A DNA stretch of 64,000 nt. Source: Polytrichum commune (taxonomy: Eukaryota; Streptophyta; Polytrichopsida; Polytrichales; Polytrichaceae). Below, piece after piece: positions 1-64,000 of this stretch (positions are counted from its first letter, which is position 1; each line of letters starts with the position of its first letter). The stretch is from positions 15,115,501 to 15,179,500 of the forward strand of contig OX485805.1 of NCBI GenBank assembly GCA_950295325.1. Direction: 5' to 3'. A program made the position numbers and the translations under genes. Under the pieces are notes generated by a model. That model was not told the origin of the DNA. It saw only the letters and a program-made list of their open reading frames with translations, and did not search any database.

Positions 1-1251
1 GGTCAAGGAAAGTTACCACTATCCACGTTGTAGGGTTTCAGTGACCTAATGCAACCACTATACCTTACTTAACCCTAGGTTCGTCGATGTGAAAACTCTT
101 TTACGTGCTTAAAGGAGGAAACACTTGGCTTAGATTGTTCAATAAGGCCTAGTAGATATGTGATTAGTGTGGAAACGCATGGTGTGTGGTGTACTACATG
201 TTGTTATTGTTCAAGAAAGTTACACAATATGGCAAAAGAGCAAGTTTGTATACTCATTGTTTTGTACTGAGTATAGGTGTTTGCAAACATTCGATGAACT
301 TGACAGGTGAGGTAAATGTGTGACATGGATTGCAACTGAGTTTTGTTGAAGGCACCTGACACATGCCTTTCTAACACACAAATGTATGTTTGGGTGGGCA
401 TGGGTGCAGGTGAGGCTAGCTCTTCGCATTTTCAACACCAACAATAATGCATTACTCATGTTTGGATGCTCTTTCACTCTTGAAATCTTACACTTGTGAA
501 AGTTATTATGTTACTTTGAATTAGTAGCTCTTGATGTATACAAAATTCCAGTTGATAGTTAAGACATTGAGAATACATTTAAATGAGGTATGTAAGTCTA
601 CATATCACATCTTTCATTTATTACTTGGTTGTAATAATAGTTATTGAGCACAATGCAATCATATATTAGACTATATTTTGAACTCAGTTGCCATATGTGA
701 TGATTATTTGTTACCATGACACATATGGTTACATTTTAGTACTTTACACTCTTATGCTATTAAGCTTTGATTTGAAAGCAAGGAAACATAGCGGAGTATC
801 TAACCACTTTGATGAGCATACATATTCCTAGTTGAAAGTTCAAACAACTTACTATGATGTAAAACATAGCACTAACTCCATAGTTACAATGTTGGATGCT
901 ATGTTTTGGGAGGCAATAAACTTGTGATAAAAGAAAATCCCACCCACCCACCCTTGCTTTATTTTGATGAATAATAGAAAGGAAAAGGCCTATGAAAATA
1001 GGAAGATCAAGCTTTGAGGAAAACATTTGAAAAATGACAACTCTCCCTAGTGGTGTAGAATTGAATCATCTTATAATATATGTACTCTAAATATGTAACA
1101 AGTTTTTGAAGCAACATAATGTGACAAATTTTAGATGAAAATACATGCAATGAAATTATTATGACATTAACTATTATTTTATGATGTTATTGAAACATTT
1201 TATTAGTTTTACAAAGTAATATTGCCTTTGAAGATTTGTGATGCCACATCA
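1..1251. other. AT-rich intergenic DNA, no gene seen
   Basis: Only short, low-complexity open frames occur on both strands and none resembles a known protein. No splice-linked exons were found. Nothing distinctive apart from general AT richness. Confidence 0.6.
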
Positions 1252-1632
1252 CTACACTAAATAATCTTATTAGTGTGGGTGGAAGATTATTGTGAAAATA
1301 ATCAACATGGGCCACAATAATCTTCTACTCAAGGTGGAATTCTTGTGGATCATGACCACTGGTCTTCTCCTAAGTCTTTATGAAGACTTATGACCCACAC
1401 CTTACGTAACGTAAAACAAAACAATCACCTTACATCAAAAATAGCACACACACAAACAATCACCCAAGTTGATTTTCTAGCAAAACAATTATTGTGGCCC
1501 ACACTATTTTTTTGCCATAAATTTAACGTGGATCAAAAATCAATGTTGCCCATGTTAATTGTCATTGTGAGAATTAACGTGGGCTCTAGAAAACTATTGT
1601 GGCCTAGTAATAGGACTACCTACTTAGTGTAG
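1252..1632. mobile_element. Short TIR element (MITE-like), family CTACACTAA, copy 1
   Basis: The left end begins CTACACTAAATAATC and the right end is its imperfect inverse, ending TTAGTGTAG. Internally it carries runs such as 'catgggccacaataat' and 'gagaattaacgtgggctc'. A second copy at 39263-39576 shares both ends and these internal blocks, which shows a dispersed family. It has no coding capacity. Target duplication is unclear (at most CA). Superfamily not assigned. Confidence 0.6.
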
Positions 1633-1899
1633 CAAACATTATTCAGTGTAGTCTAAGCATGTTGTATGGCACTTGTTTCAAGAATATTTTCCCAACACCC
1701 AAAAAAAATGCCACCAATATCTTCCAAATACAAATTTCAAGCCATAATCGGGTTTAATTTGGGCCCAAGTACCGAGCTACCTATTATTGTTATGTGTTGT
1801 ATTTTGACCATCTTTCTAAGTCCTGCTTCTATTGCCACATACAAATTCTTAGGCCAAATTCTTATGTCGCCTTTATGCGACACAACACACAAGGAAACA

Positions 1900-4800
1900 C
1901 AAAAATAGTTATAACAACTTCCAAATTCTTTTTGCTTTACAATGTCACATGTATCTCTATAACGTACACAGTCCATCGATGGAACACGCTAGAGAGAAAG
2001 GAGCGAATTAGAGGAGACACCACACAATACATTAAGGGGTTGTTTACACAATGGACCATGAAATTGTTCCAAGGCCTTGTAAAACCTGTGATTGGTTGTA
2101 GAATTCATCCCGGGACCACTTTGGTTTACACCGAGGAAAAAAAATGATAAAGTGACCATGGAGTTCAAGGTCTCCAAAAACATATTTGAAGGCTACATTG
2201 TCCGCTGGCTTGGTCCAACGGGTTTTGTGGTGGGAGAGGCAAAAAAGGTGCTCTGGTAGAAAAACGCAAGGGTCCATGGCAGTGAAATGTTGTTATAATA
2301 AAATTTTAAAGATTTTTTTTTTGGGAAGAGAAGATGAAGGCAAAAGAATGGTCAAACTCGAATGTTTTTCAAAACTGCCTTTTTTCAGGCACATTCAATT
2401 TTTGGTGCATGGTCATTCATGTTGGTTTACATTCAGTATACACCTAGTGAGGGGCCCAAAGACATGGTAAATTTTTTTTTTAAGAAATTAGAGCATGGAA
2501 GTTGGACCATGGAAAAATTCCACCTTCCATGGTCCAACTTCATGGTTCATGGTGTACATTGGCCCTAAGTAACACAAAAACGAGGTCCATTGACTTCCAA
2601 TTCTTTTTGTTGTTGTACAATACCATGGAGAAGATGTAGATTCAAAATATGTTGTATACATTAGTGTTTAATACCTAGCATGAGTCGTGGAATATATGAG
2701 TATGGGGTGTCTTAGAATAGCAAATAAGATCATACTCCACACAATACATAAGATTTTAAACAAAAAAAGTTTCACAAAACATTATTCAACTGCTATAAGC
2801 GGTTCCATTTTAATAATATTAGTACACTAATTCACTCGAGTTTTTTCAACATGAATATGCTAGTGCAGCGTTATGTTGTGAGAACAAACAAAGTATAATT
2901 TTGAATGGAATCTAGCTCATTCCCAACCCCGCCCAATGTATATGCTCAATCGAATAATTTTATGCAAAAGACTTCTACATTCTTTTTGCTTCTAAACGAC
3001 ACAAGAATCCCTAGAGTGTACCACATCTCACAATTTCCTCCATAATATGTTAAAGGCACTTGACGGTGACTCTGAAATGTACATTGTAGGGACATGCTAG
3101 AGAGAGAAAACAATACCAACAACAAAGAAGAGGAGATACCGCTCACTACAATGACTTTTGAATTTTTTTGCTTTACAATGCCACAAGAATCTCTATAATT
3201 TAGCATCATGTCACCACATATTCATCCATGATATGACAAAGACATTGGAGGCTTGAAAGGTGTATCAACCACATGTTAGAGAGAAAAAAAAAGGAGAAAT
3301 CACACGATGCACAAGTAAACACATAAAGATTGTTCCAACAACTTCTCAGGTCAATCACACCCCCCCTTACGTTTCGAAACCACGTGCGATAATGGGGTGT
3401 TTAATGGGGGGATACTTATGCACCTCTCAATTTTTTTCCCCTCCCTATTTGTAAATAAAAAGCTACTTTGATGTATTTTCTAGCACCCTATATTTATTTG
3501 TAATTATTTAGAGAGGTTAACTTTTGGCATAATTTTTTTAAAATTTAAATCGTACCAACACCAAATAGTGGACGGAATACCACAACATTGCGAAACCGAC
3601 TATGTGAGCAACTAACATTCCATACCATTTAAATTGTCATTTATTTGGTTTCAATTAGTATTACCAATCCTAAACCGTTCAAAACACAACCAATAACACT
3701 TGGATACTAGTTAAAGGGTTATCAGTAAACATACAAATAAATAATATACAAACTGAAATAAATAAGTTGTAAACATGGATAGAAGAAAACAAGAAATACA
3801 ACTAGTTTTGACAGGACATGAAAAATTGCACAACTACCTACTCTAGAAAAAACAAGGTTGCATTCAAATACACGAAAACTAAATACAAAAATAAAAAACA
3901 TTTACTTTAATTTGTGTTTACAAACACAATCAACTATAGTCTCATTCAAACTTTGTAACAAACATTGACAATGTGAAGGGTTAGGATATAACTATGCACC
4001 TTCCAATACTATCAAGATACATGTTCAACATTCTCTATAATGTCATGATAAGACTAATAAATTATGAGAGGTTTAAACTCATGACAATGAATATCTAAAA
4101 CTAGCTGATGGCATGAGGGGGGCAACCTTCGAAGTCTCCAACCACTCCACCTTGTCTTTCTCCAAGGCAAAGTGCAATCCTCCAACTCTACCATGGTGAG
4201 ATTGCCAAATGTTGTAGCGCACCATCGATCATCTAGAAAGAGTTTGGCATATTGAACATTGCAAAAGAAGTGGCCACTCTACATCATCAATCTACATGAA
4301 AAAAACCGTAGAAAATGCTCAAAAAAATGTGAGCTTCACGATCGAGGACGGAGGTTGTGACAAAACCAAACCAATCGCAAGAAACGGTTGTCTGGTTCCA
4401 AGCATCCAACGAGGTCCCACATGTTCAACGTCGTTGCAAAACCCAACAGCCATTGAGGAGCGTCAACAAATTCCTTCCCCAAAAAAAATCCCATGACATT
4501 TCCCTCCATACTAGCATGCTTGATTCAAATTTGGACAAAAACTACACACTTCTTCATCCAAGTAATCAAACCCATAATTATGCTACTATTCCCACTAGAC
4601 ACTTTCAGGCGGATCCTATATCTATGACCCTATTTCTTTTCTATGGATTACTAAAATGGAAGTATTATCCACCACCTTGTTTTACATATAATCACATAGG
4701 GGACATGTTTCCAATGATGTGGTAGTTCTAACGAAATTGTAAATTTTACCCCAAATAAATTACATTGACCCTTTTTTATTTTTTATTTTTTTAATCTTAC

Positions 4801-5990
4801 ATGGTTTTCTAAAATTCCAATAGTCACCTCCCCAAGAACAACTTTCAATTTACTTTTGCTTTACAATGCCACACAATTCTCTACAATGTACGCAACCCAC
4901 ACATATTCCTCTATAATATGACGAAGACACATGGCAATTGCTATGAAATGTTGGGGTGGGGGACATCTTAGAGGGAGAAACTCAATGAAGAAGGTACACC
5001 CTACATATATATAAAGTAAACATTAAAAGAGTTTAACACCTCCCAAATTCTTTTTTACTTCATGAAATGATATATTAGTGTTTATGATGTACTTAGTCCA
5101 CACACTTTCTTGGCAAAGACACATGGAGGATGTATGAACTAAAAACATGCTAAAGAGAGAAAAAAAGAAAGAAACACCACACAAAGTATAAGTAGATGCA
5201 AAAGAGTGCTAAAATCTTTATGCTTTACAATGCCACAAGAATTTATAATGAATCTACTCCTCACATCTTCATGCATAATATGGCACAGATACAATGGTGA
5301 CATTGTAAAATGTATGTATTAGGATTATGTTAGAGAAGAGGTGGCTCACATTTCTCCATGACATGACAAAAAACACGTGGTCACAAATCTAAATGTACAT
5401 AATTGAAACATGTTAGAAAACTAAGAAAACACCACACAACACATGAGTAGACACGAAAGATTCCAACGACTTCCAAGAATCTTATCTATAGGGGACATGA
5501 TAGAGAGAAGAAAAGACACAAAGGAAGAACACCAACTTCCAAGTTCTTCTTGCTTTGCAATGACAAAAGAATCTCTATAATGCACCCAACCCGCACATAT
5601 CAAATAATAACGCAACAAAAGCACACAAAGGCAAGTCTAGAAAGTACACATTGGGGACATGCCAAAGAGAGGAAAAAACAAAGAGGAAGACACACCACAC
5701 AATAACCAAACAAACAAACACAAACCAATTCCATCAATTTCCATATTGGTATTTATTGGGAACACACTAGAGAGAGAAAAACCGAAAAAATAATAAAACA
5801 CAAAAAGAGAGGAACAACAACGACTTGCAAATTCTTTTTGCTTTACAATGATGGCCACAATCGATAATATCTAGAATGTACCCATCCCGCACATACTCCC
5901 TCCGAAACATGACGACAACTCCCCGGCGGCTGTCCTGAAATGTAGCCCCACGAACATGCTAGAGAGAGAAAAGCAGCAAGAAGAGGAGAC
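1900..5990. repeat. Degenerate tandem repeat array upstream of SEC23
   Basis: Two marker strings recur in the same order along this stretch. One is a 'ttctttttgctttacaatg'-like block followed by 'ccacaagaatctctataatg'-like sequence (near 1926, 2970, 3160, 4850, 5220, 5546, 5830). The other is a 'catgctagagagagaaaa'-like block followed by 'gaggagacaccacacaata'-like sequence (near 1985, 3092, 3270, 4960, 5143, 5405, 5490, 5655, 5762, 5953). Spacing is irregular, about 110-320 bp, with stretches lost and a MITE inserted at 2036. It reads as an old, decayed satellite-like array ending just before the SEC23 promoter region. Confidence 0.65.
2036..2565 (+). mobile_element. Tourist-like (PIF/Harbinger-type) MITE, copy A
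   Basis: The ends are GGGGTTGTTTACACAATGG and the inverse of CCATGGTTCATGGTGTACATTGGCCC. It is flanked by direct repeats TAA (2033-2035 and 2566-2568), the 3-bp target duplication typical of PIF/Harbinger MITEs. Copy B at 45227-45671 lies in the opposite orientation and shares internal blocks such as 'caacgggttttgtggtggg' in diverged form. It is inserted inside the degenerate tandem array. No intact protein is encoded. Confidence 0.75.
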
Positions 5991-5999
5991 ACGTTGTTG

Positions 6000-6600
6000 G
6001 GCTGGGTTTTTGATGTTCTTTGGCTACAGCTCCATCAGTTCATGCCATCAGCGTGGCGCTACCTACCTTAAGCTGAACTTTTAGTTGAGGACTTCGCACT
6101 TCATCATTCGACGTGAGTTGGTCAGTCGGGAAGGAATCGGTCAAACGTTTCGCGACAGGGCGCACAAGATGGAGCTGCCGCTGGACTAGAAGTGTAGGAC
6201 GAAAGCTTCGAGGTTGGCTTCGATAATTTAACTTACGGAATCGGGGACTTACTGGGCACATAAGTGGTGGGGTTGGTAGGACGCATAAAGCAGGCAGAAG
6301 AAGAAGAAGAAGAAGAAGAAGAAGAAGAAATTATTGACGAGGGCCGAGAGAGTTTTGATGTGAATGACGACCGCAAGAGGCGTAGTTTCGCTGTTGTTTT
6401 GTGGGTGTGTGTCGGCGTTGAATGCAATCTGGCAGCCGTGATGGGTTTGTAGGTGGTGGGTTGTTGTTGCGTTTTGAAGACCTAAGTAATAAGTTGCGGA
6501 TTGGGATTTCTTCACTTCGATGCGATGCGATGCGTGCAGTGGCAATTTTAGGGTTTTAATGCATTAGTGAGTGGGGAAGCTTGCGGACCGGGAGTTCGCT
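6000..6600 (+). promoter_or_regulatory. Probable promoter and 5' leader of SEC23
   Basis: GC content rises sharply relative to the repeat array on the left. The region contains an 11-unit GAA tract (6297-6330) that probably lies in the leader or core promoter. No TATA box could be assigned with confidence. The transcription start is not known. Confidence 0.4.
6297..6330 (+). repeat. (GAA)n microsatellite
   Basis: About eleven uninterrupted GAA/AAG units about 270 bp upstream of the SEC23 start codon. GAA/GA tracts are common in plant 5' regions. Confidence 0.9.
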
Positions 6601-9600
6601 ATGGCGGACCAGTCGCAGTCTTTGCCGCAGTTTCATCCGCACTCGCCTTCGCCGTCGCAGGAATCCAGTTCTTCCTCTAACGTGCCGCCTCCGCCTCCCA
6701 CTTTTGGGACTCCATCGTCTGCTGCCTTTCTCTCGGATTCGTCTCCTCTGCCTAACACCTTCCATGGCCATGCGTTCCACCCTTCGCAGCCTGCGAATGC
6801 AGGTTCGTTTCGTTTCGTGCCTCATTTCATTCATGTCAACACTTCCCGGATCGGGTAGCCAATTGCCCAGTTGATGATGTGGTAGCTGGGGTTTCAGGGT
6901 GCTCTGATCGTCATCCTCTGTTTGTTTGTTTGTTTGTTTGTTCTGATGTTTGATTGTTGAAGGAGGTGGTGTGTGTGATTTGGTTTGCAGGGGGATTTCC
7001 AGCTGCGAATGGTGTTGACCGTGGAGATGTGGGGTTCTCAACGCCGGGTCAGGGGTTACGCACACAGTCAATGGGAAGCATACCCATGGGTCCTCCGCCC
7101 ATCCTAGAAGGCAGCAGCAGCCCTGCTGGACCTGCCTTTGCCAATCCCCCGCAGTATTCAGGTCCTCCAGGTCCTCCTGTGTTCACCAGCCCCGCGCGGG
7201 CTACTCCTGCAGACTACAATCCACAAAACAGGGAGCCTTCCAATTTCGCAGAGATCCCGTTGGCACGCGCATTAGCACCTCAGTCTGCTAATGGACATTC
7301 GACCGCCTTGGGAGGGGGGCATCATCACCAATCAGAAGAGGAGTTTGATGCCTACAGCTTGTCGGCGTCTGCGCCCTTCGTGCTGTTTTCGGCTCAAAAG
7401 GTACTTGCTTTTCTTGTCTGCTACCACCATCTTCATATCATATCTAGGGTTTGATATACCTTTGCCCCTGCATCATTGATGATACCTACGTTTGAGAAGG
7501 CGGATGCTCCTGCATTGTTACCTTGGAAGGAGGGCGACTTGGGAAGCCTTTAATTGCAGGATTTATCATTTTCTAAGATGTAGGAACAATGCCAAGCAGG
7601 AATTGTTGGCCAAATCCATAACCAGATCTTTAAGAGGTCCTTCCAGAAGGCAGTTATTATTACTAGTGGTGGTGGTAATTGTGGGCTCTGAAGTGTTCAA
7701 TTATAGATTGCACAGCTTGTAGGTGATGTTTGACAAGAAAATATTTTGTTATATTTTATCACTACTGGCTGCACAGGGCGGTGATTTCCATTCTACTATG
7801 TTTGTGCTACCGGTATTTGCATGCTTTCCTCTTCGTACTCACAACATACCCTAATTATGTGAAATGTAAATTTACTTAGTGAGTTGAGTGTGGAGATAGC
7901 AAATTTTGAGGCTTTTCTTAGTGATGGAATCAATCATGTGTTTGATCCTAGACGTCTGTTCATAGCATTTATTCTCATGATACATGATGCTAAGATGGTC
8001 TGACCTTGTGAGCTCTACTCTTGTTGTACTCAGGTGATGAAAGAGAAGAAGATTATGAATACAGCCAGTCTGGGTTTTGGAGCACTTATGTGTCCAGGGA
8101 GACAGACGGTGCCAGCTCCACCTCTAGTTATGCACGAGGCCTTTCGTTGTCAAAATTGTGGAGCATATGTGAATTTGCACAGCAGCCTCTCACCAACTAC
8201 TGGATACTGGAGTTGCACATTTTGCAATAAATCAAACAGCAGCAACAGAGAGTATAAAGATTCCAGCAATGATGACTTGCATAACTGGCCAGAGCTTGTG
8301 ACGAGTGTGGTAGATTATGTTGATTCAGGTATACTTTATAGTGGTTCTGTGATACTCATTGTGGGTGCACTGTTGTACTTCTCATCTTAAAAGGGCATTG
8401 TGAAAGGGGTTCAACCTCATGTCAGCTCATCCAGTTTTCTCAAGTTGGTATTCTGTATTTCACTAGGCTGTCTTTCAAGGGTGTTATCAATCTCCCTTAA
8501 AACTGTGCTCAGGCCTGATGTACAATAATTTGCGATTTTATTGACAAACTTTGTAGGGCAGTCTGAAGGGGTAACTAAAATTCGGTTAGTAATGGTTGGA
8601 AGCTACAATGTTGCCTACCTTGTTTGAACATTTCTCGCTTTTTGTACTCTTCTCACAGTGTTTGATTGCTGGGATTGCAGGAATGCGTCGTCCAGGATTT
8701 GTGTCTGTCTCTGAATCAAGTATGAGTGCTCCAGTTGTACTGCTTATTGATGACAGCTTGGATGAAGTCCATCTGTTAGAGTTGCAATCCTCTCTCCACA
8801 GTTTCTTAGATTCCCTCTCCCCGGCAACACGGATTGGTATCGTCACGTATAGCCGGACGGTAGCTGTGTTTGATTTGTCCGAATCTGGTGTGGCCGCAGC
8901 TGACGTCTTACCAGGAGACTCAGCCTTGAGTCAGGAGCTCAAGCATATGTTGATATATGGGACAGGGGTGTACCTTGCACCGATCCACATCTGTCTTTCA
9001 ATAGCGCACAGTATTGTCTCCGCTCTACGTCCCTACCGAGGAGATTTACCGGAGGTGATGAGAGAGAGATGCTTAGGATCTGCTGTTGAGGTTGTTCTGA
9101 CCCTTATTCAGGGGCCTGCAACTGAACTTCCAGGGAGTGCAGGCAGGCGATCTGGTGGTAGGAGTCGAGTGTTACTCTGTGTTGGAGGACCAACCACACT
9201 GGGTCCAGGGTCGCTCCCATCAAATGATACCCACCCAAATTTTGTGTATTTAGAGAAGAAGGCGATCAAGTATATGGAACATCTAGGTCAGGAAGCCCGA
9301 CGACTGGATGTCGCATGTGATGTTTTATGTGCAGGCACATGCCCTGTTCGAATTCCTACCTTGCAACCTTTAGCAAAGGCTTCGGGAGGTCTTTTGGTGC
9401 TTCATGACGATTTCGGAGAGATCTTTTGCCTCAACCTGCAGCGCTCTGTACAGCGTTCTACAGGCTTCAAGGGGATTTTGGAAATCCGATGTTCAAATGA
9501 GATTGCTGTCACTCGAGTAATTGGTGAGTTTGTATCTATTTTCTAAGGGGTGTTTTGGAACCTATTGTTTCAGATGAGATATAGCCGTTACTGAAGTGAT

Positions 9601-11088
9601 TAGTGAGCTCTTATGTGATTCCAAGATTAGCAAGGTTCGTGTATTTTGTAGTTCTCTCCATTCCATAGCTGGACATCAAGTTCATCCCTACTCTGCTAAT
9701 TTATTTAGTGTCAACTTCCATGTGAGGGGGGTGGCAAACGTTTTTTTAGCCTACAAATGCTCCCCTCCATGGTGGACCCCCTCTTCCCCATCCAAGGCCT
9801 TGCAAGCTCTCAGGGTACTCTCATGCAAGGGGGCAGGCATTTGTGCAATGTGCACTTTCTCCTCATTATATCACATTCACACGGTAGGGCTCATCACCTG
9901 TTAACCTCTAAGCTATCCTCCAATCAAGGCTCTTTATGTTGTGGGTAAGTTTGACCACAACGGTAGCATGGTCAAAGGATTATGTGAGCCTTTATGAGCA
10001 CATCTGATGGACCCAAAAGATTATTTTGGGACCATGTTGCCCAGATTGTTCCATGGGAGTTGACCCTTAGTTGATGGTGGAATCTGCAGGGCCGGGGGAG
10101 GAGCCTCATGGAGATGCAAATTCTGAACATTTCAGGAATGATACATCCACAGCTGTGCGGTTGCTCAGTGTTGAGGATTGTCAGGCATTTGCAGTTATGA
10201 TGGAATTGCAGGAAGATTTGGATGTTAATCATGTATACTTCCAGTTTGTTGCACGATACACCAGTATTCACCAAGCTGAGGTGACTCGAGTTGTGACTGT
10301 GCGACTGCCGACCACGCACAACATTTCAAACTACCTGCAAAGCGTGGATGATGAGGTACTCTTCCTGCAGGCCTTAACAAACTCAACAATTTTGTAGCAT
10401 GGTAGAAGGGCTTCTCCCTTTATAATTTGTGTTATAATGCCTGGGATATTGGCCATAGAAAGAGGCAAGGATGACTAGCTACTTAGCTCATAAAGTGGCA
10501 ATGGATTGTGTTGAAGACCTAATTTGCTCTAGGTGCTAATGCCAAGAATTTTGGGTCCAGAGATTGACCCCATTTGGCCTTGGGGCCACTCCTAAGGAAT
10601 TGAGTGCTGAAATTGTATCCCTAGGATTGATTTATGTGTAGAGTTCTTGGGGCCAGAATTGGGAGTAAGGTTATCCCATAGACTCTTCAAATATAGGCGA
10701 TAGGAATCTATTAAGGCACGGATTGGTTCCATTCATATCTTATAATCTGTGATGAGTCCATTCCCCTATTAGTGCAAGCAAGATTTCATGATGACGACAT
10801 AGGTTTCACTTCTGCAATTAGTAGTGGCTGAACTATTGATTTTTATTGTATAATCGGTTTTAATTCTGCAAGACTTTTTGGGGGCCCAAGAAGTTTGCAC
10901 CCAAAATAGTAATATATGTAGGTGGGCAACTCATCTTCAGTTTCTTTGCATTGTCTCGTAGGGTAAAAACTGCATCTCGATTCCCACGCCTTTAACCTTT
11001 AGGAATGGTCCATTTTGGTTGTGTTCTGGGCTTGGCCCTAGTCCAAATTTGCCCTCAGTTACCGGATTTTGCTCTAATTATATATCTT

Positions 11089-11134
<46 letters not shown>

Positions 11135-14059
11135 TTGGGGGTTCAAATCTGGGATCTCAATGCAGCCTCTCTGGTCAAGCTGCTGAAAATATAGGTATCT
11201 CAGAATAGATTCATGAAGGCCATGCTTGCCTAGTCATGTTCTTCATGTATGTTGGTGAAGTGGTTTTGAAGCACAAGCTTTTTGTATGTGGCCAGCTTTG
11301 TTATGAAGGTTTTGAATTTGATTTTATCTTGCATGGGACTCGTGCAGGTGGCAGCAGTGATAATAGCAAAGAAGACTGTGTTTGAGGCAAAGTCTGCTCG
11401 TGATGCAGGTTACATGCGAGCTTCAGTAGATGAGCGATTGAAAGACATTGCTAAAAAGCTCGGAAGTAATGCACCCAAGTCCAAGCAACTGCACTTCCCA
11501 ACAAGTCTTGCACGGTTGCCAGAGCTTTTGTTTCACTTAAGACGGGGCCCACTATTGGGAAGCATTATAGGTCATGAAGATGAGAGAGCCGTGTACAGAA
11601 ATCTTTACTTGCAGGTAATGGTCAATCCTTTTATCTTAGTATCTGAGTGCAGCTTGAAGATTTAGTTGTAAGTCTACACCTTTCCTTCATATTTTGGCTT
11701 CCTTCTTAAGGTTGCTGTGCTCTTGTCTGTTTCTTGACTTGGTTTGGGATTTATTATTGAGTCACACTAACTCCGGATGCCTTGTAGTAGCCTTCATTTG
11801 TGGCCACCTATCATTTGATATAAGTTTGAAAAGTAGTTTAAGAAAGTTTCCTTGTATGGTATGTCGTACCTGATCCTGATTGATATCCATTGCTTTCATC
11901 TTTAAGCTTTTTGGGTTCTTCAGTATAATGATGCAGCCCTTTGCCCTGCCTGAAGTTACTTATCATTGACAAAATTGCATGGAATTCTCAGGCTGGATTT
12001 GACCTTTCATTGCGGATGATGGCGCCAAGATTGCTTATGCATCGGGAGGCAGGCACCTTTGAAGAGCTGCCTGCTCATGATGTTGCCATGCAGTCAGATG
12101 CTGTGATTGTGTTGGATCATGGCACCGATTTATTCATATGGACTGTAAGTTTCTCTAAATTCTGCAGACTTTGTGTATTCTCATGGCAAATCACTTTTTG
12201 CGCATGCTGGATTGAATACCTTTGGGATAATTGATTTGCTGTAATAGATCAAAATGTATGATCTTTAGTGATTTTCCTCCAGACCAAATCCATATATTTT
12301 ATTGAGGTATGCGGGCCTTATGTGGTTGCTCTTCTTAAATGCACAGCTATATTTGTGTGGTATATGGCAATGCCTGTAGTTAAGATGGACACCAAAATAA
12401 CACGTGTTATGATGAGATTAGAAGACTATGCTCAAAATGTAGACACCATTCTAGGTTTCTTACTTAACACATTAGGAGGTCCTATCCAATCACTCGTAGT
12501 GGAGGAGAAATTTCAGTTTGAACTCCTAGGACTTTTGCATCTGAACCCCAATTCTGAAATGTGACTTGGCAATCTCCATGATTCGCAATTGTGAACTGGA
12601 TGAGATAATTCCCGATTAAATTGAACTCAATGGCCAGAAGTTTTTGTGGAGGTGGAACTGCCCACATTAAGGCCACATAGCTCAGGTCAAATAGATAAGA
12701 GTTGATGAGCCACTGTCAAACAAAGAAGACCGGGAGGGGGGTTTTCATCAACTGGGGATTTGTTTGGTGCAGGGGTCAATGGTTGTAGGGGACGAAGCTA
12801 AAAGTGCAGAATCACAGGCGGCTTGCCACACTCTGGCTCATGAACTCACAGAGCAGCGGTTTCCAGCACCACGGATGCTTTCATTTAAGGTTTTACCCTG
12901 CACTTTTGAGCTATGACCTTGCAACATAGTTTGGCAAGAATTCATAACATTCTTCAGCAGGCTGCACCTGCTCTGGGGTTCCCAGAAATATACTCTGTTA
13001 TGCTTAAATCAAACCTCTGTTATGCTGAGATTTTTTCAAAATCAGTCTAAATCTGGGAAGCAGAGCAGATGTTTTTGGGAACAGAAGAGAGCAGCCTGCA
13101 TAGAATGTTGTTTGAAATGTTCAACTAACAAAGCTCCTTCATTATGAAATATATATTTTTATGTATGATCTGAATGATCTAGTGGCACCTAGAAATGTTG
13201 AGGGCAGAGGCCAAACAGTTCTCTTCCGATGATTGTGATAACACAGAATGAAGGTCGAGAAGCAATATGGCCACTTTTATTTTCTAATTCTATACTAATA
13301 CTCTTATGGCTGTAGAATTAGTAAAAGACTGAAAGAATGGGAAACCAAGCAGTGAGTCTGATATTGTGCTTCAAAGTTAGTACGTGGAAATTTGTTTTCA
13401 TAATGAGACTCAGCTTTGTACATCGTTAGTCTATGTAAATTAAATTTCTCTGTAGCTGGTATGCACCATACCCCAACTTGTTTGTTCTCATGTGGCTTTC
13501 TGCCCCTCCATCAGTGTGTTTGTTGGTTAGGGATATTACTTGTGAAGTTGGCTTCTACTACCCATTCCTTTCCGGAAGTGCCTCATCTTGTTTTTCTTTT
13601 TTTGCAGGAGGGGAGCTCACAAGCACGGTACTTGCAGTCTAGATTGATACCTGCACGCAAAGACCCTCCTTATGAGCAGGTTGGTTCTAGAACACTTCTA
13701 GCTTGTCTGTCGGATATGTTTTTCTGCTCTTTCTGATGGAGGATTTCGAGGTTTCCTTTGTAGAGAAGTTTGTCATGCCTCTCAGATTTAGAGTGTTGCA
13801 ACTTTGTTGCCCATGGATGGGCAAAGGAATATGCAGGATTTCACAGTTGCACCTATTATCATTACAGCCTTTTCAATTTGCTGATCAAGGGCATTGTATA
13901 CATGTTTATTTGTGGTTGCAGGAGGCTAGGTTCCCGCAATTGAGGTCTTTAAGACCAGAGCAACGAGCTCGGTTAAAAAGCAGTTTCATCCCCACTGATG
14001 ATTTAAGCTTTCCTGAATGGATGAGAAGTCTCAAGCTAGTCCCTCCTGATCTTCGCTAA
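6601..14059 (+). CDS. SEC23: SEC23, COPII coat GTPase-activating subunit (10 exons, 920 aa)
   Basis: Exons: 6601-6802, 6991-7400, 8034-8328, 8681-9523, 10090-10355, 11348-11614, 11992-12144, 12773-12889, 13608-13679, 13922-14059. All introns are GT-AG and the total is 2760 coding bases plus stop. The protein is the SEC23 half of the inner COPII coat, stimulating SAR1 GTPase at ER exit sites. A Pro/Ser/Gly-rich N-terminus (residues 1 to about 190) precedes 'GFGAL' and a four-cysteine zinc finger (C243, C246, C265, C268). The trunk domain fills the large fourth exon, followed by beta-sandwich and helical parts ('LLFHLRRGPLLG', 'GHEDER') and the gelsolin-like end ('LDHGTDLFIW', 'KDPPYEQEARFPQ'). 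The extended N-terminus and exact motifs recall the divergent Arabidopsis clade of At4g01810 rather than canonical SEC23. The start is the first ATG in frame with a Pro-rich head. Domain assignment is certain; clade assignment is from memory. Confidence 0.94.
6922..6946 (+). repeat. (TTTG)n tract in SEC23 intron 1
   Basis: Several consecutive TTTG units inside the 188-bp first intron (6803-6990), shortly before its acceptor. It adds to the T-rich character expected near a plant 3' splice site. Confidence 0.75.
9571..9608 (+). repeat. Decayed copy of the SEC23 exon 4 3' end inside intron 4
   Basis: The sequence beginning 'cagatgagat' aligns with the last about 35 bases of exon 4 and its donor site (9493-9529). 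The last 24 bases match at 18 positions, and the copy still reads 'DIAVTEVISE' against the exon's 'EIAVTRVIGE'. It appears to be a local tandem duplication of exon end plus 5' splice site, about 78 bp downstream. The copy retains a GTGAG-like string (AGTGAG) but no evidence shows it is used. Confidence 0.6.
11092..11131 (+). repeat. (AC)n microsatellite in SEC23 intron 5
   Basis: About twenty uninterrupted AC units inside the 992-bp intron 5 (10356-11347). Confidence 0.95.
12946..13109. mobile_element. Foldback MITE in SEC23 intron 8
   Basis: Left arm 'aacattcttcagcaggctgc' and right arm 'gcagcctgcatagaatgtt' are inverted copies. The arms continue inward through 'ctgctctggggttcccag' and 'tttttgggaacagaag'. 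Total length is about 164 bp with no coding capacity. No clear target duplication was found. Confidence 0.6.
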
Positions 14060-15335
14060 ATACGATGACCTATGTGATTCTTTGACTCATTGAAATGGAT
14101 GCCTTATTCTTTTTATTGCTATCTTTGTCATTGTTATTAGTGAGGATTTGGGATTGTTTGGTGTGGGTTGTGTTTACCTTGAAGCAGCTTTTCCTCGTCC
14201 AAATGCAAAAGGCAGTGAGTATCGCCTGAGACAGTTCTTCTGGTAACAATCTGCTATTTCATGAACTCTGCTAATAATCCTGTCTTAAGGATTCACAAGG
14301 TACATGCTTCATGGTGTGAAGTCAATGGCCCACATGCACTTGTTGGTTCAGACAAATCTACAAATCAAAACAAAATGAGTTTGTTATGAGATTAATCCCA
14401 TGTAATCTGTGTGGATAGAACACAAGTTCCAATGTCTAGGCATATACCCTGGAGGATATATATCAACTTCAATTCTGAAGGTAATTAATGGAATTTACAC
14501 AAATTTGGAGCAAAGGCAAGTGATAATTCCTGGGGAGGACATGCACCTACAATACATGCAAGTACAAAAGTGAATCTTGCCCTCCAATTTTCGAGACTAG
14601 CATTGTGTTTACATTGTGTAATTCCGGGAGTGGGTTCTAGTACACAAACCTGGATTCCCAGGTCATTGGGAAATTTCCGCACAAACGAGGAAGTGGGTTC
14701 TTTCCATTGGAGTTTTGACCATCTTGTATCCAACATGGTCATCACAGTCCACACTGTACAGATTCATGGACCATGTGGTAACTTCACAATTGTGATCTCA
14801 CATTCGGGTGAATGATTTGAACATGTGGTGTGAATGTATGGTTAATGTTGGAAACGGTGAGGAATCAACCGAATGGATACCGAGTCCACTGGCTTGTGTG
14901 TTATTATGGTATGCAGGTGTTATTTGGTTACTTTTTTCAATTGGACAGCTATATTTGATTTGATTGGTGTGTGAGTTGGTAACATAAAAGAACAAACACC
15001 ATGAACTTGCACGCATAAAAGAGATTGGACCATATCTTCAAATTTTTTTAACTACTCCAGAATCAATGTTGAACACAATTATGAGGATCTGTGCAATCAA
15101 TTAAGATATTAACAAATATGCAAATTCAATAACATGATAAAATCAAGTGAGGTCAAATTTTCAATCTGATTTTGTTGATGCTACATCATAGATTTGCTAA
15201 TGCAACACAAGTTTCATTGTGTAAATCTAATTGATAGAAGTTGGTGAATACAAAAACTAACCGAATAACACCCATACCTTATTCGCACTTGTACTACAAG
15301 TAAAAGCTGAGGAACTAGATGGAGCTAGAAAGTAT
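14060..15335. other. SEC23 3' region and intergenic DNA
   Basis: It should contain the SEC23 3'UTR and polyadenylation site, which cannot be placed by eye. No further gene was recognised; short open frames here have no family resemblance. Confidence 0.5.
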
Positions 15336-15743
15336 CTAAAAGTGAAGCTTTTGCAGGAGACATACATAGGGATTGGTCGCTCTGCTATGGCGATAATGCA
15401 CGAAATGCCGACATGAAAGGGATGCATATGTCCAAACAGCTCGATCGACCAGTTGACTCTTGGCCATACTCAAAGTTCGCCCTGTAGCCCTAGATATTAC
15501 AATGCAGAGTACCCGTCTCGGAGGTTTAAAAAACCGCAAACGTAAGAAACTAGCAAGAAGGTTACCGGCGACAACACAAATTATGCATTCCTCTTGAACA
15601 AAGAGCAAATGTTGCATGTGATGTTGCAGACATGTTTTGAACTGAAATTGTTGTGTTGCAAATTGCAATGCACCAGTCGTGGATGTTAATATTTCTTTTT
15701 TAGGAATGAAAAGATTGACGATAGCACTATTCTGTGTTTGCAT
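15336..15743 (-). CDS. Orphan open reading frame, 135 aa, doubtful
   Basis: An uninterrupted frame of 135 codons starting with ATG. The predicted protein is Cys-, His- and Leu-containing with no motif I recognise, no signal peptide and no repeats. It lies in a more balanced-composition stretch between SEC23 and the AG-peptide gene. It could be a chance frame, part of a non-coding transcript, or a piece of an old transposon. No function is proposed. Confidence 0.15.
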   Translation of the reverse strand: MQTQNSAIVNLFIPKKEILTSTTGALQFATQQFQFKTCLQHHMQHLLFVQEECIICVVAGNLLASFLRLRFFKPPRRVLCIVISRATGRTLSMAKSQLVDRAVWTYASLSCRHFVHYRHSRATNPYVCLLQKLHF

Positions 15744-16724
15744 GATTATTCAACCCACTTATCGTGACCTCCAGATGTTCATATGAAGTCAAGATCTTGT
15801 CCGAATACATGCGTCTCTCAAGATAAGACGAATCCAGGATATCCATGATAGCCAGCACAATATTCTACCTAATCGCTTCTCCATCAATGACTTTTGACAT
15901 GCTAAAAACTAGTTGCACAGATGAATAGAAATACATAGAATTATGTTCATGTGACGCAGGCATTGACAGCCCAAAACTTCGTTCAAACAGAGGTAATTAG
16001 GGAGTATGTAAACTGTCACTTACGAGGGTGACGACCACGTCTAAGCGCAGTTAGAGATGATTCCGCGTCTACCATGACCTTTGTTTTGTCCTGAGCTTCA
16101 GGGATTACGGAAGGACATCTCTCATCAACTGAAGCTTACATGCAAAGCTCAACACCGACAATCGCCTGCAGGGTCGGCGTCTTTAGAACATGGTTTGGGG
16201 CTGCTTTAACATTTCTGAGTACTGTTTTGAAGTTTCTTGCATACTCTAAGCATTCTTGTGACTAAATTGTAAGAGAGTTTTAAGGTTTTCTTATGAAGTA
16301 AGAAATAAACACCTACGGAGTAGACTGGAGGGTGGACACTGCTTAGAAATATTGCTTCTGCTTGCTTCTGAAAACGACATCTGAGATGAAAACCTTCTCG
16401 AATTTAGACACAAGTGGGAGCAATGGATTCTTCTCAACGCCGGGGACAGTCCCTCATTAGTGGGTTAGCTTCTCAGCATGTGAGGGATTCTACAGAATAA
16501 TCGAGTACTATGTAGACGAGAGAAGATGTGCACAGTGCCGAAGGGGAGGACCACTTCCGCCGATACACATTCAGATGCTCCGACTCGCCCATTGACTAGG
16601 TTCGTCAAATGGGTACTTACCTATATGCAATGGCCTCCTCAACATCAAGGAATCCGACTGACTATCAGTAGCCACAACCTAAACGGCTACTAATTACCTT
16701 CATTAAACAAGAAGCAACCAGGAG
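15744..16724. other. Intergenic DNA, no gene seen
   Basis: Moderate GC content, no long open frame, no recognisable splice-linked exons on either strand and no clear repeat structure. Confidence 0.5.
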
Positions 16725-16732
16725 CCACGCGC

Positions 16733-17140
16733 AAATTACGCAATGAACAGGAACGCGCAGTGACACTAAACAATTTATCGCAGGCTATCCTGCGAGAGGT
16801 GCAACGCACTCTCCTAGCAAATGGCCGGCGAACAAAACCGGCCAGCATATGAATGGTCATGGGGATACATATCATCATCCCCTGGGCCCCTGTTCCTAAC
16901 CCCGCTGCTACTGGCCGCGACGTTACCAAGTTAACCAATCTCACCCAGTTTCCCAAAAGCATCATCACTCGCTACATGCTGCATTCATTGATGAAATCCT
17001 AGCTCCTCGTATAAACCAACCGCAATCATGGCACATCCCCCAAAATCCCAACAGTACCCAATGATGCTCACGAGTTCAACACGAAAACCAGGAGTCCAGC
17101 GACCAGCGATGGCAGCGGCGCCAAGGCAAGTGGATTCCTC
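16733..17140 (-). pseudogene. Broken tandem copy of the AG-peptide gene 3' end
   Basis: This stretch is a diverged duplicate of 17287-17668. Shared blocks include 'ttacgcaat', 'gcgagaggtgcaacgcactc', 'aaatggccggcgaaca', 'gttcctaaccccgct' and 'aatgctcacgagttcaac'. On the minus strand it reads a hydrophobic tail 'SLVAGLLVFVLNS' and a stop (17068-17070), equivalent to 'MVAGLVAFVFNL' of the intact gene. The signal peptide and the mature part are missing, so only the GPI-signal end and 3'UTR were copied or survive. Confidence 0.6.
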
Positions 17141-17612
17141 TCATGCGTTGTTTCCAAAACTGTATGTTTCACTTGTCTTTGTGAAAGAAAAGATCATTAA
17201 TTCATTAGAGAGAACCATTGGAATTGATTTAGACACAGCTGTGAATCTAAAGGGGAGAGTTATGTGTGCCACTCCGGGTCACGAGCAGATTACGCAATAA
17301 CCTGGAAGGTCGTAAAGTGACAGTGAACAGATTTATTGCAGGATTTGCTGCGAGAAGTGCAACGCACTCTTACAGAAAATGGCCGGCGAACAGCACCGGC
17401 CACCATTGTATACTTTGCATATGAATGCTGGTCTCACCAGTAATGGGGATCTTTATCATCATCAACATCGTCCCTGTCTCCCTAGTGTTTCCACGTTCCT
17501 AACCCCGCTACCCAGGGCAGAAACCTCAACCGGGTTTCCAATACTATCGTCATTCGCTATATGTTGCAATCATTCACGCAGGCCCCCAAAATTCAACAAT
17601 ACCCATTAATGC

Positions 17613-17837
17613 TCACAAGTTGAACACGAAAGCCACGAGTCCGGCGACCATCGGTGCCACCACGGTGAGCGACGGCCACAGGGCCAGGGCGGCCGATGAT
17701 TCGTTGTGAGCGCCGGGAGCCTCCGCAGGTGAGTGCACCACACCGTTGTGCGCCTGAACTACTGCGGCCGCCATCACCACCATCCCGGCGACCGCCACCA
17801 AGCTCCGGGTCACCTTCACCATGGAAGAGCACGCCAT
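17613..17837 (-). CDS. Arabinogalactan-peptide-like GPI-anchored protein (74 aa)
   Basis: The 74-residue single-exon protein has three parts: an N-terminal signal peptide (about residues 6-29, 'LVAVAGMVVMAAAVVQA'), a very short mature segment with 'SPAEAPGAHNESS' (Ala/Pro/Ser-rich, one Asn-glycosylation site NES), and a hydrophobic C-terminal tail ('PMVAGLVAFVFNL') of the kind removed when a GPI anchor is attached. This is the architecture of plant AG-peptides, cell-surface proteoglycans whose Pro residues are hydroxylated and O-glycosylated. The start at 17837 has A at -3 and G at +4; an internal ATG at 17822 is possible but has a poorer context. Proline content is low for a classical AG-peptide, so another short GPI-anchored protein is possible. 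A partial duplicate lies just downstream (16733-17140). Confidence 0.55.
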   Translation of the reverse strand: MACSSMVKVTRSLVAVAGMVVMAAAVVQAHNGVVHSPAEAPGAHNESSAALALWPSLTVVAPMVAGLVAFVFNL

Positions 17838-18039
17838 TGTAGGTTTGATTGATACAATCTGGATCAACCAACACACAAGTTGCCGATGTGGAGCTGAACC
17901 TGAATGCGGCTTGGGGACGATGGCGCCAATCTAGCAGCAGCTGGTGAGACTGCAATCCCGAGACAAGGTGGCAGCAGCAGCAACACCGGCAGGCTAGAAT
18001 TGGTGCAGGTGAGGAAGGGAGCGAAGGGTATAAGGGCGA

Positions 18040-18440
18040 GGTTCCGTGTAGGCCGTCGCCCGCTAGATTCTAGATAATAGTGGGTCCGAGCTGCCCCCAT
18101 GTCAAGCACAAGCCGCCATCCAATAACACTCTAGAGGTTCCTTAGAATGTGGAAAGCAGTGGATGCGGGTCACTAGATTTCCTTGTATTCACTAGAGAAA
18201 TTTTAATTTACATATACCAATCACCAAAGAATTAAGGTCGGTTAAAAATTCCACAGAGGCAATGTTGATCTAAAACTCCATTCAGAATAACCAAAAAGAA
18301 GAGGTTAATACATGGACCCGGATTTAAAAAGATGGAAGTGGCTAGTTGGCACATACTAACCCTGCCCAATTGATCCCCTCTGCATTTAGAGAGGTTTGTC
18401 CTTATTGACACTAGAGTCTGGTGGGCGACGACCTACATGG
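18040..18440. repeat. Inverted pair of an AG-peptide leader segment
   Basis: 'gtgtaggccgtcgcccgc' followed by 'tagattctag' (about 18048-18075) recurs inverted as 'ctagagtctggtgggcgacg' followed by 'acctacatggg' (about 18411-18441). The left copy lies in the upstream region of the minus-strand AG-peptide-like gene, so the right copy may be an inverted duplicate of its promoter or leader. The arms are about 35 bp and imperfect. Confidence 0.45.
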
Positions 18441-18627
18441 GAAACTCACCCAGAGAAAGCGGGGGCCGGGGGCCACTTGCCGGAGCAAGAAGCGAAGGGG
18501 GCCACAGTTGTAGCGGAGGGAGGCTGTAATTGGGGGGTTGTACCGCAGCTACGGTGTGTGTACTTCCCTCGTACTTCTGCTGCCTCGCAATTCGCGCACG
18601 CAGTCAGGCAGGCAGGTTTAATCGTGT

Positions 18628-19105
18628 TGGAACACAGCTGGCCAGTACTGTCTGGGGAGATTTGTGGGCACCATCGATCAAAATCCTAGTGTTTTCCAAA
18701 GTCCAACCGGTCTTTGATCGGGGAGAGCCGGCAGTCAGATACAGATGAACCGGTTGAGTTTGAGAAATAGCCGGTTGAAGTTCAAGACTGCAGGAAAATT
18801 ACCGATCATTTTAAAGGAATTTGTAGAATATACCCCAATTCAAAACCGGAGGATGTCAACTTATAACCGGTTGGACTTGCAAACACTAGGATCTCAAACC
18901 GGTTATGCCCAGAAATCTCCCCGATCACTGCAACTGATTACAAGTTGTGATCTTCCGGTTTTCCTGAAACACCTTGAGGTGCAGTCCACAGATTCCTCTG
19001 AACTGCAGAGTTATTTTCCTGAAGCCTTGAATGTCAACTGGTAATTCCTTAAACTCAACCGGTTCTTCTGTAACTGGCGGTAGGTTCTCCCTGTTCGTTG
19101 CAGCT
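18628..19105 (+). repeat. AACCGGTT-rich LTR-like repeat, copy R1, with inverted insert
   Basis: It begins TGTTGGAACAC and contains 'ccaaagtccaaccgg' and, near the end, 'ctcaaccggttcttctgtaac' and 'ggttctccctgttcgttgc', in the same order as copy R4 (61749-62045). Between these parts (about 18710-18930) sits the same unit in reverse, with 'gaaccggttgagtttgagaaa', 'ggttgaagttcaagac' and 'atgcccagaaatctccccg'. The structure suggests insertion of one family member in opposite orientation into another, or an internal inversion. Coding capacity is absent. Confidence 0.55.
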
Positions 19106-20084
19106 GGCTGGGGCTGGCTTGCCTACTCTGGGCATGTTGCCAAACTTCAAGTGGGGATAGTCAACGCAGACCTCCCTTCTTCATCTACACCCTAACCTCC
19201 GTAATGTCGCCCTTTGTAAATGCCACTCCCTCTCTTATATCTTGAAATCCTAGGGAACGGACGTGCTCAGTTCAAATCTCCCTCCTTGCTGTCACATTTC
19301 CTTCTCAAATATCATGGGTTTTGACATTAAACTAATCCACTAACGAATTCAAACCACACGCTTGCACGCATCTCGTTGACAACATTGTCAATATTGTTAA
19401 TATTGCAGTGTTGATTTTGTATTCTTCCATAATGTCACATCAACATGCTACACTAATTCTCTATTATCATGTATCCATGTTAACACTACAAAACTCCTTA
19501 ATATCATGTGCACTTTGGTAGCCACATGCATGATATTAGGGAGGTTAGAGTGTACCTGGTTGGATGTTGGACACTAGCCTTTGGAATTGTGAAAATGCCA
19601 CTAAAACCATGTCCCAAAGGAACTAGGCCTACTTGAAACTAGGGCTTGGGAATTTGTTACAGTAGGCTTATTTGAAGCTTGTGTGGGTTGCATTGGGGTG
19701 CTCTGGGAGTAGGTCATTAAGGGAGAGGGTGCTTAAATCATCTGTTTAAGCAAGTTGGCCTATTTTTGGAGTATGTTTGGATTAGCGGTATGCATGATTG
19801 GCTTAGCAAATTGGCTTAGACATAGTGGATTTAAAAAAAAATTGCACATCATATGAATATACGACAAATTTTTGAGGTCATTTACCCCTAGCTTCCTAAA
19901 TTTGTCCCTAGACTTCCAATTTTTCTACTACAAAAGGCTTCCAAAACTGTCCTAGCACTCGCCCAAAACGCTCCCATTCTTTACCCAAAACCAAGCCTGT
20001 TTTCTCCCAAAATCAACCCCACCTTTTGCCCAAATTGCCCCTGCACTAAAACCAATTTTCCACCCAATCATAAAATTGAGCTCT
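19106..20084. other. Intergenic DNA, no gene seen
   Basis: AT-rich with C-rich patches (around 19970-20050). No protein-like open frame and no clear element ends were recognised. Confidence 0.5.
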
Positions 20085-20158
20085 TATAACTTTTGCATGT
20101 GGGATATAAATAATATAATATAATAAATTAGTATCCCACATGCAATTGCAAAAGTTAT
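20085..20158. repeat. AT-looped inverted repeat
   Basis: Left arm 'ataacttttgcatgtgggat' pairs with right arm 'atcccacatgca' plus 'tgcaaaagttat', the right arm carrying a short insertion. The loop is almost pure A/T. It could be a small foldback element or a transcribed hairpin. Confidence 0.6.
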
Positions 20159-20187
20159 CAATCAATCAATCTATCTATCTATCTATA
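20157..20187 (+). repeat. ATCA/ATCT tetranucleotide tract
   Basis: Consecutive 'atca' units pass into 'atct' units directly after the inverted repeat. Confidence 0.85.
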
Positions 20188-23100
20188 AGTGAGCCATCCC
20201 TAGCTATGCTCCAATGTTTGCTCAAAGTCAACCCCGCTTTTCACCTGAATCCGCCTTTGCTTTGTGTTGGAGACATTCAAACGATTTGAGGTGTGTTCCA
20301 AATATGGGATTAGGAGGCGTTTATAGGTGTTGCTTTTGGGTGGGGTGTTGGATTTAGCACCCTCTACCTTATTTGGCACATGCTCATTTTCTTCACATAA
20401 CTAAATTAAGGGTCCTTTCTAGTTGAGCTGAGCTAAAAGGAAAATATAAGTTTAAAGGTCCTTATCATGTGATTTTAGGAAAAGCCTTTAAGAATATGTA
20501 TATATGAGTCCCTTTCCTTTCCTTAAAGTTTCATCCTTCCTTTCTTCCATCCTTTCTTTCTTCCCTTCTTCCTGATTGATCCACAATTCACTAAACTATG
20601 CAGTGGAAGGAAATATAACTCGTCATCCTACATTTGATATATGGAAATACACTTGTTAGATGTGCAAATCTTCAAATTTGAAATAAAAACTTGGAAGTGG
20701 TATGTTTGGAAATTGTATTATTTGGATATGTCATATCATGGTTGACTTGGATACATCAAGTTTTGAGTTGGGTGTAAGTTGTGCCCTCTCGACTCGATAA
20801 ACAACGTGAAATGCAATGCGTAGAGGCACTTGACATGGTTCCATGCACTCACCTGGGGATAATGTTTTATTGGGCTATAAAGCATGATACCATGGAGGTT
20901 TGGAGGTTTTGTGTGTGGTGGTATGTGGGCACCCTTTTGGATATGTTGATTCTCAATTGACCATTTTCATGTTGTCTTTGAAAGCTATGTTAATTTAGTG
21001 TTGGTCTCATATACCTACCAAGTAAAACTTGACTCTGATATTTATCAATAGGGGCTACAAGAGACTAAGACATAGGCAACAGGCCATAGACAATGATATC
21101 GACCCCTTTTAGGATTAGAAGACTGGTTTGGTTTTTGGAAGTACTCTTACAACTTGATGGGATGCACACGAATATATTTTTGATTGTGAATTGAAGTTAT
21201 CTAGTAAGCCAAGACCTTTCATAGTACGAAGTTTAAGTTGGTACTTTGTTAAGAAGACGTGCTTGCTTTTTGTGCCTTGCAACCGTGGTGCCAATTATTT
21301 TGGTTCATGGTTATTGTTCTTTGGTTACTTAGTTGATTTCACTTCTTTACGGGTCTACTGGAAAGGGCTCTCTAATTCAACACAAATAATTACTTTCCCC
21401 TCAAATTTTGTCATGTGTCATGCTTACATTCGCCAAGATTCACTTACATCCCGTATGGAAACTACATTCCGATACATATAAAGATGAAATGGATAGCTTT
21501 CTATGGTATTTGCACATTGCTAAATTTGGTGGTTATGGATGTAGCTCTCATGTCCATTTCCCCCAAACTTTTCATGCACTTAAATGCAGTTTGTAAAGCA
21601 CTTTGGAACATATAAGGACAACTCTTCATTTAAGTTTTCCTCACTAAAACATATCAATTTTTTAATTTGTGCTTCTTTCCTAAAGTCCAGTTTGGGGTCA
21701 TTGAGAAGTTTTGTGCAGTGTGACCTAATTTTCTTTTATCATTGGAAAATAGCTAATGATAATGATTTTTTATTTTATTACATCTCATTGGAATTGTCCA
21801 AAAGCCATGCATAAATCCAAGTATGGTTAAATCCTAGTTAACATTATAAATCTACAGTGTCCAAATGTTATTACAAGGAATAACAAATAATGTTAAGTTT
21901 ACATGTAGCGTTGGTGATCATTGACACTAAGGTAGCTGACCCATTTCTGATCACCACCTCATTTTCATAGCTTAGGCCAACCTATTTATGTGCAACACAA
22001 TATCAATCTTTGATCAATGTTGACATGTCATGATCAAATTCCAACTTAGCCAAATGTTAGTGGCTAAGTTGACAACTCAATTTAGAGAGCAAGCATATTT
22101 AGATGCTACAATTATTGATTACGGGAGTCAAGTGTTCCCGGTTTTGAAATCGATTGGTGATTGGAAGAGGGTAGCCTATATCAATAGTATTGGTCGAATA
22201 GAATATCTACTTAGAAAATTTATAGTAATTTGGTTCTTGCAATTTTTTATTTATTGAAAAGTATGAATTGCCTCTTCTTTCTATCTCTTTATGTGGGATA
22301 TTGTTTCTTTGATCATACCTAAATTGCTAAATTGGTTGGGAATGGGTCGGCTACCTTACATGTGTTATGGGTTGTTTACAGTTATTAATGAGCAAGACAA
22401 ATCATAACATTACTCAAGGTGCAAGCATGGTCAAGTGCACACCCAAAAAATGCTCTAGTAAACTAAAACCATAATGGTTTTGGTCAAACACCTACAAGTA
22501 GTAGCAAAGTGTTGTTTAAATTGGAATTTATAATGGCAACCTCTATTTTTTTGGGTTAAATACTCAAATATAGAATGTCAAGATGAGATTTTCAAAGCTT
22601 ATGATTAAAAGTGATGCTCAAAAGCAATGGCTAAATCTTGTTTTGGATCTAAATTTCATGACCTTGAATATTTTAAAGTTGGATTTTTTATTTTATTTTA
22701 TTTATTGCATATTCCTTGACTTCATTGTAAACTTGAGGGCATTGTTACATATTTTTATAGAAAAAAACCAAATTAATGTAATTTTCTCATATATTAAACC
22801 AAATATAGACAATTACTTGTTCAATACCACCTACTTGCACACCACTTGCACTATCTTCTAAATTATGTAGACTTCTCTTGATATTTTTTTTTCAACATAA
22901 ATTTCTTGGCTTTGTAGATCAATGTGTTTAGAAATATTTATGAATTTTTCTTCAAAAAAAATTCAAAGTTAGTATACAAATTTGAATTAATTTTACTTAA
23001 ACTTATGCATGATTTAGGAGCTGTCCACTTGACCATGCTTGCACCCCTTAGCAACATGGGCCCTCATAACATAACAATGAACTGTTGAGAGCTTAGTCTG

Positions 23101-23461
23101 AAATTGAATCTATCTGCACAACTTTTTGACCATCCGACTGTTATATTCTAAAGGGTAGGGCCCATGGAATAAGAGCTGAACACTGAATAATATTATGAGA
23201 AATTGGTGCCACTAAATACAGTATTTAGTGAAGCAGTGGCAGTAACCGATGAAGGTGAACTTGAAGACTTCTTCACACACGCTAGTAACATCTAAGGGTT
23301 CAAAGGTGTACCTATGGTATATAACGTCACAAACATAGAAATGGAGTTACATTAATACCTTGTGGCAACAATACCATATCAAAGCTTTGATAATCGATGG
23401 CTCACGAGGTTGCGAGAAGCCCCACACATCATGAGCTCAAGCCCAAGCTCGCAAGTTGTGT
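20188..23461. other. AT-rich gene-free DNA
   Basis: Several open frames of 60-96 codons occur (for example 21191-21481 and 22030-22257) but none shows a recognisable domain. They may be worn transposon coding fragments. A short palindrome CACTAAATAC/GTATTTAGTG lies at about 23211-23232. Confidence 0.5.
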
Positions 23462-23469
23462 GAGCCAAG

Positions 23470-23903
23470 TCCGGGGTGGCAATATTATAGGGGTCTTTGA
23501 ACAATAAGATCATCTGAGAGTTGAAAATGGCTTTAAATTAATGTATTATAGAGTACTTCAAAACATGAGTTGGATTGAATATACTATAATGCTTATGTAA
23601 TATATCATAATATATATTTTTAATTATAGGAATTTATTATAGTTATTTACAAGATAAAAATAAAACCTAGGGTCTGGACTAGGACCCCTGTAATATAAAA
23701 TTACCTTATTACATAATTGTAAATCATTATATTTTATACTACAACTTGTATATATTTATAAATTTTGATACCTTTGGATTCATCTTGAATTTCTCTTTAT
23801 CAACATATTAAAAATGCTAAGATGTTAATCAGATTGTTACCATTATAAAGTGGAATACAATTAAATAATTATGTATTATAGTCTCAGTTATTGCCACCCC
23901 AGG
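23470..23903. mobile_element. hAT-type MITE with perfect 8-bp target duplication
   Basis: Ends: TCCGGGGTGGCAATA on the left and the inverse of CCTGGGGTGGCAATA on the right. Immediately outside both ends lies the direct repeat GAGCCAAG (23462-23469 and 23904-23911), an 8-bp target duplication as made by hAT transposases. The 434-bp interior is AT-rich and non-coding. The CAGGGGTGG-like tip also fits hAT ends. Confidence 0.75.
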
Positions 23904-23911
23904 GAGCCAAG

Positions 23912-25040
23912 GTAAAAGGATTCAACCCCTTACATGTGTTTCATATGGTGGAGTTTTGTCTCAAGGTTGGTCCTCTCTTTATTGGCTTTGTCTTGCGGGC
24001 AGGAGACTTAGTGATGGAATTTGAAATGCGCCAAAAGTTGGGCCTCTATCCTGAAGTATAGTTCACTCAAGTAAAAGCCATACTCTTTATCTAAGTAAAA
24101 GTGAAAGCTATTTTATTACCTTGAACATTACACATACAATAGGTACATGAAAACTCCAATTGCACGTGATTTAACCACGTGTGCAAGATAATAATTGGGC
24201 ATAACACTCTTGTGACTCGCCGCTTCTTTAATAGAATTTCAAGTACAAGCCAAAACTTGAACTAGTAGAAAATTGAAGACAAGGAAGGACGAACCGAAGC
24301 TAGTATACCATTTTGGGTCCAAAGTTCTTTTACCTCAAGTTCTTCAATCTGGCATTTAGATACCCCACTGCCAGGCATGCTAGGGCCATCAACTCGCATT
24401 CAACCGAGTTCTTGTCATTGGAGAATCAAAGCCAACAACGTCAAACCAGAATCACGCAAACAATAATTTGTCTCCCCATTTTCCATTGATAGATTTCACC
24501 CCTGAACGTCGAGCTGAGAGACATTGGCAGCTGGTTTGTCAGCCGAATGTGGGAACCTCATGAGCTTGAGCTCAAACTATTGGGTTGCCATTACACACAA
24601 CTTGAAGTCAAGTGCAAACATGCAAATTTGGTGGTCCAAGGTGGAAGATTTTGAGCCCTCAGAAATGTCTATGGTGCAGGAGCTTTGTTTCAAGATTGGT
24701 CTCAGCTTTTTCTACATTGGTTCTCAGATACAAGCTGAAATCTGATCAACTTGTGCAATTTTCAAGTTTGATGGCTACCAGTGTGAATTCAGGATTGAAC
24801 TTGAAAATCAATTCTAGAGAAATGAGGATCCAAAGTACAGTACATGTAAGGGTCCAAAGTCTTAGTCCACCAAATTTGGAAGCTTGAGCTTGCTGTGAGC
24901 TTGACAAGCTATGTGCGGAATAATCCTTCACATGAACTGGAATAATCAGCTCCGTCACCATCTTGAAGCGCATTGACAATTGACATGTAACCCATTGCAA
25001 AATTACACATCACCAAATATTGGAGATGTCAGTTTCTAAA
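23912..25040. other. Intergenic DNA, no gene seen
   Basis: No recognisable coding sequence; short frames at 24524-24887 lack any family signature. Confidence 0.45.
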
Positions 25041-25054
25041 TGCAGTTGTAAGCT

Positions 25055-25710
25055 GTGGGCAGTGATCGCCACATGCTCGTCACTGCTGCGGTCACTCTTG
25101 CCACTCTTGTAAAGTGCCGCTTCCACAGTTTGAGTTGTTTATGTGTTTCTGAGGGCTATGTAACACTCAGAAAACCAAGGGGTTCTCACAAAGAAATTGC
25201 AGATCCAGCGTTGCCGTACTCCAGTCAGAGCATCTCGCTGGGCTTATCCGTCAAGGTACCTTAAGATCAGGATCTTTATATTGTGGTGGTTGTTCTGTGC
25301 ATGCGCCTGGTCACTTAATAACGTTGTTCTCGGCTTTGCAAAATCGTTAGCAGGTGTGATTTTTCATTGCAACAATTTGCAAAATTTTGGTAGGATTTAT
25401 ATTGTTTCTGCATTTCGTCGTATCTAATATCCAAGTAAATCGTGTTACTGCGGGTAGGGTACTCGTTGTTGAAATTCTTGACTGCGGGATTGTTTGATGT
25501 TGTCTGTAATTAATTAGTCATGCGACACATGATCGGATTGCTGGACTTGAGTACTCGATACATGTTGGTTGTATTATTTGTGCTGAGATCCGACTTTAAT
25601 TGCAGGATGATGGGGCTCTCACTATAAGACTTACCGACAGTGAGGCGGTTGAGATGGATATCCACAACAGCTTTGATCGTCCTGTTGTTGCTGCAACTGG
25701 ATGAATTCTC
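25055..25710 (+). other. Possible 5' remnants of a degraded gene
   Basis: Frame 25055-25255 contains a hydrophobic stretch ('LVTAAVTLATLV') resembling a signal peptide and ends at a plausible donor (AAG|GTACCT). A second in-phase frame begins after CAG at 25604 and runs to a stop in about 34 codons. Their link to the EXORDIUM-like remnant downstream is only positional. Confidence 0.2.
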
Positions 25711-25819
25711 CACCTGCAGCGGATGAGCATGATCTATACAACCATTTGGTGTTCAATCTTTGCCCAGACCAGCAGCTGCTGGTGGACCTATGAGTACTGC
25801 GGCGTTCAACCTAGGTGCC

Positions 25820-26330
25820 AAATACAGGCCACCCCATTATTAACTTCAAATACTGGGGTGGTCCGGTCAATTCCATCTCTCTCTCTCATGATGGGATAAC
25901 TAGCTATGTGTCACAGAAAACTAACTAACAGTTGTGATGGTGCAAACGTTGTGCAGGTTCTGACGAAACCTATCCATATCTACATTGTGTGGTAAGGTAC
26001 CTAGGCCGCAAATGAGAAGAATGTGACCAAAACTGCTCTCTCGTCGCTCAAACCAGATGTGAAGATCACTCAGTCCCCGAATTTAAGCAATCTCTGGAAG
26101 TTGATGACAAAGCACTACCAGGACGTGCCTGGACAGGCTCGCACATTTGTCACCAACAAGGTCAGGGTTACGAAGGAAATGGGTCCTCTCAAGAGGTCAT
26201 TGACAGGGATTAAGACCCAGAGAAGATTTTGAAACACATCAAGGCTGGCAATCTGCCTGCTGAATACGAACTGGGGTTTTACTTTAATTGCCCTGACAGT
26301 CGCAGCCGTATCCCCTCTCGGCTGGCTTCA
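25820..26330 (+). pseudogene. EXORDIUM / phosphate-induced-1-like pseudogene
   Basis: A frame ending 'NFKYWGGP' (donor at 25866) joins, after an acceptor at 25956, to 'VLTKPIHIYIVW'. That matches the 'Y..GPVLT....V..IWYG' core of plant EXORDIUM/PHI-1 secreted cell-wall proteins. The expected Tyr and a later Trp codon are replaced by stops (TAA 25993-25995, TAG 26002-26004). The frame then continues 'AANEKNVTKTALSSLKP' to a stop at 26232; a frame change near 26215 restores 'HIKAGNLPAEYELGFYF', comparable to the family's LP...G.Y segment. The characteristic HExxH-like part is not found. Two stops and at least one frameshift indicate a dead copy. Assignment rests on the conserved core only. Confidence 0.5.
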
Positions 26331-29300
26331 TGATGCGCTACACAACTACTCGTGCGTATCTCATCCTTACCCTCGCTTGCGAAAGCCGTAATCGCTTCTA
26401 CACTTATTACACACTTGTCGAAGATGCACAGACGATTACGATGAAATATTGTTTAATCCAGTGACATGGGATTGAGTGCTTTCTTTCTTTTCTGTGGCCT
26501 CTTCATGCGCTTTCTAGTATTAACCCCTGCAATTGATTCTTTTGTATATCACTCGAACCATTAAATGAATCTCTCGTTGGATTGTTTATTTGAAAATGCA
26601 GCGCTTCAGGTGGTCATAGGGAGCGGCCTTAACAGCAAATCCAGCGGTTCCCATGTAGTCGGCTCATTGCTGAACATACAATCCTTTCAGACACCTCAAA
26701 GGCCCGTCCCTTCACTGATGCTACTGTTACAATTCCTTTCGGTAATATGTTGGTGAGGCTTGTTAGCATCGGACATGTTTTTGAAGCATGATGGTGGTAT
26801 GAAAGGTAGAGTTTGCATGAGAAATTGCAGGATAAAGACTGCACACTCATTCCTCTGTCATAGTCGTCTCAGGTGTCTATATTAGTTGGCGTAGCACACT
26901 GTCATACATGCACAGTAACTTTCATCATAATCTGCGATAAATTCTTCTCATTATTTGATCGTCTTTGAATCATTTTGATTTGAAAGATTTAAAATTCGAG
27001 GGCGATTCTCGAGGCAGCTAAATCTCTACTTTCTCATTTTGGTCCATGTGATATCATGGGATATCATGGTTACTTCAACTGGTTGAAAGCTATATGACCA
27101 GAAACAAGAACGATCAAAGAGATTCATCTGAGAAAACCTTGTCTTGATCGCTGGCATTAATTGTCCGCCTACTCCTCATGACTGTAAATCGAACAGATAG
27201 AAACTTGGTTATCGTGCAAAGAAAGGGCGATTTGGCTACCGAACGGAAAAGAAATTACCGACATGGATAAGATTTATATTTTTAGGGGATCGGAGTAAAG
27301 GTTTATGTGGTGGCAGCTTGTGATTAATACCTTCATAAGAGTTTTGACAATTGTCATAGTCAAACATTAGCATTTAGATGAGTGGTAACGGGTTAACCTA
27401 TAGATGGACTATGTGTTACCTTAACTTTATTTTACTGCTTCAAAATTTGTAATAATTGTCATATTCACAAAAAAATTAAATTTTCTATGCATTCTCCCTT
27501 ACTCACTACCTTCACCTTGATTAGAGAGAGGACGTTCACCGAAATCCACCCACACTTAAAATTCTGAAACAGCCTTAGAGGAGATGTCTTGACCAGCACC
27601 ACCGAGTTTCCTATACAATTCCAACTGTTTGTCCATTTGTGTCCCATTAAATACAGGTTAGCTACACTATTTAGTATCATACTATTGGCGAATAACCTAA
27701 CTAGATGCAGGCTTAGAGGCCTCAAAGTGTCACGTTTGCCAATTTTCAATACAATATTATTCATCAACATAAGTAACTTTTGAAGTAAAAAATTATCCAC
27801 ATTTTGATGTTTAGTGTAACATACTTGAGATAATAGTGTCTTGTTTTAGTATGCAAGGGGGAGATTTTACTAAGCACACTTATGATAAGTATCATATATT
27901 TTCATATATGTTTTAGTATGCAATAGGAAGATGTTCTTGAGCATGCTAAAGTCAAGTGTCATTTGTGCACACGTCTAATCAACTTGTAAAACATTGTGTA
28001 ACATAAGCATCCACCTCATAATATTATTGAACATACTCATGCCAAGATATTAGTATATGCACTTGAATGCCAAATGTCATGAGGTGACACTAACGGTGAA
28101 ATTGTTGATCATTATTAATGTAACTTAGCATACACCTCAAATAAGGTAAGTGACACTGAATACAACAAATGGTGTAGTCTAGGTTTGTTAAGCAGCCAAG
28201 ATCTAAGTTACATGACATCTTCTAGAATGTAGAATTACTATCCATTAGAAACAAAATCTAGGACAAGTGGGATAGGTTGTACATTCATGACCATTTTAGG
28301 AATTGGCCTCTCCACTTTTACTCTTGATCCTTGACTCTAGCAAAATGAGCTTATCAAACCAATTACTACCATCAGTCCTATATGCTTGGAATCTTCTATT
28401 AAACCCTCACATATTCTTTGTGCATTAGTTCCAGAAATGATAATTTGAAAATAATACCTCGTACTGAGTTACAATGACTCGAGATAGGCAGCACATAGTC
28501 ATGGATACCACAAAAAAGGGATCCCCCACGATCTTCATTGGCAGTCAGACTGATCCCAGAGATTCATCTCCATCACTCCACTCATGCTCAAAGAGTAAAT
28601 GGCTGGTAGAAATTCAAATGTAACTTTGCCAATGCAATACTATGATCAATGGTGTATCAAAGCAATGTTGAAGGAAGCTACATTGAAAACCTAATGATCA
28701 ATCATTCAAACGTGAAGTTCAATAGAAGTATACAATTCAGAATGCTCCGGATAGAGAAAGAGCAGTGAAGACATGTTGCCAACAAGTCTTAAATCCCAAT
28801 GTTCACAACAAAATTCTGGACATATTGGAGAGACCCAATCATGACATTGTGAAATTGTGGAATTCTTAATGCCAGCAGAAATCCAAAAGTGTCACAAACC
28901 CACGACGACAACAACGAATGTAGAAATAAAAGACATACACAATTCCAGGTTCGGTGTTTGTCCAAGTAGGTACACTGTACACAAAAATACTATAACCATC
29001 TTTACCTTATTTGTACCTTTTCAGATGAGTGGTGCAAAAGAGAACATTGTGCAACACAGTTTTCATACTCTCCTCTGTGACCTCTTGCCATCCCCTTCAC
29101 AGCTTGCCTATAGCTGCACATGGGAACAGGAACATCGTACATCAACCGACTGAACTACGTATGACCATTGCATGTGCAAACAGAGAGAACCTTTTCTAAT
29201 AGACCTTGTTGGTTATTCTAGATAATAATGCCCTTGATCTTGAAGGGAGGGCCATTTAATATGACAAGAAGGAACATTTTCTTTAGCCTCGTGATACAAA

Positions 29301-29627
29301 CATTTTGTTCCAACAGGTTTGCTGATCATATGACTACAAAACTTTATAATTACAATGTATATATTGACCGAGTCTTCACAAGCTTCTAACAAGATTACTC
29401 TAGCACTATTGACAGGCATGCAGTACTACATCTGAGTTGCAGCAGCCACTTGAGCAGCCAACACACATTTGTTGCTACAGCTTTTACAGAGGGACATATC
29501 TTTATCTTTTATAAAGAGGGTCCTGTAACCAACTAAATTTCACTAACAGGCTCGCTAGTGATTTTCTACAAGAATTTATCACATCTCGATACTTTCATAT
29601 TCCTGTCAAAAAAGTTCACGGCCGCAA
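26331..29627. other. Intergenic DNA with unassigned open frames
   Basis: The minus frame 27465-27800 and adjoining frames look like a frameshifted coding relic ('KQLELYRKLGGAGQ' in one frame) but I cannot name it. At 27850-27960 a 'tttagtatgcaa...ggaagat' block is repeated about 65 bp apart. The G6PD 3'UTR should lie in the right part. Confidence 0.4.
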
Positions 29628-32600
29628 TTAGTCTGTACCTGCCTTCAAAGTGCCAGGTATCCAGACATAACCCTCAGTCCGCACATAACCCATGCGTGCG
29701 TTTAACTCATCAGATTCTTTCGGGCCTCGACCACCTTGCTTGTAAGGTATCAAATTCAGCTTTCCAGCATCAATCCGATGCAGTAGTGGTGTGAAAATCT
29801 CCCATGCAACCTATTCAAAATTGATAACAGCACAAGTTCAGAGTAATGCATGTGCCCTCTAACTCTATCGATTTAGAGCGTTGAGTTATAGCATTGTTTC
29901 ATCTTCAAGTTAGTCCAATTCTAAATGTTATCTCGAAATGGGTATCACAACAATTAGGGCAAATTCATAGATTATTGCCTTCTATCAAAGGCGAAACACC
30001 TTGAACACACGTGGACAAGCAGGCCTGCACCTGATCTCCCCCAAGGGCAAGCCCCTAAGGGCACACCAAAGTGACAAAATGTGCACCCCCCTCACACATG
30101 GAAGTGTGTGCCAATTCTTCTTGGCAAACTAGAATCAACAGCTCGCACGATTGTAGGGGAAACTTGAAGTTTACGGAGGGGGCCTTGACCAACTCTCTAT
30201 TCCAAAACCCAGAAATTGACTTTTAGGTGACCAAAAACAAGTTGATCCCCCACACTTGTTGGTGTGGACCCAATAATTTAGTATCAGTTGACTGAAGAAA
30301 CTTGGTTTCCATACACCTATTGGTGTAGACCCAAAATTGTATTATTTTACACTTTATTTTTTCATGAGAGCATATTCTTATTATTCAAACCTTACTCAGA
30401 TTTTCGTACTTTTTGAGATTTACTTTCATTCCTCTCCAATCTCAAGATACAAAGTTCATTAAATTCACTCATACAACATTCAAAATAGGCAAGTGCAAGG
30501 ATAACACATTCCAACTTGCACATTGGACAACAAGGCCTCCCTACTCTACTTCCATGTAGGGGCGGGGGGGCAACATATGAGAAAGTAGAGTAGAATACAT
30601 ATGTTGGCCTCCCTACTCTACATGGAAATCCTCGGCTGACAAGATACTTCAAGATACTGACAAAGGAACTCTATTTTGCTTTGTCGGAGCAGCTGGAACA
30701 TAAACGTGTGTGCTAAGTTCCACATGGTTTGTTGAAATATTCAATCCACTTGGATGCCACCACTGTGATTGGGTGATTAGGTTGCACTAGAAATCAAGTG
30801 CTAGGAAGGTTGCCCATCCAAGCATCACAAGAATAGAGGGACTTCGAAACGATAATGCCTCCGATCAAATGTGCACACTTTGAACAGGCACGGACAAGCT
30901 AGCCCATGGATAATTTCCTCCAAAGGCAGGCCCCTAGGTTCCCACATGGTTGGTTGAAAATATTCGTTTTCCCAAGATGTCCCCCATTATAATTGGATGG
31001 ACCATAAATGGTAGGATGCACCGGAAATCAAGTGCTAGGAAGTTTACCAACCAAGCACTATTTCAGCCCAAAGCAGCTTAACCTTGGAGTTCCCATGGGA
31101 TCTGGGTTGAGGGCTTGGCTTTAAGCCACCCTTCAAACATCAACAACTAAAAATCAATGCACCAAGGTTACTTTTGTTAGGAACAACTTTCAAAACATAC
31201 CAGTAGCACCCAATTCAGCATTAGAACAGTACCTTCAACTCATCCCTCCGTACAAAATGTTGTTGATCTCCACGAATACTGTAAAAAAACCAGTACACAC
31301 ACATGATAAGCCATTCAGAACTGCAGAACTGATAGTGTCTTTACTTACATGCCTGCAATCTATAATTCTTCAATATATAATTCACAAATTGTAACACATA
31401 TGTGCAAGACTTCTGGAGATAATGAGACAGCTGAGGTAGAGGTCACTTACGTATCAAGAAGCAGACGCTCATACGCTTCTGGAATAACGACGTCTTGATA
31501 GCGTTGATGATAAGACATGTCTAGCTCACTCTGAGTAGCATTCATCTCCAAACCTGGGGCCTTCACCTGTTACTCGACCACAATCCCTTTCTTCGGTCAG
31601 TGTTTTCCATTATTTAACGGATTCTGACTGAGTTGTAGGAGAGGAGTGGTATTATAACATTCATTGAAATAATCCTTTTAACTCAATGAGACTTTGGTCT
31701 GAATTTGGTCCCCTACAATTATTCAATGGTTGTTTTGCATACAGAACCAATAATTTTTTCCACTTGTGGTGCATGCTTGGAGGTAGAGTTTAAATTTCAA
31801 TGAAGAGCAACCTATTTCAGTTCATTGAGGGCCCCAAACTCGGTTTAGCACCTCTTGGCATGCCGAAATTAGTTTGACACCCTCAATGAACCGATAGAGA
31901 ATGTTCTTTGATCAAACCTCCACACTACCTTCAACCTTGCACCACAAACTTATTGAACATGAAAGATATTCTATGCAAAACAAGGAACTCTTGACCAAAA
32001 GTCATGTGGAGGTAGAGGATACGTCTATTGCATGCAATCAATATGCATGGTCATGTGCTCGTGTGAATAGTTAAAATGATAAGTAATTAAAATATAATCA
32101 AAAGAATAGCTATAATATATTATTAGAATGAACTCTGTGAATTCTATCAAGGGATCCTATGATAGAATCCTGGGTGTGAACTCTTCATTGGAAACCCAAA
32201 TGATGTGCGTGGACGACTATGAAATAAAACCCCCTATATACAAGAAATTTATAGTCAAATGAAGACATACTAACATAAGCCTAGGAAATGGACTCATGTA
32301 TTTATACTGATCTTTTCAATATAAAGTCAAGGAAAACTTCTGCCTGGCATTGCCACTACATATTTCAAGGTTCATTAAGAAATACTAACCGTAAGTTTCA
32401 TGTACATAGCCTCTTTTGGTTGCAGACGCATCACAAATTCATTACGGCCCTGCTTCTTGCCTGCACAAAGAAAAAGTGCAAATTTTTAGATTTGAAACCA
32501 ACACATTTTTTTCCATATGAACAATTAAAAACCAAGGCCCTAACATCTCTCAAAACCCCTGCAGTCGGAATCTTGAAAACATGGACTCCACAAATAAGAA

Positions 32601-35600
32601 ACTGGTCAAGGGCAACTAACACTTGAAGATGTCACCAGGAACATCCTTGAATTGAACGCGAATCTCAGCTTTTCGAGAATCCAAGGCCTTCCCTGCTTTC
32701 ATGATGAAAGGCACCCCTGCAAGATAGGAACAAACTTATTGAATTCTGACCGCACATATTAAGTAAAAATCCACAAATGTCAAAACATCATTTGCTCATA
32801 TACTCAACATTCAACCAAGCTGAACTTGCGTACCATCCCAACGTTCATTGTTGATGTGCAAAACAAGTTGAGCAAACGTAGGGGTTACTGAGTCCTTAGG
32901 TACAGTTGGGTCATCTTTGTAGCCATCGTACTGCCCAATAACCACATCTTCATCCCGAATAGGTTGGACAGCTTTGAGAACCTGATAATTGATAAGAGGT
33001 TTTCAGTCTTCCAGATAAGAAGTGAAATGTTTTAGTAAGATTTAAAATCACTTTTGGCGCTCCAGCACCTACAGCACCAAAAGTACTAGAGTAAAAGGAC
33101 CCAGGAGTCAAATGTTTCAAACAGTTCCTAATGAGATGCATGAAAGCAGTAGAATTGAGACTGCGCCAGAAGATCCGCACCTTCACTTTTTCATCTCGAA
33201 TGTGCTCAGGACTGAGTGAAACTGGCTTCTCCATAGCCACTAAACATAAGACCTGGATTCCCAAAAAGATCACAACTTGCTAAAGTTAGAACGTTATCTG
33301 AATACAAAATAGCAAGGCAATCAACTCCTCAACAGGACATAGGTAACAAAGCTCTCTATAAGATTAAACTAGACCTATCCAGTTTAAAATGTGATATTCA
33401 GCATTTTGGGTGCGTTTGAATGTGTCTCAAATCCCTCATTTTGTTCCTTCTCCATAAATTTCCCTTCTCTGTGCCACGCCCAAAATAGGATACACCTTGC
33501 AATTCACATTCATCACAGAAAGAAGCATTCTAGTGAGAAAATAGCCCACAAAGCTCAGCAGATAAAAAAAATATTAGAATTATTTGTTATCCATTATGTA
33601 CAAACCTGCAGAAGATGATTTTGAATAATGTCACGGATTATTCTGCAGTCCCACAGCCCATTTGTACAGCCCATGAGAATAAAGTCATCTTCAATCTTTC
33701 TTGTGAGAAACTGTTTCATAACTGCTTTCAGCACAATTGTGCCTTAAAAAGAAAACAAACAAAGATTTGGAAGCAATTTACCTCTTTAATACAACAATCT
33801 TTGTCCAGTTATAGTAGACGAATCAAAACAGAAGTTTCAACAATCCAAACCTACCCGTACTCGTCGAAATAACCACCTCGCCCTTCAGTTCCAAAGTCCT
33901 CCTTGAACACAATCTGCATGATTGAGCAGTTTAATAAAACGCAGCAGAGAACTTTGTGTCAATAATACAGAATTCATAATGCAAAGATGCCTTGAATGAC
34001 ACCACCCTTCTCCGCAATCTGCAAATGTAGTAATCATTATCACATGATACATTGTAACTGAACCTGACAAACCTGACCATCTTGGGTTTGTCCCTTGAGT
34101 ATTCTGATCTAAATGCAGTTGACAATACAGATAGCATATGTCCCTGATGTATTCTCTTCAAGTGATTGCATGTACCTGAACGTTGGCAATATTGTCTCGA
34201 TTCCAGATTGGCACAAAGAAGCGATTTGCAAATCTCATCACAAGCTGCAGCAAGACACCCAGTAAGAGTCTCAAGTAAGGATTCCTGATACAAAACTTGG
34301 TTTCAATCTATATCATATGGAAGTGCAGTACAGTCTATGCTTGTTAAAAGTAAAAATGCATACAAAGCGGTTGATGCTCCACAGTGAACACGAAAGCAAC
34401 CCAGTGCTTGCAAAACTTACCAAGTTTTGAACAAGCTCCTTTCCAAGATAATGATCAATTCGGTAAAGTTGTTCTTCCGTGAACAGGGCTGCTAACTCAG
34501 AGCTCAGTTTTTCAGATGAATCCAAATCCTTCCCAAAAGGTTTTTCCACGATGATTCTTGACCAACCACCTGTTTTCAACAAATATGAAATTAAGATAAG
34601 AGCAGCAAATCAAAAGTACATGGACAGATGAAATATAACAACGGAAGAGAAAACAACTGAGAAATGCAGTGATTACAAAACCACTCACGTGGATTCATGC
34701 AGAATTCTCGAATCTTCTTGCTCACAAGTGGGTATACTGAAGGTGGAAGTGCCAAGTAAAAGAGTCTCCGTGTGCGACATGTTTTACCACACTTGGCCTC
34801 TTCATGAGCCGTTATCTCATCATTCAACCTCACAAAACCTTCTTCCGCATCATAAGCCCCATGTATATAGGTAATCTGCAAAGCATTACCTTATGATTAA
34901 TATTATCATCATCAGCCACAAAACAGCCATAAAGATACTTAGCTTTGTGAATTCAAACTATTGTCAGTGCTGACTTTTCTACTTATAAAAACCATGAAGG
35001 ACTCCAGCCCCAATGTGATACTTCAATGCCACCACAAAGTAATCCTGACGAAATACACCAGATTTGGTTGATTCCTAACAATGGCAAAGATAAATCTTAA
35101 ATGTAGTTTATTCTCTACAATTTCTGCAGCCTGAAAAAGCTTTGCCAAAGTCACTACAAACCACAAGGAGCTGAATGCCTCCACTGTTTCATTTGTTATC
35201 GCTGCCACATGTGTGTTGCTTTTGTTTCGTTTGAATTGTATTAAAAACAACTCAATTACTGCCCAAGAGCAAGAAACAAGGGATCAATAAGATACTGAAT
35301 GCATTCTATATTCCAAGTATGTGTTAAAGCGTTCAATATTGCATACCACGTCCATAAACTGGTCAATGACCTCTTTGGGATCCTTGGTGGGATCTGTCCT
35401 ATCTGTTTTCAAGTACCTGATCATCCCACATGAAATTGTCAATGTAAGATAATCCCAACTAGAATACTTTAATGTCCTGTAATCACAAGGCAAGCCACTA
35501 TGTGCCCGTCAATAATAAAAATTCAAAGAGCTGACAGCAGTTTGATTTGATATGCTTTGTACAAGACAACGGTACCAATTCAAAGCCCCCTTACGAACAT

Positions 35601-36255
35601 CTTCATTTGCATGCTGTTCCATCAATCACTGAGGATAAAATCGGTAGAACCTTAACGACCAGATTAACATCCAGCCCAGCTTCTAGAAGAGTCTTACCCG
35701 CGGATTTTGGAATGCAACTCCTCGTTCGTCATTTCTGACCTCGCATATCCAAAGATTTGTAGCTGATCATTCGGCAAAAAACCCTGGAAAAATCAGCGAA
35801 TTCAACATCGTTAATCTCTGAATTCAGGTTCAACCTTCATTATGTCACCTGATTATTTTGTGACTGAGGTTACAACGATTCAGTAGTTCTAGGGTCCATA
35901 AGCAAGAAGTAAATTAGCTGACTGACTAATCGAACGCATCATCCATCATCTACCAAAGTTATCAACTTCCTCTACCGCACGTGCAAACACGGACAGAGGC
36001 TAATGGCAGAGATGTCCGAAACATATATATTACAAAGAAATGGTATCCACCTACCTGCTTGAACAGATTGAAAATGGCAGGGAAGGTTTTCTTCTTTGCA
36101 AGGTCTCCCGAAGCACCGAGGACCACCACAGAGAGGCATCCCCCGGCAACAGATTTTGCTTGGATGGGTTCATCATCATCGGAGGTCGTCGTTGAACACT
36201 TTAGAGTGGGCACGGGATTGATCGGCTTGGGCTTTTCGGTCACAGGAGTTCCCAT
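29628..36255 (-). CDS. G6PD: Cytosolic glucose-6-phosphate 1-dehydrogenase (15 exons, 529 aa)
   Basis: It oxidises glucose-6-phosphate with NADP+ in the first step of the oxidative pentose phosphate pathway. Exons in coding order: 36255-36055, 35783-35698, 35416-35347, 34875-34689, 34569-34421, 34244-34176, 33913-33855, 33642-33606, 33252-33181, 32981-32834, 32716-32621, 32460-32390, 31566-31451, 31278-31233, 29810-29628. Introns are GT-AG and the sum is 1590 bases. Motifs: NADP-binding [10 protein letters not shown] (about residues 47-56), VEKPFGKD, the catalytic [39 protein letters not shown] and [12 protein letters not shown]. Length and the lack of a transit peptide fit the plant cytosolic class (about 515 aa) rather than plastid forms. 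The start is the first ATG after an in-frame TGA; upstream codons belong to a probable 5'UTR exon. The C-terminus '[14 protein letters not shown]' is slightly longer than in seed-plant enzymes as I remember them. Confidence 0.95.
30000..31090. repeat. Duplicated segments inside G6PD intron 14
   Basis: The 1.4-kb intron holds two related blocks. 'cccacatggttggttgaaa...ggaaatcaagtgctaggaag' at 30938-31050 resembles 30720-30812. Text around 'ggacaagcaggcc...aagcccctaagg' at 30010-30060 resembles 30890-30936. Copies are diverged. It reads as an old duplication, with an adjacent pair of 'ggcctccctactctac' strings at 30535 and 30607. Confidence 0.5.
31734..31980. mobile_element. Foldback MITE in G6PD intron 12 (family TTTTGCATA)
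   Basis: Starts TTTTGCATACA and ends with the inverse. Long imperfect arms (about 70 bp or more) run inward, including 'cagttcattgaggg' and 'ccctcaatgaaccg'. The same family occurs at 53435-53665 inside an intron of the isoaspartyl dipeptidase gene. No clear target duplication and no coding capacity. Confidence 0.6.
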
Positions 36256-36281
36256 TCCGGAGCTAGCTAGGCACCTCCGCA

Positions 36282-37078
36282 CTGTACAAAATCACCTACA
36301 TTCAAACAAACAACCAAAATCTCAAAACAAGGTTGGCGCACAGATCTAACTTAACCCATTTGAACATGCCTTCCTCCAATTCCCTGCTACCAAAGCTAAA
36401 TGCTCAAAATTCTTCGGCACACATGAGAACCTAACATATTCTTTGGACCTTATGGTGATCCAAAACTAACTTAACCCATCCATTTGAACATGTCTCCTTC
36501 GAATTTCTGCTACCAGGCAAGACATTTGATATTCTTCAGCACCAACACATTCTTCTTGCACCTTATATTGATCCACAACTAACTTAACCCATTCAAACAT
36601 GCCTTCCTCCAATTTTCTGCTACCAAGCAAAAAATTCGAGATTCTTCAGCACACAGGAGAACCCAACGCATCCTTTGCACCTTATAGTGATCCACGACTA
36701 ACTTAACCCATACATTCGAGCATGCCTTCCTCCAATTTCCTTCTACCAAGCAAAACATTCGAGATTCTTCGGCACACACACTCATTGCACCTTACGGTAA
36801 TCCAGAACTAACTTAACCCATCCATTTCAACATGCCGTCCTCCACTTTTCTGCTAGCAAGCAAAATATCCAAGATTCTCAACACCCAGGAGAACCCGACA
36901 CATTCCTGCACCTTACGGCAATCTAGAAACAACCCCAAACACAAAAGGGCATAAGAAAATTTCATCTACCACTAGAGCCTGCAAAATTGAAGAGGGAACC
37001 AACAGAATGCACGCAAGAGGGACCCACTTCCGGCCAACATTTAGGAGATTCAAGGACAGGGGTCGGAGAATCTAGTAC
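36282..37078 (-). other. Probable 5'UTR intron of G6PD
   Basis: On the minus strand a donor (CAAG|GTACTA) lies at 37078 and an acceptor (TTTTGTACAG) at 36282, 27 bp before the start codon. The in-frame stop upstream of the ATG lies inside this proposed intron. Leader introns are common in plant housekeeping genes. It encloses a five-unit minisatellite. Inferred from splice-site fit only. Confidence 0.45.
36348..36928. repeat. Five-unit minisatellite, unit 110-120 bp
   Basis: Units start with 'aacttaaccca' at 36348, 36468, 36581, 36700 and 36810. Each continues with 'catgccttcctccaat', 'ctgctaccaagcaaaa', 'gattcttcggcacac' and 'caccttacggtgatccagaact'-like blocks. Similarity between neighbours is high, so the array is fairly recent. 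It lies in the proposed leader intron of G6PD. Confidence 0.9.
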
Positions 37079-37320
37079 CTTGATTCTCTATCTCTCTCGC
37101 TCTCTCTCTCTCTCCAAGTTGTTGGTCACCAACCCAGCAGCCCAAATGGTTCGAAAGACTCCTCTGTGTTGTTGGAAGTCCGGTAAGGAAGGTTGCACAG
37201 GAAAGATGATGGATTGAGGGGCCGAGGTTATTAGTGAGGAAGACGAGTTTGGGCTTGAATTGTTGACGACGACGACGACGACGACGATGATCGGTTGACA
37301 GCATTGCCCACGTGTGCCTG
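37079..37320 (-). promoter_or_regulatory. Probable G6PD leader exon and core promoter
   Basis: A CT tract on the plus strand (37084-37116; GA-rich on the transcribed strand) and a GAC/CGA tract (37265-37287) flank the likely first non-coding exon. Transcription start and TATA box were not identified. Confidence 0.35.
37265..37287. repeat. (GAC)n microsatellite
   Basis: About seven consecutive GAC units upstream of the G6PD leader. Confidence 0.9.
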
Positions 37321-37626
37321 TCTCACGCACCCTGGAGCATGAGCTTCGTCTGAAACTTTCCGAAATGGCATCATCAATCTTTCCACAATCAATCGTTAAG
37401 TTAATGTTACTTTACCTACTAAAAAATCCATCGACTCATCAAAAAGACCTCTGTTACACTCACCACCCGCCCTGCCACCTTCGCCATCTCCGACCTGGAT
37501 CGACGTACAGCTGCCGCGTCGCACCCACGCGCCGTATGTCTCCTTGCATACGTATTTTCCGAGGCGTACCCTAAATGAAATGAAATGAAATGTGTGTACA
37601 GAATCATCATCGCTAAAGCTCGGCTC

Positions 37627-37884
37627 GGGATTCGTGGCCTCTGCGTAAACTTCATCTATCATGGATGAAGGGGCTCTGGTTTTTTCAGATTAAAACATTC
37701 CCCTACAAGATTGAGGGCCGCTGATTCGTTCCCATTCAAAACCACTACACAAATTATTCGGTGTCTTTGACTCTATTTCTGGACTCAAATCGTCTTTAAA
37801 ATAGTCGTCTACATGTTATAACATAATTCGTTGTGTTTTCATCTTCGCAATGGATGAGTTTATGTAGACACCGCGAATTCTAGA
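37627..37884. mobile_element. Foldback element, family GGGATTCGTGG, copy 1
   Basis: Left arm 'gggattcgtggcctctgcg' plus 'taaacttcatc'; right arm is its inverse, 'ggatgagtttatgtagacac' plus 'cgcgaattc'. Two more copies occur at about 38400-38690 and 38675-38955. Non-coding. Confidence 0.6.
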
Positions 37885-38399
37885 CCTGCAACTCGTATAG
37901 TGCATTATGGTATTATATCCCTTATCATTTGCCTAGATACAATAGAAGCAAAAGAACTTGATTACGAGCATTACGTGGGTTCTTTTCTTTCCTTGAGGGT
38001 ATTTTGTTTCTCCTTACTCTTTTTTTGGTTTCTCTTCCCTTGCACTTGGAGTTGTATTGCAGATTGTATCGCCCTTGAACAAATAGAGATAATGTATCTC
38101 AACTAAATAATAAAATTAATAAAATAAAATTGAAGTGGTTGGGACCAGTGTTCTAGTGGTATCATGATGTTGTCCTCATATTCAATAGTATTGTACATAT
38201 TGATATTTAGAACTCAGACATGCATGGTACCTAAACTTTGATGTGAAAATTCATACCAAATTGTTATCAAAACAAAATAAATTGTTAAAAACATCAATAA
38301 ACATCTCGATGCACACACCAATATGTGAAAACCTCATCATAAATACATGAACGGTGTAAAAAAATAGTTGATACCTAACATGTCAACATTGGTGTGCTC

Positions 38400-38690
38400 G
38401 TATGCGATAATTCCCCCTTGCCCAAGGGCTCTAAGGGATTCGTGGTGTCCACGTAAACCCATCCGTTTAGTAAGGTGAAATGGTAGCAAACTATTTCATA
38501 CTCCTTTAAACAACTAAATTCAAATTATTTGACTCCATAATTGACATCCAAAACCCCCAAATTAGTCCAGTGGCCTCCATTTCGAATTGAAACGGCCCTC
38601 AAAGCCATAGGGGACTTGTTTTTACTAGAGCCCCTTCATCCACAATGGATGAGTTTACATGCACGCCACAAACCCAAAGCCTCACCCAAG
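38400..38690. mobile_element. Foldback element, family GGGATTCGTGG, copy 2
   Basis: Left arm 'gggattcgtggtgtccacg' plus 'taaacccatcc'; right arm 'ggatgagtttacatgcacgc' plus 'cacaaaccc'. Inner blocks such as 'actagagccccttcatccac' are shared with the neighbouring copy. Confidence 0.65.
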
Positions 38691-38955
38691 GGGCTAGGGA
38701 TTTGTGGTGTCTACATAAACTCATCCATTGCACAGGTGGAAATGCAAAGGAGTTATACTAAATCTCATAATCAATTATTTCAAGACAAGTTGATTCTGAA
38801 AATAGCATCAAAAACCCCAATTTCCTCAGGTGGAATCTAGTTGGAATGAATCAGCCCACAACCTTATAGGGGCTTGTTTTCACTAGAGCCCCATCATCCA
38901 CAATGGATGAGTTCACACGTACACCATAATCCCAAGCCTCGCCCAAAGGCCCTCA
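38675..38955. mobile_element. Foldback element, family GGGATTCGTGG, copy 3
   Basis: Left arm 'gggatttgtggtgtctacat' plus 'aaactcatcc'; right arm 'ggatgagttcacacgtacac' plus 'cataatccc'. It abuts copy 2 directly, so the two may result from tandem duplication. Confidence 0.65.
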
Positions 38956-39224
38956 AGCAGGTATACATACGCCTTCAGATACGCGTGTAATTTCCCAGCC
39001 TCCACCTGTACCTGTTCGTATGCCTCGTAGGTGGGTCGGTAGGAAGGTAGGTAGGAAAGTCACTTTAGGGAGGAGAGGAAGGGAAGGAGGCAGGTGTGCT
39101 TCGTGGCGGGTAGGTAGGTAGGAGAGTTGAGACCTACCAGGTCGTGGACCAAGGGGGGACATGGTGGGACCCGCATGGTCTACCTACCCATATGACTACC
39201 CATATGCCCTTATCAAGTGGCCAG

Positions 39225-39800
39225 TTCGTACAATGAACGGGAGGAGCCGAGTCAGCCAACCGCTACACTAAACAGTCGTATTAGTGTGGTTGGCAAATTA
39301 GTATGGACTAATTAGCATGGGCCACACTAATTTTTTTGTCATGGTGGAATTAGCATGGGTCCAAGACCATGGTGTATTCTTAAGTCCATACGAAGACTTC
39401 CAACCAAGACATTGAATATTAATTATATGACATTAAGTAGCATAAAATAATATAAGCACCCACATCAATTTTCTAGAAAATAAATCTGTGTGGTCCACAT
39501 TAATTCTCACTGTGAGAATTAGCATGGGCTCTAGAAAATTATTGTGACCTGTAGTAATAGGACTATTTTAGTGTAGTTACAAGTGAACCAGTTGAGTTTG
39601 AGGAATAACTAGTTGAAAGTAGTCAAGTCTTCTAGATTGTTACCCGGCGTTTTAGAAGAATCTATGGAATACTACACCTCAAGTCCATAGAGAAAAATGG
39701 CAAGATCACAACATGTAGCCTACCTAGTTGGACTTGGAAACACTAGGTTTTTGACCGAGTATATGCCCAAAAATCTCCTCGGACACTATAGTAGTAGGGG
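39225..39800 (-). repeat. AACCGGTT-family repeat, copy R2, interrupted by a TIR element
   Basis: The flank 'caatgaacgggaggagccga' and, beyond the insertion, 'gtgaaccagttgagtttgag' and 'cactaggtttttgaccg' match the order seen in R3 ('aatgaacggggagaaccgac', 'gtgaaccggttgagtttgag'). The insertion is the element at 39263-39576. Confidence 0.55.
39263..39576. mobile_element. Short TIR element, family CTACACTAA, copy 2
   Basis: Begins CTACACTAAACAGTCGTATTA and ends with the inverse, TAATAGGACTATTTTAGTGTAG in shortened form. It shares 'gcatgggccacactaat' and 'gagaattagcatgggctc' blocks with copy 1 (1252-1632). It is inserted in an AACCGGTT-family repeat. Confidence 0.6.
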
Positions 39801-39949
39801 TGTAGGATTTTCTACTACATGGGTGGACTCTAAAAGGTGGTTCGGAGGCTCCTTTGGGAGTTTGGGAATAAGTTAACACTAAAATAGAGGGGCAACCGTT
39901 GACTTAAATAAAGGTGTGTGTGTTTGGGGGGGGGGGGGTCATCGGAAGT

Positions 39950-40380
39950 GGGTGGTACAAGGCAAATGAACGGGGAGAACCGACCGCTACATAAACCGGT
40001 GAACCGGTTGAGTTTGAGAAATAACCGGTTGAAGTTCAAGACCTCGGGAAAATTACCGATCGTTGTAGAGGAATCTATAGAATATACCTACCTTTAATAA
40101 AGAAAAACCGAAAGATGTCAACATATCACCGGTTGAACTTGGAAACACTGCTCGGGGAGAACTGGTGGTTAGTTACAAATGAACCGGTTGAATTTAAGAA
40201 ATAACCAGTTGAAGTTGGAGACTTCAGGAGAATAATGGATCATTCTAGAAGAATCTATGGAATATACCTCAAATGAATAAAGCAAAACCGGAAGATGTCA
40301 ACATGTGACCGGTTGGAGTTTGAATCACTAGGATCTTGACCGATTATGCCCACAAATCTCCCGGGACCACTGGGTATGAA
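39950..40380 (-). repeat. AACCGGTT-family repeat, copy R3, two tandem units
   Basis: Two units about 178 bp apart each begin near 'gaaccggttga' (about 40003 and 40181). They continue with 'agaaataaccggttgaag', 'gaatctatagaatatacct', 'gatgtcaacatatcaccggt' and 'ggaaacact'. The array carries several AACCGGTT or near-identical palindromes and ends 'gcccacaaatctcccggg'. Confidence 0.65.
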
Positions 40381-41189
40381 GAATCATCTCCAAAGCGCCC
40401 TCAAATTAAGTTAGGATTGGAATTGAGTCTTGGAGGATGTGCTTGGAATTTGGGGCTTAAGGGAATTTCCTTGGTTTTTTTAAATATTTACGTTTGTAGC
40501 GAGAAAGAATAAATGAACGAATGGGGGAGGAGGACGGGAGGACAGTACGAGCATATTCTGTCAAATCTTTGCACAGCAAGGTACTGAGGACTTAAAAGTA
40601 ACCCCTTCCTTTTATGGTGACACCTATTTTTAATCCTTAAGCCATCAACAAGTGAGTGCAATGGATGCCATCAAGTGAGGGGCTGATCACACCGGCCAGT
40701 TCATGTCCCGATCACATCAAAATCATCATCCCTTAGCATCTCCAGTTGTAGTAGTGTGAAAAGTGGTGGAACGGCATCTATTTCTCAACATAGTTCCCAA
40801 CGATTTCAATTTCACGGACAATGTACACAACATGAGTGCCCTTGAATGTCAGTATGTATTTAGCGTTTTTGATCCTCAACATCATATGTGAGCGTGTGTA
40901 AATTTTCTCATTAAGATAAGGTAATGCATAAAACTAAGTTTTAAACCTAAAAGTATTAAACGCATGGTAAAAATCATGTGTATGACAATACCATGGGCCC
41001 CTTGGTCCTTTAAGGGTAAAGTTGAGTCTCATCTTCATGGGTACTTCCAACTCCACAAGTAAAACTTCCATAAATAAAACAACTAGTCAGGAGTTAAAAA
41101 AAGTCTTAGGTTTAGATTTATATAAAACACTTAACCAAAGAGTATGACATGAGCATGTTCATGGAACAACAAACTTTGATGTAAATTGA
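40381..41189. other. Intergenic DNA, no gene seen
   Basis: No protein-like frame and no recognised repeat. Confidence 0.5.
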
Positions 41190-41500
41190 GGGCCGGTTTA
41201 CACTACGGTGGAGAAGGCCTCCGGTCGGTCAAGAATGCTTGGCCAAGACATGGTTATATGAGGCAAATGGTGGATGTGCCGGACAAGAAACTCCTCCTCC
41301 GGAGAAGCCCAACTCCAAAAAGTGCCGCCATGTAGGCGGCCATGTCATTTTATCATCCATGAGAAAAGTTCACCACCATTGTTTTCTTCACCTAGTGTAA
41401 ACACCCACCGGTCAAGAGTTGCATTTTCGACCAATCACAATTGAGAAACGCCCTTTTTTTCATGACCGGTGGACTTCTCCACCGTAGTGTAAACCGGCCC
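41190..41500. mobile_element. Tourist-like MITE, copy C
   Basis: Terminal inverted repeats of about 38 bp start GGGCCGGTTTACACTACGG and end with the inverse, CCGTAGTGTAAACCGGCCC. The flanking direct repeat is TGA (41187-41189 and 41501-41503). The extreme ends resemble those of copies A and B, but the interior differs, so it is a related subfamily. Confidence 0.8.
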
Positions 41501-43112
41501 TGAGCATTTATTTGTTTTGTTGATGTGAAATAAATTGACTTGAAACTAGAATAATTATCACATTTAGAAAGTGTAATCTAGTTCTTTATGAAAATGCAAG
41601 AGTTGGGTTGACTTGCACAAAGATGATTTCACAAACAAACCTACAATTGTAGATGTTCATCGTACTATGTAGTAGGCCATTCAAAAATGCCCCACTATAT
41701 ATTGCCCAAAGGTGTCACAAATTTGATATTGTATTGAGCCTAATTATTTGACAAGGATGATCCTCCACCACTTATGTTATTAAACATTCCATAAGGTCTC
41801 ACAACCTATCAAAGGCACACTTCAAGAAAAATCACTTTCTCTACTAGTGTGTGGACACTCTATTCACATATACTTCCAAATAGTGGACCCTTCCCCCCAT
41901 CCCCATGTCACCGCTTAACAATGTCCCATGCATTTGTTTATTATAACTTATGTTTTCACCCAACTTCTTTCAAGGAAATGCTTGTTGTTTTCTATTCTAT
42001 TATCAACACACAAGTGTTAAAATAGAACAAATTTTATAAGTTTTGGCAATTCTTATTTGAGGTTTAATGCAATCATGGCCACTCTCATGGCACCACAAAA
42101 AATGTTAAAGATGTTACTCACTTTGACATGCATGAAGGCATGTTTTTTTTAACAATTGACACATTTCAAACATGGCAATTTGGTGTCAAATCAATGTCAA
42201 AAGCATGTCAAAATAACCTCACTTTTCTACTTTGAAGATGCTCAACATTGGTGTTGTCCACAATAATTTGAGCGCGCACATGCACATACACACATACACA
42301 TGTCAACCACCACATCGTTTTTGTTGCAATCAAAACAATTTTCATTATGAAATTAATAATGGTGTAAAAAAATTTATTTTTGAATTCCTACTCAATTGTG
42401 ACAGTTTTGTACTTATTGGCAAGAGTTGGTGGCACACTAATAATATCAACTTCACCATGGGTGTCTTGGGGGTTAGTAAGTTGTTTATAATTAACAAATT
42501 CAATGTTCAAGTGGTCAAGACGATGTGGTCCACCTCAATTCCAAACTACTCCCAAAGTAACGTAGTTCGCTCTAAGTGTTGTGTACACTATTTGAAAGGT
42601 GTAGGATATTTTGGGTGACAACCATCACATTCCATTGGGCCTATCATGAGTCCTAGAGGCTCGAGTCTTCATAGCATGTATTGGCACCCCACTTGAGTGT
42701 AAATCGGGAAAAAAATGTTTCAAAATCATTAAAGTGAATTGAATACATGAGTTATCATTTTCAAGTTTGTATGCCGAAAAATTCTTTTGTTAATCCAATA
42801 GATTGATGCTTACCAAATGGACAATAAAAAAAATTTACAGACAATATTGTCAATAGATGTGATTGTGTTCATTTGATGCATGTTCTCATCATTTGTTGTC
42901 ATTTTGGTCATCGTCCAATCACATCCCGTACATCCATGCCATTCATGTCATATTAGGACTTAGGTCCTACCAAACTTCCCTTGAACCTTGGGTTGCATAG
43001 GGTTTAGTGGGGTTGGAGCTTGCATCTCCCCTTCCTACTTGGATTGATTTCATGTTGCAGTCATCAATGTTTTGGCTTAGTGCTTGCAAACATAGTTGAT
43101 AGGATAAATACT
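41501..43112. other. AT-rich intergenic DNA
   Basis: One 128-codon frame (42232-42618, plus) has no recognisable domain and is probably a chance or relic frame. Nothing else was supported. Confidence 0.45.
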
Positions 43113-43346
43113 AAGGCCTTCAGATCATGCACAACCGCCAAAATATCTATAGTTGATTATAAATTTTCCACTACATTTTAGGAAGCAACTATAGCTAAGT
43201 AAAAGAAATTTAAGACCAGACTCAAAAACAACTATAGTTAACTAGAAAAAATTCAGACAACTATAACTATGTACCTAACTATAGTTAACTTAAAAAATTA
43301 AGTTTCAAGAAAAACTATAGTCAATTGTAGTTGTAAAATATGAATG

Positions 43347-46080
43347 TTAAGCCTCATATTCATCATTTGTCTCAGTATCGTTGTTGTCTTCATCGTTGGT
43401 GTTGTATTCTAGCATAGTTGGTTGTTTGAAAATAAAACACTCCCATTGCGAATCAAGCTTGACTACCTCATATACATCAAAATTCAGTAAAAACTTGATC
43501 ATCTTTGTAAATATGTTGACCTCAATCATACATGCTTGCAAAGAAGATCGCTTTGGGGCAATGACATCATTCATACCACCATGATCACATTCCAACTTGC
43601 CAGCTAAAGCTTTGTTTGCGAGGAGCGGCAACACAACCTTCGACAAACATAACAACAACTTCCATCGAGACTTCATACTACACAATTACAAGCTTCTTGA
43701 GGCTCTACTTCTATCTTAAGATCTAACGCCTTGAAGATATGGATCTCCGCCTTGGCCATAGATTTTGGAGTTAGTTCAAATTGAGCAGTTGGTTGATCCA
43801 AACGTGGACGTGACAAGATGGATGAGATAGTCATCAAAGTCTTTAGGTGTTTGGCTACACGTTCATTATCACTAGCTAGCAAGAAAAAACCGCAAGTTGT
43901 ACTCGAATGTTTATCCCTAATCAAGCCTTCGACCACCATCTTCGCCAATCTTGTAATAGACCTCCAAATGTAGTCCTTGAGAAGGTTGGTGAACGACTTG
44001 CGCAAGTCTTGCACTAACCAACCATTTGGTACGTCTTGGTCCTCGATTTCCAACGCTTGTAACATGTTGTCAATGAGTTTGCCGTTCTGAGGACCCAGGA
44101 ATAATACAATTTGCATATCGATGACATACAAGAACTTGACATTGTCAGTATAGAGCGAGGAACAATCGATATATCCTACAGCTTCGCCATCGATGATGTA
44201 TACACGGTAGAATATGTTGGAGTACTTCAAAGCATTAATGGGATGATATCGGTTATAAAACCTCTTACATAGCGTTTGTCGCAATAGCTTTTGAACATGT
44301 TGTGTCATGGGATCAATCATGGTTAGAATGCACTCCTCCTTTGGGGGCGGGGGGTTCCAAAGGGGATGGGAGTGAGATCGTGGATTAGTAATGGGCACAT
44401 CGGGTCAAGAATGGTTAGCAACAAATGACACATCATGATGTAAACATCAATAACTATGAATGTCTTCATGGATTGCGCCATCGTTTGAATCTCGCGAACA
44501 TGAACAATCATGGAATATAACTCAACAAGAATGTTCTCGTGTTTGATGACATTACATATTATTTTTTGATGGCAAAAGGCAAAGATGAACGGAGAGTGTG
44601 CATTGATAAGTCGCTTGAGAACAATAGCATTAGACGACTACCGATGCCCAAACGCATTCTTTTGCTTGATAAAATAACCAAATTCGTCCTTGGTAAACAC
44701 ATCGACAATGTCCTTTAATGCCTCCGACTTATTGGTCATCTTCACCACCGAGCGAGCATCATCGAAGACTTTTCGTGCATCCTTGTTCTTACACTTGGTT
44801 GAATCGAGGTGGATGTCGAAAGCATCAACAAGGGAGAGGTGACACAAGTGGGATATACACCACTCATACATAAGTGTCATGACAACTTCAACATATCGCT
44901 TGACATTGGAGCCAAAATCAAAATTACCAGTAAGCATATGCACAAAGAATTCGATATCAAATTCTCGCATAACACCTCTAGTCCAACTAAACAAGTTATC
45001 AGACACTTGATAATTGTTGCACTTCTCGATTGTTGGAGCATATCAATGAATGGCCAAGTTATTGCTATGTGATGATGACCACCAAAGCCAACTCAGATGT
45101 AAAGCAAGAAATTTCATATTGTTAAATTTATTATGATAAAGATCCATGTTAAGGGACATGAAAGGGATATGAATTCGTTTTTTGGTAGGGTTGATCTCCT
45201 CTACTATTCCTCGCTTGAGTGTCTTAGGGGCGGTTTACACTATGGACCATGAAGTCGTCCCACGTAAGAGGCCTATTTTGCGTGGGACGACTTCATGGGA
45301 CAACTTCCATGGTCCGAGTTACTAAAATATTAGTTTTCATGGTTCATGGGCCCTTCACTAGGTGTAAACCGAATGTGGACCATGAAGAATGACCATGCAC
45401 CAAAAAGGCTTAAAACGGCATTTTTCTGACATGGGCCCTTGCTCTTTTTCCCGGACCACCTCTTTTGCTTGTCCCAACGGAAAACCCGTTGGACCATGGC
45501 AGTGGATAGAGTAGGCTTAAAAAATAATATTTTGTGGACCTCAACCTCCGTGGTCACTCTGCCATTTTTTCCTTGGTGTAAACCCAAGTCGTCCCGGGAC
45601 GACTTCAACGTCCAATCACATCGCTTAGACGGCCGTGGGACGACTTCATGGTCCATAGTGTATACCGCCCCTTATATAGCTCAACCATGTGCTTACGAGG
45701 GTGAAACTAGTCATCCCGCCAAGTCCAACAAGCAATTGCGAGGCAATAAGCCTCCACCGTTGTGTCTCAAAAGCGTGGTACGACATCGATTGCACATGCG
45801 CCCATGCAGAGATCTACTCTTGGAACCACCTAAGCAAGTTAGCTTTGAAAGAATTCCAAGAGAGATCGACAAGTTTGGAGAGTTGATGAATTGTTTGTTG
45901 TTGTGATATTGTCTTGCTAGAGACAATACAATGTTGAATCTTCAAATGTTCAGTAACATTCGATGAAGCATTCTTGCTATATTTGATCCAAATAGGTTTA
46001 GATTTTTCATAGCATTGTCCCAATAGACATAGGAACCATTCACGGTTGTCACCATCCACAACGTGTACCGTATTCTCCAT
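43347..46080 (-). pseudogene. hAT transposase pseudogene, split by a MITE
   Basis: Read from 46080 leftwards, the first block carries a BED-type finger ('CLLGQCYEKS', then 'SSNVTEHLKIQH'). After the MITE at 45227-45671 the frame resumes with 'SLNMDLYHNKFNNMKFLALH' and 'KDEFGYFIKQKNAFGHR'. There a Trp codon is replaced by TAG (44638-44640) before 'SSNAIVLKRLINAHSPF'. A frameshift near the G-run at about 44345 and another near 43675 follow. The end reads 'DVIAPKRSSLQACMIEV', the region of the hAT C-terminal dimerisation domain. An in-frame stop also follows 'LRWFQE'. The pattern is typical of an old hAT transposase, with several stops and frame changes, so no active enzyme is expected. Confidence 0.65.
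45227..45671 (-). mobile_element. Tourist-like MITE, copy B, nested in the hAT transposase
   Basis: Terminal inverted repeats of about 38 bp begin GGGGCGGTTTACACTATGG and end with the inverse, CCATAGTGTATACCGCCCC. The flanking TTA direct repeats (45224-45226 and 45672-45674) are perfect. The interior matches copy A in reverse ('ccaacggaaaacccgttgg', 'caccaaaaaggcttaaaa'). TTA/TAA target and GG(G/C)-type tips indicate PIF/Harbinger mobilisation. Confidence 0.88.
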
Positions 46081-47739
46081 AAAAATCGAAGAAGATCACC
46101 CCTTCATTTGCTTCAATTGAGGGTCTTTAATATGCTTGGGCCACTAAGGATCTTCAAAAAATGCCTTTATACGATCACTCACAATGTTGGGCTCCGGAAC
46201 AACCTCCATGTACACCACTAACACAAATAACACACTAGTGACACTATAACACTACAATAGAATTCCGTGTTTACATCCTCTACATACCTACACATCCAAA
46301 AATCCAAATCAATCCACCTCAAAAGAAAACTTAAAAACCAATATGGAAACTCCACCCCCCGTTTGTAATTATCAAAACGACATCTGTATGCAGGAGAAGT
46401 ACACCACATATTACACTGAAAATTGAAACTAATACTTGTGGGGCGTGAAAGCAAAGCACTACAATTGAAATTGTAACATTAAACTCACTCTTCTATGGAT
46501 TTATCCCACCAAAATTTATAGATTGCTTTTTATCGTAGAAATTTTTATCAGTAGATATCACAACCATCCAAATCAAAAGAAAAGCCTTCTATGGATGAAG
46601 TAATAATCAACAAGTCTGGTGGCTTTCAAAATGTACATTTCAGCTGAGATCTATACAAATGAAAGGAAAACTACACATATGGCTCTCATAAGGCTCTACG
46701 ACAAAACAACTACTCAAGCAGGAACCATAGTCCAGAAGACCCATAACCATGTCGACCACTGAAAACAATGTTGAGGTAATGAAAAGGTTTGCAAAATTCT
46801 TCATGTGGGTTATTTCCTTCCCAAACAATTTTTTTTTCAGTACAGGCTTAAGGCGTTTTCTATAGGTTAAGACACCAATCCTATTGTGCTAGATTCCTCC
46901 GAGCCTGAGCTTGAAAAGCAACAACATGTACCACTACAATTCAATTTTATTCAAGTAAAGATCAAATTGACCTTCATAAGTACCAAAGGACCCTAACAGT
47001 GCACATTATGCAAACACAAGAGGTTGAAGCCTAATCCACTTAACACATCGATGACATGAAGTTTTTGGGACTGTCAAATCATCGCAACCACAATAAAAAG
47101 CAATGGAAGGAAATCCCGGAGCTTCAACCATAAACAATTGAATCAACATCACAAGAGCACTAGCAACATGTGATTGCAACACCTAAAACTCTAGGAAACG
47201 CTTAACAAAAACCTCATTTCTGGAGGATCCATCACATGTTGAAGAAAAACCATACTTACACGTCTTAGATCAATTACACAACAACTAAACCAAAAAGCCT
47301 CTTCTCCTCAGTTGCGGCTAGTGAAATTCTCTTAAACCCCTAGAAAACTCATGTTGCCCATGCCCATCCAGAGAGACCAATGCATCAAGTGTAACAAATA
47401 AAAGAAAGATAGTGAAACATACATACCTCGCCTTCTGGAGATTGTCATGTGCACTCTCAAAAGGCTTTAGATCAAAAAGAGGAGAAGCTTCAAGATATAA
47501 TAAATATTTGAAAACCATTAGCCTTTAGCCCCTCGGTCCTCGTCATCCTACCATGGTTTCAGGCTACACTCAACTTTAGTTAACTAGAAATAACTAAAGT
47601 TAACTAGACTTTTTGGTAAGTCAAATTGTGAAAAACTATAGTTACGAAAGGCAACTAGTTAACTAATAGTTGAATTAGTTTGTTAGTTGTCCAAGGTCTG
47701 AAGGCCTTTATATATGACCATAACGGTCCGTACCAATTA

Positions 47740-48640
47740 TTAATTCCCCTTGATAGACTATACTAGTTGTGGGCTCTCCTACCCTTCCCCCAATCCACCC
47801 TCTCCCCCAAGATTTTCCCACCAAAATACCTGTATTAATCCAAAGATATATAAAATAACTCCCTCGCCACCAGCCACGCCAAACTTCTCACATCAACAAT
47901 CATCACTCCTTACCACATCATATGCTCTCCCCATTAATTGACTCCTTCGACCTCACTCATTCCTATTTTTCGTTGCCATTAACATGCCTTATCAACTTCA
48001 CCCAATATTACTCCCCCATGTACGAGACACATTATTTGGATCACTCGCTCAACCTTCTCCTTTCAATGGATAGGTAACGGATATGCACATCTCATGCATA
48101 TCCATATGCTTCCTAAAGCACTTAAATGGGCCAAACTCGCCACTCAACAACACCCCCGGAACCTCATTATTCCCACTATCCCACATGAAGATTTGTCATA
48201 ACAACCTCCCACAATCCTAGACCACCCAAACATACACCAAGATATGACCATCCCCTCCCCTCCCCTTACAATTCAGTACTCCCCTCCCCCAAACTTCCCA
48301 TCATACTACATCATGAAGGAACCACTTCTTAAGCATCATATGCATCCATCACCACTCACGGCTGCCCATCCAAAACCTCATCTTCACTCTCCCTATTGCA
48401 ACCCACTCCTTCCACCATCCAATGATAATTCTCCCCACCCTCCCCTAAAGCAAATTCTTAACTATCATACCACAACTTGGATTCACACCCCCTTACCACT
48501 GCATCTTCACCCCCCACCACTACCCCCCACTATTACCCAAATCTCTCCCTTCAACTTTCTCGCTAGATCCATTTACCATACAAATGGTTATATCACCCAC
48601 CCCCTCCCCCTTGGACTCGAAAGGTCAAGGTAATAGCGTA
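47740..48640 (+). other. C-rich, Pro/His-coding stretch, possible retroelement relic
   Basis: Unusually C-rich plus strand with scattered stops; one 129-codon frame (48244-48633) encodes a low-complexity Pro/His/Thr/Leu protein. It leads directly to an RNase H-like relic, so it may be the eroded upstream part of the same LINE. No domain can be named. Confidence 0.25.
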
Positions 48641-48845
48641 TGCTCTAGAGTTTATCATTGATCCACCGGGATCCATATTGTTGCCAAGCTCCCTGGCTAC
48701 CCAAATATTCTCCGCGACAAGCTTTATGCTTTGTTATTAGCAGTCCAACATTTACTATACAAAATCCATATGTTTATTGACAATCTCAACAATATCTACC
48801 TTCTTCATGACCATAATTGACACCCATCTTCACAGCATAACCACC
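48640..48845 (+). pseudogene. LINE-type RNase H relic
   Basis: One plus frame reads 'GIHIVAKLPGYPNILRDKLY', then 'ALLLAVQHLLYKIHMFIDNL', 'NNIYLLHDHN' and, after a stop, 'HPSSQHNHH'. This is the order found in RNase H domains of plant non-LTR retrotransposons (an acidic residue before YALL, a D in 'F.D.LN.IYLL', and 'HPSSQHNHPDKLL'). In-frame stops and a replaced acidic residue indicate decay. Confidence 0.5.
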
Positions 48846-48883
48846 ATGAGAGATGAGGAGTTTATCATGGTGGTTATGCTGTG
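48831..48883. repeat. Perfect 19-bp inverted repeat (hairpin)
   Basis: Left arm CACAGCATAACCACCATGA (48831-48849) and right arm TCATGGTGGTTATGCTGTG (48865-48883) are perfectly complementary around a 15-base loop. It sits on the 'SQHNHH' codons of the RNase H relic; the right arm reads the same 'SQHNHHDKLL' motif on the minus strand. Confidence 0.9.
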
Positions 48884-48950
48884 ATTCAAAATGAGAGATG
48901 AGGTTGATATAAAATCCCACATATATATCCCACTTTTCCATACTAAAAAA

Positions 48951-48953
<3 letters not shown>

Positions 48954-48987
<34 letters not shown>
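48954..48987 (+). repeat. (AC)n microsatellite
   Basis: About seventeen uninterrupted AC units. Confidence 0.95.
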
Positions 48988-48988
<1 letters not shown>

Positions 48989-48989
48989 C

Positions 48990-49777
48990 TTGATGATTTT
49001 TAGCTTGGAAATGTGGTTGATCATCAACCTCACCCAACGTACATCATTCTATAATCTACAATCACCCTTCACATCATTTGGAGTCTAGGTTTGTTCTGCC
49101 TACATGTTCATTATTTCATGCTTTTTCTTTGGTTTTGTCTTTTCTTCACAATCACACCTTAGACATGACCACAATCTTCGTTGAAGAAGTGTGCTTTATG
49201 AAAATTTCATCTCCAAATACAAACTCCTCTTGATAGAAATTCAACATCATAAAATTGTCCCAAGTATCACTCCGTATTCTTTGAATTATGTTTGATGCAC
49301 AATGTTTGACATGACATGAGGACAAAATTTTCAACGGCATGTGACATCAAAGTGGACTTATTTTCCAAGTACTTCCTTCTGTTGACTATAAGAGATAGGA
49401 TAACTAGACCTAATTGTCTATGACCTTCAATTTCACATCCAAAATAAACACAACATGAACATGAGAACATTACACGAACATGAAATTTGAACACACTTAT
49501 AATCAACACTTTGTCCAAAAATGACATGCTAAGATGTATTGAAATCCTTTCTAAAGTATCAGCCCATAATCCAACTCTAAATAAAACTATTCTTTAATCA
49601 TAACATTGTGCCCAAAATGCTAAAAAAAAAAAGACAATGAAAGGTAAAGTTACCATACGCAATGTTTGTTGCTCATATGTTTACGGATTTCCTCAATAAG
49701 AAGAAAAATTCACTACACTGATTATCCCACTTAATGCATGTTACTATTTGAAGTTACACAAATGCAATAATGTCTTG
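48990..49777. other. Intergenic DNA, no gene seen
   Basis: Short frames only, none recognisable. Confidence 0.5.
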
Positions 49778-49785
49778 CTAAGGAG

Positions 49786-50135
49786 CTCGGGGGGGGGGGG
49801 GGGGGGGCAGTGTGTTAAAAAGTTAAGGATATAGGTGCGAACAACCACTATTTTATAGGGGGGTATTACTTTCAATTCTCTTCTTTTTTTCACATGCTAT
49901 CATTATGTAAATTTATACTTTGGGTTAATAGAAAAATGGCTTGCATTACTTATAATTCCAAATTATCTATTATTCCATACCCTATAGTACTTTAAAGATG
50001 TTCAATGCCATTTTTGATACCCTATATTACTCTTAAGTCCATTTATAATTTTTAGCTCCCATGTTTTTAAAATACCCTATCATTTGTTCGCACGTATATT
50101 GCTACTCCAACCAATGACTACCCCCCCCCCCCGAG
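49786..50135. mobile_element. hAT-type MITE with poly-G ends and perfect 8-bp target duplication
   Basis: Starts CTCGGGGG with a run of about 18 G and ends with a C-run followed by GAG. The direct repeat CTAAGGAG flanks both sides (49778-49785 and 50136-50143). A second inverted pair, 'ggtgcgaacaa' and 'ttgttcgcacg', lies inside the ends. The 350-bp interior is AT-rich and non-coding. The intact target duplication indicates a recent insertion. Confidence 0.85.
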
Positions 50136-50143
50136 CTAAGGAG

Positions 50144-50360
50144 TAACGAAAGTTCAAAAAGTTGTTTGGACAATCAAGGAACATTAATGACTTGGCTTGG
50201 TATATATTACACACTCATTAAATAGTTTCAGCACATGTAACTCCAAATAGTAATACACAGTAATTGGGATAATCAGTGTACATGAGATGATCATGGGTAG
50301 ACTGTGAATGCTAATGCCAGTGAATCACTCGACTGGGTACTACTTCTTTTGCTAAAGTAG

Positions 50361-50409
<49 letters not shown>

Positions 50410-53022
50410 ATAGATTGCTTTCCGCTTGAATTGACCCACAGTCAAAGATGGACACAATTCTAATGTTCAAATTGTTAAAAACCCCAAGACCAAGACCAAG
50501 GTCAATCACCATGATTCATGCTAAGGTAGACACAAAATTTTCAAACACCTACTTTTGGGTGCAAAACAACTCAATATTCTTCTAAAACAAACACTTTTAA
50601 TATCATTTTTAGGATCAATACAACAACTCATTGGCTGCAAGATAATCACAAAGCCGATGCCAATGTTCACTTACCACTAGCTATTTTATGAGCATCATAT
50701 AAGGTAGATGTGCTTTCGATGGATATTTTTCTCTTTGCACCCACTTCTCATAGGATATGTAACATGTAGTTAATGCAAGATGATCAACAAATCCAAATTG
50801 TACATGTGGCCATTTACCTAATCATTTATGGAACTCATATGAAATTTTTGTTTATTACCAATGTGAAGATTCTCGTGCTCATTAAGTGCTCATAGAGTGC
50901 CCCCTCAATTGTGTTGTCTGATGAGCCTAGAATAGTTAGCATAGTTTGAGCACATAGTCCAATCTTTTTTCAAATACATGTCTTTTTAGTGCAATTCTTA
51001 GATCCACACCTCACCACACATCATTCAAATATAGGTACCCAAATTATTAGGCATGTCTACCTTAACCCCTAACAATTTTTGGTTGATGAATGATTTATGC
51101 CCTTTATTACCCCATCTAGCTCATATATGCACAATTAAAAAAATACTATAAACATCAACTTGACATGGATTTCTACACATTGACACATGACCCATGCAAT
51201 TTGGAGATAATTGGAATGTGCATAACTTGTTCAAAAAAGAAAATGGTCATATTTTGTTGTGTTGGGAGCTCACATGAGGGTGTTGACTCCAATCAATGGT
51301 TGCCACTCCAAAGCAAACATTGCTCGAACACCTGGTGTTTATTTGGGTACAAGTGAAATCTTTTTTGAGGTTCACGTAAATATAGCCTTCATACTAGCAT
51401 TGACCAGTTAGTATAACTTTTGCATACTCTTTAATTTATAAGGAATTCTCTACATATACATAGTTAGAAATATGGGACATTTCACACACTCCTAATTGCA
51501 AAGTGGCTAAGCCATTGTAATAAGCACATTTTGGCTTGAGAATTTGAGAAGGTAATCAACTATTGAGTTCTTCCCATCTACTAGGTGCATTACACAAACA
51601 CTTTATTGATTTTGTAGATGAATTGGATTGGTCAAAGATCTTTTATTGAGGATAAAACATGTAATTTTCATGTGCACCCCTTCCTTCAAATGTTATAATT
51701 TGAAATGAATAGGATGTTTCATGCCCATCTTGGTCTTAAAAATAGCTCATCTCTCATGTTTGAAGATCCCAAAGATATATCCCACTTTGAACTCAGAATT
51801 TGTCCATGTAAAATCTACAATCAACAGTGAGTGAAATGCACTCAAAACAACCCTTTCATAAGCTTGGAAAGTTAAGGGTTAACCACTCAAGAAGATCTCT
51901 TTGAAAATATGTCACAAATTGACATTTTGTCATCTTGGGCTCGTTCTTATGATTTGGAATTCATACAACATCTGCTAATTGATTTACTTCTCTTTCCCTG
52001 AAATGCATTGTACTTTAGAAGAGGTCAAATCTGCTGGAAATATCTGTAGTAGGCACATCTACCTTATTATAACTCTGCAGTGTGGTCCGCTTAGGATTTC
52101 ACAATGCAAATCTCAATCTAATCTCACAACCCTCCAAGTTGTATTATTTTGGAATGCTCGCTCCAGATTTTCCTTGAAGCAGTGATTGAACTATTTGCAC
52201 CTGAAGTTGATTTTAGATTAATTCTGTCCTTATTAGGACCAACATGTTATACTTGTATTCATTTTATTGTTCAAAGGCGTTTTCTTGCAGGGTACACAAA
52301 CATGTCTAGTGCAACATATTTTCAGTGTATAGGCATTTTGGGATCACAACAATTATCCATTGATCAACATTGAAGAATTGATGGGAGTATGGTGTACACA
52401 TGAGCCATTAATTGTCACCAAAAAAACTCAAAGACTAAACCTATGCCCTAAACTATACACAGGCCTGAATTGCAGAATATAGCAATATGTAGCGATACTT
52501 GAGATAACCCAGTTTTTTGTAGATACAATCAACTTCTTCCTGGATTTGTAAATGCATCCATTCAATGCTTTCTAGAGTTCAACAAAGACACCCAATCAAC
52601 ATCGCAGTCCCTGTGAAGATATAGCAATCACATCCACACACTAATTTAAGACTCATCTTGATCTTTGCATCAAAAATGCTTGTGACAAATAAATGTTTTG
52701 TTGACAGCAGTTCATAAACCCCACATGAATTGCCATGTACATGTGAGCCCGAACAAATTATGGACACATGACAGTCATTAATGGGTAAATGGGCCACTGA
52801 TCCTCACATGCTCAATCTGTACATTATGTACACATAGGTTCAGTCTGAAACAAGACGATTGCAAAACTCCTAGTTGGAAGGAACCTAAGGTTATCCCCTT
52901 ACTTGTCTCTAACTCAATGTCAAGAGACATTGTTAAATAAATAAATGCCACCTTGGTGGCTGAGAATGCCACCTTTGGTCCTGGTCTATATAGTATGATA
53001 ACTTCTTACAAAATGTAGTGTG
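50144..53022. other. Intergenic DNA and IadA 3' region
   Basis: Contains a (CT)n tract at 50362-50405. No gene recognised. The 3'UTR of the isoaspartyl dipeptidase gene should lie just left of 53023. Confidence 0.5.
50362..50405 (+). repeat. (CT)n microsatellite
   Basis: About twenty-two uninterrupted CT units. Confidence 0.95.
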
Positions 53023-55107
53023 CTATAATTGTGCCTCACAACAGTTCCCAATACATTCACAAATTGAGTCCTCTGGTGATTTCAACACTTTGCCGCCCGC
53101 AATAACGTACTCAACTTCAAGGTTTTCAGCACTTAAGATTACAATGTCTGCATCTCCACCTACTGCCAATTTACCTACACAAAGCACACAAAGCCACCTC
53201 AACCTTTAGTAGATCACAGGAGATGTAAATATTGGCAAGTTCATAGTTGTTGTTTGCATTGTGAACACTGATTTCAAGCTTCTTATTTGATATTTTTCAT
53301 GTCAATCAGTTGAAGCTATAAGTTTCATGTGCACCTTCCAAGTATTGCAGGCTACAATCTCTAAAAGTTCATATATGGATGTCACTTTGGAGTTATTCTA
53401 TAATTCAGCATGACTTTTGGTTGGGAGTTGGTAATTTTGCATACAACACTTTCCATGTTCGGTAAGCTTCTTGGTGCATTGCTTGGAGGCAGTGTGGAGG
53501 TTTCAACAATGAACATACTATATCAGTTCATTGAAAGTGAAACTCATTTTGGCATGCCAAGAGGTGCTAAAATGAGTTTCCAAAGTAGGTTGCCTGTCAT
53601 TCAAATTCAAACACTACCTCCGAGTATGCACAAGTGGATAAAAATTTATGAGAATGTATGCAAAACAATAAATGGTAAATCATAGGGGACAAACTCCCAG
53701 CGAATAGTCCCATGAGTTATAGGATAACTCTATTTTACAGGAATAAGTACATTGAGTGAGAAGTGCAAGAAAGGGATACCTTTTGTTTTAAAACCGAGAA
53801 AAGTGGCAGGGTTAATAGTGCACAATTTAAGAGCATCTTCAAGCTCCCACTTGCCTTCCTGGACAAGTCGCCTTATGGTGTTCAAATTTCCTTTTGGTGA
53901 TGCAATTCCGTATTCAATGAGCTCTCCTTTGGCATTGTATTTTGGCAATGAACCAAACGCATCAGATGAGAGGGAGATACCCTGCAGATGGCCATTTCCA
54001 GCCCTCTTCCCCCAATCCATCAAAGCATTGAAAGACATGCTCTCCCCCTCTTGATCAGCCGTGAAATCGACACGGCCTCCTTTGGAAACCCACCCCTCTG
54101 CTGCCTACAACACACCAAACACAACTTTTTAAGAGAATTAGCCACTGCAACATCAACTGTTCAATTGCATCTTCTCAATTTTAACAGACTGAGGGTTGTA
54201 ATAAATTGATAACGCCTATGTTTGCCAACACTAGCATGAATTATGGTGTCTCTTTGCTAGCAGGCTTCCACTTAGAAAGAGGTGGATTCTTTCTAGCACT
54301 TATAACCATGGCAACTTAATTGCCAATTGTTCCTACCCTATTAGGCACGGTGAGCCCCTCAGTACCACAACTTTTTAAATGACTGGTCGACCAGGTGACA
54401 TCCTCACGATGACTGGGTACTCCATAGCAGGTAACACTAGCATGGCTTGGTGGAGAATGGAACCCACACTACTTGCAAGGTGGACATGAGTCCCCACACA
54501 CTTAAGCTATTGGCTTGATGCTTGAAGTTGTAAAGATGCATCAATGACAGTTAGGGATGCTAGAGTGATCTTTGCTCCAAGCAGGGGATTCTTGATCTTG
54601 ATTGATTCACAAATGAAGTGAGGTAGAGCATGCTAAAACCCCACCCAAAACCAACACCTAAAGCTTGCGCAAGAAATACATATCGATTATGAGAATGTCC
54701 ACCACCTTAACATCAGGTTCCAGTGATAGGGTCATCTATCAATAAAAATTTGAACCCTTGTGACTTTTGTGTATGGAATTCAAATAAGACATACTGTGGT
54801 GCATTGGAATTCCCTGTCAATTGCTATCGAGAATCAGTGAAGTTTTTTCTTTTTTTTAGGTAATCATCTCTATTGAGAAAAAGAAAAGTAAGAGGATACC
54901 TTGAGAAGAGCGGGTCCACGACCTGAGACATGAGTAGGAAGCATGTGTGACATGGGTATGGTGCCTCTGCTTGCCCTCAAAACTTCCCAAAGAGGCTCCA
55001 ACATAGAATCTCCAGAGCCAGTATGGAAGTGCACAATTCCTGCCTTCCCAGAGAGCATACCTCCAACTCGCGCATCTGTTACTAGGCCCAGGAGCTCCTG
55101 CAAATAT

Positions 55108-55138
<31 letters not shown>

Positions 55139-58100
55139 TGACAAACTACCCAATTTGAGGGCTCACAAAGAAAGCCAGAATATATGTTGCCTATTTTATG
55201 TGTTTTACACTTAAGTTATCGAGAATCCAAGCTGGGAGAGAACTCCTCCACACATGCCAAGTGTTCACCAAAATTGTGGTGAACAAGAGCTTGCAAGGCA
55301 CCTGTGACCTGCCAACTTCCCAGAAACATGGACAGAGATTCACACACTTCGACCACTTGAATTGAACCATTTGTGAAGATGAAGAAGGAAATTTTCCAAG
55401 GCTTCAATCTTGACACTGAGTGACATGGGTTACAAGAGGCCAGGCCAGGAGCACTTGGCAATTAAGCCAAGTCACAGCAGCATTATTGCAAATCCTTAGT
55501 CAAAGAAGCATAATGTGTAGGACCACTACAACCATGATTACTTTGTCTATGATAATTGTGTGGTGGACTAACTCAGATATTAATACTCCTTAGGATGACC
55601 ACTCTTTACTCAAATTTAACCTCACTACTACTTGATCAAATACAAATAAGCCACAACTCTTCCAAGTTTCTGATTCAAAACAAGAATAATTACCCGAGTA
55701 GAACTTAAAAGGTGTTATCAAAATAGGCAAACCAAGTTACTAACAGCACCAGCAGAGTCATAAGTACAATAACCAATATGAGGAGCTCAACTATTGGTTA
55801 TAGCCCGTTGCCTTCTTGAGCTGCGGGAACGGCAAGTGGGCATGGCTATGATTTGGGTGACACATGTCAGCTATCATACATAACCATATATGGAGAAATT
55901 GAGCTAAGCAAGATATCAAGATTTCATGTCATTTTTTAGGTGTTTATTACACCAATCATGGAGAGAGGGTAACGGGCTATAACCAATGTTGGAACGGTAT
56001 ATAGGTGAATGCATGGGTATCAATAATCAACATCAGTAATCGTATCATAGATCCCACCCATAGGTATCAAATCTATAATACTGGTCAAATATTGATATTT
56101 GTGGTATGTCAAGGTGAGAGAATCTTGTATACCCAAGTTATTGTTTGGGTCAATACCATTCTAAACCATATTGATACTTGGCAATTTCAACTTTACCTAT
56201 GTATGAAGGTTCTTGCATGGTATATAGACCCAAATGGTATCACAAACACAAATACCATCAAATACCCATACCCTACTGGTATCAAAACATGTGAAATCGT
56301 CATTACAGATAACCGAATGCTATAAAGAAAAAGACGATACCAGTCCAACACTGGTTATAAACATCCCTTTCATAGCCACAAGAAAGATGCCGCATCAAAG
56401 AGACTCCTCCTCGCACCAGTTATGAGACATAATGAAGAGCTTGCAGCACATTGCAAAACCAGTGGGTCAAGCATACTTCATAATTGAATGTGTAGTGGAG
56501 GCAGATGTATTTTGTACCTGAGTACTGGGCCAGCTGCTCCGATGGTCGCTAATGGCAATTTCACCAGCACCAACAACTTCATCAATTAATTGCATATCTC
56601 GGACCAGAGATCCAGTGAGCGTGGGCGAAGGGACTCGGTAGCATCCACTCCACATGTAAGCAGTGATGCCTTGTTCACGCAGTGCCCCAACTTTTGTATG
56701 CAAATTCTCCAGGCTGCACCAAAAAGGATATTGACTTAGGTTATGCAATTTCCAGACAGACAGAGGCAAATTATAGATGAGGAGCCAGAGGAATACGAAA
56801 TCGTTAGCTCGAATTCATCATGTCCACACTCTGACCAACAGTTTCCATGAGATGATGCTTTACCTTATGGTGGCCTTACAGCTGGGGCGGTGTGTTCACT
56901 TCCCGAACAAGGGCGTTAGCTCAGAATTGCCTGGCTCTGCAACAAATTTAGTGGCCCAAGTTTGATCATGATTCTTCCAGTAATTTCTCACCTCATGTGT
57001 TTAAATTTTTACCATATAGGGATTTCCCTAGGCTGATGGATTCCTGGTTGCTGGTTGTCTTGAGAAATGATCCATGATTAGTCCCCAGTGAAGGCCACAT
57101 TCATGCTATCATGACCCATCCATTTTCTACAGATAGGGAGGTAGGTGGATGTTAACCTTTAGATTTCATTTGACTTTATATTTCAACACACTTCTGAGTT
57201 TCATTATTCAAGAAATCAACATAGATGTATTAGACCACACACATATCAGCCTTTCCTGAACAAGTTCCATTAAATTCGTGTAACTTAGCCCAACTTTTCC
57301 TGTGAAATTTTCACAAGCAAGAGACCTGTTACTCCAATGTTTCATGCAACGCCATTTACACTGATCAAAGTGTTCCATGTAAGTCCTCGTACAGGTAGAG
57401 CACTGATAAGTAGTGCCCAGTGACTTTTTCTCAGAAAATACAGGCAACTGGAAGCCTCAACACAATCACACCAAAATACCAGAACTTCACAAATAATTTT
57501 TACCGACTACACTATCTCATGAATTGAAAACGCATGGAGAACGACATCTTAAAGCATGACTCATTCATCACCTCATCCATTTTGTACAGATAGAGGTAGG
57601 TGGATAATAATCTTGAGATTCAAGTCAACACACTTATGACATTCTTCACACTCAAATCGACATAGATGCGCCAAACCACACACATGTCAGCTCATCCCGA
57701 ACAAACATGAATTTCGTATGATCCAACTTCTCATCTGTGAAGTTCTCACAATAAAGAGATTTGTTACTCCAACTTTCATGCAACGCAATCTAAACCGATA
57801 AGTACAGCGCACCAATGACTATTCTCAGAAAATACAGGCCACTGGAAACCTCAACACATTGAGGCAACAAAACCCAAAACTTCATAATAACTCTTACTCA
57901 CTACTCAGCCAGAGAACGACATTCTCCAGTAGGGATTAATTCACATGAAGAACCACACAGCGCTCAATCTCGGGTCAACATCACAAAAAACTCCAAAGAA
58001 AAGGTAAAATCTTCCCAACGCCATCCAAATCGACAAGCACAGTGCACCGTTTAATAATCCCCATTGTTTACTTTCCTCAGAAAATACAAACAACTGCAAA

Positions 58101-59072
58101 CCTCAACACATTCGCGCAACAACACCCAAAACTTCACAAAGCTTCTTACTGACTGCTACACAATTCATTCAAATAACATCAGACAAAGAACCACATTCTA
58201 AAGTAGGCATTGATTCACACGAAGGATCCATAGCGCTCAATTTCGGGTAAACATCACCAAAAACTCCAAGAAAAAAAGCAACCCCTTCGTAAAGGCATCC
58301 AAATAGATATGTATAGCGCACCAATAAGTAATGCCTGGTGACTGTACTCAAAAAATACACACAACTAGAAACCTCAACACATTCACGCAACTATACCCTT
58401 AACACTCAAACCTTCACAAAAATTCTCACTGACTACTACACAACTCACTCCAATAAAATTACACAGAGAACGACATTCTAAAGTAGGAGTTGATTCACAC
58501 AAAGATTCCACAGCATCCGAAGAAACATCGCTAAACAATTCAAGAAAAATAAAGAAACCGCTTCACATCTCCCAATTGCGTATTCTATACACAAACAATG
58601 CTTCTTCGAAACCAAAATTCCCTTACCTCCTGGAGACACAATCCGTGCCCAAAACTCCCACCAAGGTTGTAATCCCAGCATCAAGAAGTTCGCCCAGCGT
58701 ACCCTCGGGGGTTCGGCTGGCAGGGCCCATCTCCCCACCCCCACCGGTCACATGTACATGGATGTCGACCAACCCGGGAACCACATACCCACCCGCGGCA
58801 TCCACAACTCTCACTCCCAACCCAGTGAGATTTTCGATGGGAAATTCGTCACGCATGATGGAAATTATGGCACCCCCTCCGACCAGGATGGACGACTTGC
58901 CTCTCGCAGCAGGAGCGTACAAGTTGCCATTCTTTATAAGCAGCAAGGGAGCGTGTGCGCTGCCAAGGAGCGGTGAGGAAGGAGGCGTGCATAGTGGTCG
59001 AAGGGCGGGCGGGGAGACGACGAGGCAGGGGAGCAGGAGGAGCAAAGCGAGGGACAGCAAGGGCATCGCCAT
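53023..59072 (-). CDS. iadA: Isoaspartyl dipeptidase (IadA type, peptidase M38), secretory; 5 exons, 438 aa
   Basis: Exons in coding order: 59072-58627, 56713-56518, 55097-54900, 54104-53780, 53174-53023; GT-AG introns, 1317 bases in all. IadA enzymes hydrolyse beta-aspartyl dipeptides left by spontaneous Asn/Asp isomerisation. Diagnostic motifs: metal-binding HVH in 'VDIHVHVTGGGGE', 'GITTLVGVLGTD', substrate Tyr in 'YRVPSPTLTG', 'IAISDHRSS', 'HFHTGSGD', 'LPTHVSGRG', and catalytic Asp in 'SLSSDAFGS'. The bridging position three residues before ISDHR is Glu instead of the carboxylated Lys of the E. coli enzyme. The first about 27 residues ('PLLSLALLLLLPCLVV') form a clear signal peptide, so the enzyme should enter the secretory route, unlike the bacterial cytosolic form. 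The start is the first ATG; an upstream in-frame GTG was not used. Length is about 48 aa over E. coli IadA because of the leader. The C-terminus is Cys-rich ('CECIGNCC'). Confidence 0.92.
53435..53665. mobile_element. Foldback MITE in IadA intron 4 (family TTTTGCATA)
   Basis: TTTTGCATACA on the left and its inverse TGTATGCAAAA on the right. The interior 'ttggcatgccaagaggtgct' and arm 'cagttcattgaaag' match the G6PD intron copy at 31734-31980. Non-coding. Confidence 0.6.
55108..55136 (-). repeat. (TG)n tract next to IadA exon 3 acceptor
   Basis: On the gene's strand about fourteen TG units end 10 bases before the acceptor (GATATTTGCAG|GAG), taking the place of a normal pyrimidine or U-rich tract. 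Confidence 0.9.
55793..55987. mobile_element. 195-bp TIR element in IadA intron 2
   Basis: ATTGGTTATAGCCCGTTGCC (55793-55812) and GGTAACGGGCTATAACCAAT (55968-55987) are inverted copies matching at 19 of 20. Non-coding interior; no clear target duplication. Superfamily not assigned. Confidence 0.75.
57120..58550. repeat. Degenerate tandem repeats in IadA intron 1
   Basis: 'cattttctacagatagggag' at about 57121 recurs at about 57579. A 'ctcagaaaatacaggcaact' plus 'cctcaacaca' block appears near 57431, 57831, 58077 and 58347. A 'gagaacgacattctaaagta' block recurs from 57538 to 58488. Period varies between about 250 and 460 bp. The array fills most of the 1.9-kb first intron. Confidence 0.7.
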
Positions 59073-59139
59073 AGCCACGGGTTTTGAAGCAATGACAGAG
59101 TGTTCGGAGCCTCGCAGCACGCTGGTCTCAAGACGATGA

Positions 59140-59460
59140 AGAATTAAAGAAGCGAAGAGAAGTGTGAGGGGAAGCTCAAGTTTGCCACATCGGCTACTTA
59201 TGTGGCACTAGTTGGGGGCTTATTAGGCTTATAGTAGCACCCTACACCTTGCCTTAGCTTCTTACATTGGAATTGCTGAAAGGCTTGACATGTCTTATAC
59301 ACAAGCCACGTTAGGACCACACTACGGTTGAGAGCCCTCGTACTATAGTTCACATATTATCTTCACACTATTCACAAATCTTAGTACATCGTGCTATTCA
59401 CATATCTAACCAAGCTATTCACATATCTTTATATTTGGCATATCTTTACACTATTAGTGT
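59140..59460 (-). promoter_or_regulatory. IadA upstream region
   Basis: Contains three or four 'ctattcacatatct' strings between 59345 and 59440. No TATA box was assigned. Promoter role inferred from position only. Confidence 0.3.
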
Positions 59461-61748
59461 AGGTCCACTAGTAGGAATGGGGTTTCTTTTCGCCGCGGTG
59501 TCATTACTAAGTAGTGCGTGAAACTTGTCTTTTCAAAAATCGGCCGCGCCTTGTAGGCCCAAGGTCCAACAAGCAAGTTTGATGTAGTCCCTCGTCTCAT
59601 ATTCGGTTTTGAATTTGAGAGAATATGGGGGATATTTGTTGTTGATGTCTAGATAATATCACGTAGATTCCCGGGCTCATGAATAGTTTGGGTGTGTTGA
59701 TTCATTGTTATGATTTGATACATTGTCATCTAGGAACCGTCCAAAAGAGTCACCTTTTCTATCAAAACGATCAATATGAAAAAACATGTAATAGACAATG
59801 TGATCATTGCGTTGTGTCCGAGGTGACACACGTCAAAATGGGTGGGAGTGAGTTATTCTAGGACCCTCTTTTCCTAACTATAGTGTCATATTTCTATATA
59901 TAGACTAGTAAACAATGTTTGCCAATTTATTGATGATACACACGACCACTTCCGCGTCAAAATTTGGGTCCAAGCAAGGTAAAGTGGACCCTTCTCAATC
60001 CTTGTCATGCTTGAATGGAAAATGAGCAAGAAGTGCATGGAGAATAACATGTAAGATTGTCAAATTCTTCCACATCAATAGGTAGACGATGATACATTGA
60101 TAATGACCAATTAAAAGTTGGAAAACATATTAAAGTTTTGAATGAATAAAGTGCAAACACAAAAAGTGACATTGACATTTTGGAAAGTAGATATATAGTG
60201 ACTTGAAAGTGTATCAAAAACAAAATTCTTGTGAATTTCATTACAACGGATCCCTCAATATAATCACAAACTTTACTACATTACTAACTTTTGATGTTTT
60301 AAACATTGTTACGTAATGAAAAGTACATCCAAATGAAACTTTCGTAGTTGCAGTTCACATGTACTTTCCATATATCATATGTATTGTTTTTCCTCTTCAA
60401 AAATTGGAATCATGTTCATAAGAATGTAATATTGGGTGTCCTTAAATTTATGTAAAGTAACGGTTAGATTTGCATCCCTTTCAAGATTTTGAGTAAATAA
60501 GTTTCATAAATGAAGTGGAAAAGCCACGCCTTTTTTTTTATCCAATTTACCTTGCTTGGACCCAAATGCTTAATGTGAAACCATTTTCCGAAGGCCATGG
60601 ATACATGTCACCCATGTGCAACATTGAGGGTGAGAATGTTACCATGAACTTCTCATGGCTCATAAATATCTCCTTGGAGTGGAAGTTGACCTTGGAATTA
60701 GCATCAAAGACCCCACATTAACCTAGTGAGACATGAGTCAACCATAATTTTATCAAGGGCAAGATCTTACTCTCCACCTAGCATGATTGTCATGATCTTA
60801 AACCATTTATGTAGCCCTAATAATCATATATGATTTCATTGACAAGGCTATTCGTTCTACACACATACCACGTACATAACATAAACTAAGACAATCCACA
60901 TGTTTATGATAGTTCTAGTCATCTACAATACACAAAATTTCCACATTGCACTAAACATCCATCAACCATATATGTGTTGTCACATGCATTTGATATATAT
61001 GAACAAAACCGCTTGATTAGATTTGGATCAATAGTGTCACTTATTAATAGGCCTCAATGTATAGTACATGACACTATTATACAAACTAAACATGCACACT
61101 ATAATTAGTGTGGTTACATTCGAATTGGAATACTCCAATATTATACATACCATAAATAAGTGGTTTGTATCAACAATGCATTACAAGCCACATAATAAAG
61201 TCTAGGGCCTCATTAGAGTTGAGTCACGGTCTCAATGGACTGCTCCGAGATACAATAATGTTAATTGGTGGTTTAGATTTCATGTCATACTAGCCACAAA
61301 AGCTTGCACCTCTTATTAGTGCCAGGGTTGAAGGAGCCATTAGGATCATGGGTTAGTGGTCTATACTTCATGCATCACTCGAATACTGGGATATATATAT
61401 GTGCATAAATACAAAATTAACTAATAGTGATTCGTATTTCCAGAATTCGGGTCAAATTTCAATCCTAAAGGCATAGTGCGATTCAACTTTCACACAGTTC
61501 CCCAAATCCCGACTTCCTAACAGCAAGTCTCAACCTCTAACCGCCTCACACATATTCGTGTAGATTAATAAGTTTGCACCAATAGTTTCACCTCCAAGAT
61601 CTTGGGATTTCTAGTGCCACGATCATTGGAACTTGGAACTTGAAAAGAAAAGAAAAAAGAAAAAATAACGCCAGTATTTAATACCGGCGTGAATGTGAGC
61701 CCGTTGGCCATACACCATCCGTGATGCAGTGTATGGTTTTATGCCTCC
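59461..61748. other. AT-rich intergenic DNA, no gene seen
   Basis: Short open frames only. No recognisable element ends. Confidence 0.5.
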
Positions 61749-62045
61749 TGTTGGAACTTGAATCCAATGTATGGGGAGACTTTTGGGCATCATTGATATG
61801 AATCCAGTGTCTGGGAAGACTTTTGGGCATCATCGATCTGAATCCCAGTGTTTCCAAGTCCAACCGGTTACATGTTGTGATCGTTCGGTTTTTCTTCATT
61901 AAATTGAGGTATATCTCACAAATTCTTGTAAAAGGATTGGCTATTTCCTTAAAGTTTTGAACTTCAACCGGTTATATCTCAAACTCCGCTGGTTCATCTA
62001 TAAATAGTGGTCGGTTCTCGTTGTTCATTGCTTGGATCTTTGGGC
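61749..62045 (+). repeat. AACCGGTT-family LTR-like repeat, copy R4
   Basis: Begins TGTTGGAACTTG, contains a local duplication of 'gacttttgggcatcat', then 'ccaagtccaaccggtta', 'aacttcaaccggttatatc', and a TATA-like 'ctataaatag' followed by 'gtcggttctcgttgttcattgc'. The order of a TG start, AACCGGTT motifs and a late TATA box is what a solo LTR would show. No primer-binding site or internal retroelement domain was recognised beside it. Confidence 0.5.
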
Positions 62046-64000
62046 TCAACAATGGGTGACCCAAAACCGAGTAAGATTTACACTATACATCATATTATGA
62101 TTAATTGTGGTCCACACTATTTATCATTGACTTACATAAATAATCCTACAATCACCATGTGGCAACCAAAGAAGGTGGCATGAGATATTTGTTGCTACAT
62201 CGGATTGGTTTCCTCATGTCACCTACAGAGGGGATAATAATGAAAACATGCTCCCTATAGGTCATCCTAATTTAAGATCATTGGACAAATTCTAAGTTGT
62301 TGGCCCTAATTTAGGGGTTGCATTTACAAAAAAATGACAATCCCAAGTTGTCAAATAGTAATCAATGTTTCACGTTACTCTCCTCCGGTTTTCCCTCCCC
62401 CTCTATAGGTATATTACTACATAATACTACATAATGTAAGTCATGGATAAATGTAATTCAATGGGTAAATGCTACATAATGTAAGTCATGGGGGCCATCC
62501 TAATCAACGTGGCACGTGAACTTTAATTCCACACTACATTAGATTTGTAGTGTGCCACACTAAAAATTGTATTTAGTGTCACCCACTCTAGTTGTTTTTC
62601 TCAACACTAACTGTAAACTGCCCATGCAGTGTTACCAACAATAAATGTAAATCCAACATTACTTATTATTCCTTGTAAAAAATAAAAAGTAAAAATAGTT
62701 AACAAAGTGTTTTTTAATCCAAATTTCAGTCACCCATGACAATATTCCACTACATAAAAAGTTGGGATGCATAATATATCAAATTTTATTTCAATAAATG
62801 ATGTGAATTTCATGCATTATGCCATCAAAGAATGGTCAAGCAAGAGTAGGCACACAACCACACGTCAACAACCCCAGATATCATCATATACTTATTAGCA
62901 AGTTCGTCAATCTATTGTTAGCAGTTTAAGGGACTGGATGATCCTTAATTAATTGTGGTTTTTTGGCAAATTCCAATTGTATACATGTTTGAAGTTTAGA
63001 TATGACTACTCACAGTCAAAATTTTGAACATTGAAGTTCTGTATATAGGAGATAGAAATATCACATGGGATTTTTTTAAATTTACGCCATTATATGATCA
63101 TTCAACAATTTCTCATAATGTGTTATATTTTTTAGGCTCATCATAATTGTTTCAATGACTATAGATTACGTCATTGATAAAACCAAAAGTTTGCTTGAAC
63201 AAGTTTTGAATGGTCTACTTCCGGGCTAATTGCAAGTTGTGTATAGAAAGAGTGTTGTCAACAAACTTTGTTTATAGTAAATTGGTTCATAGTGAACATC
63301 GAAGGTCATAAATTGATGTCAAATTTTTTCGAATAGTGTCATGTATAACATTAAATATCATGATAAAATGATAAAATTGATATGAAGGTTTTTTTAGGTC
63401 ATATCACATATAATATTAAATCAAAATGATAAGATTGATATTATATATTTTCAAATAATATTTGTATAAAAAAAATATTAAATAATTAAAAAAGTGGCCA
63501 TATAATATCATTTCAATCATACAAAATTTATTTGTATGTTTTTGTTTCATTCTAATATTTTTCTTTAGAGTGTTTAGATGGCTTCATCTACTGTTGCCAA
63601 CATAATGAAGAATTCTAACAACCTTCTACTTACAGTAAAAAATAAACATTGGACATTTTCAACAAAAATAAAATAAAAATCTTGTGCAGGGTCTATACTT
63701 CCACATCTAAAAGATACGTTTCAAAAAAACATTTTTGCAAGCACATGTTTTTACACAGCTTACATATACTTTGGAATACACATGCACGTGCTAAAAACAT
63801 TATTGGCAAATCACGCATTCAGAATTATCAAAAGTAAAACATTTTTGTCTTGAGCGATGAAATGACAAGAAAAAAAAAAGTTAATTAATAAGAAAAAAAA
63901 TGGTTGAAAAAAACAACTAAGATTTGGAAGACCTTGAACTCCTTCGATGTTGTTCATAAAAATAAAGATAAACTCATTTTATCATTTATATTGGATCCGG
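62046..64000. other. AT-rich intergenic DNA, no gene seen
   Basis: Low-complexity A/T-rich sequence to the window end; no supported feature. Confidence 0.55.

Follow-up and report, generated by a model that had tools for sequence, protein, structure and literature searches.

An IadA-like gene with an N-terminal leader

The genome of Polytrichum commune contains an IadA-like gene that is real, intact-looking and a well-supported member of its family. The gene lies within the stretch of 64,000 nucleotides that was analyzed (hereafter the window), on the minus strand at positions 59072-53023 from start codon to stop codon, and encodes 438 aa as read from the genomic DNA. Sequence and active site support the assignment of the predicted product (the window protein) to the Type I isoaspartyl dipeptidases of the amidohydrolase superfamily (MEROPS M38, IadA), and a hydrophobic leader would probably send the enzyme into the secretory pathway. 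On balance, we consider it fairly likely that the gene encodes a functional zinc-dependent Type I isoaspartyl dipeptidase with a secretory leader, which would act in the vacuole, the ER or the apoplast. The enzyme family is known and no new kind of system is involved; a leader of this kind was, however, found in none of the prokaryotic relatives that were read.

Gene structure

The initial annotation had placed five in-frame exons at 53023-59072, and these coordinates proved to be exact: the joined frame of 1317 nt is without a break, and the four introns are all of the GT-AG type, with phases 2, 0, 0 and 1. Exon 1 (58627..59072; minus strand, as for all five) contains the start codon, the leader of 42 aa, the start of the beta-sandwich, the HxH motif (H105 and H107), the GGGGE motif (E114) and T143, and ends in phase 2 at AG/GTAAGG. 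Exon 2 (56518..56713), ending in phase 0, contributes Y174, R207 and the bridging E200 characteristic of Type I, and exon 3 (54900..55097), also with a phase 0 end, contributes the predicted metal ligands H239 and H270 as well as R274. The predicted metal ligand D328 and S332 are encoded by exon 4 (53780..54104, phase 1 end), while exon 5 (53023..53174) encodes the GxDAD segment of the beta-sandwich part and a Cys-rich C-terminal tail, followed by a TAG stop codon. A TATA-like hexamer, TATAAG, which is a consensus match only, is located on the minus strand at 59228..59233, 161 bases 5' of the start codon. Intron 1 is repetitive: an 88-nt unit occurs in four diverged copies between 57424 and 58514, and TRF calls a tandem period of 280 nt at 57910-58505.

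Family assignment

That the protein is a bacterial-type IadA, as originally proposed, was supported by profile and structure database searches together with the active-site residues described below. The NCBI equivalog model for beta-aspartyl-peptidase, TIGR01975, matched residues 44-420 with 351 bits (E 9.1e-105) against a cut-off of 331.25. Across 14 control genomes, the same model gave matches in 12 at E 0.001 but exceeded its cut-off in only one, and in nine bacterial genomes or records it scored 437-574 bits. The best match in the PDB, 7cf6 (284 bits, E 1.5e-83), covers residues 43-420 and thereby touches all five exons, and the nine top distinct sequences of this search all carry the name isoaspartyl dipeptidase. 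Because of these family matches in TIGR01975 and the PDB, a chance match is excluded. A search against Pfam placed the window protein at the level of the amidohydrolase superfamily only. Allantoinase and dihydroorotase belong to the same superfamily, but the allantoinase model, which was the next best, reached 57.5 bits (cut-off 357.85) and the dihydroorotase models shown at most 47.2 bits, compared with 351 bits for IadA; an identity as allantoinase, dihydroorotase or hydantoinase was ruled out by these profile scores.

The N-terminal leader and the predicted localization

Residues 1-42 of the window protein (58947..59072, minus strand) form an N-terminal leader, with the most hydrophobic 15 residues starting at residue 5. 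The leader contains 13 Leu, 6 Ser/Thr, one Lys/Arg, one His and no Asp/Glu, and reaches a hydropathy peak of 2.97 over a 15-residue span. Among the 340 ATGs of the window that are followed by 42 open codons, three reach this value, namely the two start Mets of the gene itself and one ATG in a CA microsatellite, and when the bases of the leader were shuffled 20,000 times, no shuffle did so. Within exon 1, in-frame ATGs occur at residues 1, 3, 73 and 115 only, and the frame upstream, open for 46 codons as far as a stop, contains none; therefore, a protein begun at an ATG past the leader would lack part of the core.

In an alignment of eight sequences, the N termini of the relatives fall at about residues 36-43 of the window protein; the only exception is a single Met set at column 1 by the aligner. 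The core of the enzyme FiBAP of Fervidobacterium islandicum begins at once without a leader in the stretch compared, and E. coli IadA is cytosolic. More broadly, a comparable leader was absent from the N termini of 96 prokaryotic relatives, read from 103 loci in forward frames with ATG, as opposed to GTG or TTG, as the start codon; the seven loci without a row (L087 and six of L088-L103) are due to the use of forward frames. An ATG extension of at least 15 residues is possible in six of the 96, with hydropathy peaks of 1.47 or below, and as none of them shows a leader-like peak, a secreted donor among the prokaryotic relatives read from ATG starts was rejected.

The strong N-terminal signal peptide of the initial annotation is partly upheld. 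Its hydrophobic core is present and is missing from the N termini of the relatives, but no basic residue precedes this core and no well-fitting cleavage site is found nearby; a simple -3/-1 rule is passed only after residues 37, 38 and 39. A single N-glycosylation sequon, at N81, adds weak evidence. It is hydropathy that points to a probable retargeting of the enzyme to a secretory compartment.

The same enzyme might instead reside in the cytosol or the plastid, either with the leader unused, through an alternative first exon joined to an internal acceptor, or with the leader acting as an organelle signal. We regard this as rather improbable, though as the most serious alternative. An alternative first exon is conceivable because an acceptor-like sequence, CTCCTTGGCAG, is present inside the leader near codon 37 as a candidate 3' splice site, and the lack of acidic residues in the leader and of Lys or Arg ahead of its hydrophobic core would also be in line with a non-secretory enzyme. 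Against this, the reading frame continues without a stop through the leader, which ranks in the top three of the 340 open ATGs by hydropathy (the second Met of the gene accounts for another of the three) and is rich in Leu rather than in Ser/Thr (13 and 6 of 42 residues, respectively). A secretory localization is the favored reading.

Active site, conservation and substrate

Alignment to FiBAP and E. coli IadA predicts H105, H107, E200, H239, H270 and D328 as metal ligands. On the substrate side, E114, T143, Y174, R207, R274 and S332 correspond to Glu77, Thr106, Tyr137, Arg169, Arg233 and Ser289 of the E. coli enzyme, where R274 falls into register only if the window protein carries an insertion of one residue; for T143 and its counterpart Thr106, we take the substrate-side role as given. 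In addition, G112 corresponds to G68 of FiBAP. The roles of the residues in IadA and the definition of Types I and II, by a Glu or a carbamylated Lys at the metal bridge, follow the accessible text of PMC7774594. By homology, two zinc ions bound to the six predicted ligands would activate a water molecule, which would then cleave the beta-aspartyl bond in the dipeptides that remain after proteolysis of isoaspartyl-containing proteins. An IadA enzyme would be expected to hydrolyze beta-aspartyl dipeptides as an octamer with two zinc ions.

The closer of the two reference enzymes is FiBAP, a Type I enzyme that we equate with PDB entry 7cf6; the entry is listed by molecule name only, but its residue types fit the positions given in the accessible part of PMC7774594. 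The two proteins share 41% identity and agree at each of the 13 positions compared, among them the Glu at the metal bridge that marks Type I. FiBAP differs in having a Gly in place of Met115 of the window protein, and it is described as hyperthermophilic (PMC7774594). E. coli IadA (PDB 1onw), compared through the iadA gene of the E. coli plasmid record AP026530 (L004), is 38% identical and shares the ligands except for the bridge: as a Type II enzyme it has, in the position of Glu200 of the window protein, Lys162, which is carbamylated according to the accessible text of PMC7774594. At this bridge position, 76 of 97 relatives carry Glu and 21 carry Lys, and the careful tree described below requires three changes between the two, so that no single clade is marked by the residue alone.

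Among the 97 relatives, 71 positions are conserved to at least 90%, and the window protein matches 69 of them; since so many strongly conserved positions are kept, it looks functional. Eighty of the 97 relatives were found in genome contigs with the pattern H[ILV]xGGGGE[GAM]G (the best 80 of at least 474), and the conservation of H107, E114 and the letters after E114 is partly forced because these are included in the pattern. The initial annotation had reported all IadA motifs, which holds for the 13 positions checked against FiBAP, with a qualification at the C terminus, where a GTFE-like end, present in 60 of the 97 relatives, is absent and a Cys-rich tail is found instead. The FiBAP row was typed without its end and is counted among the 37 of 97 without a GTFE-like end. 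A missed last exon with such an end was considered, and two matches in 46,000-53,174 were taken as chance by a rough hand estimate.

The window protein is unusual at two positions that adjoin conserved active-site residues. Directly after E114, in the stretch included in the search pattern, it has Met115 where 97 of 97 relatives have Gly or Ala, and Phe330 replaces an Asn or Gln found in 90 of 97. With these unusual residues, the specificity may have shifted, and the gene could encode a diverged IadA with a secretory leader and another substrate, for example a different beta-aspartyl or an N-acyl amino acid conjugate. The TIGR01975 score of 351 bits, compared with 437-574 bits in the nine bacterial genomes or records, would agree with such a divergence. 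However, the window protein retains the FiBAP residue at each of the 13 positions compared and its score exceeds the equivalog cut-off, and we consider a change of substrate quite unlikely.

Genomic setting and origin

The four GT-AG introns and two further genes on the same contig support the eukaryotic setting proposed in the initial annotation. A Sec24-like COPII coat gene has exons at 8004-11662 on the plus strand and encodes four Sec23/Sec24 domains according to Pfam (zinc finger, trunk, beta-sandwich and helical), and a glucose-6-phosphate dehydrogenase (G6PD) gene starts at 36255 on the minus strand, with twelve exons identified by eye as far as 32390. Joined by eye, these twelve exons scored 434 bits against the top PDB chain, and chains from 9emm down gave at most 254 bits; some of the latter (e.g., 1dpg) are presumably bacterial G6PD. 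The N terminus of the G6PD in the window is, as we take it, of the plant cytosolic type, and it is this resemblance on which the term "plant-like" for the genome is based. A pseudogene or bacterial contamination, for which no supporting point was found, is highly improbable and was rejected on the four GT-AG introns, the unbroken frame, the 69 of 71 conserved positions kept and, with respect to contamination, the Sec24-like and G6PD genes on the contig.

No tRNA or Rfam matches were found in the window. A tandem repeat with a period of 232 or 110 is located at 36346-36915, just 5' of the G6PD start, and a dispersed repeat family with GAACCGGTTGA... occurs at 18736, 40000-40329 and 61846-61996, with copies in both orientations. 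In addition, the GC skew at 46001-50000 is strong over 4 kb (-0.26 and -0.35), the plus strand being C-rich; a search with one open frame of this region led to no gene assignment.

Among the relatives fetched, which include the best 80 of at least 474 from the pattern search, the highest identity to the window protein is 45%. Two trees were built, a quick one with 87 rows and a careful one with 59. In both, the window protein, the sole eukaryotic row, forms a lone long branch (2.28 and 1.98 changes per column, respectively), and in neither does it have a supported sister or belong to a supported set of up to half of the rows. The quick tree places it beside two Halomonas rows and one further row (L001) with a value of 3, which amounts to no support. 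The best identity of 45% and the long branch without a supported sister therefore lend no support to a recent transfer out of the bacteria sampled. The ancient gene transfer that the initial annotation suggested, beside a rare eukaryotic retention, is neither shown nor excluded by trees and identities, which do speak against a recent transfer out of these lineages. The distribution of IadA in prokaryotes is patchy: at E 1e-60, matches occur in 40 of 297 genomes sampled from the phylum to which an Aminicenantes genome belongs, and in 18 of 398 sampled from that of a Chimaeribacter genome. A search of viral contigs gave one match of 29 residues.

Discussion

Isoaspartyl residues represent damage that proteins acquire with age. 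Plants had been assumed in the initial annotation to handle such damage by PIMT and plant-type asparaginases, in partial agreement with the isoaspartyl dipeptidase activity of plant asparaginases (PMC5481357, PMC5638241) and the presence of PIMT in eukaryotes (PMC7774594), as far as the accessible text of these papers goes. The assumption may have to be qualified, as Arabidopsis M38 genes have been counted at the family level. The accessible part of one survey gives M38 (isoaspartyl dipeptidase) as present in Arabidopsis and absent in Chlamydomonas (PMC8643629), and that of another lists one Arabidopsis and three Populus genes under the family-level label "M38 Beta-aspartyl dipeptidase family" (PMC1780054). 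According to an excerpt of PMC5753285, the M38 family consists mostly of non-peptidase homologues, and the surveyed Arabidopsis and Populus genes may therefore be other amidohydrolases. No description of an IadA-type plant gene was found among the paper listings covered or in the accessible parts of PMC8643629, PMC5753285, PMC10206079, PMC7774594, PMC5638241, PMC12416817, PMC5481357 and PMC1780054; an isoaspartyl dipeptidase is mentioned in several fungal papers. Plant databases may already contain annotated orthologues of the window protein.

Expression, zinc binding, activity and targeting of the window protein are predictions from its sequence. Under the favored reading, the leader would direct the enzyme to the secretory pathway, and the breakdown of isoaspartyl peptides would be finished in the vacuole, which we tentatively favor, or in the ER or apoplast. 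Plant-type (Ntn) asparaginases, such as PpASPG3 of pine (accessible part of PMC5481357), carry out the same kind of reaction in plants, but are evolutionarily unrelated to IadA and use another catalytic mechanism, as stated for IadA and IaaA in an excerpt of PMC10206079. Some plants might have retained, in the vacuole or as a secreted enzyme, a metal-dependent isoaspartyl dipeptidase that forms an independent second route beside the Ntn asparaginases. It would work on isoaspartyl peptides in places other than the cytosol and might also take cyanophycin-derived beta-Asp-Arg, a wider proposal that we regard as improbable. Bacterial IadA enzymes can degrade beta-Asp-Arg released from cyanophycin (accessible part of PMC10206079), and hence contact with cyanobacteria, through the cyanophycin of symbiotic or dead cells, is a speculative source of this substrate.

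With a secretory metal-dependent dipeptidase, part of the turnover would take place in a compartment not discussed in the accessible parts of the literature on plant asparaginases (PMC5481357, PMC5638241). The IadA-like gene offers one target for knockout or tagging, and it is a candidate case of a prokaryotic-type gene gaining a targeting signal.
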